Source: a virus
IMG/VR virus record: IMGVR_UViG_3300026536_000001
Coordinates: 1 to 59,586 of that record
Reading direction: 5' to 3' (one strand)
DNA: 59,586 nucleotides
Positions 1 through 59,586 of the stretch are shown in pieces. A program made the position numbers and the translations under genes. The notes beneath the pieces are model-generated. The model was not told the DNA's origin, searched no databases, and was given only the letters and a program-made list of their open reading frames with translations. Position 1 is the stretch's first letter, and each line of letters starts with the position of its first letter.

Positions 1-127
1 ATCAAGCACTGGGTCTTCCCGAATGCAGTAATCATCCGGTTGGTTCGCCGGTTTCTAGCCTGTTCCATCCGCGTCGCCCAACAACAATTCGACGGCTCAT
101 AATTCCCAAGATTGTTCTTGCGCTCGA
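1..127. repeat. Terminal direct repeat, left copy (circular-map overlap)
   Basis: Bases 1-127 are identical to 59460-59586. An exact odd-length overlap of this kind is typical of an assembler closing a circular contig. A frame running across the join (see the HNH gene at 1-521 and 59342-59586) supports circularity. Physical termini of the virion DNA cannot be deduced from it. Confidence 0.95.
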
Positions 128-521
128 TTGTATGCTGCGGGGATGGGCGCTCGCCCATATCGGCCAGGAAATTCTCGAATGAGAGCCATCGCTTACAGAC
201 GCGGATGCCGCGCGCTCCATAGCGGAAGTAATCCGGAGATTGCGGATGATGACAGCGGTCCAGAAGCTTACGCCAGACACTATAGATGGGAGTCCTTGTC
301 CGCCCGTGGGTCGTATGGATCTGCTGCGTTATTTCCCGCAATAAACACCCACACGATTGGGTTCTACCACTCTTCAAGTGATCCAGCCGGACGGGCTTCG
401 TCTGTCCACAATCACACTGGCAGATCCAATATTGGCGGTGCCTCGAATCCACGGGTGGGTCCGCGGGCTCGATCACCGTCCATCGTCCGAAATGTTGACC
501 AATAGGGTTGGTTCGACTCAT
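1..521 (-). CDS. HNH homing endonuclease, N-terminal part (gene crosses the circular join)
   Basis: Starts at ATG 521, overlapping the stop of the upstream ATPase gene by ATGA. The frame stays open to base 1 and continues at 59459 down to a stop at 59342, giving 212 residues in total. The N-terminus has a zinc-ribbon-like segment (GRWTV, then CQCDCG and SCGCL). It is followed by the conserved block YSVWRKLLDRC, RYGARGI.VC.RW and ERKNNLGNYEPSNC.WAT, which is typical of phage HNH endonucleases of the HNH/AP2-like class. The C-terminal part probably binds DNA. The gene is probably a mobile homing gene inserted at the end of the recombination operon. It looks split only because the circular map was opened inside it. 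Confidence 0.85.
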   Translation of the reverse strand, partial: MSRTNPIGQHFGRWTVIEPADPPVDSRHRQYWICQCDCGQTKPVRLDHLKSGRTQSCGCLLREITQQIHTTHGRTRTPIYSVWRKLLDRCHHPQSPDYFRYGARGIRVCKRWLSFENFLADMGERPSPQHTIERKNNLGNYEPSNCCWATRMEQARNRRTNRMITAFGKTQCL

Positions 522-1336
522 GGGATTAGCGGCATCTCGACATCGGGATAGATCAGCGACATCACGTTACTGAAGTTGATCGAATCGTCGGTGAGCAAGT
601 CTTTCCCTTGCGGCCCTTCCAATTCCGGCCGTGGTTGGCAGTCGATCACGTCGCAACTGTACTTCCATGGCTTTCCTCCCCCAGCGCCGTTTCGTTCGTC
701 CCAATATATGTTCTTCTTGAGTTCGATCTGGACTGCAACATGGTATCCAATGTTCGGGAAGCCTGCGTGCTTGAATTTACCGGAGGGTTTGGCACTATCC
801 CCATCGCCGACCCAGATCTCCTGAGATTTATGCGTGAGCACGAGGTTCTTACCGCTCATGGCGTTCAAGAAATCGATGACATCCTGGTTAGGCCCGCCTC
901 GATCACGCGGCATGATCCGGTTGGAGCGCCCAAAGTGGGCAAACAGGACGTTTTCCCAGAACTGCGAGAATGAGTCGATCCCGATGGTCTTGATCTCTCT
1001 CGATTCCAGAAGGCGGTAGGCGGCACGCATGATGTCGGAGATGTGTTTACGGTAATAAGCTTTGGCCTGTTCGGGATTCATCACGGCAATAGCCAGAGGA
1101 TTGTCCTGTCGGATGAAGTCTTTTTCCGGCATGATCACATCGGTACGGCCCCATTCCTGCATCGTCTTGGCCACAGTGTATCGAGTCTTCCGATCGAGTG
1201 GGATGACGCCAATGGGACCGGGAGCGGTGGCTAGAAAGCGGGTCTTGCCACTACCCTGAACTCCGTGTAAAGCCACCACCATCTCAGGGGATTTCTCGAT
1301 GTGGCTGGTGAACCCTTCAATCGGCTTGAGGATCAC
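518..1336 (-). CDS. Sak4-like RecA-fold ATPase (single-strand annealing/recombination)
   Basis: 272 residues with a P-loop GVQGSGKT at about residues 24-31 and a Walker B-like TIGIDSFSQFW further on, matching the AAA_24/Sak4 family of short RecA-like phage recombinases. Members bind ssDNA and promote annealing during phage recombination. It sits four bases into the preceding 91-residue gene (ATGA overlap) and follows a RecB-type nuclease two genes upstream, forming a recombination cassette. The first 19 residues before MVVALHG could be trimmed if an internal ATG is used. Fold assignment is good; the exact role is inferred from the family. Confidence 0.8.
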   Translation of the reverse strand: MILKPIEGFTSHIEKSPEMVVALHGVQGSGKTRFLATAPGPIGVIPLDRKTRYTVAKTMQEWGRTDVIMPEKDFIRQDNPLAIAVMNPEQAKAYYRKHISDIMRAAYRLLESREIKTIGIDSFSQFWENVLFAHFGRSNRIMPRDRGGPNQDVIDFLNAMSGKNLVLTHKSQEIWVGDGDSAKPSGKFKHAGFPNIGYHVAVQIELKKNIYWDERNGAGGGKPWKYSCDVIDCQPRPELEGPQGKDLLTDDSINFSNVMSLIYPDVEMPLIP

Positions 1337-1608
1337 GCTTCCCTCTTCTCTTCACTCTTGAGCTTCAGCCACTTCTCGAACGCCCCTTTATATCCCCAGC
1401 ACCCAGCCGGAGTTTCGTTATACAAATAGGCCACAATTGTAGGTATGATTCTGATGTTGACCATATCCGCCCGTCCCACCGCTTCTTTCAGATCGTTCTC
1501 GATACAGGCTTCCAGGAACCCGCCTGTAGGTACGCCGTCATTCACGTAACGTTTGATGGACTCCTCAATATCGCGTGGCAGGGCCATCCCGTAGAAAGTG
1601 TAGCTCAT
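1333..1608 (-). CDS. Hypothetical protein, 91 aa
   Basis: Unrecognised acidic-to-neutral protein lying between two translationally coupled genes (overlaps of 4 bases on each side). It contains a conserved-looking segment around IIPTIVAYLYNETPAGCWGYKGAFEKWL and an alpha-helical N-terminal half. Its place inside the Sak4/nuclease cassette suggests an accessory recombination role, but nothing in the sequence shows this directly. Confidence 0.7.
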   Translation of the reverse strand: MSYTFYGMALPRDIEESIKRYVNDGVPTGGFLEACIENDLKEAVGRADMVNIRIIPTIVAYLYNETPAGCWGYKGAFEKWLKLKSEEKREA

Positions 1609-1829
1609 CGGATAACCTCCTTGAAGTGTTCACAGGCATCCATAATCCCGCGAAGATACGACTCTAACAGCAACTCGACGATCACCCGGCTGTCGGCCCG
1701 CAGCGTGCCCTCTGCCATTAACGGAGCGACACGAGCGAGTATCCACTCCCGCATGGCTTCCAGATTCGCTTCTGTTAAATACCGGCTGAACTCATCTCTT
1801 GGGCTACCGGAACGAACATCGCCGTCCAT
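1605..1829 (-). CDS. Hypothetical helical protein, 74 aa
   Basis: Predominantly helical (EANLEAMREWILARVAPLM, then VIVELLLESYLRGIMDACEHF). It starts 55 bases inside the upstream nuclease frame and ends in a 4-base overlap with the next gene. The long overlap with the nuclease makes the exact start less sure. No family recognised. Confidence 0.6.
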   Translation of the reverse strand: MDGDVRSGSPRDEFSRYLTEANLEAMREWILARVAPLMAEGTLRADSRVIVELLLESYLRGIMDACEHFKEVIR

Positions 1830-2419
1830 AACCGCTCCCTTTCTTCTTCTTTCAATTCCAGAGTGTACAGTCTATAAATGGGTGTATACGGGTGCCGGTA
1901 ATCCCCGTTCACGTACAGAGTGTGCAACCTCGCCAACGTTGATCCGGTGATGGCCAGATAGCCACTGATCTGCCACATCCAAAGCGTCTCCCGGAGGATC
2001 GGCCGCTTCTCCGGATTCGAGCTTTTGAACGTGAACTTGAACTCGTCAATCACCGGCATCCCGCAGTATTCGGAGATCCCATCCGGACTCCCTGTGATCC
2101 CATCCCGCGTGAATTCTCCTGGTTGCCATACCATCTCCGGATACAAACCCGCGGCCCATCTCTCCCAAGCGACTCCTAACGCCATCCGTAAGGGGTAGGA
2201 CCGTTCCCCGTGGATATCACCAATTTCCTCTTGAAGCTCGGCTTCTTTTTGGAGTCTAGCCGGGTCGCCTGCCGGTAGGGACCCGAACCACAACTTTGCA
2301 ATAATCTGGGTGAGATGGACTCCGCCGGACCGTTCTCCGATGTAAGCTGCAACCGGCGCTTTCCACACACTCATATCGATGGCCTGAAGATCCACGTCGC
2401 ACTGTTCGATGAGATTCAT
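1775..2419 (-). CDS. PD-(D/E)XK (RecB/Cas4-like) exonuclease
   Basis: 214 residues with the ordered signature of the PD-(D/E)XK fold: E at about residue 86 (GVAWERWAA), GSPDG at 110-114, then DEFKFT at 125-130, which supplies E-x-K. The family cuts DNA ends to make single strands for a RecA-like or annealing protein, which fits the Sak4-like ATPase two genes downstream. It overlaps the previous gene by ATGA, so the cassette is translated as a unit. Polarity of resection cannot be told from sequence. Confidence 0.75.
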   Translation of the reverse strand: MNLIEQCDVDLQAIDMSVWKAPVAAYIGERSGGVHLTQIIAKLWFGSLPAGDPARLQKEAELQEEIGDIHGERSYPLRMALGVAWERWAAGLYPEMVWQPGEFTRDGITGSPDGISEYCGMPVIDEFKFTFKSSNPEKRPILRETLWMWQISGYLAITGSTLARLHTLYVNGDYRHPYTPIYRLYTLELKEEERERLWTAMFVPVAQEMSSAGI

Positions 2420-2727
2420 GCCCCGCGTGTCGATCCCGGCTGCTTCATGGTGGATGATATCTGAGCAAAATCCTCGAACTCCTGGATCATCGCGTCGATA
2501 CTTTGGAGTTGAAAATCGTTACAACCGTCTCGAACACATAGATCCCGGTAATATTTCAGCATCGGTAGAGCCAGTTTATCTCTCCCTCTGAACAATATCC
2601 TGGGCTCATCATCCGGTATTGGTTGCATGTTCGAGGTTTTGACAATCAATCCAAGACCTGAAATGTGATGCTTCTCATCGATCCGTGGTCGCCATCCGTC
2701 CGGCGTCGATACTTGTATCTGCCGCAT
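2416..2727 (-). CDS. Hypothetical protein, about 103 aa
   Basis: The start at 2727 (MRQIQVSTPDGWRP) is chosen because GGAGG lies six bases upstream; an in-frame ATG further upstream (2766) would overlap the previous gene. The protein has a mixed N-terminus and a helical C-terminus (LPMLKYYRDLCVRDGCNDFQ). No family recognised. It is coupled to the nuclease gene by a 4-base overlap. Confidence 0.6.
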   Translation of the reverse strand: MRQIQVSTPDGWRPRIDEKHHISGLGLIVKTSNMQPIPDDEPRILFRGRDKLALPMLKYYRDLCVRDGCNDFQLQSIDAMIQEFEDFAQISSTMKQPGSTRGA

Positions 2728-2740
2728 TCTTTCCTCCATT

Positions 2741-2986
2741 TCAATTGATCGATGACTCTCCGCCAAACCTCCGATCCACTCTATCCCGGAGTACTCCTAG
2801 AGTTATCGCCAGCACCATGAACGCATCGACTCGCGATAACCCCTCTTTAGCGAGAACATCGAAGACTTCCTTACTGATCCTGGCTGTATTCCACGCCTCT
2901 TCTTCCGTACTGCGAGAGGTCATCTCCACCCCAGCGGCAATCACCGTGTCGATCGCTTGATTCAACTGATCTCGATCGAACGTCAT
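2741..2986 (-). CDS. Hypothetical helical protein, 81 aa
   Basis: Starts at ATG 2986, overlapping the stop of the 55-residue gene by ATGA. All-helical appearance with an alanine- and leucine-rich second half (DVLAKEGLSRVDAFMVLAITLG). No motif or family recognised; a subunit or accessory factor of the recombination operon is possible from context only. Confidence 0.6.
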   Translation of the reverse strand: MTFDRDQLNQAIDTVIAAGVEMTSRSTEEEAWNTARISKEVFDVLAKEGLSRVDAFMVLAITLGVLRDRVDRRFGGESSIN

Positions 2987-3150
2987 TCATCTCCCGGTAT
3001 GGCCATGATCATTTCCTTCTCCCGGAGGAGCTGGAGCTCGATCATCACATCGGCCCAGCCCTGGAAGTTTTCGATACAGCCATCCGGGAAGGATAGCTTC
3101 TTTTCGATCTCGGCCCACATCAATAGGGTCCGCCGTTTGATGTCATCCAT
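2983..3150 (-). CDS. Small hypothetical protein, 55 aa
   Basis: The frame is open much further upstream, but only because it runs through the repeat array. The credible start is ATG 3150 (MDDIKRRTLLMWAEIEKKL). No clear Shine-Dalgarno site is present; the array sequence ending GAGACTAAAA directly precedes the ATG. Helical, charged, no recognised family. ATGA-coupled to the next gene. Confidence 0.5.
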   Translation of the reverse strand: MDDIKRRTLLMWAEIEKKLSFPDGCIENFQGWADVMIELQLLREKEMIMAIPGDE

Positions 3151-3156
3151 TTTTAG

Positions 3157-3345
3157 TCTCGATTCGGAATGTTCGCTCGTGTCTCGCCTTCGTCTCGTTT
3201 CGTCACAAAGCGTTCCACTTCGCATCGGATCTCGAATTCGTCTCGCAACAAACCACGGCACTACGCCTCGCCCCACTACGCTTCTCGGATTCGTCTCGCC
3301 TCGCAACACGCCACACCACATCGCAGCGAGACACGACGCGACTTC
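3157..3345 (+). repeat. Pentamer-phased repeat array A
   Basis: Read on the + strand, headers CTCGR-MTTCR (first one CTCGC) start at 3183, 3231 and 3284, 48 and 53 bases apart, each followed by pentamers ending CA or CG. It fills the gap between the 323-residue and 55-residue minus-strand genes, so the mRNA carries the complement. The right edge contains the stop codon of the 323-residue gene in a header-like TGAAGTCG. Confidence 0.85.
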
Positions 3346-4315
3346 ACTCCGCGGGAAAGATCAGTACTCCTAATCCGGCATCGAACCCGATTCCTTTCTC
3401 TCCAGTCACACTCGCCAACCACTCATCATTGCGGATGGTCTCATTGACCAAATTCTTTTTGGCCTCGGCATCCAGCTTCGTCCGCCGCATTAAAAAAGTC
3501 ATGAAACTCGACTGGAAGAGCGCACGCTTGACTTCTCTCCCCTTATTTTGCTTGGCGAGTTCATCCAATCCATCTTTCGCGATCGCGTCATAGTCGGCCG
3601 CGACCACGGTTCCGGTTTGAATCTCGCCGTTCGGTGGGATGACCGCCGCCGATCCGCTATTGGGTGATGGAGCCTTCGACCCTGCTCCGGTCCTCGTGGG
3701 TATCGGCGTCTTCCCAGCGGGCTTTCCTTTCCTCTCATACCCAAATACGTGAATCTTCTTCACACCTAGTAGTGTCCTCTCCCGTGTGGCATCTCCGCCT
3801 TCCGGAGTGAAGCCTGTCTTCAGCCGCTCGACATCGAACTTGGTTCCTTCCAGATATGGCAGATAGCCGGTCTTCAACAATTCATCCTTGAAGCCTTTAT
3901 CGGCCAGACTATGAGCGAATTTTGCCCAGGCGCAGTTCTCATAAATCTTGATCGGTTGGTGGTTGGGATCGCCAAACACGGTGTTGCCCTCCGCCCCGAG
4001 GGCCGCCCCCATATCCTCGGCCTCGCTGTCTTCGGGTTTGGCCAGCTTCCCTGGACGCAAAATATCGAGGGTATTCTTCCTGCCGAACCCTAAATGTTCC
4101 AAAGCGGGTTCGTCGTCGATCCTCTCCAACGTGTTGGGATCTAATTTGTACAGCTCTAACCGCACCATACAGGCCGGATCGGTTTGCTCTCCGGTTTGAC
4201 TGTTCGGCGGAAATTGATACACGATACAACTGGCTTTTCCGATCTCCCAGGTTCCTTCCTGAGCCCCGAATCCTCCTTTAACGGTATCTTTACTCGATAG
4301 ACTGATCTTTGGCAT
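3344..4315 (-). CDS. Hypothetical protein, 323 aa (possible ssDNA-associated protein)
   Basis: Start ATG 4315 (MPKISLSS) is supported by AAGGAGAG seven bases upstream; longer in-frame extensions are antisense to the zinc-ribbon gene. The N-terminal half looks beta-rich (GTWEIGKASCIVYQFPPNS, ACMVRLELYKLD). A flexible proline/serine linker follows (TPIPTRTGAGSKAPSPNSGS), then a helical C-terminal region (LDELAKQNKGREVKRALFQSS). A beta domain plus linker beside recombination genes is reminiscent of phage ssDNA-binding proteins, but this is context, not a family match. Its N-terminus resembles MPKVSLSS of the rightward gene at 18550, a coincidence or shared origin I cannot resolve. Confidence 0.65.
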   Translation of the reverse strand: MPKISLSSKDTVKGGFGAQEGTWEIGKASCIVYQFPPNSQTGEQTDPACMVRLELYKLDPNTLERIDDEPALEHLGFGRKNTLDILRPGKLAKPEDSEAEDMGAALGAEGNTVFGDPNHQPIKIYENCAWAKFAHSLADKGFKDELLKTGYLPYLEGTKFDVERLKTGFTPEGGDATRERTLLGVKKIHVFGYERKGKPAGKTPIPTRTGAGSKAPSPNSGSAAVIPPNGEIQTGTVVAADYDAIAKDGLDELAKQNKGREVKRALFQSSFMTFLMRRTKLDAEAKKNLVNETIRNDEWLASVTGEKGIGFDAGLGVLIFPAE

Positions 4316-4577
4316 GAAACTCTCCTTTAGGTTGAATGTTGATGTGTAAAGCGAATCCGGCATGGGTGACCGGCTCATCGGCACCGCACTTGAAACAGAT
4401 GCCTCTTTCGCGAAGCAGGTTGGGTTCTTGGAAGGTACAACGCTCACCACACTGGGGACAGGTGAATTTGAAGTAGATGACGGCACACTCCGGACCACCG
4501 AATCGAGTGACGACATCATCGGCCCGCTTCAGGATTTCTTCGCGCGGCAGGTCGCCTTGACGCGGCTTGAAGTTCAT
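4290..4577 (-). CDS. Zinc-ribbon protein, 95 aa
   Basis: Start ATG 4577 has AGGAGA upstream. Two CxxC knuckles (CPQCGERC and CFKCGA) spaced by about 20 residues form a zinc ribbon in the middle. The protein overlaps the start of the downstream 323-residue gene by 26 bases. Zinc ribbons of this size in phage early operons are often nucleic-acid or protein adaptors; no specific role can be assigned. Confidence 0.65.
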   Translation of the reverse strand: MNFKPRQGDLPREEILKRADDVVTRFGGPECAVIYFKFTCPQCGERCTFQEPNLLRERGICFKCGADEPVTHAGFALHINIQPKGEFHAKDQSIE

Positions 4578-4646
4578 CGGCTTTCTCCTGATATTAGAAG
4601 TAAAAACGGATTGCACGTGTAATAATATGAGCCTGGACGACTCCCG

Positions 4647-4835
4647 TCAAGTCTTTTTGACGAACAATAACCGGTATCCGAAAGGTGAGTGAAGTATAAT
4701 CGCCGGTCCGGCACCTCCAGATTCCGGCCACTCAAAGGCATCGCGGTGCTGGAGGAGACGTGCCTTTGCCGGTATCGACTCCAACAGTTCGTCCCACGCC
4801 AGCTTCGAGAGGACACACACGCGATCTTCCATCAT
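4647..4835 (-). CDS. Small hypothetical protein, 62 aa
   Basis: Begins with two consecutive ATG codons (4835 and 4832) that overlap the stop of the helicase gene, so translation is probably coupled. Content is mixed (CVLSKLAWDELLESIPAKARLL, then a beta-like C-terminus ending LLFVKKT). No recognised family. Confidence 0.6.
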   Translation of the reverse strand: MMEDRVCVLSKLAWDELLESIPAKARLLQHRDAFEWPESGGAGPAIILHSPFGYRLLFVKKT

Positions 4836-6478
4836 TCGTCCATTCCGAGGGCTTCGCGTTTGTCGAGGCTGTCATCATCGGCGATATCCTTCCGCGGCGT
4901 CCGTTCTGGCAGCTTCGTCAACGGCTTCGGTATCGCACTCACACTGAACACACTCTGGCTGAACCAACGCGGTGCCAGCTCCCGATTCTTTCCTAATAAC
5001 CACGATAAATGCGCGTCGGTGATAAACACCTCACACTGATCCGTCTCACTCCTCATCCCTCTCATGGTGGACTGGGCGAGTTCCTGTAAAGCTTCGGCAT
5101 TCATCCAATCCGGATCGTATCTGGTCTTGGCTTTAGCCAGCGGGGATTGGCTGGGCTGGAATGGCACCTTGGCCACAATAATAAACTCGCATTGACTAGC
5201 TGGGAAATCCCATCCGGTCCCGAACGACGGGGATACCAGGATCGCCGGTGCCGCGGCCTTCCTAAACTTATCCGCCGCTTCCGAAGCCGTGTCCGAGTCG
5301 GGATCGGTGGTATTCGCAATCATGAACCGGGCGTGCTGGGAATGCTGGAGCAAAAATTGTTGACGAGCGTAGGAGACCGTGTGGATCAATCCCTTCCGGT
5401 CCAATCTCGCGCCGATGATCTTATCGATATGCCGCACCCAGATGGCCAGCTCCTCCTCACTCGTCCTCCGATCCACTCTCACGGCCTTACCATTCGATCG
5501 CGGCGGGCAGAGATACACGGGCGAGCGTTCGGCCGGGAATATTCTCCCCCATTCCGTGAATTGTCCCTGGAGCCCGAGCTCCTCCAAGGTTCGTTTCTTG
5601 AGTGTCGCACTCATCAACACCACTCTCTGAACTCCCTGAATCAACAACCCGGTATATTTCTTAGGTGAGATCACATCCCAGGTCCAGGTCCTCCCGGCTG
5701 GCGTTGAGGCTTCGTACTCGAACACCCACTCCACTTTCGTCTTCCCCGGCAACGGCACCGGAAATCGCGCCAGCTTTTCCTCCAGCCTCTTCCAGCGTTT
5801 CAGCCGGTCTGTGCCTGTTGGAGTGAGGGCCCGGACACTGAGATCCTGAATGGCGATCCGGGCCAGTGGACGGATCTGAGCAACCCAGTGTTGCCAATCC
5901 GTGAGATTTCCGGTCTTGGGAGGAACCGTCACGATCCGCAACAAATGGAGTTCTCTATCGTCTATCGCGATCCTTAAATGATTGGCTAAATGTTTAACGG
6001 CATGAACCGCCTCATCCAGAATCAGCGTGTCGAAATTCCCGATCGCCTTGATCCCGGCCGCCAACCAATAACTGTAGTTCGACAACACCACAGGCGCGGC
6101 AGCAGCTTGTTGAACCGCGGCGACGTACCCCTCCGGGTTCGCACACCCACATCCCATCGGCCGTCCATCCTCACAGGTACGTGCCATGGGACACGGATAG
6201 TTCACCTGGCCTCGCACATCGACGAGATGATTGCGGAAGTCTTTGAGATATTGATCTTCTAAACCTTTCGTCGAAGTGAGAATCAGGGTTCGACCGGGCA
6301 GGCCGAGCTTCGCAATCGTCGCCGCCACCAGAGATTTCCCCGCTCCCGGCGGCAGTCCTAAACCCTGCACGGCGGAATCGCCGTATAAAGCCTGCTCGAC
6401 CGCTTCCAACTGCTCCGGCCGGTAGCTCTCATAGGAGAAACCGAGGTCTGCTGGCCGGAGGCCGTCCAGCGTGGTCAC
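4832..6478 (-). CDS. Fe-S cluster DEAD/DEAH helicase, DinG/XPD-like
   Basis: 548 residues. Walker A GLPPGAGKS at 41-49, DEAVH box at 155-159, and four cysteines at about 96, 102, 110 and 112 between them, where XPD/DinG helicases hold their 4Fe-4S cluster. The C-terminal RecA domain carries SFGTGWDFPASQ and a QSTMRGMRS motif VI-like segment. Such helicases move 5' to 3' on ssDNA and resolve forks, R-loops or recombination intermediates. The start is GTG 6478; the upstream array supplies only GTGAGACGAGATC, not a standard Shine-Dalgarno site. The next gene is coupled by overlap. Family assignment is strong; the substrate is unknown. Confidence 0.85.
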   Translation of the reverse strand: MTTLDGLRPADLGFSYESYRPEQLEAVEQALYGDSAVQGLGLPPGAGKSLVAATIAKLGLPGRTLILTSTKGLEDQYLKDFRNHLVDVRGQVNYPCPMARTCEDGRPMGCGCANPEGYVAAVQQAAAAPVVLSNYSYWLAAGIKAIGNFDTLILDEAVHAVKHLANHLRIAIDDRELHLLRIVTVPPKTGNLTDWQHWVAQIRPLARIAIQDLSVRALTPTGTDRLKRWKRLEEKLARFPVPLPGKTKVEWVFEYEASTPAGRTWTWDVISPKKYTGLLIQGVQRVVLMSATLKKRTLEELGLQGQFTEWGRIFPAERSPVYLCPPRSNGKAVRVDRRTSEEELAIWVRHIDKIIGARLDRKGLIHTVSYARQQFLLQHSQHARFMIANTTDPDSDTASEAADKFRKAAAPAILVSPSFGTGWDFPASQCEFIIVAKVPFQPSQSPLAKAKTRYDPDWMNAEALQELAQSTMRGMRSETDQCEVFITDAHLSWLLGKNRELAPRWFSQSVFSVSAIPKPLTKLPERTPRKDIADDDSLDKREALGMDE

Positions 6479-6480
6479 GA

Positions 6481-6600
6481 TCTCGTCTCACGACACGGCA
6501 CCTCACCGCGCCCCAACACACGACGCTTCGCGGCGATTCTCGTCTTCGTGGACGGCCTCCGATACTTCACCCTCATCGCGATTTCACTCTCATCGGGTCA
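6481..6600 (+). repeat. Pentamer-phased repeat array B
   Basis: Starting at 6481 there are eleven pentamers, nearly all NNNCR, then ATT, then the header-like CTCGT-CTTCG at 6539 (58 bases, 5n+3). A segment around 6533-6566 is closely related to 7270-7303. The array decays towards 6600, and the stop codon of the J-domain gene lies in its last part. Confidence 0.7.
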
Positions 6601-7207
6601 CTCCCAAATCTCTCAACGCATTTTCCCGCGCCGTCACCAACCGCTGCCACTCCTCCATCGTCCCGCCTTTGTCCGGATGATAAATATGGGCAAACGATCG
6701 AAACGCTTTCTCGACATGATCCACCGTGGCCTTCGCGCCGGGCGGTATCTCCAGAACCTCGCGCCAGTATTCGCCCGCTTTTTCGGGAATGGCTTTGAAG
6801 CCGCGAAAGGCCCGCTGCATCATGTCGGAAGACCCCCAGCGTTCAATGCCGCGAATCGCTTCAATCGTCTTCTGAATGGCCCGCATGTTTTCCCAGGCCA
6901 GCGCATATTTATCACAAGCGAAACACATCTCCTGTTTCTTCAACATGAAATAAACGGCAATTCCAGGGTCGTCCAGCCGGTGGACTCCGGCTCTGGGCAT
7001 ACCGTCCGCACGCAGCGGAATATTGCTCGAAATGATCACACTCGCGGCGCGCAAGCGGTCCAGCTCGTCACAAAGCTGCCTGCGGATCTGGTCGAAGGAG
7101 CCGCTGAACTGGCTACGGACCCGGTGACCCGCGGGGGTGCGCGGGCGATCCTCCGGCCAGTAGAGCGGGTAGGACTCGATCGCTTTATTCATAAAAGCGG
7201 AGGCCAT
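6590..7207 (-). CDS. J-domain (DnaJ-like) protein
   Basis: 205 residues. The C-terminal 60 residues form a J domain with the diagnostic HPD at 177-179 (FAHIYHPDKGG). The N-terminal two thirds contain CFACD at about 95-99 and no recognised fold. J domains recruit and stimulate Hsp70 (DnaK); lambda P and O show why a phage may need this for replication-complex remodelling. Here the J domain is at the C-terminus, opposite to canonical DnaJ. No Shine-Dalgarno site precedes ATG 7207; ATG 7192 is an alternative. Confidence 0.75.
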   Translation of the reverse strand: MASAFMNKAIESYPLYWPEDRPRTPAGHRVRSQFSGSFDQIRRQLCDELDRLRAASVIISSNIPLRADGMPRAGVHRLDDPGIAVYFMLKKQEMCFACDKYALAWENMRAIQKTIEAIRGIERWGSSDMMQRAFRGFKAIPEKAGEYWREVLEIPPGAKATVDHVEKAFRSFAHIYHPDKGGTMEEWQRLVTARENALRDLGVTR

Positions 7208-7225
7208 CCAGGGTTCTGCTCATGG

Positions 7226-7300
7226 CTCGGCTTCACCTCGCTTCGGAACGGGTCACGCCACAGCAGCGCGATTCTCGCCTTCAGGACAGCCTCCGATGTC
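7226..7300 (+). repeat. Pentamer-phased repeat array B2
   Basis: Header CTCGG-CTTCA at 7226 and header-like CTCGC-CTTCA at 7274, exactly 48 bases apart, joined by NNNCR pentamers and the triplet ATT. It occupies the gap between the XRE regulator and J-domain genes. Confidence 0.75.
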
Positions 7301-7616
7301 ATTGTTTCCTCTCGGGAGTGTTCGCCTCCCAGACTATTTCTCGTGGTAAGTCCATTTCTTCCACTAACTTAACTTGATCAGCGTACAGCTCTAGGTACGC
7401 GGCCAGATCATCCAGGGAGATCCCTAGAACTTCCGCCAATCTGCGGGCGACTTTCAAGCTCGGGTTCCTCCGGCCCAACAAAACGAGCGACAGATGCGAA
7501 TGCGATATCCCGACTTCTTTGCATAATTCTCTCAGGTTTAAATCCGGGCGAACCAACCCTTTCCGGCCTCTTCCTGTGGGTAATCCTTCGCTATCGAGCG
7601 ATCGAAAATGACTCAT
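7299..7616 (-). CDS. XRE-family helix-turn-helix regulator
   Basis: 105 residues with a Cro/C1-type HTH at about 28-70 (LRELCKEVGISHSHLSLVL, then NPSLKVARRLAEVLGIS). The C-terminal 35 residues are acidic and probably mediate dimerisation. The start ATG 7616 lies only about nine bases from a TATAAT box (7630-7625, minus strand), so a leaderless mRNA is possible, as for some phage repressors. The 13 bases TATAATTAGACTC at this box recur at the consensus promoter near 58.02 kb. It could regulate the early promoters; its operators are unknown. Confidence 0.8.
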   Translation of the reverse strand: MSHFRSLDSEGLPTGRGRKGLVRPDLNLRELCKEVGISHSHLSLVLLGRRNPSLKVARRLAEVLGISLDDLAAYLELYADQVKLVEEMDLPREIVWEANTPERKQ

Positions 7617-7639
7617 AGAGTCTAATTATATACCGGGAG

Positions 7640-7903
7640 TCAAGTTTTAGAATCCTCCAACGGTGGTCCATCGCGCCGTGCCTGGAGCATGGCGTCGGCG
7701 ACCACGTAAGCGAAAGTCGCCGTATCTTTGGGTGTCCATTCATCCCTGTTATCAGCAGCGAGTAATCCGGTCAGTGCCGCCGCTGCGAAATAATCGCGCT
7801 GGGTCAACCCGAACTGCGCGATATTTTCACACGGGAAAGCCAAGCCTCCGTCCGCCGCATCTAAATATTTACTCGCATCGAAATGTTTACTCTCAGTATC
7901 CAT
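7640..7903 (-). CDS. Hypothetical phage protein, 87 aa
   Basis: Start ATG 7903 with AGGAGG nine bases upstream. It resembles small phage proteins with the pattern FGLTQRDYFAAAALTGLLA and AYVVADAMLQARR, which are common in phage early regions and of unknown function. Expressed first behind the regulated promoter at about 7.96 kb. Confidence 0.7.
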   Translation of the reverse strand: MDTESKHFDASKYLDAADGGLAFPCENIAQFGLTQRDYFAAAALTGLLAADNRDEWTPKDTATFAYVVADAMLQARRDGPPLEDSKT

Positions 7904-7910
7904 AGCCGCC

Positions 7911-8080
7911 TCCTATGTCCCGTCCAAAATACCTATGTCCCCGATTAAATAACTCATTATACTATACTTATATTATTTTGGGACAGTGGGATGGTATATA
8001 TACGTGTATTTCTCTTTACGTGCGAGTGGAGCATATGCCTATAAGGACCTATTAACTTGGGACACCGGATAATGTCCCTT
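7911..8080 (-). promoter_or_regulatory. Regulated promoter region with five GGGACA/TGTCCC boxes
   Basis: TGTCCC occurs at 7916-7921, 7936-7941 and 8073-8078, and its complement GGGACA at 7980-7985 and 8059-8064. The pair at 8059/8073 forms an inverted repeat. A leftward TATAAT lies at 7961-7956, and the GGGACA box at 7980 overlaps where its -35 element should be. This looks like an operator cluster controlling the 87-residue gene and the XRE gene. The intervening sequence is AT-rich. Confidence 0.55.
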
Positions 8081-9455
8081 AATGTCTACCGTTAGTCGAT
8101 ATAAATGGCCGCGTCAATTGGACGCCGATCCAGAACCGGGATTGCCCATGATGGCTACATGGCATCGCGCCGTGCCGTCTCAAATACTTCCAAAAAGGGG
8201 CCGGTGTGGTCGCGGCGACTCCATTGTCTTTGGCCCACATCCGGGCGTTTCCCCACAACACCGCCGAGGTCTCGCGGCCGTCGCCGTGAAATTCGAGATG
8301 GGCCGCGCCAAAATCCTGCCAATCGTCCATCTCGGTCTGCCAACGCTGCTGGGGGAATTCGGCGGACGAGGGAGCCGCCAGTCCATCAGTCTGCCATTCC
8401 AAGCAGCCTTGAACGCGCGAGGTCAGGATGCCTTCACTTTCCCGCTCCAGCCTGTCGCTCAGGAAGCGATCCATCCGCTCGGCCGGAATCCGGATATTGA
8501 ACTGAATGATCCGGAAACGGGAAAACGTCGAGGGACTGGCTTCGATCCGCGGCGCATCGTTGGCGTCGATAAACAGCTTGGCCGCCAGATCGAAAGTGAT
8601 GGGATTCTCGAATAAACGGCGGACTTTGATGGAATCCAGGGAGGCGAGCTGCTTCATTGTGCTTTCATTCAATCGGGCTTCCGATGAAGGCTCCGAGGTG
8701 GTCACCAGACGCTTCCCGAAGAGACTGGCGAGATCGCTATTCCGGTTATTATCCGAGCGAGAATGGCTCAAGAGAGAATCGATCTGGACTTGGCCGCCGT
8801 AGTCTCCCGAGGTGTGCCGCCATGCCCGCAACAGGGTGGTCTTGCCGTTGTCTCCTTCGCCGATAAGGATGAAGTGGGTCTTCTCGCTGACGATTCCGGT
8901 TAGAGCGTATCCGGAGATGCGGCGGATATAGGCACGCATTGGTTCCTCGTAGAACATCTCGCTGACGGTACGATCGTAGATGGGGCATCCGGCAGCGGGA
9001 TTGTAGCGGACACCCGTTGATAGCGTGCAGAAGTATTCCGGCCGGGCTTCCAGCAGCGCCCCGGTCTGAAGGTCGATGACGCCGTTCGGAGTATTCAGCA
9101 TCCAGGGGTCGCGGTCGAACGCCGAGGCATGGATTTGAACCCGGCGGTCATGACTGGCGGCGGTCACAATGGCCGGGAGCCGATTCTCACTACCGCGGAT
9201 GGAGTGATCGAGCTTGCGGATGTCATTGGCTGTCCAGCCCAGCTTGGAGGCTGCGGGAACGACCCGGCGCAGAGACCCCTTGGCCCACTCGAAAACTTGG
9301 CCTGGAGGATCGGCCGACCAGCGGTGACTGTCCCAGTAGAGCCAGCGTTTTTGTTCGATCACATAACGGAGGTGATGGTGGTGGAGAGCCACGAGACGTT
9401 CGGCGTGACCCAGATCGGATAAAGGGAACGACAGCAGTTCTTGATCGGTCATCAT
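8079..9455 (-). CDS. D5-like primase-helicase (SF3 helicase)
   Basis: 458 residues. A D5_N-like region (WMLNTPNGVIDLQTG, about 118-132) precedes an SF3 ATPase with Walker A GEGDNGKTT at 199-207 and FIDANDAPRIE as motif C-like, the pattern of phage/plasmid primases of the P4 alpha and poxvirus D5 type. It should act as the replicative helicase loader or primase-helicase at the origin. It is shorter than full primase-helicases and lacks an obvious N-terminal primase domain, so it may be helicase only. Start ATG 9455, with GGGAGGAG nine bases upstream; a second ATG follows at once. A leftward promoter lies in the 480-base gap upstream. Confidence 0.8.
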   Translation of the reverse strand: MMTDQELLSFPLSDLGHAERLVALHHHHLRYVIEQKRWLYWDSHRWSADPPGQVFEWAKGSLRRVVPAASKLGWTANDIRKLDHSIRGSENRLPAIVTAASHDRRVQIHASAFDRDPWMLNTPNGVIDLQTGALLEARPEYFCTLSTGVRYNPAAGCPIYDRTVSEMFYEEPMRAYIRRISGYALTGIVSEKTHFILIGEGDNGKTTLLRAWRHTSGDYGGQVQIDSLLSHSRSDNNRNSDLASLFGKRLVTTSEPSSEARLNESTMKQLASLDSIKVRRLFENPITFDLAAKLFIDANDAPRIEASPSTFSRFRIIQFNIRIPAERMDRFLSDRLERESEGILTSRVQGCLEWQTDGLAAPSSAEFPQQRWQTEMDDWQDFGAAHLEFHGDGRETSAVLWGNARMWAKDNGVAATTPAPFWKYLRRHGAMPCSHHGQSRFWIGVQLTRPFISTNGRH

Positions 9456-9686
9456 GTGGACGCACTCCTCCCAGGGCGTTTATGGACTCCACGAAACGTT
9501 GTCAACAGCCTCCGCACACTCGGAAGCGGACAGGAGACTACTCCCGGCGGGAGTCGAAAATCAAGTCTTTTTTTGAGGAGAAATGGGGAGAAGGTTTGGT
9601 GTGACCGGGTGTGCGGTTCCGGTCCCTCCCCCCCGTGGGAGATGGCAGGTCTGACCGATCAAGATAAGAACCCGCCATAGCTGATT

Positions 9687-9712
9687 GGGGGCCGGTTTGC
9701 CCGCCAGCCCCC
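9687..9712. other. Hairpin in the primase leader
   Basis: GGGGGC (9687-9692) pairs with GCCCCC (9707-9712). It lies in the transcribed leader of the primase-helicase gene. No U run follows on either strand, so a terminator is unlikely; the function is unknown. Confidence 0.35.
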
Positions 9713-9765
9713 GAGGATGGTCGATAAACTTCACGCCCCCGTGGAGAGTTATGACCGGAAGCTAC

Positions 9766-9794
9766 GATACAGGATGGGTGCGGGTCTTTGTCAA
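9766..9794 (-). promoter_or_regulatory. Putative leftward promoter for the primase-helicase
   Basis: On the minus strand TTGACA (9794-9789) matches the -35 consensus exactly. At the right distance (17-19 bases) lies TGTATCGT, a weak -10 candidate. It faces the primase-helicase gene about 310 bases downstream. The rest of 9456-9937 has no gene. Confidence 0.45.
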
Positions 9795-9856
9795 GATATT
9801 TGTGCGGAAATCGAGAAATATTTGCAGAAAAATTTGCAGACGTGCTAGGATTCGAT

Positions 9857-9935
9857 CGAGCCGATACGCATCGGCTTCTGCTATTCGTTTCGGGGAGGCT
9901 CCTTCGTTCAGGGTCGGAGCCTCCCGCCTCTTTTC
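9857..9935 (+). ncRNA. Candidate small RNA with intrinsic terminator
   Basis: On the + strand a first hairpin AGCCGAT/ATCGGCT (9859-9865 with 9870-9876, loop ACGC) is followed by a perfect 10-bp stem GGGAGGCTCC/GGAGCCTCCC (9893-9902 with 9916-9925) and then GCCTCTTTT. Upstream, TTGCAG and TAGGAT spaced 18 bases could serve as a promoter. All neighbouring genes are on the other strand, so this terminator has no gene to serve, which argues for a short transcript. The repeated TTTGCAGA just upstream also allows an origin or iteron interpretation. Confidence 0.45.
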
Positions 9936-9937
9936 TC

Positions 9938-10684
9938 TTAGTAGCCTTCTTTTCTCAGAAAAATATCCACAGCTTCAAGAACAAGAGCGTTGCGAGGGGA
10001 GACATAAATTCCGCCGAAGGTGTCGCAGACGTAACGTCCCAGACGCACCGACAAGTCTAGCGGCATCTCGACACGGAAATGAACCCGCGGATTCCGGTTT
10101 TGTCTCCACTTGAGGGTGGCTTGTGCGGGCTTGACCGGCGCATGCAATAGTGCCGTCCTCTCGATACTCCCGGTCTGCGGACTGAGCAGGAAGAACTTCT
10201 TCGCCTTTTTCGCCGCGTCTCCGGGAAAGAGCATTTCGATCCGTTCGTCCAGCGCATCGCGGCGGGCATCGTGGCCGCTATTGGGGGAGTGTTTCCGCGG
10301 CGGCTTATCTTCTTCCACGTTGTCCTTTGTGCGGTCGATTTGATGAACCCCGTCCTCATCCACAGCGACATCCACTTTGCGGCGGACGGCGGCTTCCATG
10401 TCGATGGACTTGACGAAATGCTGGTAGGCTTTTTGAATCGCTTCTTTTCGCCGTTTGTGCTCGAACTTCCGTTGTCGGCTCCGCATGAGGTGCTGCCGCT
10501 CCGCTATAGTGCCGACGCGGTGCTGCGTTAATTTCAAACCGTCGGGCTCGCGCGCCGGTTGACGGGATTTGGCCGGTAGGGGCTCCGGGTCACTACTGGG
10601 AATGGGATGGCATGGGCACCCGCACCCGGAACAGTGCTCGTGTTGCTGCAACCCGCATGCCGGACTGATGTAGACGTTATCCAT
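9938..10684 (-). CDS. Hypothetical protein, 248 aa, Cys/His-rich N-terminus
   Basis: The start ATG 10684 (MDNVYISPACG) overlaps the previous gene by eight bases and has AAGGCA upstream. Residues 8-25 hold a compact C-H-C-C-C-C-H cluster (ACGLQQHEHCSGCGCPCH), suggesting zinc binding. A basic helical middle (RSRQRKFEHKRRKEAIQKAYQ) and a beta-like C-terminus follow. Unrecognised; DNA binding is plausible from charge and cysteines only. Confidence 0.6.
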   Translation of the reverse strand: MDNVYISPACGLQQHEHCSGCGCPCHPIPSSDPEPLPAKSRQPAREPDGLKLTQHRVGTIAERQHLMRSRQRKFEHKRRKEAIQKAYQHFVKSIDMEAAVRRKVDVAVDEDGVHQIDRTKDNVEEDKPPRKHSPNSGHDARRDALDERIEMLFPGDAAKKAKKFFLLSPQTGSIERTALLHAPVKPAQATLKWRQNRNPRVHFRVEMPLDLSVRLGRYVCDTFGGIYVSPRNALVLEAVDIFLRKEGY

Positions 10685-10874
10685 TGTGCTGCCTTGTCCG
10701 GTAACAGGCTTGCCGGATATAGAGCGGGACTCTCCGTAGTGCGATGCGCCTGTCGGCGACCGGCCCCTCCGCGGGCATGACACTGGCGCGTGGCCGCTTC
10801 GAGTCCCGCCGCGGATACTCCAGGATGAACGTCAGCCGTGTCCGGATATCGGTAATCATGAATATATTTTCCAT
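10677..10874 (-). CDS. Small basic hypothetical protein, 65 aa
   Basis: Start ATG 10874 preceded by GAGGAGCTGCACA. Arg-rich (YPRRDSKRPRASVM, RRIALRRVPLYIRQ). The leader around its ATG closely resembles that of the next gene, hinting at duplicated translation signals. No family recognised. Confidence 0.55.
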   Translation of the reverse strand: MENIFMITDIRTRLTFILEYPRRDSKRPRASVMPAEGPVADRRIALRRVPLYIRQACYRTRQHNG

Positions 10875-10898
10875 TGTGCAGCTCCTCGGCTTTATCTT

Positions 10899-11063
10899 TC
10901 AGTGCGGAAACACGGAATCGCCGTGATCTCTCTCCGGATAGTGCCGCTCGGCACAGCTCCAGTGCATGGGACCAGTCTTGGTCATCTCGGCCTCGGTCTC
11001 CGGTAATCTGTATCCACATCCGGCGCAGATCACTTCCGCTTTGTCTTCGTCCGTTTCACCCAT
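10899..11063 (-). CDS. Small zinc-finger-like protein, 54 aa
   Basis: Start ATG 11063 with AAAGGAC immediately upstream, stop at 10899. It carries VICAGCGYRL near residue 12 and HWSCAERHY near residue 35, two cysteine pairs that could bind zinc. Small proteins of this type are frequent in phage early operons. Function unknown. Confidence 0.6.
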   Translation of the reverse strand: MGETDEDKAEVICAGCGYRLPETEAEMTKTGPMHWSCAERHYPERDHGDSVFPH

Positions 11064-11068
11064 GTCCT

Positions 11069-11314
11069 TTACCTGCGATCTTCCACCTTCCAGAAGTCCC
11101 AGGCTTCCCTAGCGACTCTGCGGAATCGATTCTCCTGGCTGCCCGCTTGGTAGATGGACGGATGGTCGGTGTCGATCAGGAATTGGGCGAACCCCGCTTT
11201 ATCTCGGGCACTCATACAATGGAACCAGACCCACCGGACGGCTTGATCGAAGCTCTCGTGTTTGCGGTCCAGCACCGCTTGGATATGTTTGTTCATCCCT
11301 TGCGCTGTTTTCAT
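11069..11314 (-). CDS. Hypothetical protein, 81 aa
   Basis: Helical protein containing SFDQAVRWVWFHCMSARDKAG and ending WDFWKVEDRR. Start ATG 11314 follows the previous gene closely. No recognised family; tightly packed in the early operon. Confidence 0.6.
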   Translation of the reverse strand: MKTAQGMNKHIQAVLDRKHESFDQAVRWVWFHCMSARDKAGFAQFLIDTDHPSIYQAGSQENRFRRVAREAWDFWKVEDRR

Positions 11315-11318
11315 AAAC

Positions 11319-11558
11319 TCAACCCTCCTGAACCGGATAGAGCGTCAGCTTCCGCTGTTCGATCTTCCGTGTCCGTTCGTCCGTCCACGTCTTGACTAAA
11401 TTCACTATCCATCCGGCCACCGGTATTCCCCGCTCTTTGGGCCAGCGGTAGAACCCCAACATGTGCGGTCCCAGCTCCAATACGACCGATACGGACAGGA
11501 ACCCATTTTCCTGGCCATAGTGCAGCCGGTTTGCCGATAGCGATAGTGCGACTCTCAT
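11319..11558 (-). CDS. Hypothetical protein, 79 aa
   Basis: Start ATG 11558 with GAGGAGGACCG upstream, a strong ribosome site. Beta-type N-terminal half (VALSLSANRLHYGQ, FLSVSVVLELG) and basic C-terminal half. The HNH gene on the opposite strand has been placed just upstream, between this gene and its expected operon partner DUF932. Function unknown. Confidence 0.6.
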   Translation of the reverse strand: MRVALSLSANRLHYGQENGFLSVSVVLELGPHMLGFYRWPKERGIPVAGWIVNLVKTWTDERTRKIEQRKLTLYPVQEG

Positions 11559-11591
11559 CGGTCCTCCTCAGTTTGTGGTAAAATTCAATTC

Positions 11592-12104
11592 ATGACAAAC
11601 AAAAAAGTATGTGCGCGTTGCTTGAAGAAGAAGCCTTTGGATCAGTTCAAAGTGCGAAAGGGCGGACGGCAGAGCGGGCGATTGGAGAGTTACTGCCATC
11701 CCTGCTATCGCGCCTATTTCCAAGAGTACAACGCTAAGCGGTTTGCCAGCGCAGAGGCCTATCAGCAAGAGCTGGTTCGCACGCGCGAGCGGTATCACCG
11801 GCTTTTCAAGCTCGGGCGAATGGAGCGTAAACGGCAGTTGATCCTCGAAATGGGGGGCCGATGCGAGCGGTGCGGCTACAACCGCTCGGCTGCGGCTTTG
11901 GATTTTGACCACATCGACCCCACGACAAAGCTGCGGACTGTGAGTCATTTGCTGGCGGTAAACCGGCCGGGAATGTGGGAAGCTGCCCGGGAAGAGGCGC
12001 GTAAATGTCGGCTGCTGTGTTCCAACTGTCATCGCGAGTTGACCTATCCCGGGCATGAATTTTCCTTAGATCCTGACGAATTTTTCAGAACGCAATCTCA
12101 ATGA
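11592..12104 (+). CDS. HNH endonuclease with zinc ribbon, antisense to its module
   Basis: 170 residues. N-terminal CxxC zinc knuckles (VCARCLKKK, SYCHPCYR), then the HNH core with CERCGYN, LDFDHIDP and CSNCHREL at the C-terminus. It is encoded on the + strand inside an otherwise leftward operon and overlaps the end of the DUF932 gene by 20 bases, as expected for a recent mobile insertion. No convincing Shine-Dalgarno site precedes ATG 11592. Likely a homing endonuclease; target unknown. Confidence 0.85.
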   Translation: MTNKKVCARCLKKKPLDQFKVRKGGRQSGRLESYCHPCYRAYFQEYNAKRFASAEAYQQELVRTRERYHRLFKLGRMERKRQLILEMGGRCERCGYNRSAAALDFDHIDPTTKLRTVSHLLAVNRPGMWEAAREEARKCRLLCSNCHRELTYPGHEFSLDPDEFFRTQSQ

Positions 12105-13284
12105 GCTTCCCTGCGGCTCGATCGAGCTCCACACGTTTGTCCGCATTTGGGGCATCTTGGCTCATCCGGGTCACGCCCTGAGCCAGACCATACGCGGTAT
12201 ATGCCGGTCCATCTTCGTCCGGGTTGACCGCATCGTAGGCTTTCACGATATCCTGCCGGGTGAGAATCCGCAGATTGAACACGAAGTCGATAACCTCTTC
12301 TTTCGTCCTGCCTTTCAAGACGAACTTCTGTGCCTGTTCGATTTTCGCTTCGGCGTCAGATACGCTCGCGTTGGCGTATTTTGTCAGCTCGATCTCCAAA
12401 CCGTGAAAAGCACGTTCATCAGCTGTTCCGACGTGACGGAGGTTGATCTCTTTCACGTCCTCGGCACCGAATATGCAGTGATTGCCGCAAGCCCCTCTAA
12501 AATAAAAGGTTTGCACCCCAAACGTCTGCTTGCCGACTTCCGAATTCCAGACTAAGAATCCGCGGATGAGCCCGCCTTCGGTCCCGTCTCTCACCACTTT
12601 TTCCGGATGGACCAGGAAGGCGAACATATCCTCGAAACTCGCGTAAAGCCCGCTAGGACCGATCAAGTCCCCTTCCCTGACCGTTAGGCTCAGTTCGGCG
12701 TCGGAAGCTGTAGCACGGCGAACCTGGGCAGGATTTTGGGCATTCTGTGCGCTGTCTAGAACGGCAACCCGGCTATTCTGGAAAACCGGTTCTCTAGCGG
12801 CAACCGGCCTTCCCGGCGGCACCCTCCATCCATCGGCCTCGAACCCCAGCAGCCGGTAAACGATATCGCTATTCCAGATTCTCGTGTATTTATCACTGGT
12901 TATCGCTCTTGCTAGAAACCCCCCGTTCTGATGCAACAGCAACCTGGCACTAGCGTCCGGCCTCATGACCGCGGCTTCTTTCAGGCCATGGTTGAGATTT
13001 TGTGCGGCTAAGGTGGCTGGCAGCTTTCTCAGGTAGCTGGCCGGTGCCTCCGCCCTGGCCGCTAACTGTCCAAACGCCCAGTGTGTCAGTTGTGCGTTGT
13101 GATGTTCCCCCACAAGTTGAATATCGCCCTCTTTGGCTTCGACCCTTAGCTGGTTCAGGTTCGGTTTCGCCACTATTGCGGCTTCCCGGTGGGCTCTTGT
13201 GGCTTCATAGAGCTCTTGAATGGTCCAGAACCGTTCATCGGCTGGACGCTCGGACCACTGTTGACTGGCTTTCATGATCTGCAT
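12085..13284 (-). CDS. DUF932 (phage/plasmid TIGR03299-like) protein
   Basis: 399 residues from ATG 13284 (MQIMKASQQW), with AGGGG about 11 bases upstream. The frame is open to 13377, but that part overlaps the promoter and is rejected. It has the features of the DUF932 family: RLLLHQNGGFLARAITSDKYTRIWN, then GLIRGFLVWNSEVGKQTFGVQTFYFRGACGNH in two pieces. DUF932 proteins are common in phage and plasmid early regions with no settled biochemical role. As first gene after the strongest leftward promoter it is probably an abundant early product. Confidence 0.8.
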   Translation of the reverse strand: MQIMKASQQWSERPADERFWTIQELYEATRAHREAAIVAKPNLNQLRVEAKEGDIQLVGEHHNAQLTHWAFGQLAARAEAPASYLRKLPATLAAQNLNHGLKEAAVMRPDASARLLLHQNGGFLARAITSDKYTRIWNSDIVYRLLGFEADGWRVPPGRPVAAREPVFQNSRVAVLDSAQNAQNPAQVRRATASDAELSLTVREGDLIGPSGLYASFEDMFAFLVHPEKVVRDGTEGGLIRGFLVWNSEVGKQTFGVQTFYFRGACGNHCIFGAEDVKEINLRHVGTADERAFHGLEIELTKYANASVSDAEAKIEQAQKFVLKGRTKEEVIDFVFNLRILTRQDIVKAYDAVNPDEDGPAYTAYGLAQGVTRMSQDAPNADKRVELDRAAGKLIEIAF

Positions 13285-13357
13285 TGTGCTTAATCCCCTT
13301 TGTCCATCGGACCTTGAGGTTTGGTTTGTGCTACCTCGAATGTGACGGACTGTGGCT

Positions 13358-13385
13358 ATTATACGCTCATAGTGCATAATGTCAA
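13358..13385 (-). promoter_or_regulatory. Consensus sigma70-type leftward early promoter
   Basis: On the minus strand TTGACA (13385-13380), a 16-base spacer and TATAAT (13363-13358): both hexamers are perfect. It drives DUF932 and the left module. The preceding bases CACTTGACA are shared with the promoter at 58017-58044. Confidence 0.85.
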
Positions 13386-13483
13386 GTGCCTTGGTTTTGA
13401 AGTGCCATTACCCGGACTGCGAATGGTGCCTCGGGTTTGTGCGACCTGGCTTGACGACATGGACGATTCTATGCGACTTTTTA

Positions 13484-13870
13484 CCGACATGAACTACGTT
13501 TGTAGTAGTGTATGTCGTTGATAATAAAGGACTTACTGTCACAGTCTGGACATCCGAAGACGCTAGGTTTCTACCGATCGGTAGGTCGTATAAAATCGTA
13601 TAAAATCGTATATCGTAGGCTGGAAAGCCCGCCGTTACAGAGAAACGAGTGACACGTTAGGTTTCTCAAGTCTGATGGTATTGGTTGCGGAAGTGTTATC
13701 GTGACACGATATTGTTGCAGATATCGTGATACGATATGTGTAGTGTGTTGGAGTGTTTTCGAGTCCGCTTTGAGTCCAGTTCGAGTCCGCTTTCGAGTGA
13801 GCTGTGAGTGACCTCTCCTGTCTGCAAGTCACTGATAAGGACTTCGAGTCCTAATCCTTTTGGGCTACTC
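13484..13870. promoter_or_regulatory. Divergent control region: palindromes and direct repeats
   Basis: Noncoding. Contains a hairpin CGACAT/ATGTCG (13485-13490, 13512-13517); the palindrome CTACCGATCGGTAG (13571-13584); three direct TCGTATA repeats in 10-base phase (13586-13612); the palindrome TATCGTG-A-CACGATA at about 13697-13711; the palindrome ATATCGT-GAT-ACGATAT at about 13720-13736; and two copies of TTCGAGTCCGCTTT (13758-13771, 13780-13793) with a partial third at 13843. This density suggests operators for one or both XRE regulators and possibly an origin. Short frames here are not convincing. Confidence 0.6.
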
Positions 13871-13881
13871 CAAAAGACTGC

Positions 13882-13909
13882 TTGCAATTATATACTGGCA
13901 GCATATAAA
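13882..13909 (+). promoter_or_regulatory. Putative rightward promoter
   Basis: TTGCAA (13882-13887), a 16-base spacer and TATAAA (13904-13909), facing the small genes that begin at 14006. Four of six and five of six consensus matches. Confidence 0.5.
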
Positions 13910-14005
13910 TTGAGAGTCCTATGGTTTCTCAGTCGGACGCGAGTGGAGTTAACGGTATGACACTGCTGCCGTCGTCCACGGATGAGACCAGGAAAGGCTG
14001 ACTCT

Positions 14006-14296
14006 ATGCACAGTCTGGAGACCACCATTGCACTGAACAATGATTGCGATGGGACTTGCCGCGATATCATGCCCACACTTCAGGAGCTCGCTAAACCCAT
14101 CCACTTAGATAAAGACTTCAAAGTCATACCCGACTTCAAAGTCTCACCTACAGACAACCTGATCCCCACTGATGAGGAGCTCGCCGAACTTGAACTCCAG
14201 CGGCTCGAACGCGAGGGTTTACTCTGCCGACTCCCGCGGAACCAATCTGAACTTCAATCCCTGTATGAAACAGTCCGTATCCTTGCTGGTAAGTAG
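14006..14296 (+). CDS. Hypothetical acidic protein, 96 aa
   Basis: Start ATG 14006 (MHSLETTIAL) with GGAAAGG nine bases upstream. Contains a short repeat FKVIPDFKVSP and a leucine/glutamate-rich helix (EELAELELQRLEREG). First gene of a rightward group of four small genes. Not recognised; an early antihost or regulatory role is possible from position only. Confidence 0.6.
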   Translation: MHSLETTIALNNDCDGTCRDIMPTLQELAKPIHLDKDFKVIPDFKVSPTDNLIPTDEELAELELQRLEREGLLCRLPRNQSELQSLYETVRILAGK

Positions 14297-14298
14297 TC

Positions 14299-14493
14299 AT
14301 GTTGCGGAAACCACACTTTATCGACGCGCTCCACATCGGCGGCCCAATCGACCCCTATTATGACCCTTACTACAAAACCTGCTTTGAGTGCTCCTGCGGC
14401 TTCTCTACTCCACATTGCGATAGTTGGCAGGATGCCGGTAAGCACTTAGATGAGCACCTTGCTGTTAATGAAGTCCGATCGGTCGTGACTTAA
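14299..14493 (+). CDS. Hypothetical protein, 64 aa, possible zinc site
   Basis: Starts three bases after the previous stop. CFECSCGFSTPHCDSW plus HLDEHLA gives several Cys and His residues suited to zinc binding, reminiscent of C2H2-like small phage proteins. No family recognised. Confidence 0.6.
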   Translation: MLRKPHFIDALHIGGPIDPYYDPYYKTCFECSCGFSTPHCDSWQDAGKHLDEHLAVNEVRSVVT

Positions 14494-14501
14494 CGTTTGA
14501 T

Positions 14502-14530
14502 GACCTGGGCTCGCAGACTGGGCCCAGGTC
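14502..14530 (+). terminator. Hairpin, possible terminator
   Basis: Perfect 9-bp stem GACCTGGGC/GCCCAGGTC (14502-14510 with 14522-14530), 11-base loop, followed by ACTTTTC. The U run is short, so partial termination or an mRNA-stability role is as likely. Confidence 0.5.
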
Positions 14531-14554
14531 ACTTTTCAACCTTTGGAGGCTACT

Positions 14555-14719
14555 ATGTCAACAATGATTCATTGGGACCGGGACAGACTCGAACGCTTCA
14601 AGTCCGTCTACGCGCTCTGTACCTCTCCTGATGCTGTATTCACGTTTGAAGGCAACCAATTCCTTTGCTCCTACGCGCGTTATCTAATCGAATACCTGGA
14701 AGGGAGATTCAATGGCTAA
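14555..14719 (+). CDS. Small hypothetical protein, 54 aa
   Basis: ATG 14555 with GGAG seven bases upstream. It encodes MSTMIHWDRDRLERFKSVYA at the start and ends YLIEYLEGRFNG, overlapping the next gene by eight bases. Resembles small helical phage proteins of unknown function. Confidence 0.6.
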   Translation: MSTMIHWDRDRLERFKSVYALCTSPDAVFTFEGNQFLCSYARYLIEYLEGRFNG

Positions 14720-14918
14720 CCTGACATCGGCCGATACCGCAGACCTCGAACGTATGCTTGACAGCTCCAGTCTACATGAGGTCTTAGACACACTACGCTT
14801 GATCTGCCACGAGAAGGCAGACCACATACGCTCCAGCTGGCAAGATGAGCGTACCGCTAAAGTGTGGGATAGACGCGGACGATTGCTTTACAACATGCTG
14901 GCGCGGATTACGTTCTAA
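14712..14918 (+). CDS. Small hypothetical protein, 68 aa
   Basis: All-helical (TADLERMLDSSSLHEVLDTL, LLYNMLARITF). Coupled to the previous gene by overlap. No family recognised. Confidence 0.6.
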   Translation: MANLTSADTADLERMLDSSSLHEVLDTLRLICHEKADHIRSSWQDERTAKVWDRRGRLLYNMLARITF

Positions 14919-15122
14919 ACCCCACAGTCTGGCCACAGTCTCTCCTCTAGGGACTGTGGCTGTCCCCCACTCCCTGCCGCGTGCCTGTCCCTGCCCACCT
15001 CCCACCTTTGTCCAGGGGGGTAGCCAAGAGATGCGCGTGCTGGCTATGGATTCGTGAGTCTAAAAAATAACGAAAAATCGAAAATTAAAAATCGATCACG
15101 AAGAATAATTCAGGAATAATAT
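14919..15122. other. Noncoding AT-rich segment with short direct repeats
   Basis: Hairpin CCACAGTC/GACTGTGG (14933-14940 with 14952-14959), then from 15060 an AT-rich stretch with AAAAATCGA twice (15073-15081, 15087-15095) and ATTCAGGA twice (15108-15115, 15121-15128). AT-rich DNA with direct repeats beside a control region is an origin candidate, but nothing proves it. Confidence 0.4.
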
Positions 15123-15458
15123 TCAGGAAATATTCCGGACGTATTTGTTGTGCAGAGCGGCGGCTCGCGTGCGTCCTTCGCGAATGATGACGGGGCCATC
15201 CACGGACAGGTCGCCGCCGGTTGCCTCGCCGGAAGGCGTGGCGTCTTCCGCCTCAATTAGTGGAGGCGGGCCGTCCCTTTCCCCGCGCGCCGGAGGCGGG
15301 CCGTCCAGCAGTCCCAGCGTCAACATGGCCAGGATCGCGATATGCTGCTCAATCGAGTGCCGTAACAGATCGGCCGGATCTAAGGCGCGGCAGGCCTTGT
15401 CGAGTTCTTTGCTGGCCGCAAGGATATGGGGATAAGCGTATTTGCGGGCGTGTTCCAT
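15123..15458 (-). CDS. Hypothetical protein, 111 aa
   Basis: The ATG at 15458 (MEHARKYAYPHILAASKEL) is preferred over a TTG at 15521. The N-terminal half is helical; the C-terminal half is low complexity with two GPPP segments and an acidic stretch. The ribosome site is poor (AAGG abuts the ATG). The coding call rests on the helical first half and is moderate. Confidence 0.45.
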   Translation of the reverse strand: MEHARKYAYPHILAASKELDKACRALDPADLLRHSIEQHIAILAMLTLGLLDGPPPARGERDGPPPLIEAEDATPSGEATGGDLSVDGPVIIREGRTRAAALHNKYVRNIS

Positions 15459-15678
15459 CCTTGAACCGTAGTACCAAGACCGCCGGTCTACCAGCGAAAA
15501 CGAGTGCCGTCCCACTGTCAACGATAATCGCTATCTTGACTTCTATCCGTCCGCGGAAGTCACGTAAATTTTCCTGGACATGTGCATGTCCCGACCCGAG
15601 AATGCCGCGAGGTTATTGAGATCAATGAATATCTTCAGTTTTCCGGCAACGCTCTTCAACAAAGGAAAGGATTCCATC

Positions 15679-15861
15679 ATGCAAGCATTCGTCAACAGTC
15701 TCATTCGTCATTCGGCCACCACTCTGGGAGGCGCGTTGGTCTCTCACGGCTATCTGGCTGCCGATCAAGCCCAACTCGGTATTGGCGCGTTGATCACCCT
15801 CGGTGCCGTCGCGTGGTCCATTTTCGACAAAGTGTCCACCTCCAAAGCCCTGTCCGCATGA
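15679..15861 (+). CDS. Holin, Pam3-gp28-like
   Basis: 60 residues from ATG 15679, with AGGAAAGGA upstream. It matches the pattern of small Pam3-gp28-type putative holins: a short amphipathic N-terminus (VNSLIRHSATTLGGALVSHG), a linker (YLAADQAQ) and a hydrophobic second segment (LGIGALITLGAVAWSIF). It should form inner-membrane lesions that release endolysin. An in-frame ATG at 15625 would add 18 residues, which could be a dual-start inhibitor form. Followed by a lipoprotein gene overlapping by ATGA. Confidence 0.75.
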   Translation: MQAFVNSLIRHSATTLGGALVSHGYLAADQAQLGIGALITLGAVAWSIFDKVSTSKALSA

Positions 15862-16130
15862 AACGCCGGGCCGGAGCCGCGGTGCTGGCCTTGGGCCTCG
15901 TTCTATCCGGGTGCTCGAAACGGATCGATGTCCAGTCCCCGCACCTGACCGTGACCGCCAGCGACCGCATCTCGGATGTGTTGAAGAGTGATCTTCCCGC
16001 CGCCGAGAAGGTTCAGGTCATCCACGATATATTGGATCGCGAACAGTCCAAAGGCCAGAACTGGACGAGTTCGTGGAAGGAAACTCTGGCTTGGCTATCG
16101 ACAGTCGCGACCCTCGCGATCCGGCACTGA
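15858..16130 (+). CDS. Small lipoprotein (spanin candidate)
   Basis: 90 residues with a lipoprotein signal: basic MKRRAG, hydrophobic AAVLALGLVL and lipobox LSGC, so Cys at about residue 19 would be acylated. The mature part is helical (AAEKVQVIHDILDRE). Its coupling to the holin gene suggests a lysis role such as an outer-membrane spanin subunit, but it is larger than typical Rz1 proteins and not proline-rich. Lipobox processing to the outer membrane would imply a diderm host. Confidence 0.6.
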   Translation: MKRRAGAAVLALGLVLSGCSKRIDVQSPHLTVTASDRISDVLKSDLPAAEKVQVIHDILDREQSKGQNWTSSWKETLAWLSTVATLAIRH

Positions 16131-16156
16131 TCGTGGCTATTATCTGGGAGGCACGG

Positions 16157-16360
16157 ATGCCTTTAGAAGACTTTCAACCCACACCCATCGGTGTCGCGTT
16201 GGCGGCGATCATCGCTTGGTTTGCGAAACGATATGCCGCCACCGTCGATCGCGATGTCGCTAGGCTGGATGCGCGAATCGATCATCTCGAACAGCGTCTA
16301 TCCGAAAGCGAGTGCCTGGTCATCCGGAAGGTGAGTCATCATGCGGAAAGCAAAGTGTAG
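16157..16360 (+). CDS. Membrane-anchored coiled-coil protein, 67 aa
   Basis: ATG 16157 preceded by GGGAGG. One transmembrane segment (GVALAAIIAWFAKRYA) followed by a charged coiled coil (ARLDARIDHLEQRLSESE). This N-terminal anchor plus coiled coil is the layout of inner-membrane spanins and of XhlA-like lysis proteins. Together with the lipoprotein it could bridge the membranes. Confidence 0.6.
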   Translation: MPLEDFQPTPIGVALAAIIAWFAKRYAATVDRDVARLDARIDHLEQRLSESECLVIRKVSHHAESKV

Positions 16361-16430
16361 TCTTGCTGGACGGGTCGCCATCGGCTGCCTCCGGCTGATC
16401 TTGATCTTGATCCGGATGCGCCTGCGATAA
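16341..16430 (+). CDS. Tiny hydrophobic peptide, 29 aa (tentative)
   Basis: ATG 16341 with AAGGTGAG six bases upstream, overlapping the previous gene out of frame. It encodes a basic, isoleucine/leucine-rich peptide (GCLRLILILIRMRLR at its end). The strong ribosome site is the only support; it may not be a gene. Confidence 0.3.
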   Translation: MRKAKCSLAGRVAIGCLRLILILIRMRLR

Positions 16431-16696
16431 GCTTTATACGGTATAGGTCCGGTGTTGGATTCCCCGCCCACGCCGCCGCCCAGGTGCCTGTCTTGGGGGC
16501 TTTCCCATAAAGGGAACGGCAGATCGTCGCGGACAACACTGCCGCAAGCCCCCACAGGTTCATTGAGTATGTATCGACTTCGCCCCGATTCGCCTCACCT
16601 CGCGTCGTTTCTCGAATTCGTCTCGACTCGCCTCAGCCCGCCGCGCGGCGGCTCATTCCACCACTCGTCTTCACGAAGGAGCACACTCGATTCTGT
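16431..16696 (+). repeat. Gap with pentamer-phased repeat array C
   Basis: Headers at 16573 (degenerate, ATCGA-CTTCG), 16611 (CTCGA-ATTCG) and 16664 (CTCGT-CTTCA) are 38 and 53 bases apart, with NNNCR pentamers between. The left part (16431-16570) shows no gene or repeat. The array orientation matches leftward transcription from the endolysin operon. Confidence 0.75.
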
Positions 16697-16882
16697 TTAC
16701 CGGAGCGCCTTTTTCCATGACTCCACCCGCTCTTTAGAAACCTCAATGGTGGTATGGTTGGTACGATTGTCTAGGCGTATCCAATAGCGCCTGCCATCAC
16801 CGGACCCCGTTTGATAGAGGGTTTGAACACCGGTTTTGAATATTCGTCTGGCCAATATCTGTCGCTGGATGGTTTCAACCAT
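16697..16882 (-). CDS. Small hypothetical protein, 61 aa
   Basis: Last gene of the leftward lysis operon; ATG 16882 overlaps the preceding 31-residue membrane peptide by eight bases. Beta-like middle (VQTLYQTGSGDGRRYWIRLD) and basic ends. Function unknown. Confidence 0.55.
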   Translation of the reverse strand: MVETIQRQILARRIFKTGVQTLYQTGSGDGRRYWIRLDNRTNHTTIEVSKERVESWKKALR

Positions 16883-16970
16883 AGATCCACCATACCAGCA
16901 GGTAATACACCGCGGCCGCGATCAGGGCCACTCCGATCATGGTCAGCCACTTCTCCAACAGACGGCTCAT
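16875..16970 (-). CDS. Single-span membrane peptide, 31 aa (holin/antiholin candidate)
   Basis: ATG 16970 overlaps the previous stop (ATGA). The sequence MSRLLEKWLTMIGVALIAAA continues into YYLLVWWIYG: a charged N-terminus and one hydrophobic span. Because it is coupled to the endolysin operon, it is a candidate pinholin, antiholin or accessory lysis peptide. Very short, so moderate confidence. Confidence 0.55.
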   Translation of the reverse strand: MSRLLEKWLTMIGVALIAAAVYYLLVWWIYG

Positions 16971-17236
16971 TCCTCGACTCCCCCGAGGTGATTGTTGTGC
17001 CGGTCTATTGTTTCTTCGACCGGCTCCTGGGATCGATAGAGGGCGTCTTGAATCTTTCCGGCGTGTTCCCCGATCTCCTTCATCCGTACGATCACGATCT
17101 GGATCAGCCCCTCAATTGCCGATCCTGGCTTCACGGGATGCCTGCGGATGACACCAGGAAGGTGTTTGGCCGATACCTCCACCGCTTTGAGTGTGTCCGC
17201 TAAAGATTGAAGAGCGCTGCGGAACTGGTGATTCAC
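16967..17236 (-). CDS. Helical hypothetical protein, 89 aa
   Basis: Helices RSALQSLADTLKAVEVSAKH and GLIQIVIVRMKEIGEHAGKIQ. Starts with an ATGA overlap with the preceding gene and ends in another, so it is firmly inside the endolysin operon. No family recognised. Confidence 0.6.
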   Translation of the reverse strand: MNHQFRSALQSLADTLKAVEVSAKHLPGVIRRHPVKPGSAIEGLIQIVIVRMKEIGEHAGKIQDALYRSQEPVEETIDRHNNHLGGVEE

Positions 17237-17481
17237 GGGATTTCCAGCCTGATCAACTGTTCCAGGAGTTGAGTCGCCACTTCACGATCGCCGCGCGAGA
17301 CGATGGCCTGGAGTTGCTCCCGGAACAGATGGGCGTCATTGCGGCAACAGAGGAAACCGATACGGAACCAGAAGCTCCCGTCATCAGGAGCCTCCATGAC
17401 GGTACCGACGGCTTCCATGAGTGTAGCGTTCAGGATCGAATCCCTCAACTTGTCCAGATGATTCACGATATTTCCACCCAT
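17233..17481 (-). CDS. Helical hypothetical protein, 82 aa
   Basis: ATG 17481 lies within the end of the previous gene. It begins MGGNIVNHLDKLRDSILNAT and ends EVATQLLEQLIRLEIP, mostly helical with FRIGFLCCRNDAH in the middle. A longer upstream frame is antisense noise. Function unknown. Confidence 0.55.
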   Translation of the reverse strand: MGGNIVNHLDKLRDSILNATLMEAVGTVMEAPDDGSFWFRIGFLCCRNDAHLFREQLQAIVSRGDREVATQLLEQLIRLEIP

Positions 17482-17756
17482 TCGATATGAAGTGCTTCCT
17501 CCACCCGGATATTGCGGATCAGCTCCCCCTTCCCCATCAACTCCCTCAATCCATCGGCCTGTTCCCGAACCGACTCCTGATCCTCGGCTTCTCTTACAGC
17601 CCTCGTCCACCACGCCTCCGGTATGACGCTGGCGGGAACGATCGGTTCTTCCCAGTGGAAGGCTTCGGGATGGGAGATCGGGTTGACATACTCGAAGACG
17701 ACGCGATATTTGGTCACACCGTCCTCGTTCGACTTACAGCAGGCGGATAAAGCCAC
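17463..17756 (-). CDS. Hypothetical protein, 97 aa
   Basis: Overlaps the end of the endolysin gene by 43 bases. Beta-type first part (KYRVVFEYVNPISHPEAFHW) and a helical acidic second part. Function unknown; its position makes a lysis-related or membrane-associated role possible. Confidence 0.55.
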   Translation of the reverse strand: MALSACCKSNEDGVTKYRVVFEYVNPISHPEAFHWEEPIVPASVIPEAWWTRAVREAEDQESVREQADGLRELMGKGELIRNIRVEEALHIEWVEIS

Positions 17757-18109
17757 GTCACTCCGTCAGGTTTCGATAAATCCATATCCAGATGAATAAA
17801 GCTGAAGCCAATACCAACCCTTCTGAAACCTAACGCGATGGCATTTTCGACGATCACAAATCTTGTGTGACTATCCCTCGCTGTGATGTCAACTGCAAGG
17901 CCGTTTTCGTGCGAGGAGGAATCGACTCCTCCGACTTCTCGATTGTGTTCGGGTGTGCGATATCCACTACTGATGAAGAGTGGAAAGCCGCATTTGGACC
18001 GCAGCTCGTCGAGGAGCTTTACGAAATCGAGATTCATCTTCGAGCCGCTTCCAGGCGCATCTGGACTTGAGAATTCATCCGGTTGGAAATAGCGTATGCC
18101 TTCCCACAT
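17714..18109 (-). CDS. M15-family D-Ala-D-Ala peptidase endolysin
   Basis: 131 residues. Carries the zinc-site pattern of Peptidase_M15_3: SSHENGLAVDI with H67 and D74, and FIHLDMD with H106, plus SSGYRTPEHN at about 48-56. It cleaves peptidoglycan peptide cross-links. It has no signal peptide or cell-wall-binding domain, so it needs a holin, and the Pam3-gp28-like holin is on the opposite strand 2 kb away. First gene of a tightly overlapping leftward operon of six. A tail-associated lysin is less likely given this position. Confidence 0.85.
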   Translation of the reverse strand: MWEGIRYFQPDEFSSPDAPGSGSKMNLDFVKLLDELRSKCGFPLFISSGYRTPEHNREVGGVDSSSHENGLAVDITARDSHTRFVIVENAIALGFRRVGIGFSFIHLDMDLSKPDGVTWLYPPAVSRTRTV

Positions 18110-18164
18110 GCTGTCGATTCCTCCACCTTAGATTTGCCGGAGGCCGTTAGGGATTGGATAGATT

Positions 18165-18250
18165 CTCGGCTTCACCCCAGAACGGCTCGAAACGGCCCAC
18201 ATCGGCCCACATCGGCTCAGCGCGAAACGACCCTCGGCTTCATCCCGTCC
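18165..18250 (+). repeat. Pentamer-phased repeat array D
   Basis: Headers CTCGG-CTTCA at 18165 and 18233, 68 bases apart (13 pentamers plus three bases). All but one or two pentamers end CA or CG. It lies upstream of the leftward endolysin operon. Confidence 0.8.
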
Positions 18251-18278
18251 GGCCTCCGGTAAAATTCGCTTCCTATCC

Positions 18279-18303
18279 TAGCAAAAAATTGCTACGCTAG
18301 CAA
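18279..18303 (+). promoter_or_regulatory. TAGCAA operator cluster before the XRE gene
   Basis: TAGCAA (18279-18284) and TTGCTA (18289-18294) form a perfect inverted repeat with an AAAA centre; a third TAGCAA lies at 18298-18303, directly before ATG 18306. The layout suggests autoregulation by the downstream HTH protein. Confidence 0.6.
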
Positions 18304-18305
18304 GT

Positions 18306-18524
18306 ATGCCGTTGACCTCTCTAGCTTCGGCGGAGGAATCCGAGACGGGCGCGTTCTCACGTTTGAGCGTGGTCCTGCATCGTTGGCGTGCCATGAGCGA
18401 ACTCACCCTCAAGGAAGTCGCTGATGAGATTGGGATTTCCACCTCCACGCTATCGAGATTCGAGCGTGGAGAAATGCCGGATGGGGAAACTCTCCGGAAG
18501 ATATTGTTGTGGTTGATGGCGTAG
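18306..18524 (+). CDS. XRE-family HTH regulator, 72 aa
   Basis: A Cro-like domain occupies residues 20-72 (LTLKEVADEIGISTSTLSRF then ERGEMPDGETLRKILLW). It has no separate dimerisation domain. ATG 18306 has no usual Shine-Dalgarno site and sits on the operator repeats. It heads the rightward virion module, so it may switch late expression or repress its own promoter. Confidence 0.8.
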   Translation: MPLTSLASAEESETGAFSRLSVVLHRWRAMSELTLKEVADEIGISTSTLSRFERGEMPDGETLRKILLWLMA

Positions 18525-18549
18525 TATACTGCCGCTCTGAGGAGGACCT

Positions 18550-19041
18550 ATGCCTAAAGTTTCGTTGAGTTCTCAGACCGCCGAACGTGAACCGGAATCG
18601 AGCAAGACTGATCCGGAACCGCATCCCGAACCTCAACCCTCACCGTCTCCTACACCCGAAAAACGAACTGTTACCGACCCTTCCGCCGCTTTGGCCGAGC
18701 TCGGCAGGCATTTATCTCAAGCCCGCGATCCGGATGTGGCCGCGCTCCAGAGGGCGCGAGGCGAGAAGGGTTGGGTTCATCTTACGTTTAGTGGCTTCTC
18801 GCCAGATGATACCGGAGTCTCTTTGCACCGCCAGTTCGCTGGAAAGATTTCTGCTCGCCGCTCCGACGGTATCTTAGTCACAATATCGGTTCCCACCCGT
18901 CGCACCGGCGATCCCAGCCGTATCGGTGTCGATCTGGTGAGCGCCTTCCAGCGGTTGGAGGAATACCGAGTATGCGCGTGTACGCCGACAGTCCCTTGTA
19001 CAGCCCACGTTCAAGAGCGGATGGCTGCCGCGAGAGGATAA
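18550..19041 (+). CDS. Hypothetical protein, 163 aa, proline-rich N-terminus
   Basis: ATG 18550 with GAGGAGGACCT upstream. Residues 1-45 are Pro/Glu/Ser-rich and probably disordered. A folded part follows with GWVHLTFSGFSPDDTGVSLH and SRIGVDLVSAFQRLEEY; the C-terminus has CACTPTVPCTAH, a possible zinc clip. Position ahead of the packaging genes, function unknown. Confidence 0.65.
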   Translation: MPKVSLSSQTAEREPESSKTDPEPHPEPQPSPSPTPEKRTVTDPSAALAELGRHLSQARDPDVAALQRARGEKGWVHLTFSGFSPDDTGVSLHRQFAGKISARRSDGILVTISVPTRRTGDPSRIGVDLVSAFQRLEEYRVCACTPTVPCTAHVQERMAAARG

Positions 19042-19045
19042 ACGG

Positions 19046-19801
19046 ATGCCTCTTCCTGAATTTCAGGCGTATAACGACTTGAATGGCCGTGAATGTTTAG
19101 ATATATTGCACAGTCGCTTTTTCGACCTTATCACTTCCATTCCGGAATTCCAGGAACGTTTCGCCCTCAAACGGGTCTGTCTCCGCCTCGAACTGACCAT
19201 CGATATCTGGGGCTCCGGTAAGAAGATCCTGCACGACAAGTTCGAGCTCCAATCCACCGCACCGCCTCCCCCGGATTTCGTTCCTATTGAAGCGGCCCAC
19301 ACGCTCACTGCCGACGTGGACGCCCGCTCGAACCCTCCCGATTTGGTGAGAGAAGAGCATGGCCTTCCCATTCCCACAGCGATTCGAAACTCCTCCGGAT
19401 TTTTAGCGGACGAGCCGGTCCCCTCCACGGTTCCTCCCAAGTATCCTCCGGCTCCTCCCCCCGATAAGTCCAAACTCCCAGCCAACCTTCCGAATCCGAA
19501 CGCCCGCCAGTTGGGTAAACGCCGTTACGCCGCTTTCGTCGAGCAAGACTACGGCTCCTGGGTGACCGGCGACCGTTCCAAGAACGAACCCCCGATCGTC
19601 GGTGCCGAAAAGATCGCGCTGACCGGCGCGGGTTCCGATCACGCTCCGGTTCAGCCCGACTTCCGGGCGGCCGACTTCCGCGACTTACCGGAAGAGAAGG
19701 TCCGTTCCATCGTCGAGGATACCCTCTCCCGCGGGCAGAGGGTGGACGCGGACCTCTCCCGGCAGCAGCAACCTCTTCCCGATGAAGGAGGGACGGAATA
19801 A
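19046..19801 (+). CDS. Hypothetical protein, 251 aa
   Basis: N-terminal helical region (ECLDILHSRFFDLITSIPEF), then a proline-rich linker (PPKYPPAPPPDKSKLPANLP) and a charged C-terminus. Ends in a TAATG overlap with the next gene. Likely a virion-assembly or packaging accessory by position only. Confidence 0.65.
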   Translation: MPLPEFQAYNDLNGRECLDILHSRFFDLITSIPEFQERFALKRVCLRLELTIDIWGSGKKILHDKFELQSTAPPPPDFVPIEAAHTLTADVDARSNPPDLVREEHGLPIPTAIRNSSGFLADEPVPSTVPPKYPPAPPPDKSKLPANLPNPNARQLGKRRYAAFVEQDYGSWVTGDRSKNEPPIVGAEKIALTGAGSDHAPVQPDFRAADFRDLPEEKVRSIVEDTLSRGQRVDADLSRQQQPLPDEGGTE

Positions 19802-20250
19802 TGGCGATTGAAGAGAAGCTGGACCGGGTGATCTCTCTTCTCGAACAACTGGTCAACCTGGAGGACTTGAAAGAGCGCCGTCTGGCCGAGCGTGTTGCCG
19901 AGAAGCTCAAGCCCCCGGCCGGACCTAACGACGTGCCTTCGGCCCGTGGGGGGCCTAACGGACGAGCCGCTGTCCCGAATGCAGCCTTGCGCCAGCCCGA
20001 AGCTGAACGTCCTCCGCTTCGCCGCCGTTCCACTCTCTCCGACCTCACTCTCGCCGATCCTATTGACCAGGAACGGGCTCGTGCCGCTTCCGTCCAGTTC
20101 GCGATCGACAACATGACCGTTCCCTGGTCGGAAGCGCATATGCGCGCGGTTCTTCAATACGAACAGATGTTGCGTGACGAGTATGGTGAGGAAGCGGTCT
20201 TGAACCTGCCGTGGAATAAATTGTCAAGGGGGCCGGATGCCACCCGATGA
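19801..20250 (+). CDS. Coiled-coil protein, 149 aa
   Basis: Strong N-terminal coiled coil (EEKLDRVISLLEQLVNLEDL), a basic Pro/Arg-rich middle, and a helical C-terminal segment (AHMRAVLQYEQMLRDEYGEE). Coupled by overlap on both sides. Function unknown. Confidence 0.65.
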   Translation: MAIEEKLDRVISLLEQLVNLEDLKERRLAERVAEKLKPPAGPNDVPSARGGPNGRAAVPNAALRQPEAERPPLRRRSTLSDLTLADPIDQERARAASVQFAIDNMTVPWSEAHMRAVLQYEQMLRDEYGEEAVLNLPWNKLSRGPDATR

Positions 20251-20473
20251 TATCGGCTCCATTATCAGCGATATGAATAAGATCCTGGATAACTTGAAAG
20301 TACCCGCTTTGATGACCGTGAGCGAGTATCTCTTATCTATGGCGAAGCAACTGGAACGCGCGCAGAGGAATGACGATGTGGGCGAGTTCAAACGTCTGCT
20401 TCAGTCGGTTGAGAAGACTATCGCGGAGTTGTTGAAGTCCATCGATGGGGGAGAACCGGATGCCACACGCTGA
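20237..20473 (+). CDS. Small coiled-coil protein, 78 aa
   Basis: Starts 14 bases inside the previous gene. Long helices (VSEYLLSMAKQLERAQRNDD, LLQSVEKTIAELLKSI). The end GEPDATR mirrors the end PDATR of the previous protein, a sign that the overlapping start/stop segment has been duplicated. Function unknown. Confidence 0.6.
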   Translation: MPPDDIGSIISDMNKILDNLKVPALMTVSEYLLSMAKQLERAQRNDDVGEFKRLLQSVEKTIAELLKSIDGGEPDATR

Positions 20474-20690
20474 TCTCAGTCTCATTGTAAAAGACCTCCA
20501 GGAGTACGAACAGCAGCGCACTCAGATCGAAGTCTGCGGTATCTCCTCGGTCCAGCCCATCACCTGTATCGTTCTGAACGGCATCCCTCATTCCGGCGTG
20601 GCCACCCACGCCTGTACCAAGAGCCGCGATCACACGGGTCCAGAACTGTGCCAGTGCGCCTGCGGCTATAAGTGGCTGGGGAAGAAATAA
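20460..20690 (+). CDS. Small Cys-rich protein, 76 aa
   Basis: ATG 20460 overlaps the previous stop. The C-terminal HACTKSRDHTGPELCQCACG has one His-Cys pair and a C-x-C-x-C cluster suited to zinc. Ends in TAATG with the next gene. Function unknown. Confidence 0.6.
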   Translation: MPHADLSLIVKDLQEYEQQRTQIEVCGISSVQPITCIVLNGIPHSGVATHACTKSRDHTGPELCQCACGYKWLGKK

Positions 20691-21415
20691 TGCCCAAAGG
20701 TTCACCTCCCGGCCGCCCTTTCAAGAAAGGAGACATCCCGGCCACCAAAGGCAAGCACCAAGTCCGTGGCTATTATCCGGGAACCCGTAAGCAGCGGGAG
20801 AAGGCCCCGCCCCCTCCACCTCCGACCGAGGGTCAGATCATGGACTCCATCGTCCAGAAGTTGAAGGTCGCCGACTCTCCTCTCGCTGTGGCTTTCTCTT
20901 CGCTGGATGGCGGCTGGCGCAACTATATCCGGTACGTGATCCAGGCGGCAAAAGAGGGCGACACTGAGATGCAGCGGTTCATGAACGCGCTCAATGGTCT
21001 TTCCGCACGCGAACGGTTGACGGTCTCTCCCGAAGATGTCTGTGATATGGCTGGTGTAAGTGTGGAGGATCTGATCGGGGCGGTCCTGCCGTTAATTTGG
21101 CGCTACTCCCGCTTGAGAAGTTCCATCGTTGCGGCCACTCACGATCCGGTCGTCCTCCGAACCACAGCGGCGTATGCGATGCGTCCGGATAATCAGCACG
21201 ATCGCGAGATCTTCTTGAAGGCGACAGGAACATTGCCAATTCCGAAAGGCAGTGTGACGGCTATTTTTAATTCCGCTGGTTCTGGGCCTCCCCCTCCGAC
21301 CCCGGCAGGAATCCTTCCCCCGGTATCTTCAGACATTTCAGATATGGAAGCTCTCGACGATAAATTTTCAGCTAGCAACCCCCTTGACACATCATCCAGT
21401 TCGGATGAGAATTGA
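20690..21415 (+). CDS. Candidate small terminase subunit, 241 aa
   Basis: The N-terminal GRPFKKGDIPATKGKHQ resembles the basic lead of phage DNA-binding packaging proteins. A helical middle with an HTH-like stretch (SPEDVCDMAGVSVEDLIGAV) and a Pro/Ser/Asp-rich tail follow. It lies immediately before TerL, the normal TerS slot. No clear family match, so the role is inferred from position and HTH. Its stop TGA is part of the header of the following repeat array. Confidence 0.5.
   Translation: MPKGSPPGRPFKKGDIPATKGKHQVRGYYPGTRKQREKAPPPPPPTEGQIMDSIVQKLKVADSPLAVAFSSLDGGWRNYIRYVIQAAKEGDTEMQRFMNALNGLSARERLTVSPEDVCDMAGVSVEDLIGAVLPLIWRYSRLRSSIVAATHDPVVLRTTAAYAMRPDNQHDREIFLKATGTLPIPKGSVTAIFNSAGSGPPPPTPAGILPPVSSDISDMEALDDKFSASNPLDTSSSSDEN
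21384..21412 (+). promoter_or_regulatory. Putative promoter upstream of terL
   Basis: TTGACA (21384-21389), 17-base spacer, GAGAAT (21407-21412): perfect -35, weak -10. Located inside the end of the upstream gene, facing terL. Confidence 0.4.
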
Positions 21416-21531
21416 AGCCGAGAGGCGAAGCGCCGCGTGCCGTCGTGGGACGTAGTGACGTGAAGCGCCGTGAGCCGCGCTGGCGTGTTGTGCCGTGACG
21501 TGAACCGCAGTGGGGTGAGACGAATTCGAGT
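21413..21531 (-). repeat. Pentamer-phased repeat array E
   Basis: On the minus strand, headers start at 21530 (CTCGA-ATTCG) and 21422 (CTCGG-CTTCA), 108 bases apart: 21 pentamers all ending CA or CG plus the triplet CCT. On the mRNA strand it begins exactly at the stop codon of the candidate small terminase (TGA AGCCGAG). Confidence 0.85.
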
Positions 21532-21542
21532 CCTGACCTGCG

Positions 21543-23696
21543 ATGTACAGCGAAAAAGTCACACAAGCCAAGATCGCGTTCGCGTTGAGGACCGGCTTCT
21601 TGAAAACGGAGCCGGTCTTCCACACCCGCAGCGAGTGTGATGCCGCAGTCTCCCACCTGAAGTCCAACTGGGACGAAGACTCACAGACCTGGAAGCGTGA
21701 GTTAACTCGCGAAGAGATCGCGTTTATAAAAAACGAAAGGTTTCTCTGTCGCGTCAGTTATAATTATTGGAAAACGCGGTACTGCTGGATCAAGTCCCGT
21801 GAAGATAAGCCCATCCGTTACACTCCATGGGTTAGTCAAACAATTCTGACAGACATATTTTCCGAGCACGAGATCGAAGGCATCGCGATCGAGTTACAGG
21901 CACTTAAGGCTCGACAGCTCGGAGTCTCCCGCGAAGTCTCTCTGGCGCAGCTCCATAGAGTTCAGTTCTTCAGTCACATCAACGCCATGATGGCTTCCTC
22001 TGCTCCAGCAAAGACGGCGAAACTCGGCGATATGTTAGCCTTCACGTTGGGTTATCAGCCGCACTGGTTACTGCCTCGTTTCGCTTTCGGCCCCCGTGAG
22101 CAAGCCCAGCACTTCGGCGGGGAGTGGTTCGAGCTAGAGACAGGCTCCTCACTCACACTCCAGTCCGGATCTCAAGTCACTGGTATCGCCCGCGGCACAA
22201 CCCCTACCGTTATTCATATTAGCGAGCTTGCCGAGTTCGAGTACCAAGGTCTCGGCCCCGAAGAAGTCATCGACTCATCTTTATTCCGCGCAGTCCATCC
22301 CTCCGCTCGTGTCTTCATGGTTCTGGAATCCACCGCACTAGGCCAGTTCAATTGGTGGCACAAGAAGTGGCTCTCCTCCAAGTCCGGCTGGCCGACACGC
22401 CGCTCCCGCCTGCGTCCGGTCTTCCTTCCATGGTTTACCGGAAGTGCGCGTTTGGGCTATATATACCCAGAACAAGGATTTTTGGACCGCTCTCCCGTCC
22501 CCGCCAACTACTCTCCCGCACTCTGGGCTCTCGAACACGCCAAGCGAGCCGAAGATTACGTCAAGTCGAACGATACTCTGCGGGCGTACATGGGAAGCAA
22601 CTGGACGATGCCTCGCGAACAAATCTGGTTCTACGAAGTCGAGCGCCAGCAAGCCGTTAACGAAAATCGCTTGAATAAATTTTTTCAAGAGATGCCAAGT
22701 AGTGATGACGAGGCTTTTCAAAGTACGAACGTCTCGGTCTTCTCCACTGAAACCATCACCGCGCACCGCGACCGCACCCGCGCTCCACTCGGCGTCTACG
22801 GCTTGATCGGCCCGGATATGTCCCCCCGCACGGTCCTCTTCTCCCGCGCTCACATCGATCCCAACTCTAAACCGATTGTGATCGATTATCCGTGGGGCGC
22901 TCACCCGCACCAATACGAACTGGTCCCTCTACGCTGGGACGGTTACGCGACCGATGACGGTTTAGACAAACTCTACATTTGGGAGATGCCCGAAGACGGC
23001 CAGATCTACGGCCTCGGTGTGGACACCGCCGACGGTATAGGTAAGGACCGCTCAACCATAGAGGTATTAAGAAAAGGCTCTCCTCTTCAACGGGCGGGTC
23101 AGTGTGCGGAGTTCGCCTCGGATAAGATCAACGCTTTGGACTTGACCCCATACATGATGGCTTTGGGAGCTCTCTTCAGTGTCAAAGACACGGATGGGAA
23201 TCGTCGTCAGTGCCGTGCGGCGATTGAATGCCGGGGCAAGGGTGATCTCTCCCAATTGGGCATGAGAATCGATGGCTGGAGAAATTTTCACCCTTGGCAA
23301 CGTATTGATTCTAAAACCATTTCTCCCGACAAAGTAAGCAAGTTAGGGGTATTTACAAACGAATGGTTTCGTCAATCGATTCAAGAATATCTGGTGAAAT
23401 TCCTTCGCGATGAAGAGGTTGAAATTCTCTCGCCGTTCCTTGTGAGTGAAATGCAGTCCCTTGAGTCTCGTGAGGACGTGCAGAGCTTCCGCGCGACATA
23501 CGGCGGCCACGATGACAGAGTGATGTCGCTCGGTTTTATCCTCATTTCGTTATATCAGTACGAGCCCAATCGTCCTGTTGCTGCACTGACACAGACGAAG
23601 CAATCGCGGGGGCAAGTTCGATTTGAACGCAAATACGCTTCCTGGCGACCCAACGATCAGGAGCGCCTGACTACTTTAGATGACGCCAGCGTATGA
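21543..23696 (+). CDS. terL: Terminase large subunit
   Basis: 717 residues. N-terminal ATPase with VIHISELAEF (about 222-231) as the Walker B/coupling segment and FMVLESTALGQ as motif III-like. The C-terminal RNase H-type nuclease has GVDTADGIGKDRST at about 490 and GGHDDRVMSL at about 655, placing the acidic residues for two-metal cleavage. It cuts concatemers and drives DNA into the prohead with the portal. The Walker A loop is divergent. ATG 21543 lacks a Shine-Dalgarno site; the array header ends 12 bases upstream. Confidence 0.9.
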   Translation: MYSEKVTQAKIAFALRTGFLKTEPVFHTRSECDAAVSHLKSNWDEDSQTWKRELTREEIAFIKNERFLCRVSYNYWKTRYCWIKSREDKPIRYTPWVSQTILTDIFSEHEIEGIAIELQALKARQLGVSREVSLAQLHRVQFFSHINAMMASSAPAKTAKLGDMLAFTLGYQPHWLLPRFAFGPREQAQHFGGEWFELETGSSLTLQSGSQVTGIARGTTPTVIHISELAEFEYQGLGPEEVIDSSLFRAVHPSARVFMVLESTALGQFNWWHKKWLSSKSGWPTRRSRLRPVFLPWFTGSARLGYIYPEQGFLDRSPVPANYSPALWALEHAKRAEDYVKSNDTLRAYMGSNWTMPREQIWFYEVERQQAVNENRLNKFFQEMPSSDDEAFQSTNVSVFSTETITAHRDRTRAPLGVYGLIGPDMSPRTVLFSRAHIDPNSKPIVIDYPWGAHPHQYELVPLRWDGYATDDGLDKLYIWEMPEDGQIYGLGVDTADGIGKDRSTIEVLRKGSPLQRAGQCAEFASDKINALDLTPYMMALGALFSVKDTDGNRRQCRAAIECRGKGDLSQLGMRIDGWRNFHPWQRIDSKTISPDKVSKLGVFTNEWFRQSIQEYLVKFLRDEEVEILSPFLVSEMQSLESREDVQSFRATYGGHDDRVMSLGFILISLYQYEPNRPVAALTQTKQSRGQVRFERKYASWRPNDQERLTTLDDASV

Positions 23697-23917
23697 ACGA
23701 AAAGGTCTTTCAATCCAGTCACTTGCAACGCGGCGTTTACGATCCGGCGACGGGGAACCTAGAGATCGAGTTCGTCAATGGTCAACGCTATACTTACGAG
23801 GGCGTGCCGCAAGAGAAATGGGAGGCCCTGACACGAGCGGTATCCCCCGGAAAGTTCTTGCATAACTGGATCAAAGGATCGCATAATTCTCGACCGATGG
23901 GCACCTCTGAGACCTGA
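23693..23917 (+). CDS. KTSC-domain protein
   Basis: 74 residues matching the KTSC fold: SSHLQRGVYDPATGNLEIEF, GQRYTYEGVPQEKWEAL, then SPGKFLHNWIKG. KTSC is a small domain frequent in phage genomes with no established biochemistry. It overlaps the end of terL by four bases; its stop TGA opens array F. Confidence 0.8.
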   Translation: MNEKVFQSSHLQRGVYDPATGNLEIEFVNGQRYTYEGVPQEKWEALTRAVSPGKFLHNWIKGSHNSRPMGTSET

Positions 23918-24036
23918 AGCCGAGGCTCGATTTGGAGCGTGTCGCGACGGGTTGAAGCGGGGTGAGACGAATCCGAGTAGCGATGTGTAGCGTAGCGAGG
24001 CGTCGTGGTTTGATCTGGCCTGCGGTGAAGCCGAGT
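23908..24036 (-). repeat. Pentamer-phased repeat array F
   Basis: On the minus strand, headers start at 24035 (CTCGG-CTTCA), 23977 (CTCGG-ATTCG) and 23924 (CTCGG-CTTCA), 58 and 53 bases apart, with NNNCR pentamers throughout. In the mRNA sense it begins at the stop of the KTSC gene and ends just before GGAGG of the next gene. Confidence 0.85.
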
Positions 24037-24052
24037 AGCGGAGGACTGAGGG

Positions 24053-24724
24053 GTGCCCGTCGTAGACTACCGCTGTTCCAGTTGCTTCAGAGATGACTCT
24101 CATTATTATCCGTTAGCCTCGTTTCCATACCCCGAGGTTATCCAGTGCCCATTTTGCGCTTCGCAGTCCGAACGCAACTACATGGCCGGTTCTCCATCAG
24201 TCGGTTTTTCTCCTATAGTCATACATATCCGAAAAGATACTGGTGAAGTCTCGATCCCAGGCCGAGTGGATGATCCGGTTGAAAAAGGCTACGAACGAGT
24301 CGAAATACGAGACTTTAGAGCCTATGAAAAATTCCGCCGTCACGTCGAGTCTGTTGAGAAAGAGAAGTCGCAGTTCTTCATGGAAGCGTCGAATGCTTTC
24401 TTTGATGATGTCCGGCGCGAACATCGCCAATCCCAACGTACTCGTATCGAACAAGCCATCCGTCAAGGAGGCTATGAAGCCACCTATATCGATGAAGACG
24501 GCAACGAAAAGAAGCGATGGGCCCCTATAACCCAACGTGCTCGGTTCCTCTTCGATCTCGCGTGTAAGTATACGGACCGTACTCGTGATGAGCGCCGTAA
24601 GAAGCTGGCATCTGGCTCCCCCAACTTCCACTCCCGCGCCCTCGAACACAGGTCCTCTGAGGCTAGTGTCGTTTCGGGTGAAGCCAAACGCGCCTCCCTC
24701 TTCTTCCGCAAGGGCAAGCCGTGA
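24053..24724 (+). CDS. Zinc-ribbon structural-region protein, 223 aa
   Basis: GTG 24053 with GGAGG eight bases upstream. The N-terminus is an FmdB-like zinc ribbon (YRCSSCF and VIQCPFCASQSE). The rest is charged and helical (KEKSQFFMEASNAFFDDVRR). Proteins of this layout often lie between terL and portal in related phages, perhaps aiding assembly. Overlaps the portal start by GTGA. Confidence 0.7.
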   Translation: MPVVDYRCSSCFRDDSHYYPLASFPYPEVIQCPFCASQSERNYMAGSPSVGFSPIVIHIRKDTGEVSIPGRVDDPVEKGYERVEIRDFRAYEKFRRHVESVEKEKSQFFMEASNAFFDDVRREHRQSQRTRIEQAIRQGGYEATYIDEDGNEKKRWAPITQRARFLFDLACKYTDRTRDERRKKLASGSPNFHSRALEHRSSEASVVSGEAKRASLFFRKGKP

Positions 24725-26793
24725 GATCCGACACCGGTAATTTTTACTTGGCCCCACCGATACTCAACCAGGATGGCGAGACTCCCACTACTGACGAACT
24801 CCTCGGCTGGACAAAAGAGTTCCGTCAACAAGCGCAGTCATACCTAAGGCTGCAACCAGCGCACCCGTACATCCAAGATGGTCTCGACCTCATCAACGGA
24901 GACTTCGCTAAATCGACCGTCTCGACTCTCTCCAACGCCCGCACCGACTTGACCGTACGTAACGAAAAAGAACTGATCGCCGCTCAGACCAACCTCCGCA
25001 TCATCCCGGCCATCACCACCTCCATCGAAGCCTTCAAAGAGCAAGGCGTTTTATTAGATAAAAGTTGGATGTGGTGGCAGCAGAAAACCTTCGCCGATCG
25101 CGTGATCCGTCAAGCCTGGCAGAACGCCGTGGCTTTGGGCACCGGCTACTGTTCGATCGGCTACGACCCGGACTACTACTGTGCTGGTAAAGGCGAGATC
25201 GCCCTCCGTTCTCATGGCCCTCTCGATATCCTCCCGATCGGCCTCCCGCACGACCACAGTATCCAAAAGGCATATGCGGTCGCCATCAAAGTCCCCACGC
25301 CCTACCACCAAGTCATCGAAATGTTCCCGGACTTCCGCGATCAGATCCGCCCCACCACCGAGATGAAGGGCCGCGGCACCGTCATGGCCCAATCGGTCAA
25401 GTTCGCTTCGGCCGTCCTCAAACGTTTCGGTCCGACCGCGATTCAGGAACGCGAGCCGATGCCGTGGGCGATGACGGATTTATTTTACATTTATATCGAC
25501 GACCGCACCGTCAACCGCACCGGCAAAACCATCGCCATGGGCGACCCCCACACCTCCTGGGAGTACTTCGTCCCTTCTGTCGGCGATCTGATCGAGACCG
25601 GCCGCGACGACGAAGGCAAGTCCGTTTACAAACAAGCGACTCCGGAAGACTGCCGCTTCTATCCGAACCGCCGCCGGATCATCTGCACCGATAATTTAAT
25701 CCTCACTCCCGACCCGACTCTCCAGGTCAACCCGGCCTGGCACGGCAAGGTCCCCGTCGTTCAATTCCGCGCCGATGACTGGCCTTGGATGTTTCTCGGT
25801 TTCCCCCTCTCCAAAGCCGGAATGCTGCTGGAAAAAGCCAATACCGAGCTCCTGCGCGGCATCGTCGATATGATGAACGTGCGCCTCTCCCCACCGACCG
25901 GCTACGATCGTAACACCATGGCCCGCTCCCTAGCCGAAACCATCAATCTGCGCGTCCCCAACCAACGCCTCGGCCTCGATTACGGCCTGGGTGGCGACCA
26001 ATTCAAACCCCTCCTCCCGGTCGAGTTCCTGAACGTCCCCTCCAACATCCCGGAATTGATCACTCAAAACGAAGCCCGTCAGACGCACTACATGGGAGTG
26101 GCCGACGCTTCGGCCCTGACCCGTGCCCGCCAGCTCCCGGCCGGAGATTCCACCGACCGCTTATTAGAAGCCCTCGGTCCTCTGGTTAAAGATATGTCCC
26201 GGAACATGGAGCTCTCGGTCACCGGGATTGGCGAGATGTGGGTTCCGCTCGTGTTTCAGTGGTGGAAGGCGGGGAAGCGTTTCCAGATCTTTGGTGAAGA
26301 CGGACTCGTTGAAGAGGATATCGATTTCAACCCCGGTTCTCTGGTCCCTCAGGACGTTCTCTCTCTCCCCAAACACTCCTCCTACTTTGAACGCGCCCGG
26401 AAACATTGCGCTCATTTCCACTATGCGATCGAGCCGTACAGCCTGCACGAACTCAATTCGATGACACGGAAGATGGCCTTCCTCCAGCTTTCCCGCTCCG
26501 GCTTCCCGATTTCCTGGAAGACCCTAGCCCGAGTATGGGATGTCAAGAACTTCGACTTCGACCCCAAAGATACCGATCCGTCCAGCCCGAATTTCGGCAA
26601 GAGCCTCCAGGGAGAGTTCCCGATCTGGCTGGCCCAACAAGAGATTATGGCTCGAATCGCAATGGCCACGGGAGGCGGAGGCGGTAAAGGGAAAGGTCCT
26701 CAAGGACGTCCTCCTACGGGTCAGCAGCCGCCTTCTTTGGAGCAAAAAGGCGGGTTTGGTGGGCGCTCCACCATCCGCGAATCCAGGAGGTAG
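24721..26793 (+). CDS. Portal protein
   Basis: 690 residues starting at GTG 24721. Size, place after terL, and features such as WMWWQQKTFADRVIRQAWQN, GTGYCSIGYDPDYYC and the long helical segments before a glycine-rich tail (GGGGGKGKG) fit large podovirus-type portals. It would form the dodecameric channel at the capsid vertex and dock the terminase. Sequence alone does not show the clip or wing domains. Confidence 0.75.
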   Translation: MRSDTGNFYLAPPILNQDGETPTTDELLGWTKEFRQQAQSYLRLQPAHPYIQDGLDLINGDFAKSTVSTLSNARTDLTVRNEKELIAAQTNLRIIPAITTSIEAFKEQGVLLDKSWMWWQQKTFADRVIRQAWQNAVALGTGYCSIGYDPDYYCAGKGEIALRSHGPLDILPIGLPHDHSIQKAYAVAIKVPTPYHQVIEMFPDFRDQIRPTTEMKGRGTVMAQSVKFASAVLKRFGPTAIQEREPMPWAMTDLFYIYIDDRTVNRTGKTIAMGDPHTSWEYFVPSVGDLIETGRDDEGKSVYKQATPEDCRFYPNRRRIICTDNLILTPDPTLQVNPAWHGKVPVVQFRADDWPWMFLGFPLSKAGMLLEKANTELLRGIVDMMNVRLSPPTGYDRNTMARSLAETINLRVPNQRLGLDYGLGGDQFKPLLPVEFLNVPSNIPELITQNEARQTHYMGVADASALTRARQLPAGDSTDRLLEALGPLVKDMSRNMELSVTGIGEMWVPLVFQWWKAGKRFQIFGEDGLVEEDIDFNPGSLVPQDVLSLPKHSSYFERARKHCAHFHYAIEPYSLHELNSMTRKMAFLQLSRSGFPISWKTLARVWDVKNFDFDPKDTDPSSPNFGKSLQGEFPIWLAQQEIMARIAMATGGGGGKGKGPQGRPPTGQQPPSLEQKGGFGGRSTIRESRR

Positions 26794-26796
26794 CTT

Positions 26797-27105
26797 ATGC
26801 CCGAACAGGGTCCGATGAAATTCCGCAAGAAGCCAATCGTTATCGAAGCCATCCAACTCCGCTGGGATACCTGGGGTGCGGTCTGCGACTTCGTGCCGCG
26901 TCCCTGGTTCCTCTCCGGCGTTTATCTCGATCCAGATGGCAAGGAAACGACCGATACCAACGGCCGCTGCGGGCTGCGGATGAAGACCCTCGAATCCGAA
27001 GAGTTTATCGCCCAAGAAGGGGATTGGATTGTGAAGGGCATCGGTGGAGAATTTTATCCAGTCCGCGACAATATTTTCCGTGAAACCTACGATCCTGTCG
27101 AATGA
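26797..27105 (+). CDS. Conserved phage protein, PGDYG-like, 102 aa
   Basis: Contains the familiar phage pattern MKFRKKPIVIEAIQL at the start and EGDWIVKGIGGEFYPVRDNIFRETY in two parts at the end. This small family is widespread in phages and uncharacterised. Translation could begin at the second ATG (26815). Ribosome site CAGGAGG upstream. Confidence 0.7.
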   Translation: MPEQGPMKFRKKPIVIEAIQLRWDTWGAVCDFVPRPWFLSGVYLDPDGKETTDTNGRCGLRMKTLESEEFIAQEGDWIVKGIGGEFYPVRDNIFRETYDPVE

Positions 27106-27116
27106 GGAGGTGAGCG

Positions 27117-27293
27117 ATGCCCGCCCAACGATTCACCAAAAAAGCGAACACGCCGAAACGTCGTCGGCAATGGCAGCACGTTTATGACTCTGCCCTCCGC
27201 CGCGGGGCTTCCGAAGGCTCCGCGATTGCTCAAGCCTCCGGAGTGATTAAAAGATCTCGCCGTCGAGGGGGGCGCTCCCGTGGCCGCCGATAA
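27117..27293 (+). CDS. Small basic protein with Arg-rich tail, 58 aa
   Basis: ATG 27117 with GAGGAGGTGAG upstream. The core RRQWQHVYDSALRRGASEGS resembles the small phage motif WxHVxxSxLxxxxxEGxAI; it ends RSRRRGGRSRGRR. Probably DNA-binding or packaging-associated. The next gene overlaps by 14 bases. Confidence 0.65.
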   Translation: MPAQRFTKKANTPKRRRQWQHVYDSALRRGASEGSAIAQASGVIKRSRRRGGRSRGRR

Positions 27294-27516
27294 CGGAACC
27301 GCCAACACCGGCAATACCGGCAGCGTCGCCAACACCACCTTGGTCGTCCACCACCCCGTCGCCGACCTGGACCGCCTCCTCGCCGAGATTCACCGTATCC
27401 AGTTCACGGGTTCGATCACCCTCAATTTCTCGCAAGGCTCCCCCTCTGGCACGGTTGAGGTGAAACAAAAGGTTCAGGCCAGCTTTTTCGAGATTTCCGG
27501 CTTCTTGAACGGGTAA
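27280..27516 (+). CDS. Small hypothetical protein, 78 aa
   Basis: GTG 27280 following a G-rich ribosome site. Asn/Thr-rich start and a beta-like body (FTGSITLNFSQGSPSGTVEV). Function unknown. Confidence 0.55.
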   Translation: MAADNGTANTGNTGSVANTTLVVHHPVADLDRLLAEIHRIQFTGSITLNFSQGSPSGTVEVKQKVQASFFEISGFLNG

Positions 27517-27555
27517 GGCTGGTTTGATAAAATAAGAATCATTGAAAATTTCCCC

Positions 27556-27707
27556 TTGACATTCCCATCTCCTCAATCCTACCTTTTCCCATTGTACGAG
27601 TTGGGAACTTGAAGGATCGTTCTTAGAGAGAACATCGGCCCTTTAAGAACGGTATCCGCAGAAAGCCCATTCCTGTGAGTCGCGTGCTCACCGGGATGGG
27701 CTTTTTT
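27556..27707 (+). ncRNA. Structured noncoding region ending in an intrinsic terminator
   Basis: A TTGACA (27556-27561) lacks a good -10. A hairpin CGTTCTTA/TAAGAACG (27618-27625 with 27644-27651) is followed by a terminator: AAAGCCCAT/ATGGGCTTT (27662-27670 with 27696-27704), nested GTGAG/CTCAC, then a T run. It could end the portal transcript, or be the tail of a short independent RNA. The terminator itself is well supported. Confidence 0.6.
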
Positions 27708-27772
27708 ATTTCCCATTTCGTAGCGATCCCCAGTACCGATAGCCCACCGGCTGTCGGGGAAAGGAGGCTCCC

Positions 27773-27841
27773 ATGATCGGTCATTTTGAGTACGCCGAGC
27801 GCGGGCGTCGTCGAGGGCGTCGGCGCGGCCGGAAGCGGTAG
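27773..27841 (+). CDS. Tiny arginine-rich peptide, 22 aa
   Basis: ATG 27773 with AAAGGAGG seven bases upstream. MIGHFEYAERGRRRGRRRGR plus KR: about half of it is Arg/Gly/Lys. The ribosome site is among the best in the window, which supports a real peptide despite its size. A protamine-like DNA-neutralising role is a guess. Confidence 0.5.
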   Translation: MIGHFEYAERGRRRGRRRGRKR

Positions 27842-27977
27842 GTTCCTGTCCGTGTCAGTTGTCCGGGACCGTTCTTCCCGGACTGTTGTGAGGGAGAGGG
27901 GCCCGGTTCCCACCCATCAGGTTCCAGTCTCCTCTCCTTCGTTCATTCTTCTTTATTCTTTTTCGCTGGAGTATTCG
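27842..27977. other. Noncoding gap with hairpin
   Basis: GTCCGGGA (27861-27868) pairs with TCCCGGAC (27876-27883); no U run follows. No other feature seen. Confidence 0.35.
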
Positions 27978-28085
27978 ATGAGGCACACGGGGATGACTAA
28001 AAGCGGCTTGAAGCGGGGACGCGGTCGCTCGAAAATCCGCACGCCCATGTACACCCGAATCCGCGGTAGAGGACGTAAACGCTAA
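27978..28085 (+). CDS. Tiny arginine-rich peptide, 35 aa
   Basis: ATG 27978 with GGAG upstream. It reads SGLKRGRGRSKIRTPMYTRI then RGRGRKR. Third small basic product in 1 kb. Function unknown. Confidence 0.5.
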   Translation: MRHTGMTKSGLKRGRGRSKIRTPMYTRIRGRGRKR

Positions 28086-28086
28086 C

Positions 28087-28395
28087 ATGGCGGTCGAGAC
28101 CCCATCCACGCCGGACCCTCAATCCGGAGCGTATGGTGGTGTGCGGCAAATGACCGGTGACGATGGTATGGCCGGTGCGTCTCCATCTCCAGTCCAAGCC
28201 GATCCGGCACAGATGCTCGCCGGAGTCACGTCTCAACTTCGACAAGCCGACCAAGCCGTTAGCGAGATTGCCCGTGCTTTTCCGCAGGCTGCTGCCGAGG
28301 CCAGACGCGCGCGTTCGGCACTACGTTCGCTGCTTCAGAAAGTTGTCAGCGAACCCGGAGGAGGCGCTCCTGCCGCGCCTGTAGGTGAGGTATGA
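28087..28395 (+). CDS. Hypothetical protein, 102 aa
   Basis: Starts one base after the previous stop. Disordered Pro/Gly-rich ends flank a helix (AQMLAGVTSQLRQADQAVSE, ARRARSALRSLLQKVV). Located before the candidate scaffold gene; possibly a scaffold or head-assembly accessory. Confidence 0.6.
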   Translation: MAVETPSTPDPQSGAYGGVRQMTGDDGMAGASPSPVQADPAQMLAGVTSQLRQADQAVSEIARAFPQAAAEARRARSALRSLLQKVVSEPGGGAPAAPVGEV

Positions 28396-28442
28396 AAGGT
28401 TTGAGTCGCGAGCGGCCCCATCGGTCAGGGCCGCCCTTGGAA

Positions 28443-28580
28443 CACGATCTCACATCGCGACACGACAACTCACGGCGTTTCACGACAACGCGCGCCACGA
28501 CACCGCACGACGATACGCTTCTCGGATTCGTCTCGCATCAACTCATCTCGCCACGACCCGGGTCGGCCCTCGTATTCAGT
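28443..28580 (+). repeat. Pentamer-phased repeat array G (reverse orientation)
   Basis: On the + strand, pentamers in phase from about 28443 to the header CTCGG-ATTCG at 28521, and a header-like CTCGT-ATTCA at 28569 (48 bases). It shares a 23-base segment around the header with array A (3278-3300 region). It is the only array whose C-rich strand is the coding strand. The remaining gap (28396-28442, 28581-28675) holds a GCGGCCC/GGGCCGC hairpin (28412-28434) and nothing else I recognise. Confidence 0.75.
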
Positions 28581-28675
28581 ATCGGGATCGCGATCCACAT
28601 TGTATCCCAACGCGCCGGTCTCAACAACCCTAAATCCGCTGGTTATCAACCAAGAACGGATGGAGGACTGAGGTT

Positions 28676-29659
28676 ATGCCTGTAGACACCAAAAGAGTTC
28701 AAGAATTGATCGATGAGTTAGGTCTCGAAGGCGCGGACAAAGACTATTTCGCCCGCGTTCTCACCACCAATGAGAAGGCGGGCGTTGCTTTTACCGGGCA
28801 GAGAGAGAGGCACGATAGGTTTACGCAGAAGACTCAAGAACTCTCTCAGAAAGAGAAAGAGTTGGAACAACGTGCCAATCAGCGCGACTTGGAGTTAGCG
28901 CAACAGTTAAACGCGGCGGAGGATCGCATCCGCAAAATCATGGCCGACTATGAGACTTCCGAGATCTCTCGTACTAAAGCAGAGACACTTCTTCGCCGTG
29001 TCAAAGAGATTTACAATTTGAGTGACGAAGACATACCGAAGCTCTCCGAGCCTCCCAAGCCCAAAGACACTCCTCCTCTCGACATCGACAAGAAGTTCAG
29101 CGAGTTCAAGGACACACTCCTCAAGGAACTGGCTCCCAACTTCCGCGCCCTCCCTCGAATCAACGTCATTCAGGCAGAGATTTTTGAGAGGCACCGCGAG
29201 CTTACCGGCAAGCGTCTCACCCAGCGCGAAATGGAAGAACTGATGGCCGAATCCATGAAAGACAACGGTCCGACTCTCATGGAAGCTTGGCGCGAAAAAT
29301 ACAAGATCGCCGATATCGAGAAGAAGAAGGAACGCGAGGAGTGGTCCAAAGAGGACCGGCAGAAGTGGGAAGACGAACAGAAAGCCAAGAACAGCGAAGA
29401 AGCGATGCGGCAAGTCCGCTCCACTCCCGACGGCCGCACTCAACACCTCTCTCCGGTCTTCCGCGAATACAAACGGCACGAAGACGGCACCTTCGCTTCT
29501 CAGCAAGCTCCGGATAAGGACAAGAACCGTCCGGCCGACAGAGTACCGGCAGTGCAGAATGGACAGAAGTTGAGCGGAGCCGAACGAGCGGCGAAGAGCT
29601 TCATCGAAAGAAGACAGGCGGGAGTGCCTCTGGGGAAAGAGGCTGTTGGGAAAACCTAG
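28676..29659 (+). CDS. Coiled-coil protein, candidate scaffold
   Basis: 327 residues, highly charged, with long coiled coils (QKTQELSQKEKELEQRANQR; EKKKEREEWSKEDRQKWEDE). Its place between portal and major capsid is the standard scaffold slot. It has no visible protease domain, so scaffold exit may not need self-cleavage. ATG 28676 preceded by GGAGG. Confidence 0.65.
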   Translation: MPVDTKRVQELIDELGLEGADKDYFARVLTTNEKAGVAFTGQRERHDRFTQKTQELSQKEKELEQRANQRDLELAQQLNAAEDRIRKIMADYETSEISRTKAETLLRRVKEIYNLSDEDIPKLSEPPKPKDTPPLDIDKKFSEFKDTLLKELAPNFRALPRINVIQAEIFERHRELTGKRLTQREMEELMAESMKDNGPTLMEAWREKYKIADIEKKKEREEWSKEDRQKWEDEQKAKNSEEAMRQVRSTPDGRTQHLSPVFREYKRHEDGTFASQQAPDKDKNRPADRVPAVQNGQKLSGAERAAKSFIERRQAGVPLGKEAVGKT

Positions 29660-29694
29660 CGCGAGGTATAGTGGGCGCGGAGGTTTGAGAGATT

Positions 29695-30237
29695 ATGACG
29701 GAACGGGACAAATTGATCTGGGCAGCCGGGTTTTTTGATGGGGAAGGCTGTGTCTCAATTGTTCGCAACATCGACAAGCGGCGACCTAAAGATGGGCATG
29801 TTCTGGAATATGAGAGGTTCCAACTCGTCGCTGTGGTCGTTAATAAAGCGCGTGCTCCGCTGGATGTCTTTGTCGAGTTGTTCGGAGGCAGCCTGCGGAC
29901 ACAGAAAGCCACCAATGGCTCGACGTACTGGAAGTATAAGCTGCATGGGAAAAAAGCCGTGCCGATGTTGGAGCGCCTTCTCCCGTATATGCTCACGAAG
30001 CGCGAAGTCACCGAGCTCGGTCTCCGATTCGAGGAGTACTTGGAAGCGACGACTCCGAAGCCCACGGTGTACCGCGACGAAGAGTCATTGAGTGTGCTAC
30101 GTGTGTTCCATGAGCAAGCACGAGTTATGAATATGCGGAACAAAGGCGGCATGAACTATGTGGAGGCGGAGTCTTCTATTTCAGATGTAAAATATCATCA
30201 AAAAGGAGGCTTATCGGGCATTAATCTAGTACATTAG
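29695..30237 (+). CDS. LAGLIDADG-type homing endonuclease
   Basis: 180 residues. The motif WAAGFFDGEGC at residues 9-19 is a LAGLIDADG variant; it is followed by the expected beta segments (RFQLVAVVVNKARAPLDVFV, FGGSLRTQK). Only one clear motif is present, so it would act as a homodimer. It sits free-standing between scaffold and major capsid genes, a common hiding place. Ribosome site GGAGG 12 bases upstream. Confidence 0.8.
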   Translation: MTERDKLIWAAGFFDGEGCVSIVRNIDKRRPKDGHVLEYERFQLVAVVVNKARAPLDVFVELFGGSLRTQKATNGSTYWKYKLHGKKAVPMLERLLPYMLTKREVTELGLRFEEYLEATTPKPTVYRDEESLSVLRVFHEQARVMNMRNKGGMNYVEAESSISDVKYHQKGGLSGINLVH

Positions 30238-30262
30238 ATTTTGTCCGTAAGTAATTGATTCT

Positions 30263-31420
30263 GTGGCAGATCCTCTATTGGACGAGATCAACCTTTCGAC
30301 CTTGCCGGAGATAAATGATAGTGCAATAGAAGACGAGTTCTTTCTGGGCAGTGTCTTCCAGGCCCACCTCCGTTCCAAATGCCTCGTTCCCTTCACCGGA
30401 GGCGCGTTCACCCGCAACCTCCAGCTCTACGCTCCATTGAACGGCGGTGCGTACCCGAAAGGCATTGGCGGCTTCAACCTCACCAAACCCCAGACTCTCT
30501 CCGGAACCGTGTTCGATCCGCGCTACTACTGCGTGATGATCATCGAATACCTGGAGGACATCGATGTCTTGAACACCGGAGATCTATCGGTCTTCTCTCT
30601 ATTGGAAACGGATGTGGCCAACGGTTATCAAACGATCTCCGCCATCATGGCCCTGGAAGTCCAGCAGAACGGGGTCCTCGGAGCGCGTGCGGGTGTCAAC
30701 ATCAACGGCTGGGTGGAGGCGCTCAATGACGGGGTTCTCCCCTCCTACGATGGCAACGTCTACACCAACTACGGGACGGCTGCGCGTAATGGCGCTGTCA
30801 AACGCGCTCTCAATGGCAATGTCTACTGGGGCGGCAAGACCGACGGCACTCCCGGCTCGATCCAGTATCCGCAGTTGAACGCGATGTACAATCTGGCGAA
30901 ACGCGGGCGCGACGAACCCGACCTGATCTGCGGCAACAAGCCCATCATCAGCTTTGTCGAGAACCGTATCCAGCCACTCCAGCGTTTCGGCCAGGACGCG
31001 GCGAGTGTTCGCGATCCCTACTTCGGGGCCACCGGCTTCCGCTTCAAGAACGCGGTGGTGATGATCGACGATTATTTCCCGTCGAGTTTTGGACCGCCGT
31101 TCTCCGATAGCTCGAACTTCGGGTTAGGCTCGAACCTCACGGCGGCCTTCACGAACCCGTTAGCGGCGACCGGAACTCCGGCCAACAACTTCCCGAACTC
31201 GACTCAGGCGGCCAATCTCACTCCCGGAGAGGTTTTGAATATGTTCAACACCTCGCGGATTCGCTTCCGGGTGTCCAATTCCCGTGAGTTTGGCTTCAAC
31301 CCGACCGACTTTATCCGCTCGCCCGATGACACGCGCGTCGCGAGTCAGTTGAAGGCGGCGGTCAATATTGAGTTCACAGCCCCCTGGAGCTCGGTCCAGG
31401 GCTACGGATGGAATTCGTAG
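30263..31420 (+). CDS. Major capsid protein (HK97-like fold expected)
   Basis: 385 residues starting at GTG 30263. Conserved-looking blocks: NGWVEALNDGVLPSYDGNVY, NGNVYWGGKTDGTPGSIQY, PDLICGNKPIISFVENRIQP and FGATGFRFKNAVVMIDDYFP. These are typical of a capsid family found in many podo- and siphoviruses. The start lacks a good ribosome site, odd for the most abundant virion protein; the LAGLIDADG insertion just upstream may have disturbed it. A later start is not supported, because the N-terminus looks intact. Confidence 0.85.
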   Translation: MADPLLDEINLSTLPEINDSAIEDEFFLGSVFQAHLRSKCLVPFTGGAFTRNLQLYAPLNGGAYPKGIGGFNLTKPQTLSGTVFDPRYYCVMIIEYLEDIDVLNTGDLSVFSLLETDVANGYQTISAIMALEVQQNGVLGARAGVNINGWVEALNDGVLPSYDGNVYTNYGTAARNGAVKRALNGNVYWGGKTDGTPGSIQYPQLNAMYNLAKRGRDEPDLICGNKPIISFVENRIQPLQRFGQDAASVRDPYFGATGFRFKNAVVMIDDYFPSSFGPPFSDSSNFGLGSNLTAAFTNPLAATGTPANNFPNSTQAANLTPGEVLNMFNTSRIRFRVSNSREFGFNPTDFIRSPDDTRVASQLKAAVNIEFTAPWSSVQGYGWNS

Positions 31421-31510
31421 TATTGAGGTCTTTACAGTGTAAAGTTCAAATCGAAGACAAACGATAACTCCGAAACGGATCGGGTGTCTTGCTGAAGTGG
31501 AGGTGTTCTC
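31421..31510 (+). other. Short leader between capsid and decoration genes
   Basis: Contains CTTTACA-G-TGTAAAG (31430-31444), a perfect short palindrome, and GGAGGTG before the next GTG start. Possibly a protein-binding or RNA-processing site. Confidence 0.3.
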
Positions 31511-32149
31511 GTGCCTATCTCTGATCCTGGCGACCTCAAGGTCACCAGTAAGTTCTACAACGATATCGATGACCCCTCTCCAGGGGCCAGTCTCTCAACC
31601 GCGGACGTTTCCGGATCGATCATCCAGCCCTATGGCGGCCAGGTCGGCAAGCCTCTCACTCTAACCGGCCCCATGGCGGCCCAACACTCGAACCCTGCCG
31701 TCGGTACACTGTACGAGGGCCGCTACCAGTATGTCCGGACCAAAGCCGGATCTACGGTCGCTCCCGTCCGCGGCGGACTCTGCTTCTGGGACGACTACGA
31801 GAATATAGTCGTTACTCCTGACGCGACACAAGGCAATATTGGCAACTTTGCCGGAGTCTACCTGCGTGCCAATACCAAAGGGCGCTGGTGCCTGATCCAG
31901 ACCTCCGGGAAAGCCACCGTCAATTTCATCGCCGCCGGGACCACCAAAGACGGCTCGGTGGCGGGTGATCTGGTCGTCGTGGATCTGACCCCAACCAATT
32001 TTGCCGACGTGCTGGCGGATGCGACCAATCTCACCTCGCCACGGGCGAAGGCGATCATCGGGATTGCGATCGAGGCTCCAGATGCCGGTGGCCTCTTTCT
32101 GACCCATCTGTTCCCGCTGCGTCAAGTCTTCGGCGGAGGAGCGTTCTAG
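31511..32149 (+). CDS. Head decoration/cement protein candidate
   Basis: 212 residues, beta-rich, GTG start with GGAGGTG upstream. Segments such as EGRYQYVRTKAGSTVAPVRG and VNFIAAGTTKDGSVAGDLVV are typical of capsid-stabilising proteins encoded directly after the major capsid gene. Assignment rests on position and composition. Confidence 0.55.
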   Translation: MPISDPGDLKVTSKFYNDIDDPSPGASLSTADVSGSIIQPYGGQVGKPLTLTGPMAAQHSNPAVGTLYEGRYQYVRTKAGSTVAPVRGGLCFWDDYENIVVTPDATQGNIGNFAGVYLRANTKGRWCLIQTSGKATVNFIAAGTTKDGSVAGDLVVVDLTPTNFADVLADATNLTSPRAKAIIGIAIEAPDAGGLFLTHLFPLRQVFGGGAF

Positions 32150-32150
32150 T

Positions 32151-32498
32151 ATGGCGGGCACTTTACCTGATTACCCAACGGTTCCGGGGAACAAGCGCGT
32201 TTCGGTCACGACCATTCTTGGCCCGGCGCATTACGCGACGATCGGTATTGCCACGCCGCCCACCGGAGGTCAGTTGATTCACGCGCGGGATCTCGGCTTG
32301 ATCGATATCGACTGGGCGTTCGGCTCCATGTCCAACAACGGGCAGTATGAGGCGATCGTCTGCTATCCGAACAATCCCGTTGGTCCGGTCGAGTCGATCC
32401 GGCTGATGTGGAGACTGGCGGCCACCGGAGCGCAGCTCGCGAATGAATCGACGGCAGCCGCAGCCCTGACGGTTCGTATTGTAGCTAGCGGTAACTAA
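32151..32498 (+). CDS. Hypothetical virion protein, 115 aa
   Basis: Starts one base after the previous stop; beta-rich with LGPAHYATIGIATPPTGGQL. Probably a second head or decoration protein by position. No recognised family. Confidence 0.55.
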   Translation: MAGTLPDYPTVPGNKRVSVTTILGPAHYATIGIATPPTGGQLIHARDLGLIDIDWAFGSMSNNGQYEAIVCYPNNPVGPVESIRLMWRLAATGAQLANESTAAAALTVRIVASGN

Positions 32499-32513
32499 AA
32501 GAGGTGTCGAGAT

Positions 32514-33539
32514 TTGTTTCAGGACTACTGGCAAGATCTCTGTGCAAGTATACCGAGGCTTCCGCCCTCGCACGCGCAGATCCTTGTCAACCGGGCGTGG
32601 GCGGATATCCGGGACTTCCGGCTGTGGTCGTGGCTGGTCCCAATCGGCTATATCACGACCCCGGCCGCCATCACCGTTGGTGTCGCTAATGTCACGTTAG
32701 GTTCGGTATCGGTCGTGGTGGATGCGGCTGCGGCTGCGGCTTTGAACTCCGTCGTCGCGGCCAACCCACCCCTCTTCAGCACTCAGGTCGGTGTCGGCCG
32801 CCAGTTCCGTCTCGCATCGCAGACTTCCGGCACACCAGGCCCGTTATACAACCTGGTCAACTACAACAACGGCACGCAGACGCTCACTCTGGATCGTGTC
32901 TACGCCGAAGCCAACGCGATCAATCAACGATTCACCGTTTATAAAGCCTATTATCAGGCTCCTCCTTCTGACGGGTCCTCCGCTCCGGACTTCTTGCGCT
33001 ACTTCACCGTGACCAACCCGGCGGGGGGCTATACCATCCGTGGCCGGAAGCTCTACTACACCCAATCGCAATTGAACCGAACCGACCCGCAACGCGGGGC
33101 TACCGGGGATACGTACATCCTTGCTTCCTATCTGGATGACCCGGCTTCCGGCAACGTCGTCCACGAATGGTATCCGCACCCAGTCCATTTGCGCGTCTAT
33201 ACCTGTATCTACCAGAAACGCGGTCTGCCCTTATCGAACACCATTGATGTTCCGAAGACCTTCCCGGCGGACCTGTTGATGGAACGCGCGTATATGTACG
33301 GGACAAAGTGGGCCCTCCGAAACGTGGCGACCTTCCCGGAATTGCAGCAGACCAACTGGGTGGCGGCTTATCAGATCCACAAGCAGGATTTCAAGGAGAG
33401 ACTGATCCAAGTGATCAAACAAGACGATGAGACCTCACCGTTGGTCGCGTTTCAACAGGGCGGGATCTTCGACATGCCCCTCGGCGGTCAGTTCTTACAG
33501 TCGCATGATATTTCGCGTCTTGTCGGAGGATTGGATTAA
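32514..33539 (+). CDS. Neck/head-completion protein candidate, 341 aa
   Basis: TTG 32514 with GAGGTG upstream. The N-terminal helical region (QILVNRAWADIRDFRLWSWL) is like tail-adaptor or head-completion proteins, followed by a beta-rich middle (YTLRD-free) and a helical C-terminus (FPADLLMERAYMYGTKWALR). Function inferred from position between capsid and tail genes. Confidence 0.55.
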   Translation: MFQDYWQDLCASIPRLPPSHAQILVNRAWADIRDFRLWSWLVPIGYITTPAAITVGVANVTLGSVSVVVDAAAAAALNSVVAANPPLFSTQVGVGRQFRLASQTSGTPGPLYNLVNYNNGTQTLTLDRVYAEANAINQRFTVYKAYYQAPPSDGSSAPDFLRYFTVTNPAGGYTIRGRKLYYTQSQLNRTDPQRGATGDTYILASYLDDPASGNVVHEWYPHPVHLRVYTCIYQKRGLPLSNTIDVPKTFPADLLMERAYMYGTKWALRNVATFPELQQTNWVAAYQIHKQDFKERLIQVIKQDDETSPLVAFQQGGIFDMPLGGQFLQSHDISRLVGGLD

Positions 33540-33881
33540 ATGGCGTCCCGGGTGTATCCTTATTTGCAATCCACAAGAAGTCGTGGATTCACTCTCACTC
33601 CACAACAACGGGCGGTTGGACAGGTTCCGTGGGTGCAATCGCCCTTCTTTTTCTCCCAATATCCAAGGAGGTTCTCTATGCCTAAAAAGCAGGGCTCAAT
33701 TCGCAGCCCGATGACGAAGGATATCCAGGCGAATCCGTCTCACCGAACGCCTTCGACTGAAGGGACCACAGAGGTCATGAGAGGGACAGCCCCTAAACCG
33801 GCTCCAATCTCTTCACCGAATCGATCCGAGGCAACGGTGGATACGGGACGTAAATCTTATAATGACCAAAAGCGTGATTGA
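33540..33881 (+). CDS. Hypothetical protein, 113 aa, with strong internal start
   Basis: ATG 33540 follows the previous stop directly, with GGAGG upstream. An in-frame ATG at 33678 has an even better AAGGAGG and would give a 67-residue basic protein (MPKKQGSIRSPMTKDIQANP). Both forms may be made. Function unknown. Confidence 0.6.
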   Translation: MASRVYPYLQSTRSRGFTLTPQQRAVGQVPWVQSPFFFSQYPRRFSMPKKQGSIRSPMTKDIQANPSHRTPSTEGTTEVMRGTAPKPAPISSPNRSEATVDTGRKSYNDQKRD

Positions 33882-33891
33882 GGGGTGATCT

Positions 33892-35244
33892 CTGGCAGTC
33901 TACAGTCAGACTACTTTAGCGAGCGCGGCCCAGCAACTCGGCGTAAGGCTGAACGACCCGGACCACATTTACTGGCCCCTCGCTGAAGTCTACTCCCGCA
34001 TTCTTGAAGCCCTCCGTATTTTCAATTCCCTGACAGGCTACTATCGTGAGAGGGTGACCTTCCCCACTATTGCGACTCAACCCTTCTATGACCTCCGCAC
34101 CCTCTTCCCGTCCGAATACGCCTTCTCGATCACCGACAACCAACTCCTCTCTGACATCCAACGCCACTTGATCGAACCGGTGACGAACCCTTGGACCGGC
34201 ACCTCTCAGTTCTCTATCGCGGATATCTCTGAGGCGCTTCAAACCGTCCGTGATGAGTTCCAGTTGGCTACGGGTATCCATACGACCCGCCTCGCTCCAA
34301 TAGCTGTCGGAGCGTTATCATCCCGTATTCCTTTAAACCAGTCTGTTATCGATGTGCGCCGGTCGGCTTGGAAAGATACTGCCTCCGGTATCGTCTATCC
34401 ATTGGTCCGAACTGACGAATACGCTGCCAACGCTTATTCTCAGAACTGGGCTCAGACGTTCGACCTTCCGTTCGCGTACTCGATCGCCGCTTCACCACCC
34501 ATCACTTTGCAATTGATACCGCCGAACCTGCTTGCGGGATCGCTCGACCTCTGTGTGAACCCGTCGGGTCCGGCTCTCATTTGTAACCCGATCTCCCCAG
34601 CCCTCGTCGGCATCCCCGATGATTTGGTCTGGGGGGTCACCTGGGGAGCGTTAGCCTGCCTCCTGGCCCATGACTCACCTTCCAAAGACGCCATGCGGTC
34701 CCAGATTGCCGAGGAGCTGCACGACCTAGCCATCGTTGCTGCGCGCTCCCCGGTGTCCTCTTTACTCATGAGTATCGCCGGAGCTCCGCTCGGGATCGAG
34801 AGTTTAGAGGACACCGATCGTTATCGTCCCAATTGGCCACAAACCTTGGACCGGCCGGAGATTGCCGCTTATGTATCGCCGAATCTATTCGCGCTCGTCC
34901 CTGTCCCGAACGCCATTTATACCGTGACTGTGGATCTGGTCCGCAGCTTCCCGGTCCCTGATCCGCTCAACCCCAACACCACCTATCTTCAAGTTGGAGC
35001 GGAATTGATCGATCCGATCCTCGATATGGCTCAATATCTGGCCTCGTTCAAAGAAGGCACCTCCGAAATCCAAGCCGCCCTTCCCGGCCGTCAACGGTTC
35101 ATCGAACGCTGTGGGTTGATGAACCAACGGCTCCGGGCCAACGCCACCTATAACCGATTGTTGGATCAACCGGCCGCGCGGCAGTCCTTCACACTACCTC
35201 GGATCATGCCGGATACGAAAGCACCGGAGGTGGTTGGTGCCTGA
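33892..35244 (+). CDS. Virion structural protein, 450 aa, probable CTG start
   Basis: An ATG/GTG-only reading would begin at GTG 34054, but the frame is open and protein-like for 54 codons further up (YSQTTLASAAQQLGVRLNDP, EALRIFNSLTGYYRE), back to a TGA at 33886. The only start in between is CTG 33892, six bases after GAGGGG. The body contains IYWPLAEVYSRILEA, a neck-like helix, and beta-rich regions. Likely a tail-tube or neck component near the head. Overlaps the next gene. Confidence 0.7.
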   Translation: MAVYSQTTLASAAQQLGVRLNDPDHIYWPLAEVYSRILEALRIFNSLTGYYRERVTFPTIATQPFYDLRTLFPSEYAFSITDNQLLSDIQRHLIEPVTNPWTGTSQFSIADISEALQTVRDEFQLATGIHTTRLAPIAVGALSSRIPLNQSVIDVRRSAWKDTASGIVYPLVRTDEYAANAYSQNWAQTFDLPFAYSIAASPPITLQLIPPNLLAGSLDLCVNPSGPALICNPISPALVGIPDDLVWGVTWGALACLLAHDSPSKDAMRSQIAEELHDLAIVAARSPVSSLLMSIAGAPLGIESLEDTDRYRPNWPQTLDRPEIAAYVSPNLFALVPVPNAIYTVTVDLVRSFPVPDPLNPNTTYLQVGAELIDPILDMAQYLASFKEGTSEIQAALPGRQRFIERCGLMNQRLRANATYNRLLDQPAARQSFTLPRIMPDTKAPEVVGA

Positions 35245-38200
35245 AGTCCTTCGTAAACCTCAAAAGCTCGCCTCTAGAGGTATCGGTCTGCGCTATCCTC
35301 CGGATCTCACTCCCGAAGGTCTCTATCCGGCTCTGACCAATATGGTGTCGCGGACGAACGGCACCATCGAACCCCGCCGCGAGGTCACGCTTCTCAACCC
35401 ATATCCTGATCCTGTCCATTCCATGCGTCGATTAAACGATCCGGCGATTCCTCAGTCCGTATTGATCGCCGGTTCGGGTCAGAAGCTTTTCCGTGACGCG
35501 GTGGAATGCGACCCGGGCTTTTCCGGCTTGCCTCTCGCTATGGTCCCGCTACGTCCGGCCCAATCGCCGTCGCCGTGGATGTATGTCATGGATGGAAAAC
35601 AGTCCAGGAAGATCCGTGCCTCCGGACTTCCGGCCTGCTATGAAGTGGGAATTGCCCCTCCCGTTCAGCCACCAGTCGCGAGACGGGTTCCGCCGAACTT
35701 CTACCCATTAACGACCGCCGATCCTGTTGGTCCATTCACCAACGCCAGTCCTCCACCATGGCATTCGCGCGGGACGGCGAGCGCCAACGCCAGTTTTAGC
35801 CGGATCAACACCACTATCAGCGCCATTATCTATGATGCTTTTACCTCCGGCTGGTGTTCGATCATTCCGGCCACATTTGACACGAACATCCAAGTCGGCG
35901 CTCTGGCCATCCTAAGTACGGACACAACGAATCCGATCTTGATCCGGGAAGTTCACCCGGCCGTCACCGCCACGACCATCTCCAAGATCCTCTACGATAC
36001 GGGTGCGAGTGGACCCTGCTCGATTGTTCCGGCCAACGGGGAGCTCCTCGAAGCCAATTCGGTTGTTCAGATTGGTGCGGAACTTGTCCGAATTCGATCC
36101 GTCACGGTCGGTCCAGATGGCCAGAAATCCTTCAGAACGGTGACCGCGAACCCGCATGTGGATGGAGAGGCGATAACCGGTGTGGACTCGTTTCGGACCT
36201 CGACGGTTCTGCCGCACATCGCTACGGAAACGATCAAGGCCAACGCCTACATTTTTAATGTGGCCTCGGCCGCACCCCCGAATATCGGCTGGCTCTATCT
36301 CAACTTCGATGGCAGCTTCGGAGCGGATGGCTCCCCGATCGATTTATCCGCCCTCGGTGGCCGGACCGTCTCTCCGGAAGACTTCATCCATATCTCCTTG
36401 GCGCTATCGGGAACGTTCACCAGACTCCGGGTCTACTTGAATATCGACGCGACGTTCCCTTCCGGAACCACCGTCACCAACGCGCTGGTGAAAGAGTTCG
36501 ACCCGGCCACGGTCCAGCTCCCGTGGACGGAACTCCTCTTTAAAATCTCCGATATGGAACGGATTGGCACCGGAGCCATGCGTTCGTTGCAGACGGTAAC
36601 GGGGCTGATCGTGGAGGTCTCGGCATCCTCCCCATCCGCGGTGAGTATGAGTTCCTGGTGGATCGGCGGCACCTACGCACCCTCTTCTTTTGGTGCGCTC
36701 GGCTACACCTATTATTACCGCTACCGATCTTCCCTCACCGGAGCGTACTCCAATCCCTCTCCACCGACACGCACTCCTCTCGGTCTTCTCCGGGAGGCGG
36801 CAAACCTGGTTCCGATCGCCTCATTGGACGATCAGGTAGACACGATCGATCTCTTCCGCTTCAAGAACCTCTCTTCAGGTGAAAATGCCCTCCCGCGCCG
36901 TGTCGTCTCCATCCCCAACTCCGCTGCCGCTCTGGGAGGCAATGATCTCATCTCCGATGCCGCTGCGGAAGTAAACGAGACCCTCGATTTCGAGCATTTC
37001 CAACCCTTCCCGGTATCCGACCTCCCGCACTCCGGAACCTGCGAAGTCTCCGGCGTTCTGGTCCACCGTTTATCGGGTGACCCCTTCAACATCCACTGGC
37101 AGGCCGGATCTCAGGTTTTGATCAACGGTGTGGCCTATACCCTCTTCGCTCCTCCGATCGATACCGATACGTTGGAGCTGACCGAAAGCGCCGGAGCCTT
37201 CAACTCCACGTCCTTCTCCGTTCCAGAAGCGACTTTGGGCGGTCAATCGATGCCCTGTTTGTGGGGTCCAGACCCTCTCACTGGCGTTGTCTTTGCGTGC
37301 GGCCACCCTCTCATGGGAGGGACTTTATCCTGGACCCGCCCCTACGATCCGGACGGCGCGTCCGACGCGGACACGCTGGAGATCACCTCCCCGTCCGAAC
37401 CCTTAATGAACGGCTTCATGTATGACGGCCGCTCCTACGTCTATACCACCGAGCGCCTCTTCCTCCTTTACGCCCAACGGATCACCGATCCCAACGGCAA
37501 TCCGCGCCTCCAGTACGCCGCTCAAGAAGTCCCCAATCACAAAGGACTCTCCTGCCGGTACGCCTCCGCGGTCGGCGATCTGTTCTGGGCTGTCAACAAA
37601 GACGGTGTGTACCAGCAATCGGAAGCCATCACGACGGAGGGTCTCCACCCTCTCTTTCCGCATCAAGGTGAAGTCGGTGTGGAGACCAACGGATATAAGC
37701 CGATCGACTTTACGAAACCGAACGAAATCCGGCTGTTCTTCACTAAAGGGGCGCTTTACCTCCTTTACAAAGATACGGATAACGTCCGGCAGATGATGGT
37801 CTACGATCGCAAGTTATCCCAGCCGGGCTGGTTCCCGCGCACCTTCCAAGTGATCCCCTTATGCGTGTACGAAGAAGAAGGTCAAGTTCCTCCGTTACCG
37901 ACCTCTCCTCCGCGCACTCTGCTGGGTGCCGGTGGTCCGATCGTTCCCGACACTCCCATCGCCTTTGACTTCATCACCCGCGCCGAAGACATGGCCGATC
38001 CGCGTCTTCAGAAACTCTTCTTGGACCATATGATCGATCTGGACCCCAAACAGGGAATCACCATCACCCCTCATATTTTATTTAATAACTTAACGGTGGA
38101 TCTTCCGTTCGCTCCAGCAGTCATCGCTGGTCTGCGCCAACAAATCCCGATCTCGCAGCTTCCCGGAACCGACCTCTCTCTTTACCGCAACGCCGCCCTC

Positions 38201-38635
38201 AAACTAATCTCCCAGTACGACCCGAACACCCACACGCCACCGGTCTTCTATGAATACGAGCCGAACGCCGTCCTGCAACCATACCTCGCACGCGTTATGT
38301 CCAGTCCCAACTTCATCACCCTCGGCTTCACGACCTATGGCCACCTCCGCGACAGCTATTGGTGCTGGATCTCCACCTCCCCGATTACCGTGGTGATCAA
38401 AGCCAAAGACCTCGACAACGAATATACCTACACCTTCCCCATCCCTTCCTCCTCGGGGAAGGTCCGGAAGCAATATTTCCCGTTAAAGGCCCTCAAGGGC
38501 TTGGTGTTTTACTTTTCAGCCGATGCGGCCTCTCCCTTCGCTCTATTTACTGAAGAAACGATTGTCCGGGCGAAGGAGTGGGGATCGAACGCGGCGTTCA
38601 TATCGGCGAAACCGTTTCAAGGGCAATCGCGTTGA
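35237..38635 (+). CDS. Large beta-rich virion protein, 1132 aa
   Basis: GTG 35237 (or TTG 35234) seven bases after ACCGGAGG. The N-terminus resembles tail-tubular-B-type proteins (LVPL-like PAQSPSPWMYVMDGKQSRKI, YEVGIAPP). Beta-rich throughout, with a propeller-like middle region and Pro-rich stretches. The largest protein here; it lacks the helical repeats of a tape measure, so a tail-hub or nozzle role is favoured. Family match is by impression. Confidence 0.6.
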   Translation: MPEVLRKPQKLASRGIGLRYPPDLTPEGLYPALTNMVSRTNGTIEPRREVTLLNPYPDPVHSMRRLNDPAIPQSVLIAGSGQKLFRDAVECDPGFSGLPLAMVPLRPAQSPSPWMYVMDGKQSRKIRASGLPACYEVGIAPPVQPPVARRVPPNFYPLTTADPVGPFTNASPPPWHSRGTASANASFSRINTTISAIIYDAFTSGWCSIIPATFDTNIQVGALAILSTDTTNPILIREVHPAVTATTISKILYDTGASGPCSIVPANGELLEANSVVQIGAELVRIRSVTVGPDGQKSFRTVTANPHVDGEAITGVDSFRTSTVLPHIATETIKANAYIFNVASAAPPNIGWLYLNFDGSFGADGSPIDLSALGGRTVSPEDFIHISLALSGTFTRLRVYLNIDATFPSGTTVTNALVKEFDPATVQLPWTELLFKISDMERIGTGAMRSLQTVTGLIVEVSASSPSAVSMSSWWIGGTYAPSSFGALGYTYYYRYRSSLTGAYSNPSPPTRTPLGLLREAANLVPIASLDDQVDTIDLFRFKNLSSGENALPRRVVSIPNSAAALGGNDLISDAAAEVNETLDFEHFQPFPVSDLPHSGTCEVSGVLVHRLSGDPFNIHWQAGSQVLINGVAYTLFAPPIDTDTLELTESAGAFNSTSFSVPEATLGGQSMPCLWGPDPLTGVVFACGHPLMGGTLSWTRPYDPDGASDADTLEITSPSEPLMNGFMYDGRSYVYTTERLFLLYAQRITDPNGNPRLQYAAQEVPNHKGLSCRYASAVGDLFWAVNKDGVYQQSEAITTEGLHPLFPHQGEVGVETNGYKPIDFTKPNEIRLFFTKGALYLLYKDTDNVRQMMVYDRKLSQPGWFPRTFQVIPLCVYEEEGQVPPLPTSPPRTLLGAGGPIVPDTPIAFDFITRAEDMADPRLQKLFLDHMIDLDPKQGITITPHILFNNLTVDLPFAPAVIAGLRQQIPISQLPGTDLSLYRNAALKLISQYDPNTHTPPVFYEYEPNAVLQPYLARVMSSPNFITLGFTTYGHLRDSYWCWISTSPITVVIKAKDLDNEYTYTFPIPSSSGKVRKQYFPLKALKGLVFYFSADAASPFALFTEETIVRAKEWGSNAAFISAKPFQGQSR

Positions 38636-38662
38636 AGGACAGGATGAAGGATTGAATGCGTA

Positions 38663-38998
38663 TTGAAGTGTTTCAACTGCCCCCAGGATACCCATGCCTT
38701 CGATCACGACCCCTGGTGGAGACAACTCCTCTGCCGGTCGTGTATCGAGAAGATCATTCTGGAGTGGCAGGAGCGGAAGTCCATTATCGAGAACGAGAAG
38801 AACGCTCTAGCCGAGAACTTACTCCTCACCGACATGGAGCACACCGTCGAAGTCTTCTCCATTCATATGGCCGAAGAAGATCACGGCCAAGATACCTGGA
38901 ACCGTCTCGACGCGCTGGTCCAGTCCCAGTACGTGTGGCTGGCCCGTTATCTGTTGGACTTCCTGAAGACATCACCATTCCGGTTGACCAGGAAGTAG
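38663..38998 (+). CDS. Zinc-binding hypothetical protein, 111 aa
   Basis: TTG 38663 (MKCFNCPQ). CFNC and LCRSC 20 residues apart make a zinc ribbon; the rest is helical (CIEKIILEWQERKSIIENEK). A different frame starting at ATG 38656 is a shadow. Function unknown. Confidence 0.55.
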   Translation: MKCFNCPQDTHAFDHDPWWRQLLCRSCIEKIILEWQERKSIIENEKNALAENLLLTDMEHTVEVFSIHMAEEDHGQDTWNRLDALVQSQYVWLARYLLDFLKTSPFRLTRK

Positions 38999-39007
38999 AG
39001 GAGACCC

Positions 39008-39247
39008 ATGCGCCATCTGACCATTGATATCACCGATCAAATGGAACTCGACCTGGCCGATGCCGGTTTAACGATCGGACAGGTGTTGATCTCGATCCAA
39101 CATCAAGTCGCGGAACTGGCGGATCGGAAGCGGGCGGAGAAGCTGGCGCAGCAGATCCTGAAACTCCCACCCGCCGAACGGCAGGAGATCCAGACACTCA
39201 TTCAACGGAACGGGAATACCAGCAAGAAAGAAGAACACGTCAGTTAG
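39008..39247 (+). CDS. Small helical protein, 79 aa
   Basis: ATG 39008 with GAGGAG upstream. Coiled-coil-like (QHQVAELADRKRAEKLAQQI). Possibly a chaperone or linker for the adjacent fibre gene. Confidence 0.55.
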   Translation: MRHLTIDITDQMELDLADAGLTIGQVLISIQHQVAELADRKRAEKLAQQILKLPPAERQEIQTLIQRNGNTSKKEEHVS

Positions 39248-39256
39248 GGGGACATC

Positions 39257-40540
39257 ATGGCGATTGCGGGTCCAGGTTATGTCGGCCGTTATGTAAAGGG
39301 CGACCTCATCGAATGGAAATTCACCATTCTTGTTGCGGATGTGCCATCCACGCTCGGCACCCCTGCGATCCGTGTCTATGAAGAAGGCAACGCGACGGAG
39401 TTCATCGGAGCCTCGGATGTGTTCACGGTAGATTACGACGGTAAGACCGGCTTATGCCGAGTCCAGTTGGACACTTCCGACAGTGGCTACAACGCAGGTA
39501 AAGCCTACGACGTGTTTATCTCATCGGGTGCAGTCGGCTTGACAAGTTTCGTTGGTGCGTGCGTCGGCCACTTCGCTCTTCTGCCCGAACCAGCGGACTT
39601 ACGTGCAGTCAATGGTGGCTCGACCGGCGCGACGGCGGGTAAAATGGAGCTGAAGCAACTGAAATTGGCTGGTGTAGGTGTAACTGATGCTGATGTACCT
39701 CTTGTAATCACAGCGGACAACGATGCAATTCGAGTAACACCCGGTGGCAATAAGGTTGCATTAAACGTGACTCTGGGTAACGGTGGTGTCGGGCTGCAGA
39801 TGTACGGAGGTACAAGTTCCTATGGAGCAGACATCGAGGTCGGCGCTAACGTCGCTTTCTTATCAACGAATAACGACTCCAGCGCAGCGGCGGTGACGAT
39901 AACGAACTTTACAACTGGCGCTTCATTGGACGTGATTCCGCCGGGCGGTGATGTGCTAAAGATTACCCCCTCTGGTACGGGTAAGGCGATCGACGCCCTT
40001 GGTCAGATCTACGTCAAAGCGCCAATAGGGGCATTTGATGCTGCGGTATGGCTAGACTCTACAGCCGCAGACGGAGCTGGTCTTAAATTGACGGGAGGTG
40101 TTGGACTTGATATACACGGTGATGGTGATAACGGTGCGGATGCCGTTGTTCTTACAGGTAATCGTAGGTCTATCGATGCAATCGGTAGAGTTACTATAGA
40201 AGGAGTAGGAACGGACGATAGTACAATCGAGCTATATCCGACGGGAACTGGAAAAGCTATCGATGCCCAAGGTCAGGTCCTGATAGCTCCCACGAACACG
40301 AACGACGACGCGATCAAGCTCGTCCCCAACGGCACCGGCCAGTCCATCAACGCCCCGGTCGAAGGGTTGATCGGTATCATCGAATCGCTCCGCCTCGCCA
40401 ACGCCGTTCTTGGCGGCAAGATCACCGGAGGCGGAACCACGACGGAGACTTTCCGCGATGTCAACGATACCAAAGACCGGGTGATTGCCACCGTCGATGC
40501 GTTTGGCGACCGCTCGGCAATCACACTGGACCTTGCATGA
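39257..40540 (+). CDS. Tail fibre/spike-like protein with repeats, 427 aa
   Basis: The N-terminal third reads like a baseplate or virion-attachment domain (GYVGRYVKGDLIEWKFTILV). The middle has imperfect repeats around GTGKAIDALGQIYV, GTGKAIDAQGQVLIAP and GTGQSINAP, consistent with a beta-helix. Base composition in 39650-40250 is less GC-rich than in neighbours, hinting at exchange. The C-terminus (TTTETFRDVNDTKDRVIATV) may be a trimerisation tip. An HNH gene follows with ATGA overlap. Confidence 0.6.
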   Translation: MAIAGPGYVGRYVKGDLIEWKFTILVADVPSTLGTPAIRVYEEGNATEFIGASDVFTVDYDGKTGLCRVQLDTSDSGYNAGKAYDVFISSGAVGLTSFVGACVGHFALLPEPADLRAVNGGSTGATAGKMELKQLKLAGVGVTDADVPLVITADNDAIRVTPGGNKVALNVTLGNGGVGLQMYGGTSSYGADIEVGANVAFLSTNNDSSAAAVTITNFTTGASLDVIPPGGDVLKITPSGTGKAIDALGQIYVKAPIGAFDAAVWLDSTAADGAGLKLTGGVGLDIHGDGDNGADAVVLTGNRRSIDAIGRVTIEGVGTDDSTIELYPTGTGKAIDAQGQVLIAPTNTNDDAIKLVPNGTGQSINAPVEGLIGIIESLRLANAVLGGKITGGGTTTETFRDVNDTKDRVIATVDAFGDRSAITLDLA

Positions 40541-41115
40541 AGACTTGCGCCATTTGTAACACTTCGTTCAACACACGCTGGTCATTCCAGGTCTACTGCT
40601 CGAAGGAGTGTCTCGCGGAATCTGGCCGTCGCAACGCGAAGAGGTGGCAACACGACAACTATGAACGAGCTATTGCGCGGATCAAGAAGTGGAGGGAGGC
40701 GAATCCTGAAAAGGTGAAGTCCTATGAAGCGAAATTGCCTATCGAGCGGCGACGTGAGATCAAACGCAACTATGCTCGTCGTCATCTAGCCGAGATCCAT
40801 GAGAAATCACGTATCTGGCGTCACCTGAACCCGGAGAAGGCTCAAGCGCAGAGCAAACGGTACCGGACTCGGAGAAAGGAAGCTGGAGGCCGGTTTTCGG
40901 ATGCAGAGTGGAACCTTTTGCTTTGGGTCTTCAAAGGTCGGTGTGCTTATTGCTGGCAGGTTCCGGACCGGTTGGAAACAGACCACATCATTCCGCTCTC
41001 TAAAGGAGGTACCAATGACATTGAAAACATCCTCCCTGTTTGCAAGCAATGTAATGCCCAAAAAGGGGTGCGCGTAATCCACCCACTCGACGAGGAACTC
41101 CTTATATGTCAATAA
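40537..41115 (+). CDS. HNH homing endonuclease, 192 aa
   Basis: N-terminal zinc knuckle (CAICNTSFNTRWSFQVYCSKEC), a long basic helix, then the HNH core CAYCW, LETDHIIPLSKGG, NILPVCKQCNAQKG. It is inserted between two fibre genes by overlaps at both ends. Likely mobile; could drive exchange of tail-fibre modules. Confidence 0.85.
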   Translation: MKTCAICNTSFNTRWSFQVYCSKECLAESGRRNAKRWQHDNYERAIARIKKWREANPEKVKSYEAKLPIERRREIKRNYARRHLAEIHEKSRIWRHLNPEKAQAQSKRYRTRRKEAGGRFSDAEWNLLLWVFKGRCAYCWQVPDRLETDHIIPLSKGGTNDIENILPVCKQCNAQKGVRVIHPLDEELLICQ

Positions 41116-42224
41116 TTTGTGGAGACGGATTCGACCACTACTTCAACGGCGGGGCTCCCGGAAGCCCCCTTGCTCAAAAATGGGATGTGGTCATCGGCAG
41201 CGGCATCCCCCAGATCGTGCCCAACGACGATGACGCCCAGACCGGCCGCTTCGGAACCAACGCCATGAAACTGCGAACCGATCCGGCGCGGTATGTCCAG
41301 CGGAACCTGCCGAATCTCGCGACCTTCGGGCTGGGCTTTGCCATCCGTCCCACCGTCATGACCATCTTCTCCTATCCGATTGTGGAGTTCCGTGATTCTA
41401 GCCTCCGCCAATTGACCCTGAACCTCCGCTCCGATCTGAGGCTGGAGATCCGCAATTATAACGGAGCCAATAATCCCGTCTCCACACTCGCGATTTCCGA
41501 TACGTCACTCATTGGCAACACCTGGAACTACGTTCAAGTCAAGGTCACTTTCAACGCGACCACCGGGAGTGTCGAGGTGCGCTTCGGAGATGTCACCGTC
41601 ATCAATGTCTCCCCCGTCGTCACCCGCAACACCGCGAGCGTCTTGAACGGCATCACCAACTTCATTTTTGGCTCCTCCACCGATGGCGGCTCTAGCGAAG
41701 CCTATTATATCGACGATGTGATCTGCTGGGACACGGCCGGTGGGATTCACGACGACTTTCTCGGCGACGTGCATATCCAAGCCCTCCTGCCCGACGCCGA
41801 CGGTCCCGTGACCCAGTGGACTCCGCAAGGCGCGGGAGCCAATTATCAATGTGTGAACGAAAACCCTCCCGACGGCGATACGACCTATGTGGAGTCCTCC
41901 ACTTCCGGCAATAAGGATCTCTATCACTTCCCGGATGTTTCTCCGCCCAACCCGTCTCAGGCCCGGATTGTGGCGGTGTTGCAGAATATCGACTGCCGGA
42001 AGACCGGAGGGGGAACAGAACCCATCCAGGCCACCTGCCGGTCCAACACCAGCGATTTCGACGCGCCGTCCAGTTTCGAGCCGGGTTCCGACTATCATAT
42101 TTTCCAGTTCCAGAACTTCACAGTCTGGGAGACGGACCCAGATGCCGGTGTGGAGTGGGACATCGCCCGGTTGAACGACGCCAACGCGGCGACCCGGGCT
42201 TATTTTGGCCATAAATTACCGTAG
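41106..42224 (+). CDS. Tail protein with lectin-like (concanavalin A-type) domain
   Basis: 372 residues. Starts with CGDGFDHYFNGGAPGSPLAQ, seen in many phage receptor-binding proteins, and a jelly-roll region (GLGFAIRPTVMTIFSYPIVE, LRLEIRNYNGANNPVSTLAI, AYYIDDVICWD). It probably binds a surface glycan. Begins ten bases inside the HNH gene end. Confidence 0.7.
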   Translation: MSIICGDGFDHYFNGGAPGSPLAQKWDVVIGSGIPQIVPNDDDAQTGRFGTNAMKLRTDPARYVQRNLPNLATFGLGFAIRPTVMTIFSYPIVEFRDSSLRQLTLNLRSDLRLEIRNYNGANNPVSTLAISDTSLIGNTWNYVQVKVTFNATTGSVEVRFGDVTVINVSPVVTRNTASVLNGITNFIFGSSTDGGSSEAYYIDDVICWDTAGGIHDDFLGDVHIQALLPDADGPVTQWTPQGAGANYQCVNENPPDGDTTYVESSTSGNKDLYHFPDVSPPNPSQARIVAVLQNIDCRKTGGGTEPIQATCRSNTSDFDAPSSFEPGSDYHIFQFQNFTVWETDPDAGVEWDIARLNDANAATRAYFGHKLP

Positions 42225-42232
42225 GATAAACG

Positions 42233-42616
42233 ATGACCGATCGTGTCAGTCAAAACGGCCGCGAAGATATTCTCCAGAGCACCACGGCCGACACGACTCA
42301 AGAGAGTCGCGAAGACGTGATTCAGAGTACGGATGCGTTGGTTACTCAAGATGGTATCGAGCTGGCCGAACAAAGCGGCAAGGTTCAAGTCACTCAGGAT
42401 ATTATCGAACTGGCCGAGGCCGTGTCGGTCAACCCGCCTATTCGAGTGACCGAGGAGGCTCTGGAGGTCGCTGATATCAGCCGGACTGCCATCGTGACTC
42501 AAGAGGCTTTGGAAATTGCCAATCGCAGCCTGAGATCCCGGGTGACTCAGGATATTCTCGAACTGGTCTGGGCCCATACCCAACCCGCGCTCGGCTCGAT
42601 CTGGGTCATCCATTGA
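42233..42616 (+). CDS. Repeat protein of tail region, 127 aa
   Basis: Built from seven to eight repeats of 14-19 residues with the core VTQD-x-IELAE / VTQEALEIA / ESREDVIQS. Such repeats occur in minor tail proteins and may form a short rod. Ends ALGSIWVIH. Confidence 0.65.
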   Translation: MTDRVSQNGREDILQSTTADTTQESREDVIQSTDALVTQDGIELAEQSGKVQVTQDIIELAEAVSVNPPIRVTEEALEVADISRTAIVTQEALEIANRSLRSRVTQDILELVWAHTQPALGSIWVIH

Positions 42617-42638
42617 CCATGTTAAGGAGGAGGACGAT

Positions 42639-43085
42639 GTGTCCTACATCTCATCACGCTTTTTCACCGCACGCTTCTTCGGGGCGTTGTTCTTCGGCAC
42701 TCCCGCCGAGCTGGTCCAGGTGACGGCGATGGGTAATCCTTTAGCCGTTCGTTCCTGGTATAGCGGGTTGTTGACCGATATTGTGAGTCCGATCGATCTG
42801 GCCACTCTGGTTAAAGACTTATACGCCGGTCTGCCCCAGCCGCTCCTGGTCGCCGATATCACGGCCTCGGAGCTGAAGATCCTGGCCCCGGCCGCCAATA
42901 CGAAAAACGTGCTGGTCGGCGACGAGCAGTTGGGGATTGTGAACTTCGGCGACTCGATCGCTCCTGCGGCCACCCGCGAATGGGGGCCGTTCAATGTCTC
43001 CCGTATCCCACTCGCCAATATCTTCGTCATGTCGGCGGATGGGGTGACACCCGTAGCCTTGGGGATTCAAGCCTTCGTGGGTTAA
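42639..43085 (+). CDS. Hypothetical tail-region protein, 148 aa
   Basis: GTG 42639 preceded by AAGGAGGAGG. Aromatic start (FFTARFFGALFFG) and a beta-rich body (NVLVGDEQLGIVNFGDSIAP). Likely a small virion protein near the fibres. Confidence 0.55.
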   Translation: MSYISSRFFTARFFGALFFGTPAELVQVTAMGNPLAVRSWYSGLLTDIVSPIDLATLVKDLYAGLPQPLLVADITASELKILAPAANTKNVLVGDEQLGIVNFGDSIAPAATREWGPFNVSRIPLANIFVMSADGVTPVALGIQAFVG

Positions 43086-43090
43086 AACAT

Positions 43091-43516
43091 ATGGTTGCCA
43101 TTCTCCGTCCACCCACACTCCGCGGGACTCCAGACGAAGATCAGGAGAACGCCAACTATGCGGTGGAGATCCACAACGCTATTCTTCAGCTTGATCAGAA
43201 GCAGCAGCAACTCGACAAGACGCTAAAGTCAGTCCAGACGGCCATGGCACCCGCGACAGCAACAGCGGCTCCAGCTCCAGTCGCAGCTCCATCCGGGCAT
43301 GTGGTTTCCAGTTTCAGTATTGTCGGGCCGCCGACCTCGGCGCTGATCTGGATCATCACGCATAATCTAGGAACCACGAATGTCCTGGTTCAGATCCGCC
43401 GGGTGTCCAACGGTCAACTAGTCACCCCGAACGTCCATGTAATCGACGCCAATGCCATCCGGGTCATCGTTCCAGGCGGATCGACGAATGCGTTTGTGGC
43501 GGTGATTCATGGCTGA
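43091..43516 (+). CDS. Hypothetical tail-region protein, 141 aa
   Basis: ATG 43091. A coiled coil (EIHNAILQLDQKQQQLDKTL), an Ala/Pro linker and a C-terminal beta domain (NLGTTNVLVQIRRVSNGQLV), a layout found in short tail-fibre stalks. Overlaps the collagen-like gene. Confidence 0.6.
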   Translation: MVAILRPPTLRGTPDEDQENANYAVEIHNAILQLDQKQQQLDKTLKSVQTAMAPATATAAPAPVAAPSGHVVSSFSIVGPPTSALIWIITHNLGTTNVLVQIRRVSNGQLVTPNVHVIDANAIRVIVPGGSTNAFVAVIHG

Positions 43517-44657
43517 CATCTTCTTTGAGCGGCCTCAAGTCAACGGTGTGGATGTCGCCCTCACGTCGGATATCGCCGAGCTCCGCAATCTCGTGCTAGG
43601 ACTCATGGAGCATACCGAAGAGACTTCGCCGGAGATCGGACTTCCCGGACCGAAAGGGGATAGCGGACCCCCAGGCCCGACGGGTCCTGCGGGCAGCAGC
43701 TCCACCACGGCAGGCCCTCCAGGCTGGGATGCCGACGATCCCGGCGAGCCTCTCATGATTCCAGGCCCGTGTGGCCCTACAGGTCCGCAAGGCCCCACCG
43801 GCCTCCCAGGCCCTCCCGGTCTAGACGCCGACCCTCCGGAGGAACCGCTCATGACGGGCTACATGCCAGTATCGCCCGGCGGCACCACAAAGTTCCTGCG
43901 CGCCGATCTGACTTGGGCCAGTCCTTCCGCGGGCTCCGGCGGCAGCATCCAATACGGAACACGTGCGAGCCTCCCGGCCGCCAACACCGTGTCCGCGGGG
44001 ACGCTCTATCTGTGTACGGATTCACCCTATTCCTATCTGAGTGACGGATCGAACTGGCAAGCGTACATCTATGGCTACGCTGTCGTGGAGCCATCAGGTC
44101 TCACTAAAATCAACAGTGGTCCAACAACGACATTGAACACGACCTATGGGGGGTATCTCTTCTATTGCGCCTCGTCCGGGGACCAGGTCGTGAGCTATGT
44201 GATGGCTGTGACGCCATCCAACACGTTGAAGGTGACGCTCGGGTTCTTGGGCGCGAAACAGTGCGGTGTTGTCATCTACAACAGCAACAACAACAAGGTC
44301 TACTTCTTCCGCGTCATCGGCAACGGAGCCCCGTCCCCCACTACCGGGGGGTCCGTCTACAAGACCCTCTACACGAGCGACGGGGCCTCGGTCAGCAGCC
44401 CCAATGCCCAGCAGTCGGCCATCGGGTACTTAGGCTGGCCCTACGCCGCTTTCTACGTCAAGTTTGACGCGACCAATTTCTATGTCGGGACCACCCTTGG
44501 ACCTGACGACTCTATTCCGGCGCTGGAGTATCAAATTTGTTCGGAAGCCCTAGCTACCAACATTGGGACCAATTACACCCACGTGGGTTTCGGCGTGAAC
44601 AACAGCGGAGCCGACCAGTGGATCTGGGCGCAGCATTTGAAGATCGTGAGCACATGA
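43509..44657 (+). CDS. Collagen-like tail fibre protein, 382 aa
   Basis: Gly-X-Y tracts at about residues 44-62 ([17 protein letters not shown]) and 86-105, separated by an acidic spacer that is nearly duplicated ([13 protein letters not shown] and [12 protein letters not shown]). A linker [16 protein letters not shown] leads to a C-terminal head (about 250 residues) that probably binds the receptor. Triple-helical collagen-like stalks are known in phage fibres. Confidence 0.8.
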
Positions 44658-44667
44658 GGAGGTATGG

Positions 44668-44844
44668 ATGAAATGGGAATACGAATGTATCGTGACCTGC
44701 CTCAAGGCGTCGGAGGGAGGACCGGGTGGCATCTGGGCGACACTGAATAATAGCGAGAGCGGCTTCGAGCTGAGAGTGTTCTTCGAGAAGACCGACTGGA
44801 GTGTGGGTCAGAAGATCAAAGTCTACGTGCAGACGGAGACATAA
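44668..44844 (+). CDS. Small hypothetical protein, 58 aa
   Basis: ATG 44668 preceded by GAGGAGGT. It begins MKWEYECIVTCLKASEGGPG and ends VGQKIKVYVQTET, a beta-type domain. Likely a fibre accessory. Confidence 0.6.
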   Translation: MKWEYECIVTCLKASEGGPGGIWATLNNSESGFELRVFFEKTDWSVGQKIKVYVQTET

Positions 44845-44861
44845 TTGCGGGGGTGATCTGA

Positions 44862-45188
44862 ATGGCACGCATACCGAAGAGACTGGCGGGACCGGCGCTG
44901 GTGAGCAATGCCGCGGCAACGAAATACACTGTGCCTGCGCTCACAAAAACGGTGATCCGACATATTCACGTCTCGAATCCCACTGCTTCAGCGGTGACTT
45001 TCACTCTATCGATCGGCGCGGACGCAGCAGGGGTCCGATTATTTGATGCTTACTCGATAGCGGCAGGTGCAGTTCTCGATCACTATTGCTATTATATCCT
45101 GGATGTGGCTGAGATTATTCAGGCATTGGCAGGGACGACGAACGTGCTAACCTTAACGGTGGACGGTGATGAAATCGTTTTGGGTTGA
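44862..45188 (+). CDS. Small tail-region protein, 108 aa
   Basis: ATG 44862 with GGGGGTGAT upstream. Beta-sandwich-like (VIRHIHVSNPTASAVTFTLS, TTNVLTLTVDGDEIVLG); similar small proteins are common next to phage fibres. Confidence 0.6.
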   Translation: MARIPKRLAGPALVSNAAATKYTVPALTKTVIRHIHVSNPTASAVTFTLSIGADAAGVRLFDAYSIAAGAVLDHYCYYILDVAEIIQALAGTTNVLTLTVDGDEIVLG

Positions 45189-45189
45189 G

Positions 45190-45323
45190 CGTGTTAGGTT
45201 ATTTCTGAAGACGAGGTGCGACGTGTTACGCCCGTGATCCGAACCGATATGAGGTGAAGTCGAGCAGTGATGTGCGATGCAGCGATACGGGACGAAGCCG
45301 AGCAACTAACATAACCTAACACG
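45190..45323 (-). repeat. Pentamer-phased array H inside a 13-bp inverted repeat
   Basis: CGTGTTAGGTTAT (45190-45202) and ATAACCTAACACG (45311-45323) are perfect complements. On the minus strand, headers start at 45302 (CTCGG-CTTCG) and 45264 (CTCGA-CTTCA), 38 bases apart. No target duplication is visible. In RNA the ends would pair and close a loop of about 108 bases in the leader of the next gene. Confidence 0.75.
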
Positions 45324-45342
45324 TTCGATCCAGAGGTGAAAA

Positions 45343-45912
45343 GTGGCCGACTGGAAACATGACCCGACCATAAAATACGGGTATGACATCCTCAAGCAAC
45401 TCGGAGGCGAACAAACCGATCTCGGCCGCCAAACTACCGCTCAAGGCGTCGGGATACTCGGGCCAGTATCCGACTACTTCCGCCGTTTGCTCGGAGGCGA
45501 CACCAATGCTTTAATGCAAGCCATCGGTCCCGAAGCCGACATTATTGGCCAACAATTCAACGCCATCCGTCAGATGATTTCTCAGCAGCCTCGGGGTGGC
45601 GGCAAAACCTCCCAACTGGCCCAACTCCCCATCGAACAGTCGCGCGAACTCTCCGGTCTCGTCGGACAAGCTCGGCGCGGAGCTCCAGCGGGTTTAGAAC
45701 AGATCGCTGGACTGCTCTCCCAACTCGGTGAACAGGAGACGGGACGTGGGTTTGCGGCTGGACCAGAGCTGGCTCAAATCGGCCTTTATGGACGGCAACA
45801 GGACTACGAACAATCGTGGGGACGGTTCTTCAAACAGCTCGCTGTCGGGGCGGTTGGAGGGGCGGGTGAAGGACTCGGCCTCGGCATCGCCAAACACTTC
45901 AAATTATTTTAG
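45343..45912 (+). CDS. Internal/ejection protein candidate, 189 aa
   Basis: GTG 45343 preceded by GAGGTGA. Gln/Gly-rich with GRGFAAGPELAQIGLYGRQQ and a small hydrophobic C-terminal segment (AVGAVGGAGEGLGLGIA). Proteins of this kind precede large internal virion proteins in podoviruses and may be ejected to span the host envelope. Inference from context. Confidence 0.55.
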   Translation: MADWKHDPTIKYGYDILKQLGGEQTDLGRQTTAQGVGILGPVSDYFRRLLGGDTNALMQAIGPEADIIGQQFNAIRQMISQQPRGGGKTSQLAQLPIEQSRELSGLVGQARRGAPAGLEQIAGLLSQLGEQETGRGFAAGPELAQIGLYGRQQDYEQSWGRFFKQLAVGAVGGAGEGLGLGIAKHFKLF

Positions 45913-45914
45913 TT

Positions 45915-47921
45915 ATGGGATTTTTAACCAACCTCGTCCGTGAAAAAGCCAAGAAGCAATTCGACGAAACGATCAGCGAAGGTGATAAGCTCCGATTTTT
46001 GATCGAGAACCATCCCGATCCAGAGATGAAGGGCAGATCCGCCGAAGCCCTCGTCAAACATTCCGGATTATCCGCCAAAGAAGGCCAGAATCTCCTCGCC
46101 CTCATGACCCACTTATCGAGTTCGATAGGACAAGGAGGCGAACAGCAGGTATCCGACACCGGAGGACCGCCGATGCTGTCGAAAGTGGCCGGTCCGGAAG
46201 CATCCACTACTGAGGAACTCCCTCCTGTCGCGCCTCCAGCCGGTCCATCTGGAGGTGGTTTCGTCCCGCTCCCTTCAACCACCTATGGCCAGGCCACACC
46301 CCGACCTATACCTGAAGGCGCTCGACCAACAGGCGATTGGCTCGCCGGAGAGTACGAGAGCGCCAACCCCGGCGGTGGACAGGTCCCTCTCCAACCTCGT
46401 GGCGATCCGGGATTGGAACGGATGGCCACCCCTACAGCCACTCCTCCACGCGAAAAAGGACCGGGATTCTTCGGGAGTCTTGGCCGGATTGGATTAGAGA
46501 CTCTAGCCGGTGGTCTCTCTCAAGGGCTCACCGTTCGCGAACAACTCCAACGCGAAGCCGAGACTCGTCAGGCCGAAACCCGGAGGAAGGAACTCGAACA
46601 GCAGGCTGGACTACGGCGAGAGGAGATGGGCTATGAATCTCAACTCCGTACTCAAGAGGCTGTCAATCCTCAAGTCCGTCAAGCCAGAATCGACGATGCG
46701 GTCAACAGTTATGTCCGGCAGCGGCAGGCAGAAGAGAAGCTCAACGATATTCAAGCCGGTAAGTTGAAGGTCAAGTACAAAAATTACATCCAGGAAGAGA
46801 TGGGTAAACTCCGACCTGGAGAATCCGATGATGATGCGTACCGCCGGGCCACCATGAAGATCAACGCCGAAACGGGTAAGGCGGCCTTCTACCCTCCGCC
46901 CACACCTCTCCGCGGCGACCGCTTTGCCGTCCCCGATGACCCAGCAAATCGACAAGGGGGGTGGCATTGGATGGAACGGGTGGGTGCGACAGCCGTCCCG
47001 GTTATCGATGAAACGACGGGCAGGCCATTGGCGGCTCCCATCCCAGCGTCCGAGAAACCACCGCTGGCCCCAGCGAATGTCCGGAGTGCGTTGTGGGTCC
47101 AGTCGCATCTGGCCGATCCCGATCCCCAAGTCCGTGCGGCAGCCAAACAATTGAACGATCGGGCCAACGCGGCGATTCAAGCTGCAGCGACTCAAGCCTT
47201 AGACCCGGAAACCTTACGCTTTTTAGCCGAACGTTCCTTGATTACCGGCAACGATCCCACTTTCGGCTTCGGTACAGCCGCGTCCAAGAACCGGACACAG
47301 TTTTTTATGGCTCAGGCCCAACTCGCTAGGGAGTCCGGCAACACCACAGCGGAGCTGATTGCCAATCAGAACATGGCGAAGGCAGCCCGGCAGGATCTCC
47401 CACGGATGCAGTTGCTCCTATCCCAAACCAGAGTGAACGAGGGAGCGGCCGAAGGGTATTTCAACCTTCTCACTAAAGAAGCGGGCCCTCGGATGGATGC
47501 GGAATCGTGGTCACTCGCTGTACCAGCGTTGGACTCTTGGATACGGACAGGAGTGGTGAAAGCAACAGGGAATCCCGCCGTCAACAACTATTTAACAGGT
47601 CTGACGGAAGCCCTAACCGAGTACGCCAAAGTTGTTGCTGGCCAGACTACAGGAGCAGCAGTAACCCAGGAGGCCAACCGGCAGGCACAGGGACTCATTG
47701 ACCGCGGATTATCCACGGAAAGCGTCAACGATTGGGTAGAGCATATTGCCAAGCCCTTCATGAAGAAGCGGGAGACCGAATATCAGGAGGAGATCAACAA
47801 TCTCCGGCAAATTAGCGGACAAGTGGGTGGCGTTGGACAGGGACGCGCTCCAGTTACGCCTGGTGGAGATGGGACCGCACCCAAGACGGCTGAAGAACTA
47901 CTTAAAGCTCTGGGCCGGTAG
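45915..47921 (+). CDS. Large internal virion protein candidate, 668 aa
   Basis: Gln/Ala/Glu-rich; the region around residues 200-300 is a long coiled coil (REQLQREAETRQAETRRKEL). Pro-rich patches surround residues 90-170. It is translated right after the previous gene without its own ribosome site. Helical, Gln-rich giants at this location are typical of ejection proteins; no enzymatic motif seen. Confidence 0.55.
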   Translation: MGFLTNLVREKAKKQFDETISEGDKLRFLIENHPDPEMKGRSAEALVKHSGLSAKEGQNLLALMTHLSSSIGQGGEQQVSDTGGPPMLSKVAGPEASTTEELPPVAPPAGPSGGGFVPLPSTTYGQATPRPIPEGARPTGDWLAGEYESANPGGGQVPLQPRGDPGLERMATPTATPPREKGPGFFGSLGRIGLETLAGGLSQGLTVREQLQREAETRQAETRRKELEQQAGLRREEMGYESQLRTQEAVNPQVRQARIDDAVNSYVRQRQAEEKLNDIQAGKLKVKYKNYIQEEMGKLRPGESDDDAYRRATMKINAETGKAAFYPPPTPLRGDRFAVPDDPANRQGGWHWMERVGATAVPVIDETTGRPLAAPIPASEKPPLAPANVRSALWVQSHLADPDPQVRAAAKQLNDRANAAIQAAATQALDPETLRFLAERSLITGNDPTFGFGTAASKNRTQFFMAQAQLARESGNTTAELIANQNMAKAARQDLPRMQLLLSQTRVNEGAAEGYFNLLTKEAGPRMDAESWSLAVPALDSWIRTGVVKATGNPAVNNYLTGLTEALTEYAKVVAGQTTGAAVTQEANRQAQGLIDRGLSTESVNDWVEHIAKPFMKKRETEYQEEINNLRQISGQVGGVGQGRAPVTPGGDGTAPKTAEELLKALGR

Positions 47922-47926
47922 GACCA

Positions 47927-50017
47927 ATGGCACAAGATATCCAGACCATGTTGGATGATCCGAGATTCCACGGCCTCCCCGCGCCGGAACGCATCAAGTT
48001 TCTGAACACGGTTTATCCCGAGTTCAGATCACTACCGGACGCCGAGAAGCTGAAGTTTGTAACCTCGCCACGTTTATCTCCAAAGAAGCGGCCGATTGGG
48101 GCCACCGGCACATTCACTGAACCTACCCGGACCGAGGTGGCTCTACGCACCGCTTTAGGCCCGTTCGCCCGGCTTGGTGCCGGTGTCGTGGATGCGGCTA
48201 AAGCGACTGTCCATATGCCTCTGGATATTGCCCGTGCTGCTGGACAACCACCCCAAACAGAGCGTGAGAAACTCGCGGCTGCCTCGGCCGGTGGACTGGG
48301 ACTCCTTGGCGAACGACTCATTGCTCGTCCGACCATGGAGTCCTACGAATCGGCTAAAAAAGCGACCTCCCCATGGCGAGCTGCCGTTGCGGGCACCGGA
48401 ATGGTCCCGCTTGTGGGTCCCCCGGCGCGCCACATCGGAGAGCGGCTGCTGAGCGGTGATATCGCTGGAGCGATGGGCGAGGCTCTTGTCCTGTATCTCC
48501 TGCCAAAGACAGTAGGCGAAGCGAAGACGAGCTATCTCAAACCCCTCAAGTACCCGGAAACCGATACAGCCGTCACGAAATCGTCGATCGATGATCTCTC
48601 TTCGGTGATCCGTCCTGGAGTGAAGGCCGTCCCGCTCCAGCCCACGGCTCTTGCCGGTCAACCTCTGCTCAAACAAGTGGCTCAGGAAGCCAATTTCAAT
48701 CCCCTCCTCAACCTCGCGATCAAGCGGGAGACGGTGCCACCCGGAGACGCGTTTGGCGATCTCTATCGTGGCGGAACCGAAGCCCAAACCCGGCTAGTAT
48801 CCCAGAGACTCGGAGTGGAATACAATCCGGCCGATCCGACGCCGATCCCTTTAATGTTTGCCGATCGCGCGGTGGACATCGCCCAACGTCCGATGGATCG
48901 GATCGTCAACTATTTCGCGAATGAAGACGCCGCTGCGGTTCGTGACGCTATTGTCAAAGGATTGGAGGAGCGCGCTTCAGCCACTCCCGACAGCGCCTTG
49001 AAATCCAACTACGCCCACCTGATTCAAGAGGTATGGGCCAAATCACCCAACGTGGCCGGGATGAACGCCTTGAAAGTCTACGCGAACAAGGAGTCGGCCA
49101 GGCTGTATCGGATGTTTCCTGGAGCTCAGATCCAAGCCACGGCGACACCGATTCAAGCCTTCAAGGATCTCGGCGATCTGGTCCGATCCAACTTATACCC
49201 CTTTCTCCAACAAAAAGGGGCCGCCAATTTGTTCGAGTTCGGCCGTCAGGAAGCGGTGGCTATCGCTATGAGGGACGGGATTTACCAATCGTGGACCGAA
49301 GCTGCGATCCGGCAAGTCGCCGACGACCGGCAGGGTTATCTCGATTGGGTCACTTCCGGCCACAGCGATACCCTGCGGTTCGCTTTAACCGAGCGTTCAG
49401 CGGCGACGGTCGGCATGGCTGGACGCTTCTTCAAGGGAAAACCCAACCCATTAGGTGATTTCAACAAAGCCTTTCGCAACGGGATCGGATCGACGGGCGG
49501 GTTTGTCCCTCATCCCGCTCTCTCACGCCGTCCGAAGTTCTGGCCCGATCCACTCACGGGTCGTGGCGAACGCGGACAGCTTCCGATGGGACCGACACCA
49601 CCGATAGAAGGAGGACCACCCACATACCAGGAACCGCTCTGGAGAGAACCCTCTGTGGGCGGGCCACGCGGGCCACAAGGACCTCCCGGCGAGGAGTATC
49701 GAGCGGATATCCGCCGCCGTCAGATCTGGCGCGAAGGGGCCGAGCCGAAGCCCAAAGGCCAACTCTCTCTAGAAAAGGGAATTCCGCCCAAGCTATTCGG
49801 GATCGAACAGACGCCGTTCCGCTGGCAACCCGCCCAGCGTGAAACCTACACCCTCAAAGATCTCAATGACATGGGACGCGAAATCATGGACTATCTGAGC
49901 AAAAACCAGCCCCGACCCAAAGTCCGCCAAGAACTCATGAGCGACCTGATCGCGATCCGGCGCGAGATCAACCGGCGTATGGCTGCCCGGAAGGCTGGTC
50001 CCAGTATGAACTTCTAA
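47927..50017 (+). CDS. Large internal virion protein candidate, 696 aa
   Basis: ATG 47927 with TAGGA upstream. The N-terminus has DDPRFHGLPAPERIKFLNTV, a short motif seen in phage internal proteins. There are amphipathic and hydrophobic segments (AVAGTGMVPLVGPPARHIGE). The C-terminal third is Pro/Gly-rich with GPRGPQGPPGEEY, collagen-like. Last gene of the virion module; overlaps the convergent membrane peptide by four bases. Confidence 0.55.
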   Translation: MAQDIQTMLDDPRFHGLPAPERIKFLNTVYPEFRSLPDAEKLKFVTSPRLSPKKRPIGATGTFTEPTRTEVALRTALGPFARLGAGVVDAAKATVHMPLDIARAAGQPPQTEREKLAAASAGGLGLLGERLIARPTMESYESAKKATSPWRAAVAGTGMVPLVGPPARHIGERLLSGDIAGAMGEALVLYLLPKTVGEAKTSYLKPLKYPETDTAVTKSSIDDLSSVIRPGVKAVPLQPTALAGQPLLKQVAQEANFNPLLNLAIKRETVPPGDAFGDLYRGGTEAQTRLVSQRLGVEYNPADPTPIPLMFADRAVDIAQRPMDRIVNYFANEDAAAVRDAIVKGLEERASATPDSALKSNYAHLIQEVWAKSPNVAGMNALKVYANKESARLYRMFPGAQIQATATPIQAFKDLGDLVRSNLYPFLQQKGAANLFEFGRQEAVAIAMRDGIYQSWTEAAIRQVADDRQGYLDWVTSGHSDTLRFALTERSAATVGMAGRFFKGKPNPLGDFNKAFRNGIGSTGGFVPHPALSRRPKFWPDPLTGRGERGQLPMGPTPPIEGGPPTYQEPLWREPSVGGPRGPQGPPGEEYRADIRRRQIWREGAEPKPKGQLSLEKGIPPKLFGIEQTPFRWQPAQRETYTLKDLNDMGREIMDYLSKNQPRPKVRQELMSDLIAIRREINRRMAARKAGPSMNF

Positions 50018-50139
50018 CGTCTCCGGAGCACGTCTAGGATAGAGGTTCCAAATAGGTCCGCAATCCAGCCCGCGATAAATAGAAGAACCATGAGTAGAAC
50101 CCAACCTACAAATAAAGCTGCTGCAATCGTTACGATCAC
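50014..50139 (-). CDS. Small membrane peptide, 41 aa
   Basis: GTG 50139. The sequence MIVTIAAALFVGWVLLMVLL, FIAGWIADLF, then LDVLRRR gives one or two hydrophobic spans and a basic tail. The array header on the same strand supplies AGGTG seven bases upstream of the GTG. It is the last leftward gene, converging on the virion module. Possibly a holin-like or superinfection peptide; the coding call is moderate. Confidence 0.5.
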   Translation of the reverse strand: MIVTIAAALFVGWVLLMVLLFIAGWIADLFGTSILDVLRRR

Positions 50140-50640
50140 TCGACTTCACCTCACTTCATCCATAACCCTATTTGCGGTGGCCGGACTCGATACCGGCTGG
50201 TGGCGCTTCCGCTGGCAATGATTCGGATTTCTTAATCGCCGTATCAAGGAGCCTCTCTTCGGCGAAACGCCAGTCTGGACCCTTTAACCCTGTCCGGTAC
50301 TCCGGTTACCTGCTCCTAACGGTTTGCGCTCACTCTCCATTCGCTCCCCCTACTGCTAGAGGGACCTCGCTAGGTCTGTGTGTCCTGTCCACACCGCACC
50401 GCAAACTCGACTTCATCTCACCACATTCCGGCTCGCCGCAAAACTCGGCTTCGTTTCAGCTCGTCGCAAACCACTACACACCAAGACGATTCTCGAATTC
50501 GTCTCGCTTCGTGACAACTCGTAACACCGCAATGCGATTCTCGGATTCGTCTCGTTCCAGATCGTCTCGCCTCACGTCGCCACAAATCACCACTCGGCTT
50601 CGTCTCGTCTCGACTCGGCTCACATCGCCGCTCGGCTTCA
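50139..50640 (+). repeat. Pentamer-phased repeat array I plus degenerate stretch
   Basis: A header CTCGA-CTTCA at 50139, then a non-repetitive stretch (about 50160-50390), then headers at 50406, 50444, 50492, 50540, 50593 and 50631 at 38, 48, 48, 53 and 38 bases, all 5n+3. The last header includes the stop of the next minus-strand gene. The middle stretch shows a short protein-like minus frame (ending GIESGHRK at about 50168) with no start, perhaps a gene remnant. Confidence 0.85.
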
Positions 50641-51015
50641 CACGGTCATGGCCGGTATCGTCGGCAACGGGATCTCCGGATCAGGCTTCTCCTCCGGCTG
50701 CAAGATTGAACCCAGGTCCGCAATGGTCGCCACATGCCGGACGGTATTTCCGCGGATCAGTAGCAAACCACCGCAATGAAAACAGTTCGCCCAGTTTCCC
50801 GTCGCTGCAATCGGGTTCAACTGGGTCTCCCGGACATCGTGATTGGCTCGAACATGGACCGGCGACGGCTTCCGGGTTTGAGGCTTCCCCTTCCGGAGAG
50901 AACCCGCTTGATTCGCGTGCCAGCGTTCATGTGCGGCCAACCCTCTTATATCTATTGGTTTAGCGCAGATCGAACACGGCACTCGACGCATTATTATTTT
51001 TGTTTTTGCCTTCAT
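50638..51015 (-). CDS. Zinc-finger-like protein, 125 aa
   Basis: ATG 51015. VPCSICAKPIDIRGLAAHERWH is a C2H2-type finger near the N-terminus, and CFHCGG a second knuckle near residue 78. The C-terminus is Pro-rich. The stop TGA is read from a repeat header (TGAAGCCGAG). Possibly a DNA- or RNA-binding early protein. Confidence 0.6.
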   Translation of the reverse strand: MKAKTKIIMRRVPCSICAKPIDIRGLAAHERWHANQAGSLRKGKPQTRKPSPVHVRANHDVRETQLNPIAATGNWANCFHCGGLLLIRGNTVRHVATIADLGSILQPEEKPDPEIPLPTIPAMTV

Positions 51016-51017
51016 AT

Positions 51018-51203
51018 CTATCCTCTCGCGGCCTCATCGACGTCTTTGGTTTCGAGGATCGCTTTGCCTTCCCTTTTGTACATCGCACAAGCTGGTGTCT
51101 CACACCACAGCTCGACGACAGGAACTTTTCCTTCACCGTGAGCAATCGCCATCTGACCCCAGCACGATGGGCACAGAAACGTAGGTTTGAGCCAGACTTT
51201 CAC
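51018..51203 (-). CDS. Small zinc-ribbon protein, 61 aa
   Basis: GTG 51203 overlaps the previous stop (GTGA). FLCPSCWGQM and ELWCETPACAMY form a four-Cys ribbon. The longer open frame upstream is antisense to another gene. Function unknown. Confidence 0.6.
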   Translation of the reverse strand: MKVWLKPTFLCPSCWGQMAIAHGEGKVPVVELWCETPACAMYKREGKAILETKDVDEAARG

Positions 51204-51550
51204 GGTTTCAGCACCTCGAAAAACGCCTGCTGCCAGTAGCCCTCGCCGGTCACGTAAGACTTCTCGATCACATCCGGTGGGACACCGTTTTCCAGGAGCA
51301 GTTCTCGCTTGATGGAACGGCGGCCTTTCACCCACGTCGATCGGAATCCGATACCGTTATTTTTCACTCCCTGAATCCCGTTCATCGTACAGACATTCGA
51401 TAACCCGGCTTTGATCTCGTTCAGACGTTCGATCTTCGACTTGATCTCTCGATCCAGGGCGAACCCTTCGTCCAACAACGCTACGGCCTCTTTGGCGTCG
51501 CCAACGTTGAGTGTTCCAAACACTGGCTCGACTTCGGTTTGTTCTTTCAT
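51200..51550 (-). CDS. Hypothetical protein, 116 aa
   Basis: ATG 51550. A helical N-terminal half (AKEAVALLDEGFALDREIKS) and a second half with GIGFRSTWVKGRRSIKRELL resemble small phage accessory proteins near DNA polymerase. Not recognised. Confidence 0.6.
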   Translation of the reverse strand: MKEQTEVEPVFGTLNVGDAKEAVALLDEGFALDREIKSKIERLNEIKAGLSNVCTMNGIQGVKNNGIGFRSTWVKGRRSIKRELLLENGVPPDVIEKSYVTGEGYWQQAFFEVLKP

Positions 51551-51589
51551 AAACGTTTCCTATTCGTATCGGGGCGACCCCCTCTGGTA

Positions 51590-51670
51590 CTCGCCTTCGT
51601 CTCAGACCACCTCGCAACGCGGCACCTCGCGGCACGGCACGTCACCGCACAACTCGGCTTCATCCCTTCG
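51590..51670 (+). repeat. Pentamer-phased repeat array L
   Basis: Headers CTCGC-CTTCG at 51590 and CTCGG-CTTCA at 51653, 63 bases apart, with NNNCR pentamers between. The second header contains the stop codon of the DNA polymerase gene. Confidence 0.8.
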
Positions 51671-53102
51671 ACCATCTACTCATGATTTTTGACTCCGCTT
51701 CGACAGGTACACGAAGATATGACTCCGATGAGTCTCTGTCAAGCATAACATTCATCATGGTCGCGGCAGTCATGTCCCCGACAACCTCGGCCCACTCTTC
51801 TTCGACTTCAGACAGCAGTTCGTCGTGGATACTTACGAGCGGTTGCACCCAGACATTCCTCTTTCGGAGGTCTTCGTGGACTTCCTCCATCTCTCCCATC
51901 GTCAGCCGCATCCAATCCGCACCCGTACCCTGGACCGGCATGTTGGCGGCCTGTCTCAACCCTGCCGCTCGAATATGGGGTAGCGCCGACTGGACTTCAG
52001 GCACCTTCCTAACACGCCCGAATAGGGTCCACACGACACCGTACCGCCGCGCCCGATAGAACTGGTCCTCGATATAACCCTTGACTCCCGGATACCACTC
52101 ATTGAACCAGCGTTCAATAAACCGTTCGCACCATGCCACGTCGATCTCCGGAGGGAGAGGGAGATTGGCCGTCGCGTAGGTTACACACATCATGTCGAAC
52201 AGTCCTGGCCCGCCCAGACCATAGAACACCCCGAAATTCACATTGCGGCTCGGTGTCCGCTGCGTGATGTAATCTGGCGTCTGGGTATTGAACGCCAATT
52301 TGGCCGTCTCGTTGTGGGGGTCAATGCCGAGTTTGAAGATCCGGATCAGGTTCGCGTCCTGGCTGTAATGCGACCCGATTCGCATCTCCTCTTGACTGAA
52401 ATCCGCCGAAACTAAACGGGTTCCCGGACTGGCAACAAACCCCTTGCGAAGTTCGCGTCCCAGTGCCGTACGGGAAGGGATGTTCTGGAGGTTGGGATTC
52501 TTCGTTGCCAACCGGCCGGTCTCTGTCCGCGTATCTAATACTTCCGCATGGACCCGATCGGTCGCTCCATAGTGTTTTAATCCGCACCAGCAGCTCCCCG
52601 CCGGATGGTGCCGCGCTAATTTGGGTAGCGCATCGCAATAGGTACTTTTAAGTTTCATTCTCTCGCGATAATCCAACACTTTCTGAATCACCGGATGCTC
52701 GCGCTTCAACCCTTCCAACTGCTTCTTCCCCGTCGATACCCGGCTGCCAGAAGGAGTCATCTTCAACGGCTTTCCCTGACCGACTTTCAGTACATCAAAA
52801 AGCAGGGTGGCCAGTTGATCCGACGATCCCACATTCATGGGTAGATAATCGTCATCGCCAATGAGATTGGAACGGCTGATGAACTCTTCTAACCGGTCCG
52901 GAGGGATCACCTCACAGATCTCTTCACGCAAGTAACGGGCTTCCCGTTCCAGGCGGATACCGAGATCGGCGAAGTAGCCTTTATCGATCGCAATACCATA
53001 TTGCATCATCCGGCGGACCATCGGAACGGGTAACAAATCGAGCTTTCTCACGTTTTCGAGGTCGGGACGGTTGGTTACTTGGATATCACCATACAGGCTC
53101 AT
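51660..53102 (-). CDS. Family A DNA polymerase (polymerase domain only)
   Basis: 480 residues. TGRLATKNPNLQNIP at 195-209, motif A DFSQEEMR at 234-241, O-helix motif B R282-TPS-R286-NVN-F290-GVF-Y294-G, motif C HDE at 426-428. There is no exonuclease domain; a separate 3'-5' exonuclease gene lies just upstream. The invariant O-helix lysine (E. coli K758) is replaced by R286. Phe at the 762-equivalent position (F290) favours dNTP over ddNTP. Starts in an overlap with the Tat-signal gene; ends in a repeat header. Confidence 0.92.
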   Translation of the reverse strand: MSLYGDIQVTNRPDLENVRKLDLLPVPMVRRMMQYGIAIDKGYFADLGIRLEREARYLREEICEVIPPDRLEEFISRSNLIGDDDYLPMNVGSSDQLATLLFDVLKVGQGKPLKMTPSGSRVSTGKKQLEGLKREHPVIQKVLDYRERMKLKSTYCDALPKLARHHPAGSCWCGLKHYGATDRVHAEVLDTRTETGRLATKNPNLQNIPSRTALGRELRKGFVASPGTRLVSADFSQEEMRIGSHYSQDANLIRIFKLGIDPHNETAKLAFNTQTPDYITQRTPSRNVNFGVFYGLGGPGLFDMMCVTYATANLPLPPEIDVAWCERFIERWFNEWYPGVKGYIEDQFYRARRYGVVWTLFGRVRKVPEVQSALPHIRAAGLRQAANMPVQGTGADWMRLTMGEMEEVHEDLRKRNVWVQPLVSIHDELLSEVEEEWAEVVGDMTAATMMNVMLDRDSSESYLRVPVEAESKIMSRWSKG

Positions 53103-53332
53103 ATCCGCCGGTTTGGCTCATACCCACCGATCTCCGGCCATAACTGACCTATCCAATACTTGAAGCCTTCAGAGTCGATCAGGCCCGCCCGCCACAACTG
53201 GAGGAGAACGAGTTTACGGTTTGTGTTCACCGCAAGCCATTGACGATATAACGGCTGGGCAATCGGAACGGATGGGATCGCCATCGCCGCCACGGCTCCT
53301 CCGCAACACTTGAAGAAATCTCTTCGGTTCAT
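53099..53332 (-). CDS. Small protein with Tat-type signal, 77 aa
   Basis: MNRRDFFKCCGGAVAAMAIP has the twin-arginine pattern (RRxFFK), followed by a mildly hydrophobic stretch. The rest is a short helical domain (KLVLLQLWRAGLIDSEGFKY). It is odd inside a replication operon, coupled to both neighbours by overlaps. It may be exported by the host Tat system or anchored by an uncleaved signal. Role unknown. Confidence 0.65.
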   Translation of the reverse strand: MNRRDFFKCCGGAVAAMAIPSVPIAQPLYRQWLAVNTNRKLVLLQLWRAGLIDSEGFKYWIGQLWPEIGGYEPNRRI

Positions 53333-53673
53333 CTTTCGAAATCGGCCATCATTTCAACGGCTCGATCGGCAGCCGTCACTAGTTGATGAAGTAAGGGCAA
53401 CAGCACTGAGGAAAGAGCGACGATGGAATTCAGAGGATCTTTCCCCTTGACCCGCGCCATCAAATCCCCGGCGATCGCCTGAGTCTCTTCCAACGCACCC
53501 GGTCTGGCGATACGGTGGCAAATCGCGCTGAGTGGTATCTGAACTTGTTGGGCAAGCTTCGCGATCTCATTGCGCCGGTCGATGGTGGCTTCCAGACCAG
53601 ACTTGCCACTGGTTCTGGCCTGACTGGCTAGCTCCCTGACGGCTTCTTGAATCGCTCTCTCCTTATCGGTCAT
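53329..53673 (-). CDS. Hypothetical protein, 114 aa
   Basis: ATG 53673 (MTDKERAIQEAVRELASQAR) preceded by GAGGAGGATC, overlapping the exonuclease end. Helical, with VALSSVLLPLLHQLVTAADR near the C-terminus. No family recognised. Confidence 0.6.
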   Translation of the reverse strand: MTDKERAIQEAVRELASQARTSGKSGLEATIDRRNEIAKLAQQVQIPLSAICHRIARPGALEETQAIAGDLMARVKGKDPLNSIVALSSVLLPLLHQLVTAADRAVEMMADFER

Positions 53674-54394
53674 GATCCTCCTCACGAACCCCGAAATAGC
53701 CGAGCCGCTCCCGTTCTTCCTCAAGCGCGACCGCTAATTGCAGAGTCACATCCGCGTCTCTTACAGCGTATTCGACGGCCTCCTCTTCCGGCACCCAGCC
53801 AATCCCCTTCTCCGGGAGATCCAAATCCAACCCCCACTGCTGTTCAATCTCCTTTAACCGGCTCTCTATGTCGTAATCCGGACTCTTCATCCCAAATTTA
53901 AAAATGCGTTCCAAAGTCCTGTAGGCGATACTGGGTTTCTCGACCACCTTGACGGCTCCGCGGCGGGTTTCCTTCCACTCCAGATCCGGAGTCAAGGCCG
54001 CTTCCATCAGCAGCTCCGACAGTCTTTCCAACAGCTTTTCCCTGGAGGCGGCCCCCACGAGATCCGACCAATCTTGCATCCGGACACCGAACAGGCGGTA
54101 GCCGAGAACCTTGAGACTCTGAGGCAACCCCAGATGATATGACTCCTGAAGTGTGTCTCGATAACGTCCATGATATCGAACGCCGATGAGATCCATAACC
54201 GGCAGGTCGGCCGGAGCGTGATGGAAGACCAAAATAGCACCGCTGTCGAGCCTTGAATTGAGCAAATCCACCAAAACGGCCACTGCCTCCGTGTCGGACA
54301 TTCGAACCAAGATTCCTGTTCCCGGCCGCAGCGACACTTGGATACTGAACGGCGCCCCGGCGTGACTTTCGGTATCTATGCCGATCAAGTCCAT
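53663..54394 (-). CDS. DnaQ-like 3'-5' exonuclease
   Basis: 243 residues. Exo I LIGIDTES (D7, E9), exo II FHHAPADLPVMD, exo III YAVRDADVT: the DEDDy arrangement of polymerase proofreading domains. It supplies proofreading in trans to the polymerase, which lacks the domain. Overlaps the HNH gene upstream by ten bases. Confidence 0.85.
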   Translation of the reverse strand: MDLIGIDTESHAGAPFSIQVSLRPGTGILVRMSDTEAVAVLVDLLNSRLDSGAILVFHHAPADLPVMDLIGVRYHGRYRDTLQESYHLGLPQSLKVLGYRLFGVRMQDWSDLVGAASREKLLERLSELLMEAALTPDLEWKETRRGAVKVVEKPSIAYRTLERIFKFGMKSPDYDIESRLKEIEQQWGLDLDLPEKGIGWVPEEEAVEYAVRDADVTLQLAVALEEERERLGYFGVREEDHDR

Positions 54395-54861
54395 ATCTTC
54401 CTGTTACGGATACGACTCACGGTGCTCTGATGGACACTGAACCGTCCGGCAATCTCTAGCTGCGTCCCGACGGCCCGTCGTATCGCTTCGACGACCTTCG
54501 GCCCGTGTACCCAGCTATAGCGATGCGGCTTAACGAGGACGCCGACCCTTTTCTTCTTAGCGGCATCCCGCATGTTATCCGCGTCCGATCCTGAAAACAG
54601 ATGGGCCGGATTGCAGCAAGGCGGATTATCGCAGTGGTGGCAGATCAGGCGTGATGTGTCCATACCCGTGATAGAAGCGACAACCCGGTGGGCGTAGAAG
54701 GAAACCACATGCTTAGGCTCGATAGCCACGATAAACCGGCCGTAACCCGCAGCCGTTCTCGGACCCATCCATTCCCAGCAATCGTTTTTGTCTCCAGTGC
54801 GAATCGTCGAATGGAGACGGTGAAGTTGATCACCACTGAACTCCGGGATAGGTTTAATCAT
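54385..54861 (-). CDS. HNH endonuclease, 158 aa
   Basis: CWEWMGPRTAAGYGRF, YAHRVVASITG, LICHHCDNPPCCNPAHLFSG and DNMRDAAKKKR are the HNH_3-type signature. The C-terminal VVEAIRRAVGTQLEIAGRF with SVHQSTVSRIRNRKIW is an HTH for target binding. Inserted directly upstream of the exonuclease gene. Likely homing. Confidence 0.85.
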   Translation of the reverse strand: MIKPIPEFSGDQLHRLHSTIRTGDKNDCWEWMGPRTAAGYGRFIVAIEPKHVVSFYAHRVVASITGMDTSRLICHHCDNPPCCNPAHLFSGSDADNMRDAAKKKRVGVLVKPHRYSWVHGPKVVEAIRRAVGTQLEIAGRFSVHQSTVSRIRNRKIWT

Positions 54862-54894
54862 GTTTTATTTTCTCGGTATCGGCCCCGATCAGGT

Positions 54895-55131
54895 TCACTT
54901 CCGTCGTATCGCAACGGTCCACTCTCGCCTCGGCCGAACCTGAAACCGCACACATATCCGGCACATCCTCCCGAACGGCCTGGACGACCACTTCGTCTCT
55001 TCCAAATGATGAAGATCCTTCCCACAAATCGTCTTCCACTCATCCATTGTCACGGTATCGACAAGGTGGGTGGAGGAGGTCCGCCGCGAATAAACGGTAT
55101 GGTTGAATTTCCAAGCAACGTAGTCCGCCAT
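54895..55131 (-). CDS. Small hypothetical protein, 78 aa
   Basis: Begins MADYVAWKFNHTVYSRRTSS and contains TICGKDLHHLEETKW and RMCRICVRFQ, so it may bind zinc. Starts one base before the next gene's end. Function unknown. Confidence 0.55.
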   Translation of the reverse strand: MADYVAWKFNHTVYSRRTSSTHLVDTVTMDEWKTICGKDLHHLEETKWSSRPFGRMCRICVRFQVRPRREWTVAIRRK

Positions 55132-55344
55132 TTATTCTTCGGGCTCCGGTCCGAGATACGTCTTCCAACACTCCCCGTGCAGTCCGGTGATCAACCGCTC
55201 GCGCTCGTCTGTTGTGAGCTCCGGAAAGCATCTTTGGATCAACTCCCCCGCCTTCCAACGCCGATACGCCGCCTCGTCCAGATCGAACTGCTGGGTCTGT
55301 TTGCACACCGGACAGGGCTTGCTATAGATCCGTATCGTCGGCAT
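55132..55344 (-). CDS. Zinc-binding phage protein, 70 aa
   Basis: KPCPVCKQTQQFDLDEAAYRRW followed by RLITGLHGECW is a familiar small phage family with CxxC and HxxC ligands. Uncharacterised. Its ATG shares a base with the UDG stop. Confidence 0.65.
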   Translation of the reverse strand: MPTIRIYSKPCPVCKQTQQFDLDEAAYRRWKAGELIQRCFPELTTDERERLITGLHGECWKTYLGPEPEE

Positions 55345-55955
55345 CAGGGATTCTCCTCGAAGTACGTCCGCACCCCATCTTTATGGACCAATCGATAGTC
55401 CGTCTCGGGATATTGATCGACCGGCCACACCCACTCTCGCGTCTCCAGCCACGGTTGGAGCCGCTTCCAATCATCGAGCAACACGCTCATCCACCTCGTT
55501 TCGTGTAAACCTAACGCGGGATGATACATGGGAACAATAAATCCCTTCCAGCCAAACAAGCTCCCCTCGAAAGGACGGCCATGATCCGTCTCTAATCGGA
55601 GACCTGGAACGAGGGAACACGCCACTCCTCCTAACAGGAATACGATCTCCGGTTGAACCTTATCGAGTTCACCAGGGAGCCAATGGGCCGAACACCCGGC
55701 GATCTCTTTCTCGTTAGGAGTGCGGTTGCCCATCGCAAAACATTTTACTGTGTTGCTAACGAATACCTCCGTTCTAGAGAGCCCGGCGAGCGGGAGATAG
55801 GTTTCATTCCACTCCCGCCCGGATGGACCCACAAACGGAATCCCTTGTTTCATCTCCCACTGGCCCGGTCTTTCCCCGACGGCTCCGTATCTCGCCGGAC
55901 ATGGACCGTGACCCAGGACCGGCCTGAACCTCCTGGGACAGATGGGACAAGTCAC
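55344..55955 (-). CDS. Uracil-DNA glycosylase, family 4-like
   Basis: 203 residues. GERPGQWEMKQGIPFVGPSG matches motif 1 of family 4/5 enzymes; VSNTVKCFAMGNRTPNEKEIAGC provides two of the four Fe-S cysteines, with others at the N-terminus (CPICP, CPARY); YHPAL is motif 3. It removes uracil from DNA. In a phage it may protect against deamination or host uracil-based effects, and it implies the phage DNA is not uracil-substituted. Confidence 0.85.
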   Translation of the reverse strand: MTCPICPRRFRPVLGHGPCPARYGAVGERPGQWEMKQGIPFVGPSGREWNETYLPLAGLSRTEVFVSNTVKCFAMGNRTPNEKEIAGCSAHWLPGELDKVQPEIVFLLGGVACSLVPGLRLETDHGRPFEGSLFGWKGFIVPMYHPALGLHETRWMSVLLDDWKRLQPWLETREWVWPVDQYPETDYRLVHKDGVRTYFEENP

Positions 55956-56191
55956 GCCGGTAGTCCCTCACCAACGTACTCGAACATCCTCTCCCAATCC
56001 GCCCGTGGAATATGACAATGCCGGAGCGTCCCGGCCCACTCCGGTTCGATCCGTAACGGAACATAGGTCACCAGATCCGGACCTTTCCCGTAGTGGTCCC
56101 GCGACAGGTTGATGAACAGGTACAACTCACCAACACCACCACCTTTGCCGCGGCCGGACACAGCGATCTTGCGATAAACTCCAGAGAGCAT
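55952..56191 (-). CDS. Small hypothetical protein, 79 aa
   Basis: ATG 56191 with AGGAGG upstream. Beta-rich with a Gly-rich loop (RGKGGGVGELYLFINLSRDH). Coupled to UDG by overlap. Function unknown. Confidence 0.6.
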   Translation of the reverse strand: MLSGVYRKIAVSGRGKGGGVGELYLFINLSRDHYGKGPDLVTYVPLRIEPEWAGTLRHCHIPRADWERMFEYVGEGLPA

Positions 56192-56199
56192 CTGGCCTC

Positions 56200-56460
56200 C
56201 TATTTCGGGAGTAGATTTTCCGGGAAGTCGATCTTCCGTATCTTACTGTTCATCCACATCTTAGCTACCTCGAATGGTAGGCGGATGTTGAGATAGACCG
56301 CCCCTTTCAGGGTTGTGTTTACTCCATCTGCTGTTTTTGGATCGATCTCCCCGTTCAATTGAAGATTCAAAACTTCTTCGTAAACATCACGATGGTTCTG
56401 AACCGTCTTCAACGGCATGAATCGTTTCTTCTTATCATCGGCTTTGCTTTCGTCAGGCAT
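56200..56460 (-). CDS. Small hypothetical protein, 86 aa
   Basis: ATG 56460 with AGGATAGGAGT upstream. A lysine-rich start, then a helical segment (HRDVYEEVLNLQLNGEIDPK) and TLKGAVYLNIRLPFEVAKMW. Function unknown; sits directly downstream of the longest repeat array. Confidence 0.6.
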   Translation of the reverse strand: MPDESKADDKKKRFMPLKTVQNHRDVYEEVLNLQLNGEIDPKTADGVNTTLKGAVYLNIRLPFEVAKMWMNSKIRKIDFPENLLPK

Positions 56461-57235
56461 ACTCCTATCCTTTCTTTGAATTCGGTACTCGGCTTCGTCT
56501 CAGATCACAGCACTCCAGCGCAAATCGATACTCGAATTCGTCTCGTCTCGACACGCGGCAACGCTCAACGAATCACCCCGGCCCTCGGCTTCATCTCAAC
56601 ACGTTACGTTGTGTCACACCTCGGCTTCACGTCGTCTCGCTTCGTATCGCGACACCGCTCTGCGCCTCTTGTATTCATCCCAGCACACTTCAGCGCAACC
56701 GCACAGCACGTCTCGGATTCACATCGCCTCACTGCAAGACGCAACACAACACATCGCCTCTCGACTTCGCCTCAGCTCATGTCACCGCGCATCACGACAG
56801 ATCGACTCTCGGCTTCGATTCACAACAAGCTCGACTCCGTTCATCGCGGATCGTCTCTCGGATTCATCGCAGCTCAACGCGCTTCACACCAACTCACGCC
56901 ACCACGCGACAACTCTCGGATTCACATCGGCGCACACCAGCGCAACACGTATCTCGGATTCACCTCACCACGACACTCGTCGCTACGCTTCACAACACAA
57001 CTCGAATTCGCCACAACTCACTTCGAAACAACGCACCACGCCGCGCGACACGTCTCGAATTCGTCTCACAACACTGCAACACACACCATCACGTCACACG
57101 TCGCAACTCGGATTCGTCTCGGTTCGTTTACGTATCAGGGCGTCCCCTATTCTCAATACTCGAATTCGTCTCGCGCCACACCAGCGCAACTCGCGTCGAA
57201 ACGCGGCACCTCGCTACGTCTCTCGTCTTCGAGCT
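56461..57235 (+). repeat. Pentamer-phased repeat array J (longest)
   Basis: Headers start at 56488, 56531, 56584, 56620, 56668 (degenerate), 56712, 56760, 56808, 56857, 56915, 56953, 57001, 57054, 57107, 57159 and 57222. Gaps are 43, 53, 36, 48, 44, 48, 48, 49, 58, 38, 48, 53, 53, 52 and 63: eleven of fifteen equal 5n+3 and the others carry small indels. Long open + strand frames through it arise because stops are rare in this pattern, not from coding. Confidence 0.9.
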
Positions 57236-57937
57236 TTAGCTCGCTTCTTCAATGGTAGCGATATACTTTCCTCCGCCCGCTGATCTCTCCCCACCGTAGC
57301 CGTGCGTCCCTCCATAATTCATCAGCGTACTCAGATCCTTGATACTCACGGAGGTTCCCAGGATCTTCAATCTGAATTTGATCATGGCGGGCCGCACCAC
57401 TTCAAAGGACTTCAACGCATTGATGGGTTCTCCTCTCGGTCCTCTGGCGTGGACTGGCTTGTCCAACACTTCGTCGGCCGCAGTAACCGGAGTCCCGTCT
57501 GGCCGCAGGATCGGAATATACTCGTTGGCCTCATCCAAATATGCCCCGTTCACTACCCTTGTTGCAAAGCTCCGTTCACCTTTTATTTTCCCTATAAATT
57601 GCGCTGAGATCACCCTCGCACAATCCTTCAAATGCGCCCGTATCGTATCTTCCCGCACCACCAGCACCTCGTTCTTTTTCTGAAACACTCTTAACGGAAT
57701 GGCCGCTGTTGTTGGATTGGTCAGCGTATCGAGAACCTCCTCGGTGATCTCATCAATACTCTTTCCTCCTGCTGGCATCACGTCCGGAGCTCTACTGTCC
57801 AACCAGGGTCCGACCAGATTCCCATTGGCAGGCACAGACCCGCACAAGTCCCGGATGAAGTCCCACCTCACGTTATAAACGGTCCAGATCGAATCGTTTC
57901 TCTCTTTCGTTTTCGTTTCTTTCTCGGTAATACTCAT
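57236..57937 (-). CDS. Hypothetical protein, 233 aa, glycine-rich C-terminal loop
   Basis: ATG 57937 preceded by AGGAGAACC. Alpha/beta mixture with FATRVVNGAYLDEANEYIPI and VVRPAMIKFRLKILG, ending GTHGYGGERSAGGGKY, which resembles the Gly-rich loop of RAMP/RRM-type proteins (GxGxxRxxGxG). First gene downstream of a consensus promoter, so probably abundant. Possibly a nucleic-acid-binding protein; no firm family. Confidence 0.6.
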   Translation of the reverse strand: MSITEKETKTKERNDSIWTVYNVRWDFIRDLCGSVPANGNLVGPWLDSRAPDVMPAGGKSIDEITEEVLDTLTNPTTAAIPLRVFQKKNEVLVVREDTIRAHLKDCARVISAQFIGKIKGERSFATRVVNGAYLDEANEYIPILRPDGTPVTAADEVLDKPVHARGPRGEPINALKSFEVVRPAMIKFRLKILGTSVSIKDLSTLMNYGGTHGYGGERSAGGGKYIATIEEAS

Positions 57938-58016
57938 TGTTGGTTCTCCTGTTTTTATTGGCGACGTTCCGTTCCGTCTATGATGTACCGGTATCTCCCC
58001 CGGTGTAGGGAGTCTA

Positions 58017-58044
58017 ATTATATGCCCACAGTCGATATTGTCAA
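58017..58044 (-). promoter_or_regulatory. Consensus sigma70-type leftward promoter
   Basis: On the minus strand TTGACA (58044-58039), 16-base spacer, TATAAT (58022-58017): both perfect. It gives a leader of about 75 bases to the 233-residue gene. CACTTGACA is shared with the 13.38-kb promoter, and TATAATTAGACTC with the XRE gene's start region. Confidence 0.85.
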
Positions 58045-58232
58045 GTGTCCACTTCAACCTTGCCATCGTGTAGACGCACGACGATTTTCAAAAACTCGGA
58101 ATTCTTCGTTTCGGCCATTATGGTTTTCGTATCCAATAAAAGACTCTTCCCGCTGCCATAGAGAAGATACAGCTTATCCAGATGTTCAATCAGGCTGTGA
58201 AACTCCGCGCGGACCTCCTGTTCAAAAGTCAT
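58041..58232 (-). CDS. Small hypothetical protein, 63 aa
   Basis: Coupled to the ERCC4 nuclease gene by ATGA. A helical start (EQEVRAEFHSLIEHLDKLYL) and a beta-type end (FLKIVVRLHDGKVEVDT). Its end overlaps the -35 box of the downstream promoter. Function unknown. Confidence 0.6.
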   Translation of the reverse strand: MTFEQEVRAEFHSLIEHLDKLYLLYGSGKSLLLDTKTIMAETKNSEFLKIVVRLHDGKVEVDT

Positions 58233-58990
58233 ACCGGCCTCCCATATAATTCCTTCACCACCTTCTCGGCCGTGACTCGGCTCTTCTTAATCCCGAGAGC
58301 TTGCATCCACTCCTCCACACTCGCCGAAACCATACTGACGGCGTTCGGGAAGAACTTCCCCACTTGCCATGCCCGGTGGTCGATACCTTCGATTTGACTG
58401 GCCATCCTCACCACGAGATTGGGCGGATCGGGGTGGATCAGCCGAACTGAAGTTGACTCTGGAGCTACCGGAGCATAGATGTCTCTCGGGCTCTTATGCG
58501 CCTCCCAGTCCTTCTCCCACCAGCGATAGAGATCCACAACACACTTCGCGGTCTCAGTTGGATTCGCTGTTCGACGGATCTTGACTCCGCACAATTCAAC
58601 GGAGGTGCAAAAATTATCCACTCCCTCGTATAGAGTCAACCTCTTCCCGAACAGCCCAGACCTCCATCCACCATTCCCATGGCAAATCTCCAGTTCTCCG
58701 CCTGGCCCCGGCCTCCAGATGCCCTCCACAACGAGGTATGTCACGTCGTAGGTCTTCAACAGCCCGCGCAACTGGTGGCCTTGTAACCGACCCGTCTCCA
58801 TTGATTGAATCAAGTCGGATATCGTTTTCCTCTCGACTCCAATAGAGAGCATCCCCTCCGGCCCGTTCCCAGCGAAAGCCAGGTCACCGAACTCCAGCCT
58901 CGACAACTGAACGATAACGCCGAAGGGATGGAAATAATTCTTCAATTCACGACTTCCGGCACGATCGTCTACAAGTATTTGCGGGTTCAT
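58229..58990 (-). CDS. ERCC4-type (XPF-like) nuclease
   Basis: 253 residues. ILVDDRAGS at the start and GVERKTISDLIQSM at about 51-64 supply the ERCC4 active site (D, E-R-K-xxx-D). A C-terminal helix-hairpin-helix-like stretch follows (SASVEEWMQALGIKKSRVTA). Such nucleases cut branched DNA near single/double-strand junctions, fitting the recombination genes upstream. The mRNA leader is a repeat header ending seven bases before ATG 58990. Confidence 0.8.
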   Translation of the reverse strand: MNPQILVDDRAGSRELKNYFHPFGVIVQLSRLEFGDLAFAGNGPEGMLSIGVERKTISDLIQSMETGRLQGHQLRGLLKTYDVTYLVVEGIWRPGPGGELEICHGNGGWRSGLFGKRLTLYEGVDNFCTSVELCGVKIRRTANPTETAKCVVDLYRWWEKDWEAHKSPRDIYAPVAPESTSVRLIHPDPPNLVVRMASQIEGIDHRAWQVGKFFPNAVSMVSASVEEWMQALGIKKSRVTAEKVVKELYGRPV

Positions 58991-59341
58991 CTCGACTCTC
59001 GGCTTCGTCTCGCTACAACTCGCGTCGGCACACTTCTCGGCTTCGTCTCGTCTCGAAACACTGCGACTCGTTGCGCTACGGGTCGTCTCTCGGATTCACC
59101 TCACGCCAGCACGAATCGACACATCTCACCACACTACTCGGATTCACCCCAACACGTCTCGTCACAACGCACCACAGCACAACACGGACCGACACTCGGA
59201 TTCACCTCACAGCAAGTCGTAACACAACACGCCGCAACGGTTCTCGACTTCACCCCACCACGCTCCACTCCACATCACGTCGCTTCTCGACTTCAATCTC
59301 CGCCTTACGGCTCACGGATAAATGAGTCCGCGTAAAAGCTC
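58991..59341 (+). repeat. Pentamer-phased repeat array K (cleanest)
   Basis: Headers start at 58998, 59036, 59089, 59137, 59195, 59243 and 59286, separated by 38, 53, 48, 58, 48 and 43 bases: all 5n+3. Until the last header practically every pentamer ends CA or CG. Triplets before headers are CTT, TCT, CTA, ACA, GTT and CTT. The remaining 59305-59341 shows nothing else. Confidence 0.92.
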
Positions 59342-59586
59342 TCAAACAGCACGTTGCCGCCTCCGGGCCGGTCTGGTCAACGCGGCTTCTACCAGCCAAC
59401 CCCGCTGAATCCTCGACCAAATCGCACTCCAATGGATACCCGTTTCATCCTGCCATGCCATCAAGCACTGGGTCTTCCCGAATGCAGTAATCATCCGGTT
59501 GGTTCGCCGGTTTCTAGCCTGTTCCATCCGCGTCGCCCAACAACAATTCGACGGCTCATAATTCCCAAGATTGTTCTTGCGCTCGA
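59342..59586 (-). CDS. HNH homing endonuclease, C-terminal part (continues at 1-521)
   Basis: The same gene as the one at 1-521, joined through 59459/1. The last 62 codons (from ATG 59527, an internal Met, to the stop at 59342) read MEQARNRRTNRMITAFGKTQ and onward to LTRPARRRQRAV, a basic C-terminal DNA-binding region. Bases 59460-59586 duplicate 1-127. Confidence 0.85.
   Translation of the reverse strand, partial: ERKNNLGNYEPSNCCWATRMEQARNRRTNRMITAFGKTQCLMAWQDETGIHWSAIWSRIQRGWLVEAALTRPARRRQRAV
59460..59586. repeat. Terminal direct repeat, right copy
   Basis: Identical to 1-127; remove one copy to obtain the circular map. Confidence 0.95.

What the first reader, a model, noticed from the sequence alone, without database searches (positions are those of the whole stretch)
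58998..59305. A strictly phased pentanucleotide repeat grammar: CTCGR-MTTCR-(NNNCR)n-NNN
In array K, after each 10-base header, the DNA can be cut into 5-base words that almost all end in C followed by A or G, while the first three bases vary freely. Three spare bases precede the next header, so header distances are 38, 53, 48, 58, 48 and 43. Over all arrays I measured 38 distances by eye and 34 equal 5n+3 (chance about one in five each). This is neither a tandem repeat, nor CRISPR, nor simple low-complexity DNA. Evenly spaced flexible CR steps every half helical turn could ease bending or wrapping, or each word could be one footprint of a multimerising protein; both are inference. I know of no described element with this structure.
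Basis: seen in the sequence. Interest (0 to 1): 0.95.

Follow-up and report, generated by a model that had tools for sequence, protein, structure and literature searches.

The report
Phage guide-RNA arrays beside a CRISPR-like protein
The odd five-letter DNA 'grammar' is real: it looks like arrays of guide RNAs used by uncultured phages together with a CRISPR-type (RAMP) protein, a variant of the recently described VIPR system, and when decoded the guides spell pieces of genes of related rival phages and, in sister viruses, of a bacterial anti-phage (CBASS) enzyme.

Summary
The window holds 14 arrays (array K is one) with words NNNCR and spacers CTCGR; distances are 5n+3. The same grammar, with different words, occurs in dozens of unrelated uncultured viruses. 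A protein found next to it is a new RAMP family: its predicted fold matches Csm3/Cas7. Fetching homologs by protein alone gave 67 loci: 63 carry an array beside the gene, 1 a degenerate one, 3 end at the contig edge; every array found lies antisense, so the transcript would read YGNNN.

This is the architecture of VIPR (bioRxiv 2026): RAMP protein plus pentanucleotide-repeat guide RNAs (YNNGG). Here the repeat is YGNNN with YCGAG spacers. Joining the three free bases of each word, without skips, gives codon-phased coding DNA. Window guides decode to diverged homologs of the virus's own terminase, portal, helicase and others, each array lying about 0.6 kb from its own ortholog. A guide shared by three other viruses decodes to the ENFADK(W) motif of CBASS cyclases.

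DNA bending is not supported. Best reading: RNA-guided weapons against rival phages and host defence. Transcription and binding are inferred. Novelty: variant of a known kind; the preprint's supplement could not be read.

The parts
56480..57126 (+). array M (two blocks, 56480-56623 and 56699-57126; a further unit runs 57159-57231), between the RAMP gene and the small helical gene
57236..58066 (-). array-associated RAMP (Vipr-like) gene; conserved domain about residues 30-246 of 57236-57976; G-rich loop YGGTHGYGGERSAGGGKY
56200..56460 (-). small all-helical protein (86 aa) directly after array M in the transcript; relatives sit beside arrays in at least 4, possibly 6, viruses; candidate accessory gene
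3175..3354 (+). array A; guides decode to LKTGYLPY, LFQSSFM, LLNATIRD = homologs of ORF 3344..4519
6473..6548 (+). array B; guide decodes to LDGLRPHDFG = homolog of the helicase start (4832..6478)
7218..7288 (+). array C (one unit)
16570..16673 (+). array D
18162..18247 (+). array E; guide decodes to GFRSMGMGFSF = homolog of 17714..18109 (GFRRVGIGFSF)
21395..21548 (-). array F; 20-triplet guide decodes to LPWFVGNARLGFVYPEHGF = homolog of terminase 21543..23696
23907..24051 (-). array G; guides decode to AIECRGKG (terminase) and RAITDLYYI (portal 24721..26793)
28440..28578 (+). array H; guides decode to IDELGFERADREY (28676..29659) and APVGEV-stop (28087..28395); the one array whose RNA sense runs against both neighbouring genes
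45212..45305 (-). array I
50403..50640 (+). array J (6 headers)
51579..51662 (+). array K' (3 headers)

Best explanation
The arrays are multi-guide RNA genes of a phage-borne, VIPR-type RNA-guided system. Shown by computation: the array lies next to, and in the same transcriptional direction as, a gene for a RAMP protein (single ferredoxin-like domain, G-rich loop, Csm3/Cas7-like predicted fold); arrays and gene occur together and are absent together in the window's relatives; the free triplets, joined without gaps in each unit, are codon-phased coding sequence that decodes to homologs of named genes. Inferred, by analogy with VIPR and class 1 CRISPR: the array is transcribed as 5'-NNN(YGNNN)n-YGNNK-YCGAG units; RAMP subunits bind one 5-nt repeat each, holding YG and presenting the free bases; the header (YGNNK-YCGAG) acts as a handle or processing site like a crRNA repeat; each subunit reads a 3-nt step of double-stranded target DNA, with RNA position 5 opposite the wobble base; binding silences the target. 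In the window the guides are aimed at homologous genes of related, competing phages, and the small dispersed arrays sit next to the virus's own, diverged copy of the target, so weapon and resistant allele travel together. In sister viruses some guides are aimed at CBASS cyclase genes, that is, at host (or rival-borne) defence.
For: Protein linkage: 24 of 31 array loci carry the same protein family, median 172 bp from the array; in most loci without it the array lies at or near the end of the fetched sequence. Reverse test, protein motifs only: 67 loci, 63 with an array beside the gene, every such array on the opposite strand; L163 has a degenerate array; L120, L161, L162 end at the contig edge. 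Fold: AF2 pLDDT 88; the 50 best of 106 PDB hits with E<=0.001 are, as far as the entry titles tell, all type III, VII or III-derived CRISPR complexes, mostly Csm3/Cas7. Remote similarity to SUSP1-type Vipr, hhalign E 2.8e-4. Code: junction dinucleotides of joined triplets match own-genome neighbours z=6.0, against 0.1 for a 1-base gap; stop codons spanning junctions 117 vs 171 expected in one frame, z=-5.6, none depleted in the other; codon-usage score z=6.8 vs -0.5. Targets: window guides score 91, 49, 45, 42, 42, 42, 39 against own proteins; best of 111 shuffled guides 39, next 33. Identity to the own ortholog at RNA positions 3, 4, 5: 83%, 81%, 39%. Array-to-ortholog distance mean 0.63 kb vs 11.9 kb permuted, p=5e-5. 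Relatives without the RAMP gene have no arrays. Guide shared by L103/L107/L142: 21-nt exact hit in a CBASS cyclase and 20/20 matches in Rhodococcus genes annotated nucleotidyltransferase, cyclase by PADLOC E=2e-94.
Against: No transcription, RNA processing, binding or silencing has been seen for this family. Sequence similarity to known Viprs is remote (hhalign probability 41%). The pentamer differs from YNNGG, and the 3' tail with pseudoknot described for one VIPR clade was not looked for beyond Rfam (no match). No perfect target was found for any window guide: the exact wobble-free pattern of the terminase guide has no hit in IMG/VR, and the best relative has 34/40 matches. Only about 10 of 37 window guides decode recognisably. 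The statistics treat related guides as independent after removing duplicates. Scans for 21-nt patterns also hit a tail protein and a short ORF, so single hits are not proof by themselves.
Confidence: 0.92

Rival explanations
1. DNA-level element: evenly spaced flexible CR steps ease bending or wrapping, or are footprints of a DNA-binding filament.
For: Period of about half a helical turn and strict phase within a unit.
Against: Strand-specific C rather than any YR step; fixed orientation relative to the gene in every locus fetched by protein; phase broken by 3 at each spacer; free bases carry codon-phased, gene-like sequence; a RAMP (RNA-binding fold) protein is the only widely shared neighbour.
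Confidence: 0.03
2. RNA decoy or scaffold (TRAP-like or sponge): the array RNA soaks up a host or phage RNA-binding protein; the free bases have no guide role.
For: Periodic fixed YG, long arrays, RNA-binding fold of the neighbour.
Against: Free bases decode to homologs of specific genes and to CBASS cyclase motifs; units are bounded by repeated headers as guide arrays are.
Confidence: 0.03
3. Guides regulate the virus's own genes next to the dispersed arrays rather than rival genes.
For: Arrays lie next to the own ortholog of their decoded target, 82% identity at RNA positions 3 and 4.
Against: Amino-acid differences and serine codon class switches (AGT/TCC against TCG/AGT) between guide and own gene show that the guides match a diverged homolog, not the own gene; sister viruses target genes such as CBASS cyclases.
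Confidence: 0.15
4. A system related to VIPR but with a different decoding rule: all three free bases are read, so the target is contiguous (0-nt skip). This is a sub-case of the best explanation, not exclusive of it.
For: Junction statistics favour adjacency; position 5 gives the right amino acid in 35 of 40 split codon boxes, 25.4 expected if random; position 5 matches 6/7 in the CBASS cyclase genes.
Against: Position 5 is G in 45% and sits opposite the wobble base, exactly where VIPR skips; target-derived bases at position 5 could be inherited without being read.
Confidence: 0.45

Closest known systems
VIPR (Viral Interference Programmable Repeat; Vipr protein + vrRNA), PMC13142463, bioRxiv 2026.04.26.720920 v2
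   Same: Phage-borne; single small RAMP with G-loop; long intergenic RNA arrays beside the gene; 5-nt tandem repeat with fixed and hypervariable positions; target read in 3-nt steps with the skip/third base at the codon wobble; targets are competing phages.
   Different: Repeat is YGNNN instead of YNNGG (fixed bases YG, not GGY); units of about 33-68 nt bounded by YCGAG plus a virus-specific 10-nt header, in arrays of up to about 1.5 kb; dispersed mini-arrays beside own orthologs; protein only remotely similar to SUSP1-type Vipr; not found in isolated phages or plasmids; a CBASS cyclase among the decoded targets. Whether it is one of the preprint's seven types ('GGY/NN or a related consensus', 'staggered arrays') cannot be told without its supplement.
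Type III/VII CRISPR backbone RAMPs (Csm3/Cas7)
   Same: Predicted fold and G-loop; protein next to an array of repeats and variable segments.
   Different: No Cas10, Cas5, Cas6 or Cas1 seen; repeat and guide interleaved every 5 nt; no contiguous spacers of 30-40 nt.
TRAP (trp RNA-binding attenuation protein) leader sites
   Same: Period of about 5 nt in RNA (from memory).
   Different: TRAP fixes the triplet and leaves 2-nt spacers free; here 2 nt are fixed, 3 free and meaningful; unrelated fold.
Free-standing homing endonucleases and marker exclusion in phages
   Same: Weapon genetically linked to its own resistant allele and aimed at a rival's homologous locus (from memory; functional analogy only).
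   Different: RNA-guided; no nuclease identified here.

Membership tests
VIPR | Single RAMP protein with RRM core and G-rich loop | tested here: met
   AF2 model and Foldseek, top hits Csm3/Cas7; conserved YGGxHGYGGERSxGEGRY
VIPR | Member of the Vipr protein clade | tested here: inconclusive
   hhalign to 7 SUSP1-type Viprs E 2.8e-4, probability 41%; no tree with the preprint's sequences possible
VIPR | Long intergenic arrays of tandem pentanucleotide repeats beside the gene | tested here: met
   63 of 67 protein-recruited loci, 1 more degenerate, 3 truncated
VIPR | Repeat consensus YNNGG (GGY/NN) or a related consensus | tested here: inconclusive
   Consensus is YGNNN with position 5 G 45%; SUSP1 and 5 other phages show YNNGG by the same reading; the preprint allows 'a related consensus' but its fig. 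S17 was not readable
VIPR | Target read in 3-nt steps, skip base at wobble | tested here: met
   Decoded guides are codon-phased with RNA position 5 at the wobble in both orientations; whether position 5 is skipped or read is open
VIPR | Targets in competing phages | tested here: met
   Guides decode to homologs of own phage genes; exact target phage not found
VIPR | vrRNA transcribed and co-purifying with the protein | not testable with these tools
   Needs RNA sequencing and pull-down
VIPR | vap accessory gene | tested here: inconclusive
   86-aa all-helical protein beside arrays in at least 4 viruses, two more by weak profile hits; relation to vap1-6 unknown
CRISPR-Cas | Repeats separated by contiguous spacers, cas1 and other cas genes | tested here: not met
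   Interleaved 5-nt code; the RAMP is the only gene shared by more than a few array loci

The most novel reading that the evidence does not exclude
A second noncontiguous guide code: RNA of YGNNN repeats in which all three free bases are read, so that each 5-nt repeat specifies three contiguous target bases; phages use it both as allele-linked weapons placed beside their own resistant copy of the target and as RNA-guided silencing of host CBASS.
Probability: 0.4. Interest if true: 0.93.

Novelty: new variant of a known kind. Interest (0 to 1): 0.85.

Why it matters
It gives a second, independent instance of RNA guides that interleave fixed protein-contact bases with target bases, in a large family of uncultured viruses. 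Because the code can be read by eye, natural targets can be named from sequence alone: rival phages' terminase, portal and helicase genes, and a CBASS cyclase. That makes testable how phages use RNA guides against each other and against host defence, how guides are acquired (they sit next to the own ortholog of the target), and how class 1 CRISPR RAMPs arose. It also offers a natural comparison for which positions a RAMP must fix (GGY or YG) to hold a guide.

Tried and rejected
Bacterial genomes: 45 single matches in 85k genomes, all chance or 15-bp coding repeats (Luteimonas etc.), no arrays. Isolated phages and plasmids: no homolog of the protein and no array-like DNA. Direct nucleotide search for targets in the first 1.07 Mb of fetched viral DNA: no enrichment at 0-, 1- or 2-nt skip. 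Shared or reverse-complementary guides between viruses as a code test: too few once header triplets are dropped. Exact wobble-free pattern of the terminase guide: 0 hits. A decoded L126 guide (IYARKSTDQ, reminiscent of the serine-recombinase motif from memory) had only weak hits in phages and plasmids. Rfam: nothing in window or seven loci. Pfam and PHROGs: the RAMP family is unknown to both. L083 and L094 arrays are probably G-rich coding repeats, not members. The array finder also fires on 15-bp coding repeats, so its score alone is not proof. CTCGC/CTCGT spacers are not confined to array ends.

Full report
The observation. Array K (58998-59305) has headers at exactly the stated distances and phase. 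Header plus seven NNNCR words has 22 exact matches in the window and none in 100 shuffles. A scorer for the grammar finds arrays throughout the window. On inspection the 5n+3 rule is the same as saying: free triplets NNN are joined by CR, and once per unit by CTCGR.

Other viruses. Scans of IMG/VR with header+words, words+header+words and the generalised CTCGR(NNNCA)7 brought in some dozens of contigs with arrays of about 200 to 1,500 bp whose words differ but whose grammar is the same. The first word after CTCGR is nearly fixed within a virus and differs between viruses (CTT/ATT, CTA, CGT, CAT, AGG), so each unit is a 10-bp header plus a guide. No bacterial genome showed an array, with the caveat that only the MTTCR header was scanned there.

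The neighbour. Arrays usually lie between genes of one direction, in the orientation that a transcript would read YGNNN (H in the window is an exception). One protein family is shared by 24 of 31 array loci, median 172 bp away; no other family reaches more than 5 loci. As the array searches could bias this, I fetched loci by protein motifs alone: 67 loci, 63 with an array by the gene, all on the opposite strand; one more has a degenerate array with CTTGA-like spacers (L194); three end at the contig edge. The family is new to Pfam and PHROGs. Its AF2 model (pLDDT 88) has the beta-alpha-beta-beta-alpha-beta order and G-rich loop of RAMPs; the best 50 PDB matches, judged by the entry titles, are CRISPR complexes, mostly Csm3/Cas7 of type III and VII.

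Known counterpart. The preprint PMC13142463 describes VIPR: a phage RAMP plus vrRNAs of YNNGG repeats whose NN pair with dsDNA with a 1-nt skip at codon wobble, aimed at competing phages. I re-read its SUSP1 locus and five further phages here and saw the YNNGG repeats. The profile of our family aligns with those Viprs over the C-terminal half at E 2.8e-4.

Decoding without targets. With triplets of neighbouring words joined directly, the dinucleotide across the join follows the virus's own adjacent-dinucleotide preferences (z=6.0; 41 of 55 viruses above their own null), not those at distance 2 (z=0.1). Stop codons across the join are depleted in one frame only (117 vs 171), and codon usage fits that frame (z=6.8) but not the other. 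The null shuffles words within a virus, so each word is kept intact.

Decoding to genes. The window guides then translate to pieces of recognisable homologs of the window's own proteins: terminase LPWFVGNARLGFVYPEHGF (own LPWFTGSARLGYIYPEQGF; relative L175 LPWFVGSAKLGYVYPEKGF), IDELGFERADREY, LKTGYLPY, LFQSSFM, AIECRGKG, RAITDLYYI, GFRSMGMGFSF, LDGLRPHDFG, KTMEEWG, and APVGEV with its stop codon. In nearly all of these RNA position 5 falls on the wobble base, whichever strand is coding. Matches to the own gene are 83% and 81% at positions 3 and 4 and 39% at position 5; serine codons of the two unrelated classes occur opposite each other, so the guide copies a diverged homolog. Position 5 still carries information: in split codon boxes it gives the right amino acid 35 of 40 times against 25.4 expected.

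Where the arrays sit. The distance from array to own ortholog of its target averages 0.63 kb, 11.9 kb if permuted. Array H lies between the two genes it decodes to. The four long relatives of the window (terminase 44-70% identical) lack both the RAMP gene and every array. I infer that a small array next to a resistant allele, aimed at the rival allele, is inherited with that allele.

Host defence. Guides of L103, L107 and L142 share decoded ENFADK/EDFADK. The 21-nt contiguous pattern hit four IMG/VR stretches; one (L198) is a CBASS CD-NTase (PADLOC cyclase E 6e-140) with the motif NPVNPTENFADKW. Independently, the 33-nt L142 guide searched in 7.3 Gb of plasmids gave 20/20 matches in Rhodococcus plasmids, annotated nucleotidyltransferase where the record carries annotation; that protein is a PADLOC cyclase (E 2e-94) with NPACDGENFADKW. 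The L103 guide matches both genes at 14/14 of positions 3 and 4 and 6/7 of position 5. The other hits were a tail protein (L195/L197) and a short ORF (L196), which may be chance.

What is shown and what is inferred. Shown: the grammar, its spread, the linkage with a RAMP fold, the codon-phased content and the decoded homologs. Inferred: transcription, unit processing at YCGAG, RNA binding, DNA targeting and silencing, and whether position 5 is read. I file it as a VIPR-type system, most likely a variant with a different repeat; the preprint's supplement may already contain it.

Noticed in passing
window 1-59586: Array order in contig 3300005186 shows the window's two ends are adjacent (A about 3.5 kb from N), so the genome is circular or circularly permuted.
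   Followed up: partly
window 58229-58990 (-): ERCC4-domain nuclease gene (Pfam E 3e-9) directly next to array N; not shared with other array loci.
   Followed up: no
window 56200-56460 (-) and L071, L081, L089: Family of about 80-aa all-helical proteins directly beside arrays; possible accessory gene.
   Followed up: partly
L126, L115, L087, L074 arrays: Decoded guides read IYARKSTDQ, GIYARKS, LLGGREGIG and VTDPPYG, reminiscent of serine recombinase, Walker A and DNA methyltransferase motifs.
   Followed up: partly
L076/L080/L145/L146, L144, L155 (L068): In these viruses the array lies just upstream of the RAMP gene instead of downstream.
   Followed up: no
window 11592-12104 and 40537-41115: Two ORFs whose sequences look like HNH homing endonucleases (by eye).
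   Followed up: no
Genome-contig loci L021, L022, L025, L030 and others (Luteimonas, Lysobacter): Long coding tracts with 15-bp repeats (CTTCGAGGCGTTCCG) that mimic the grammar.
   Followed up: partly
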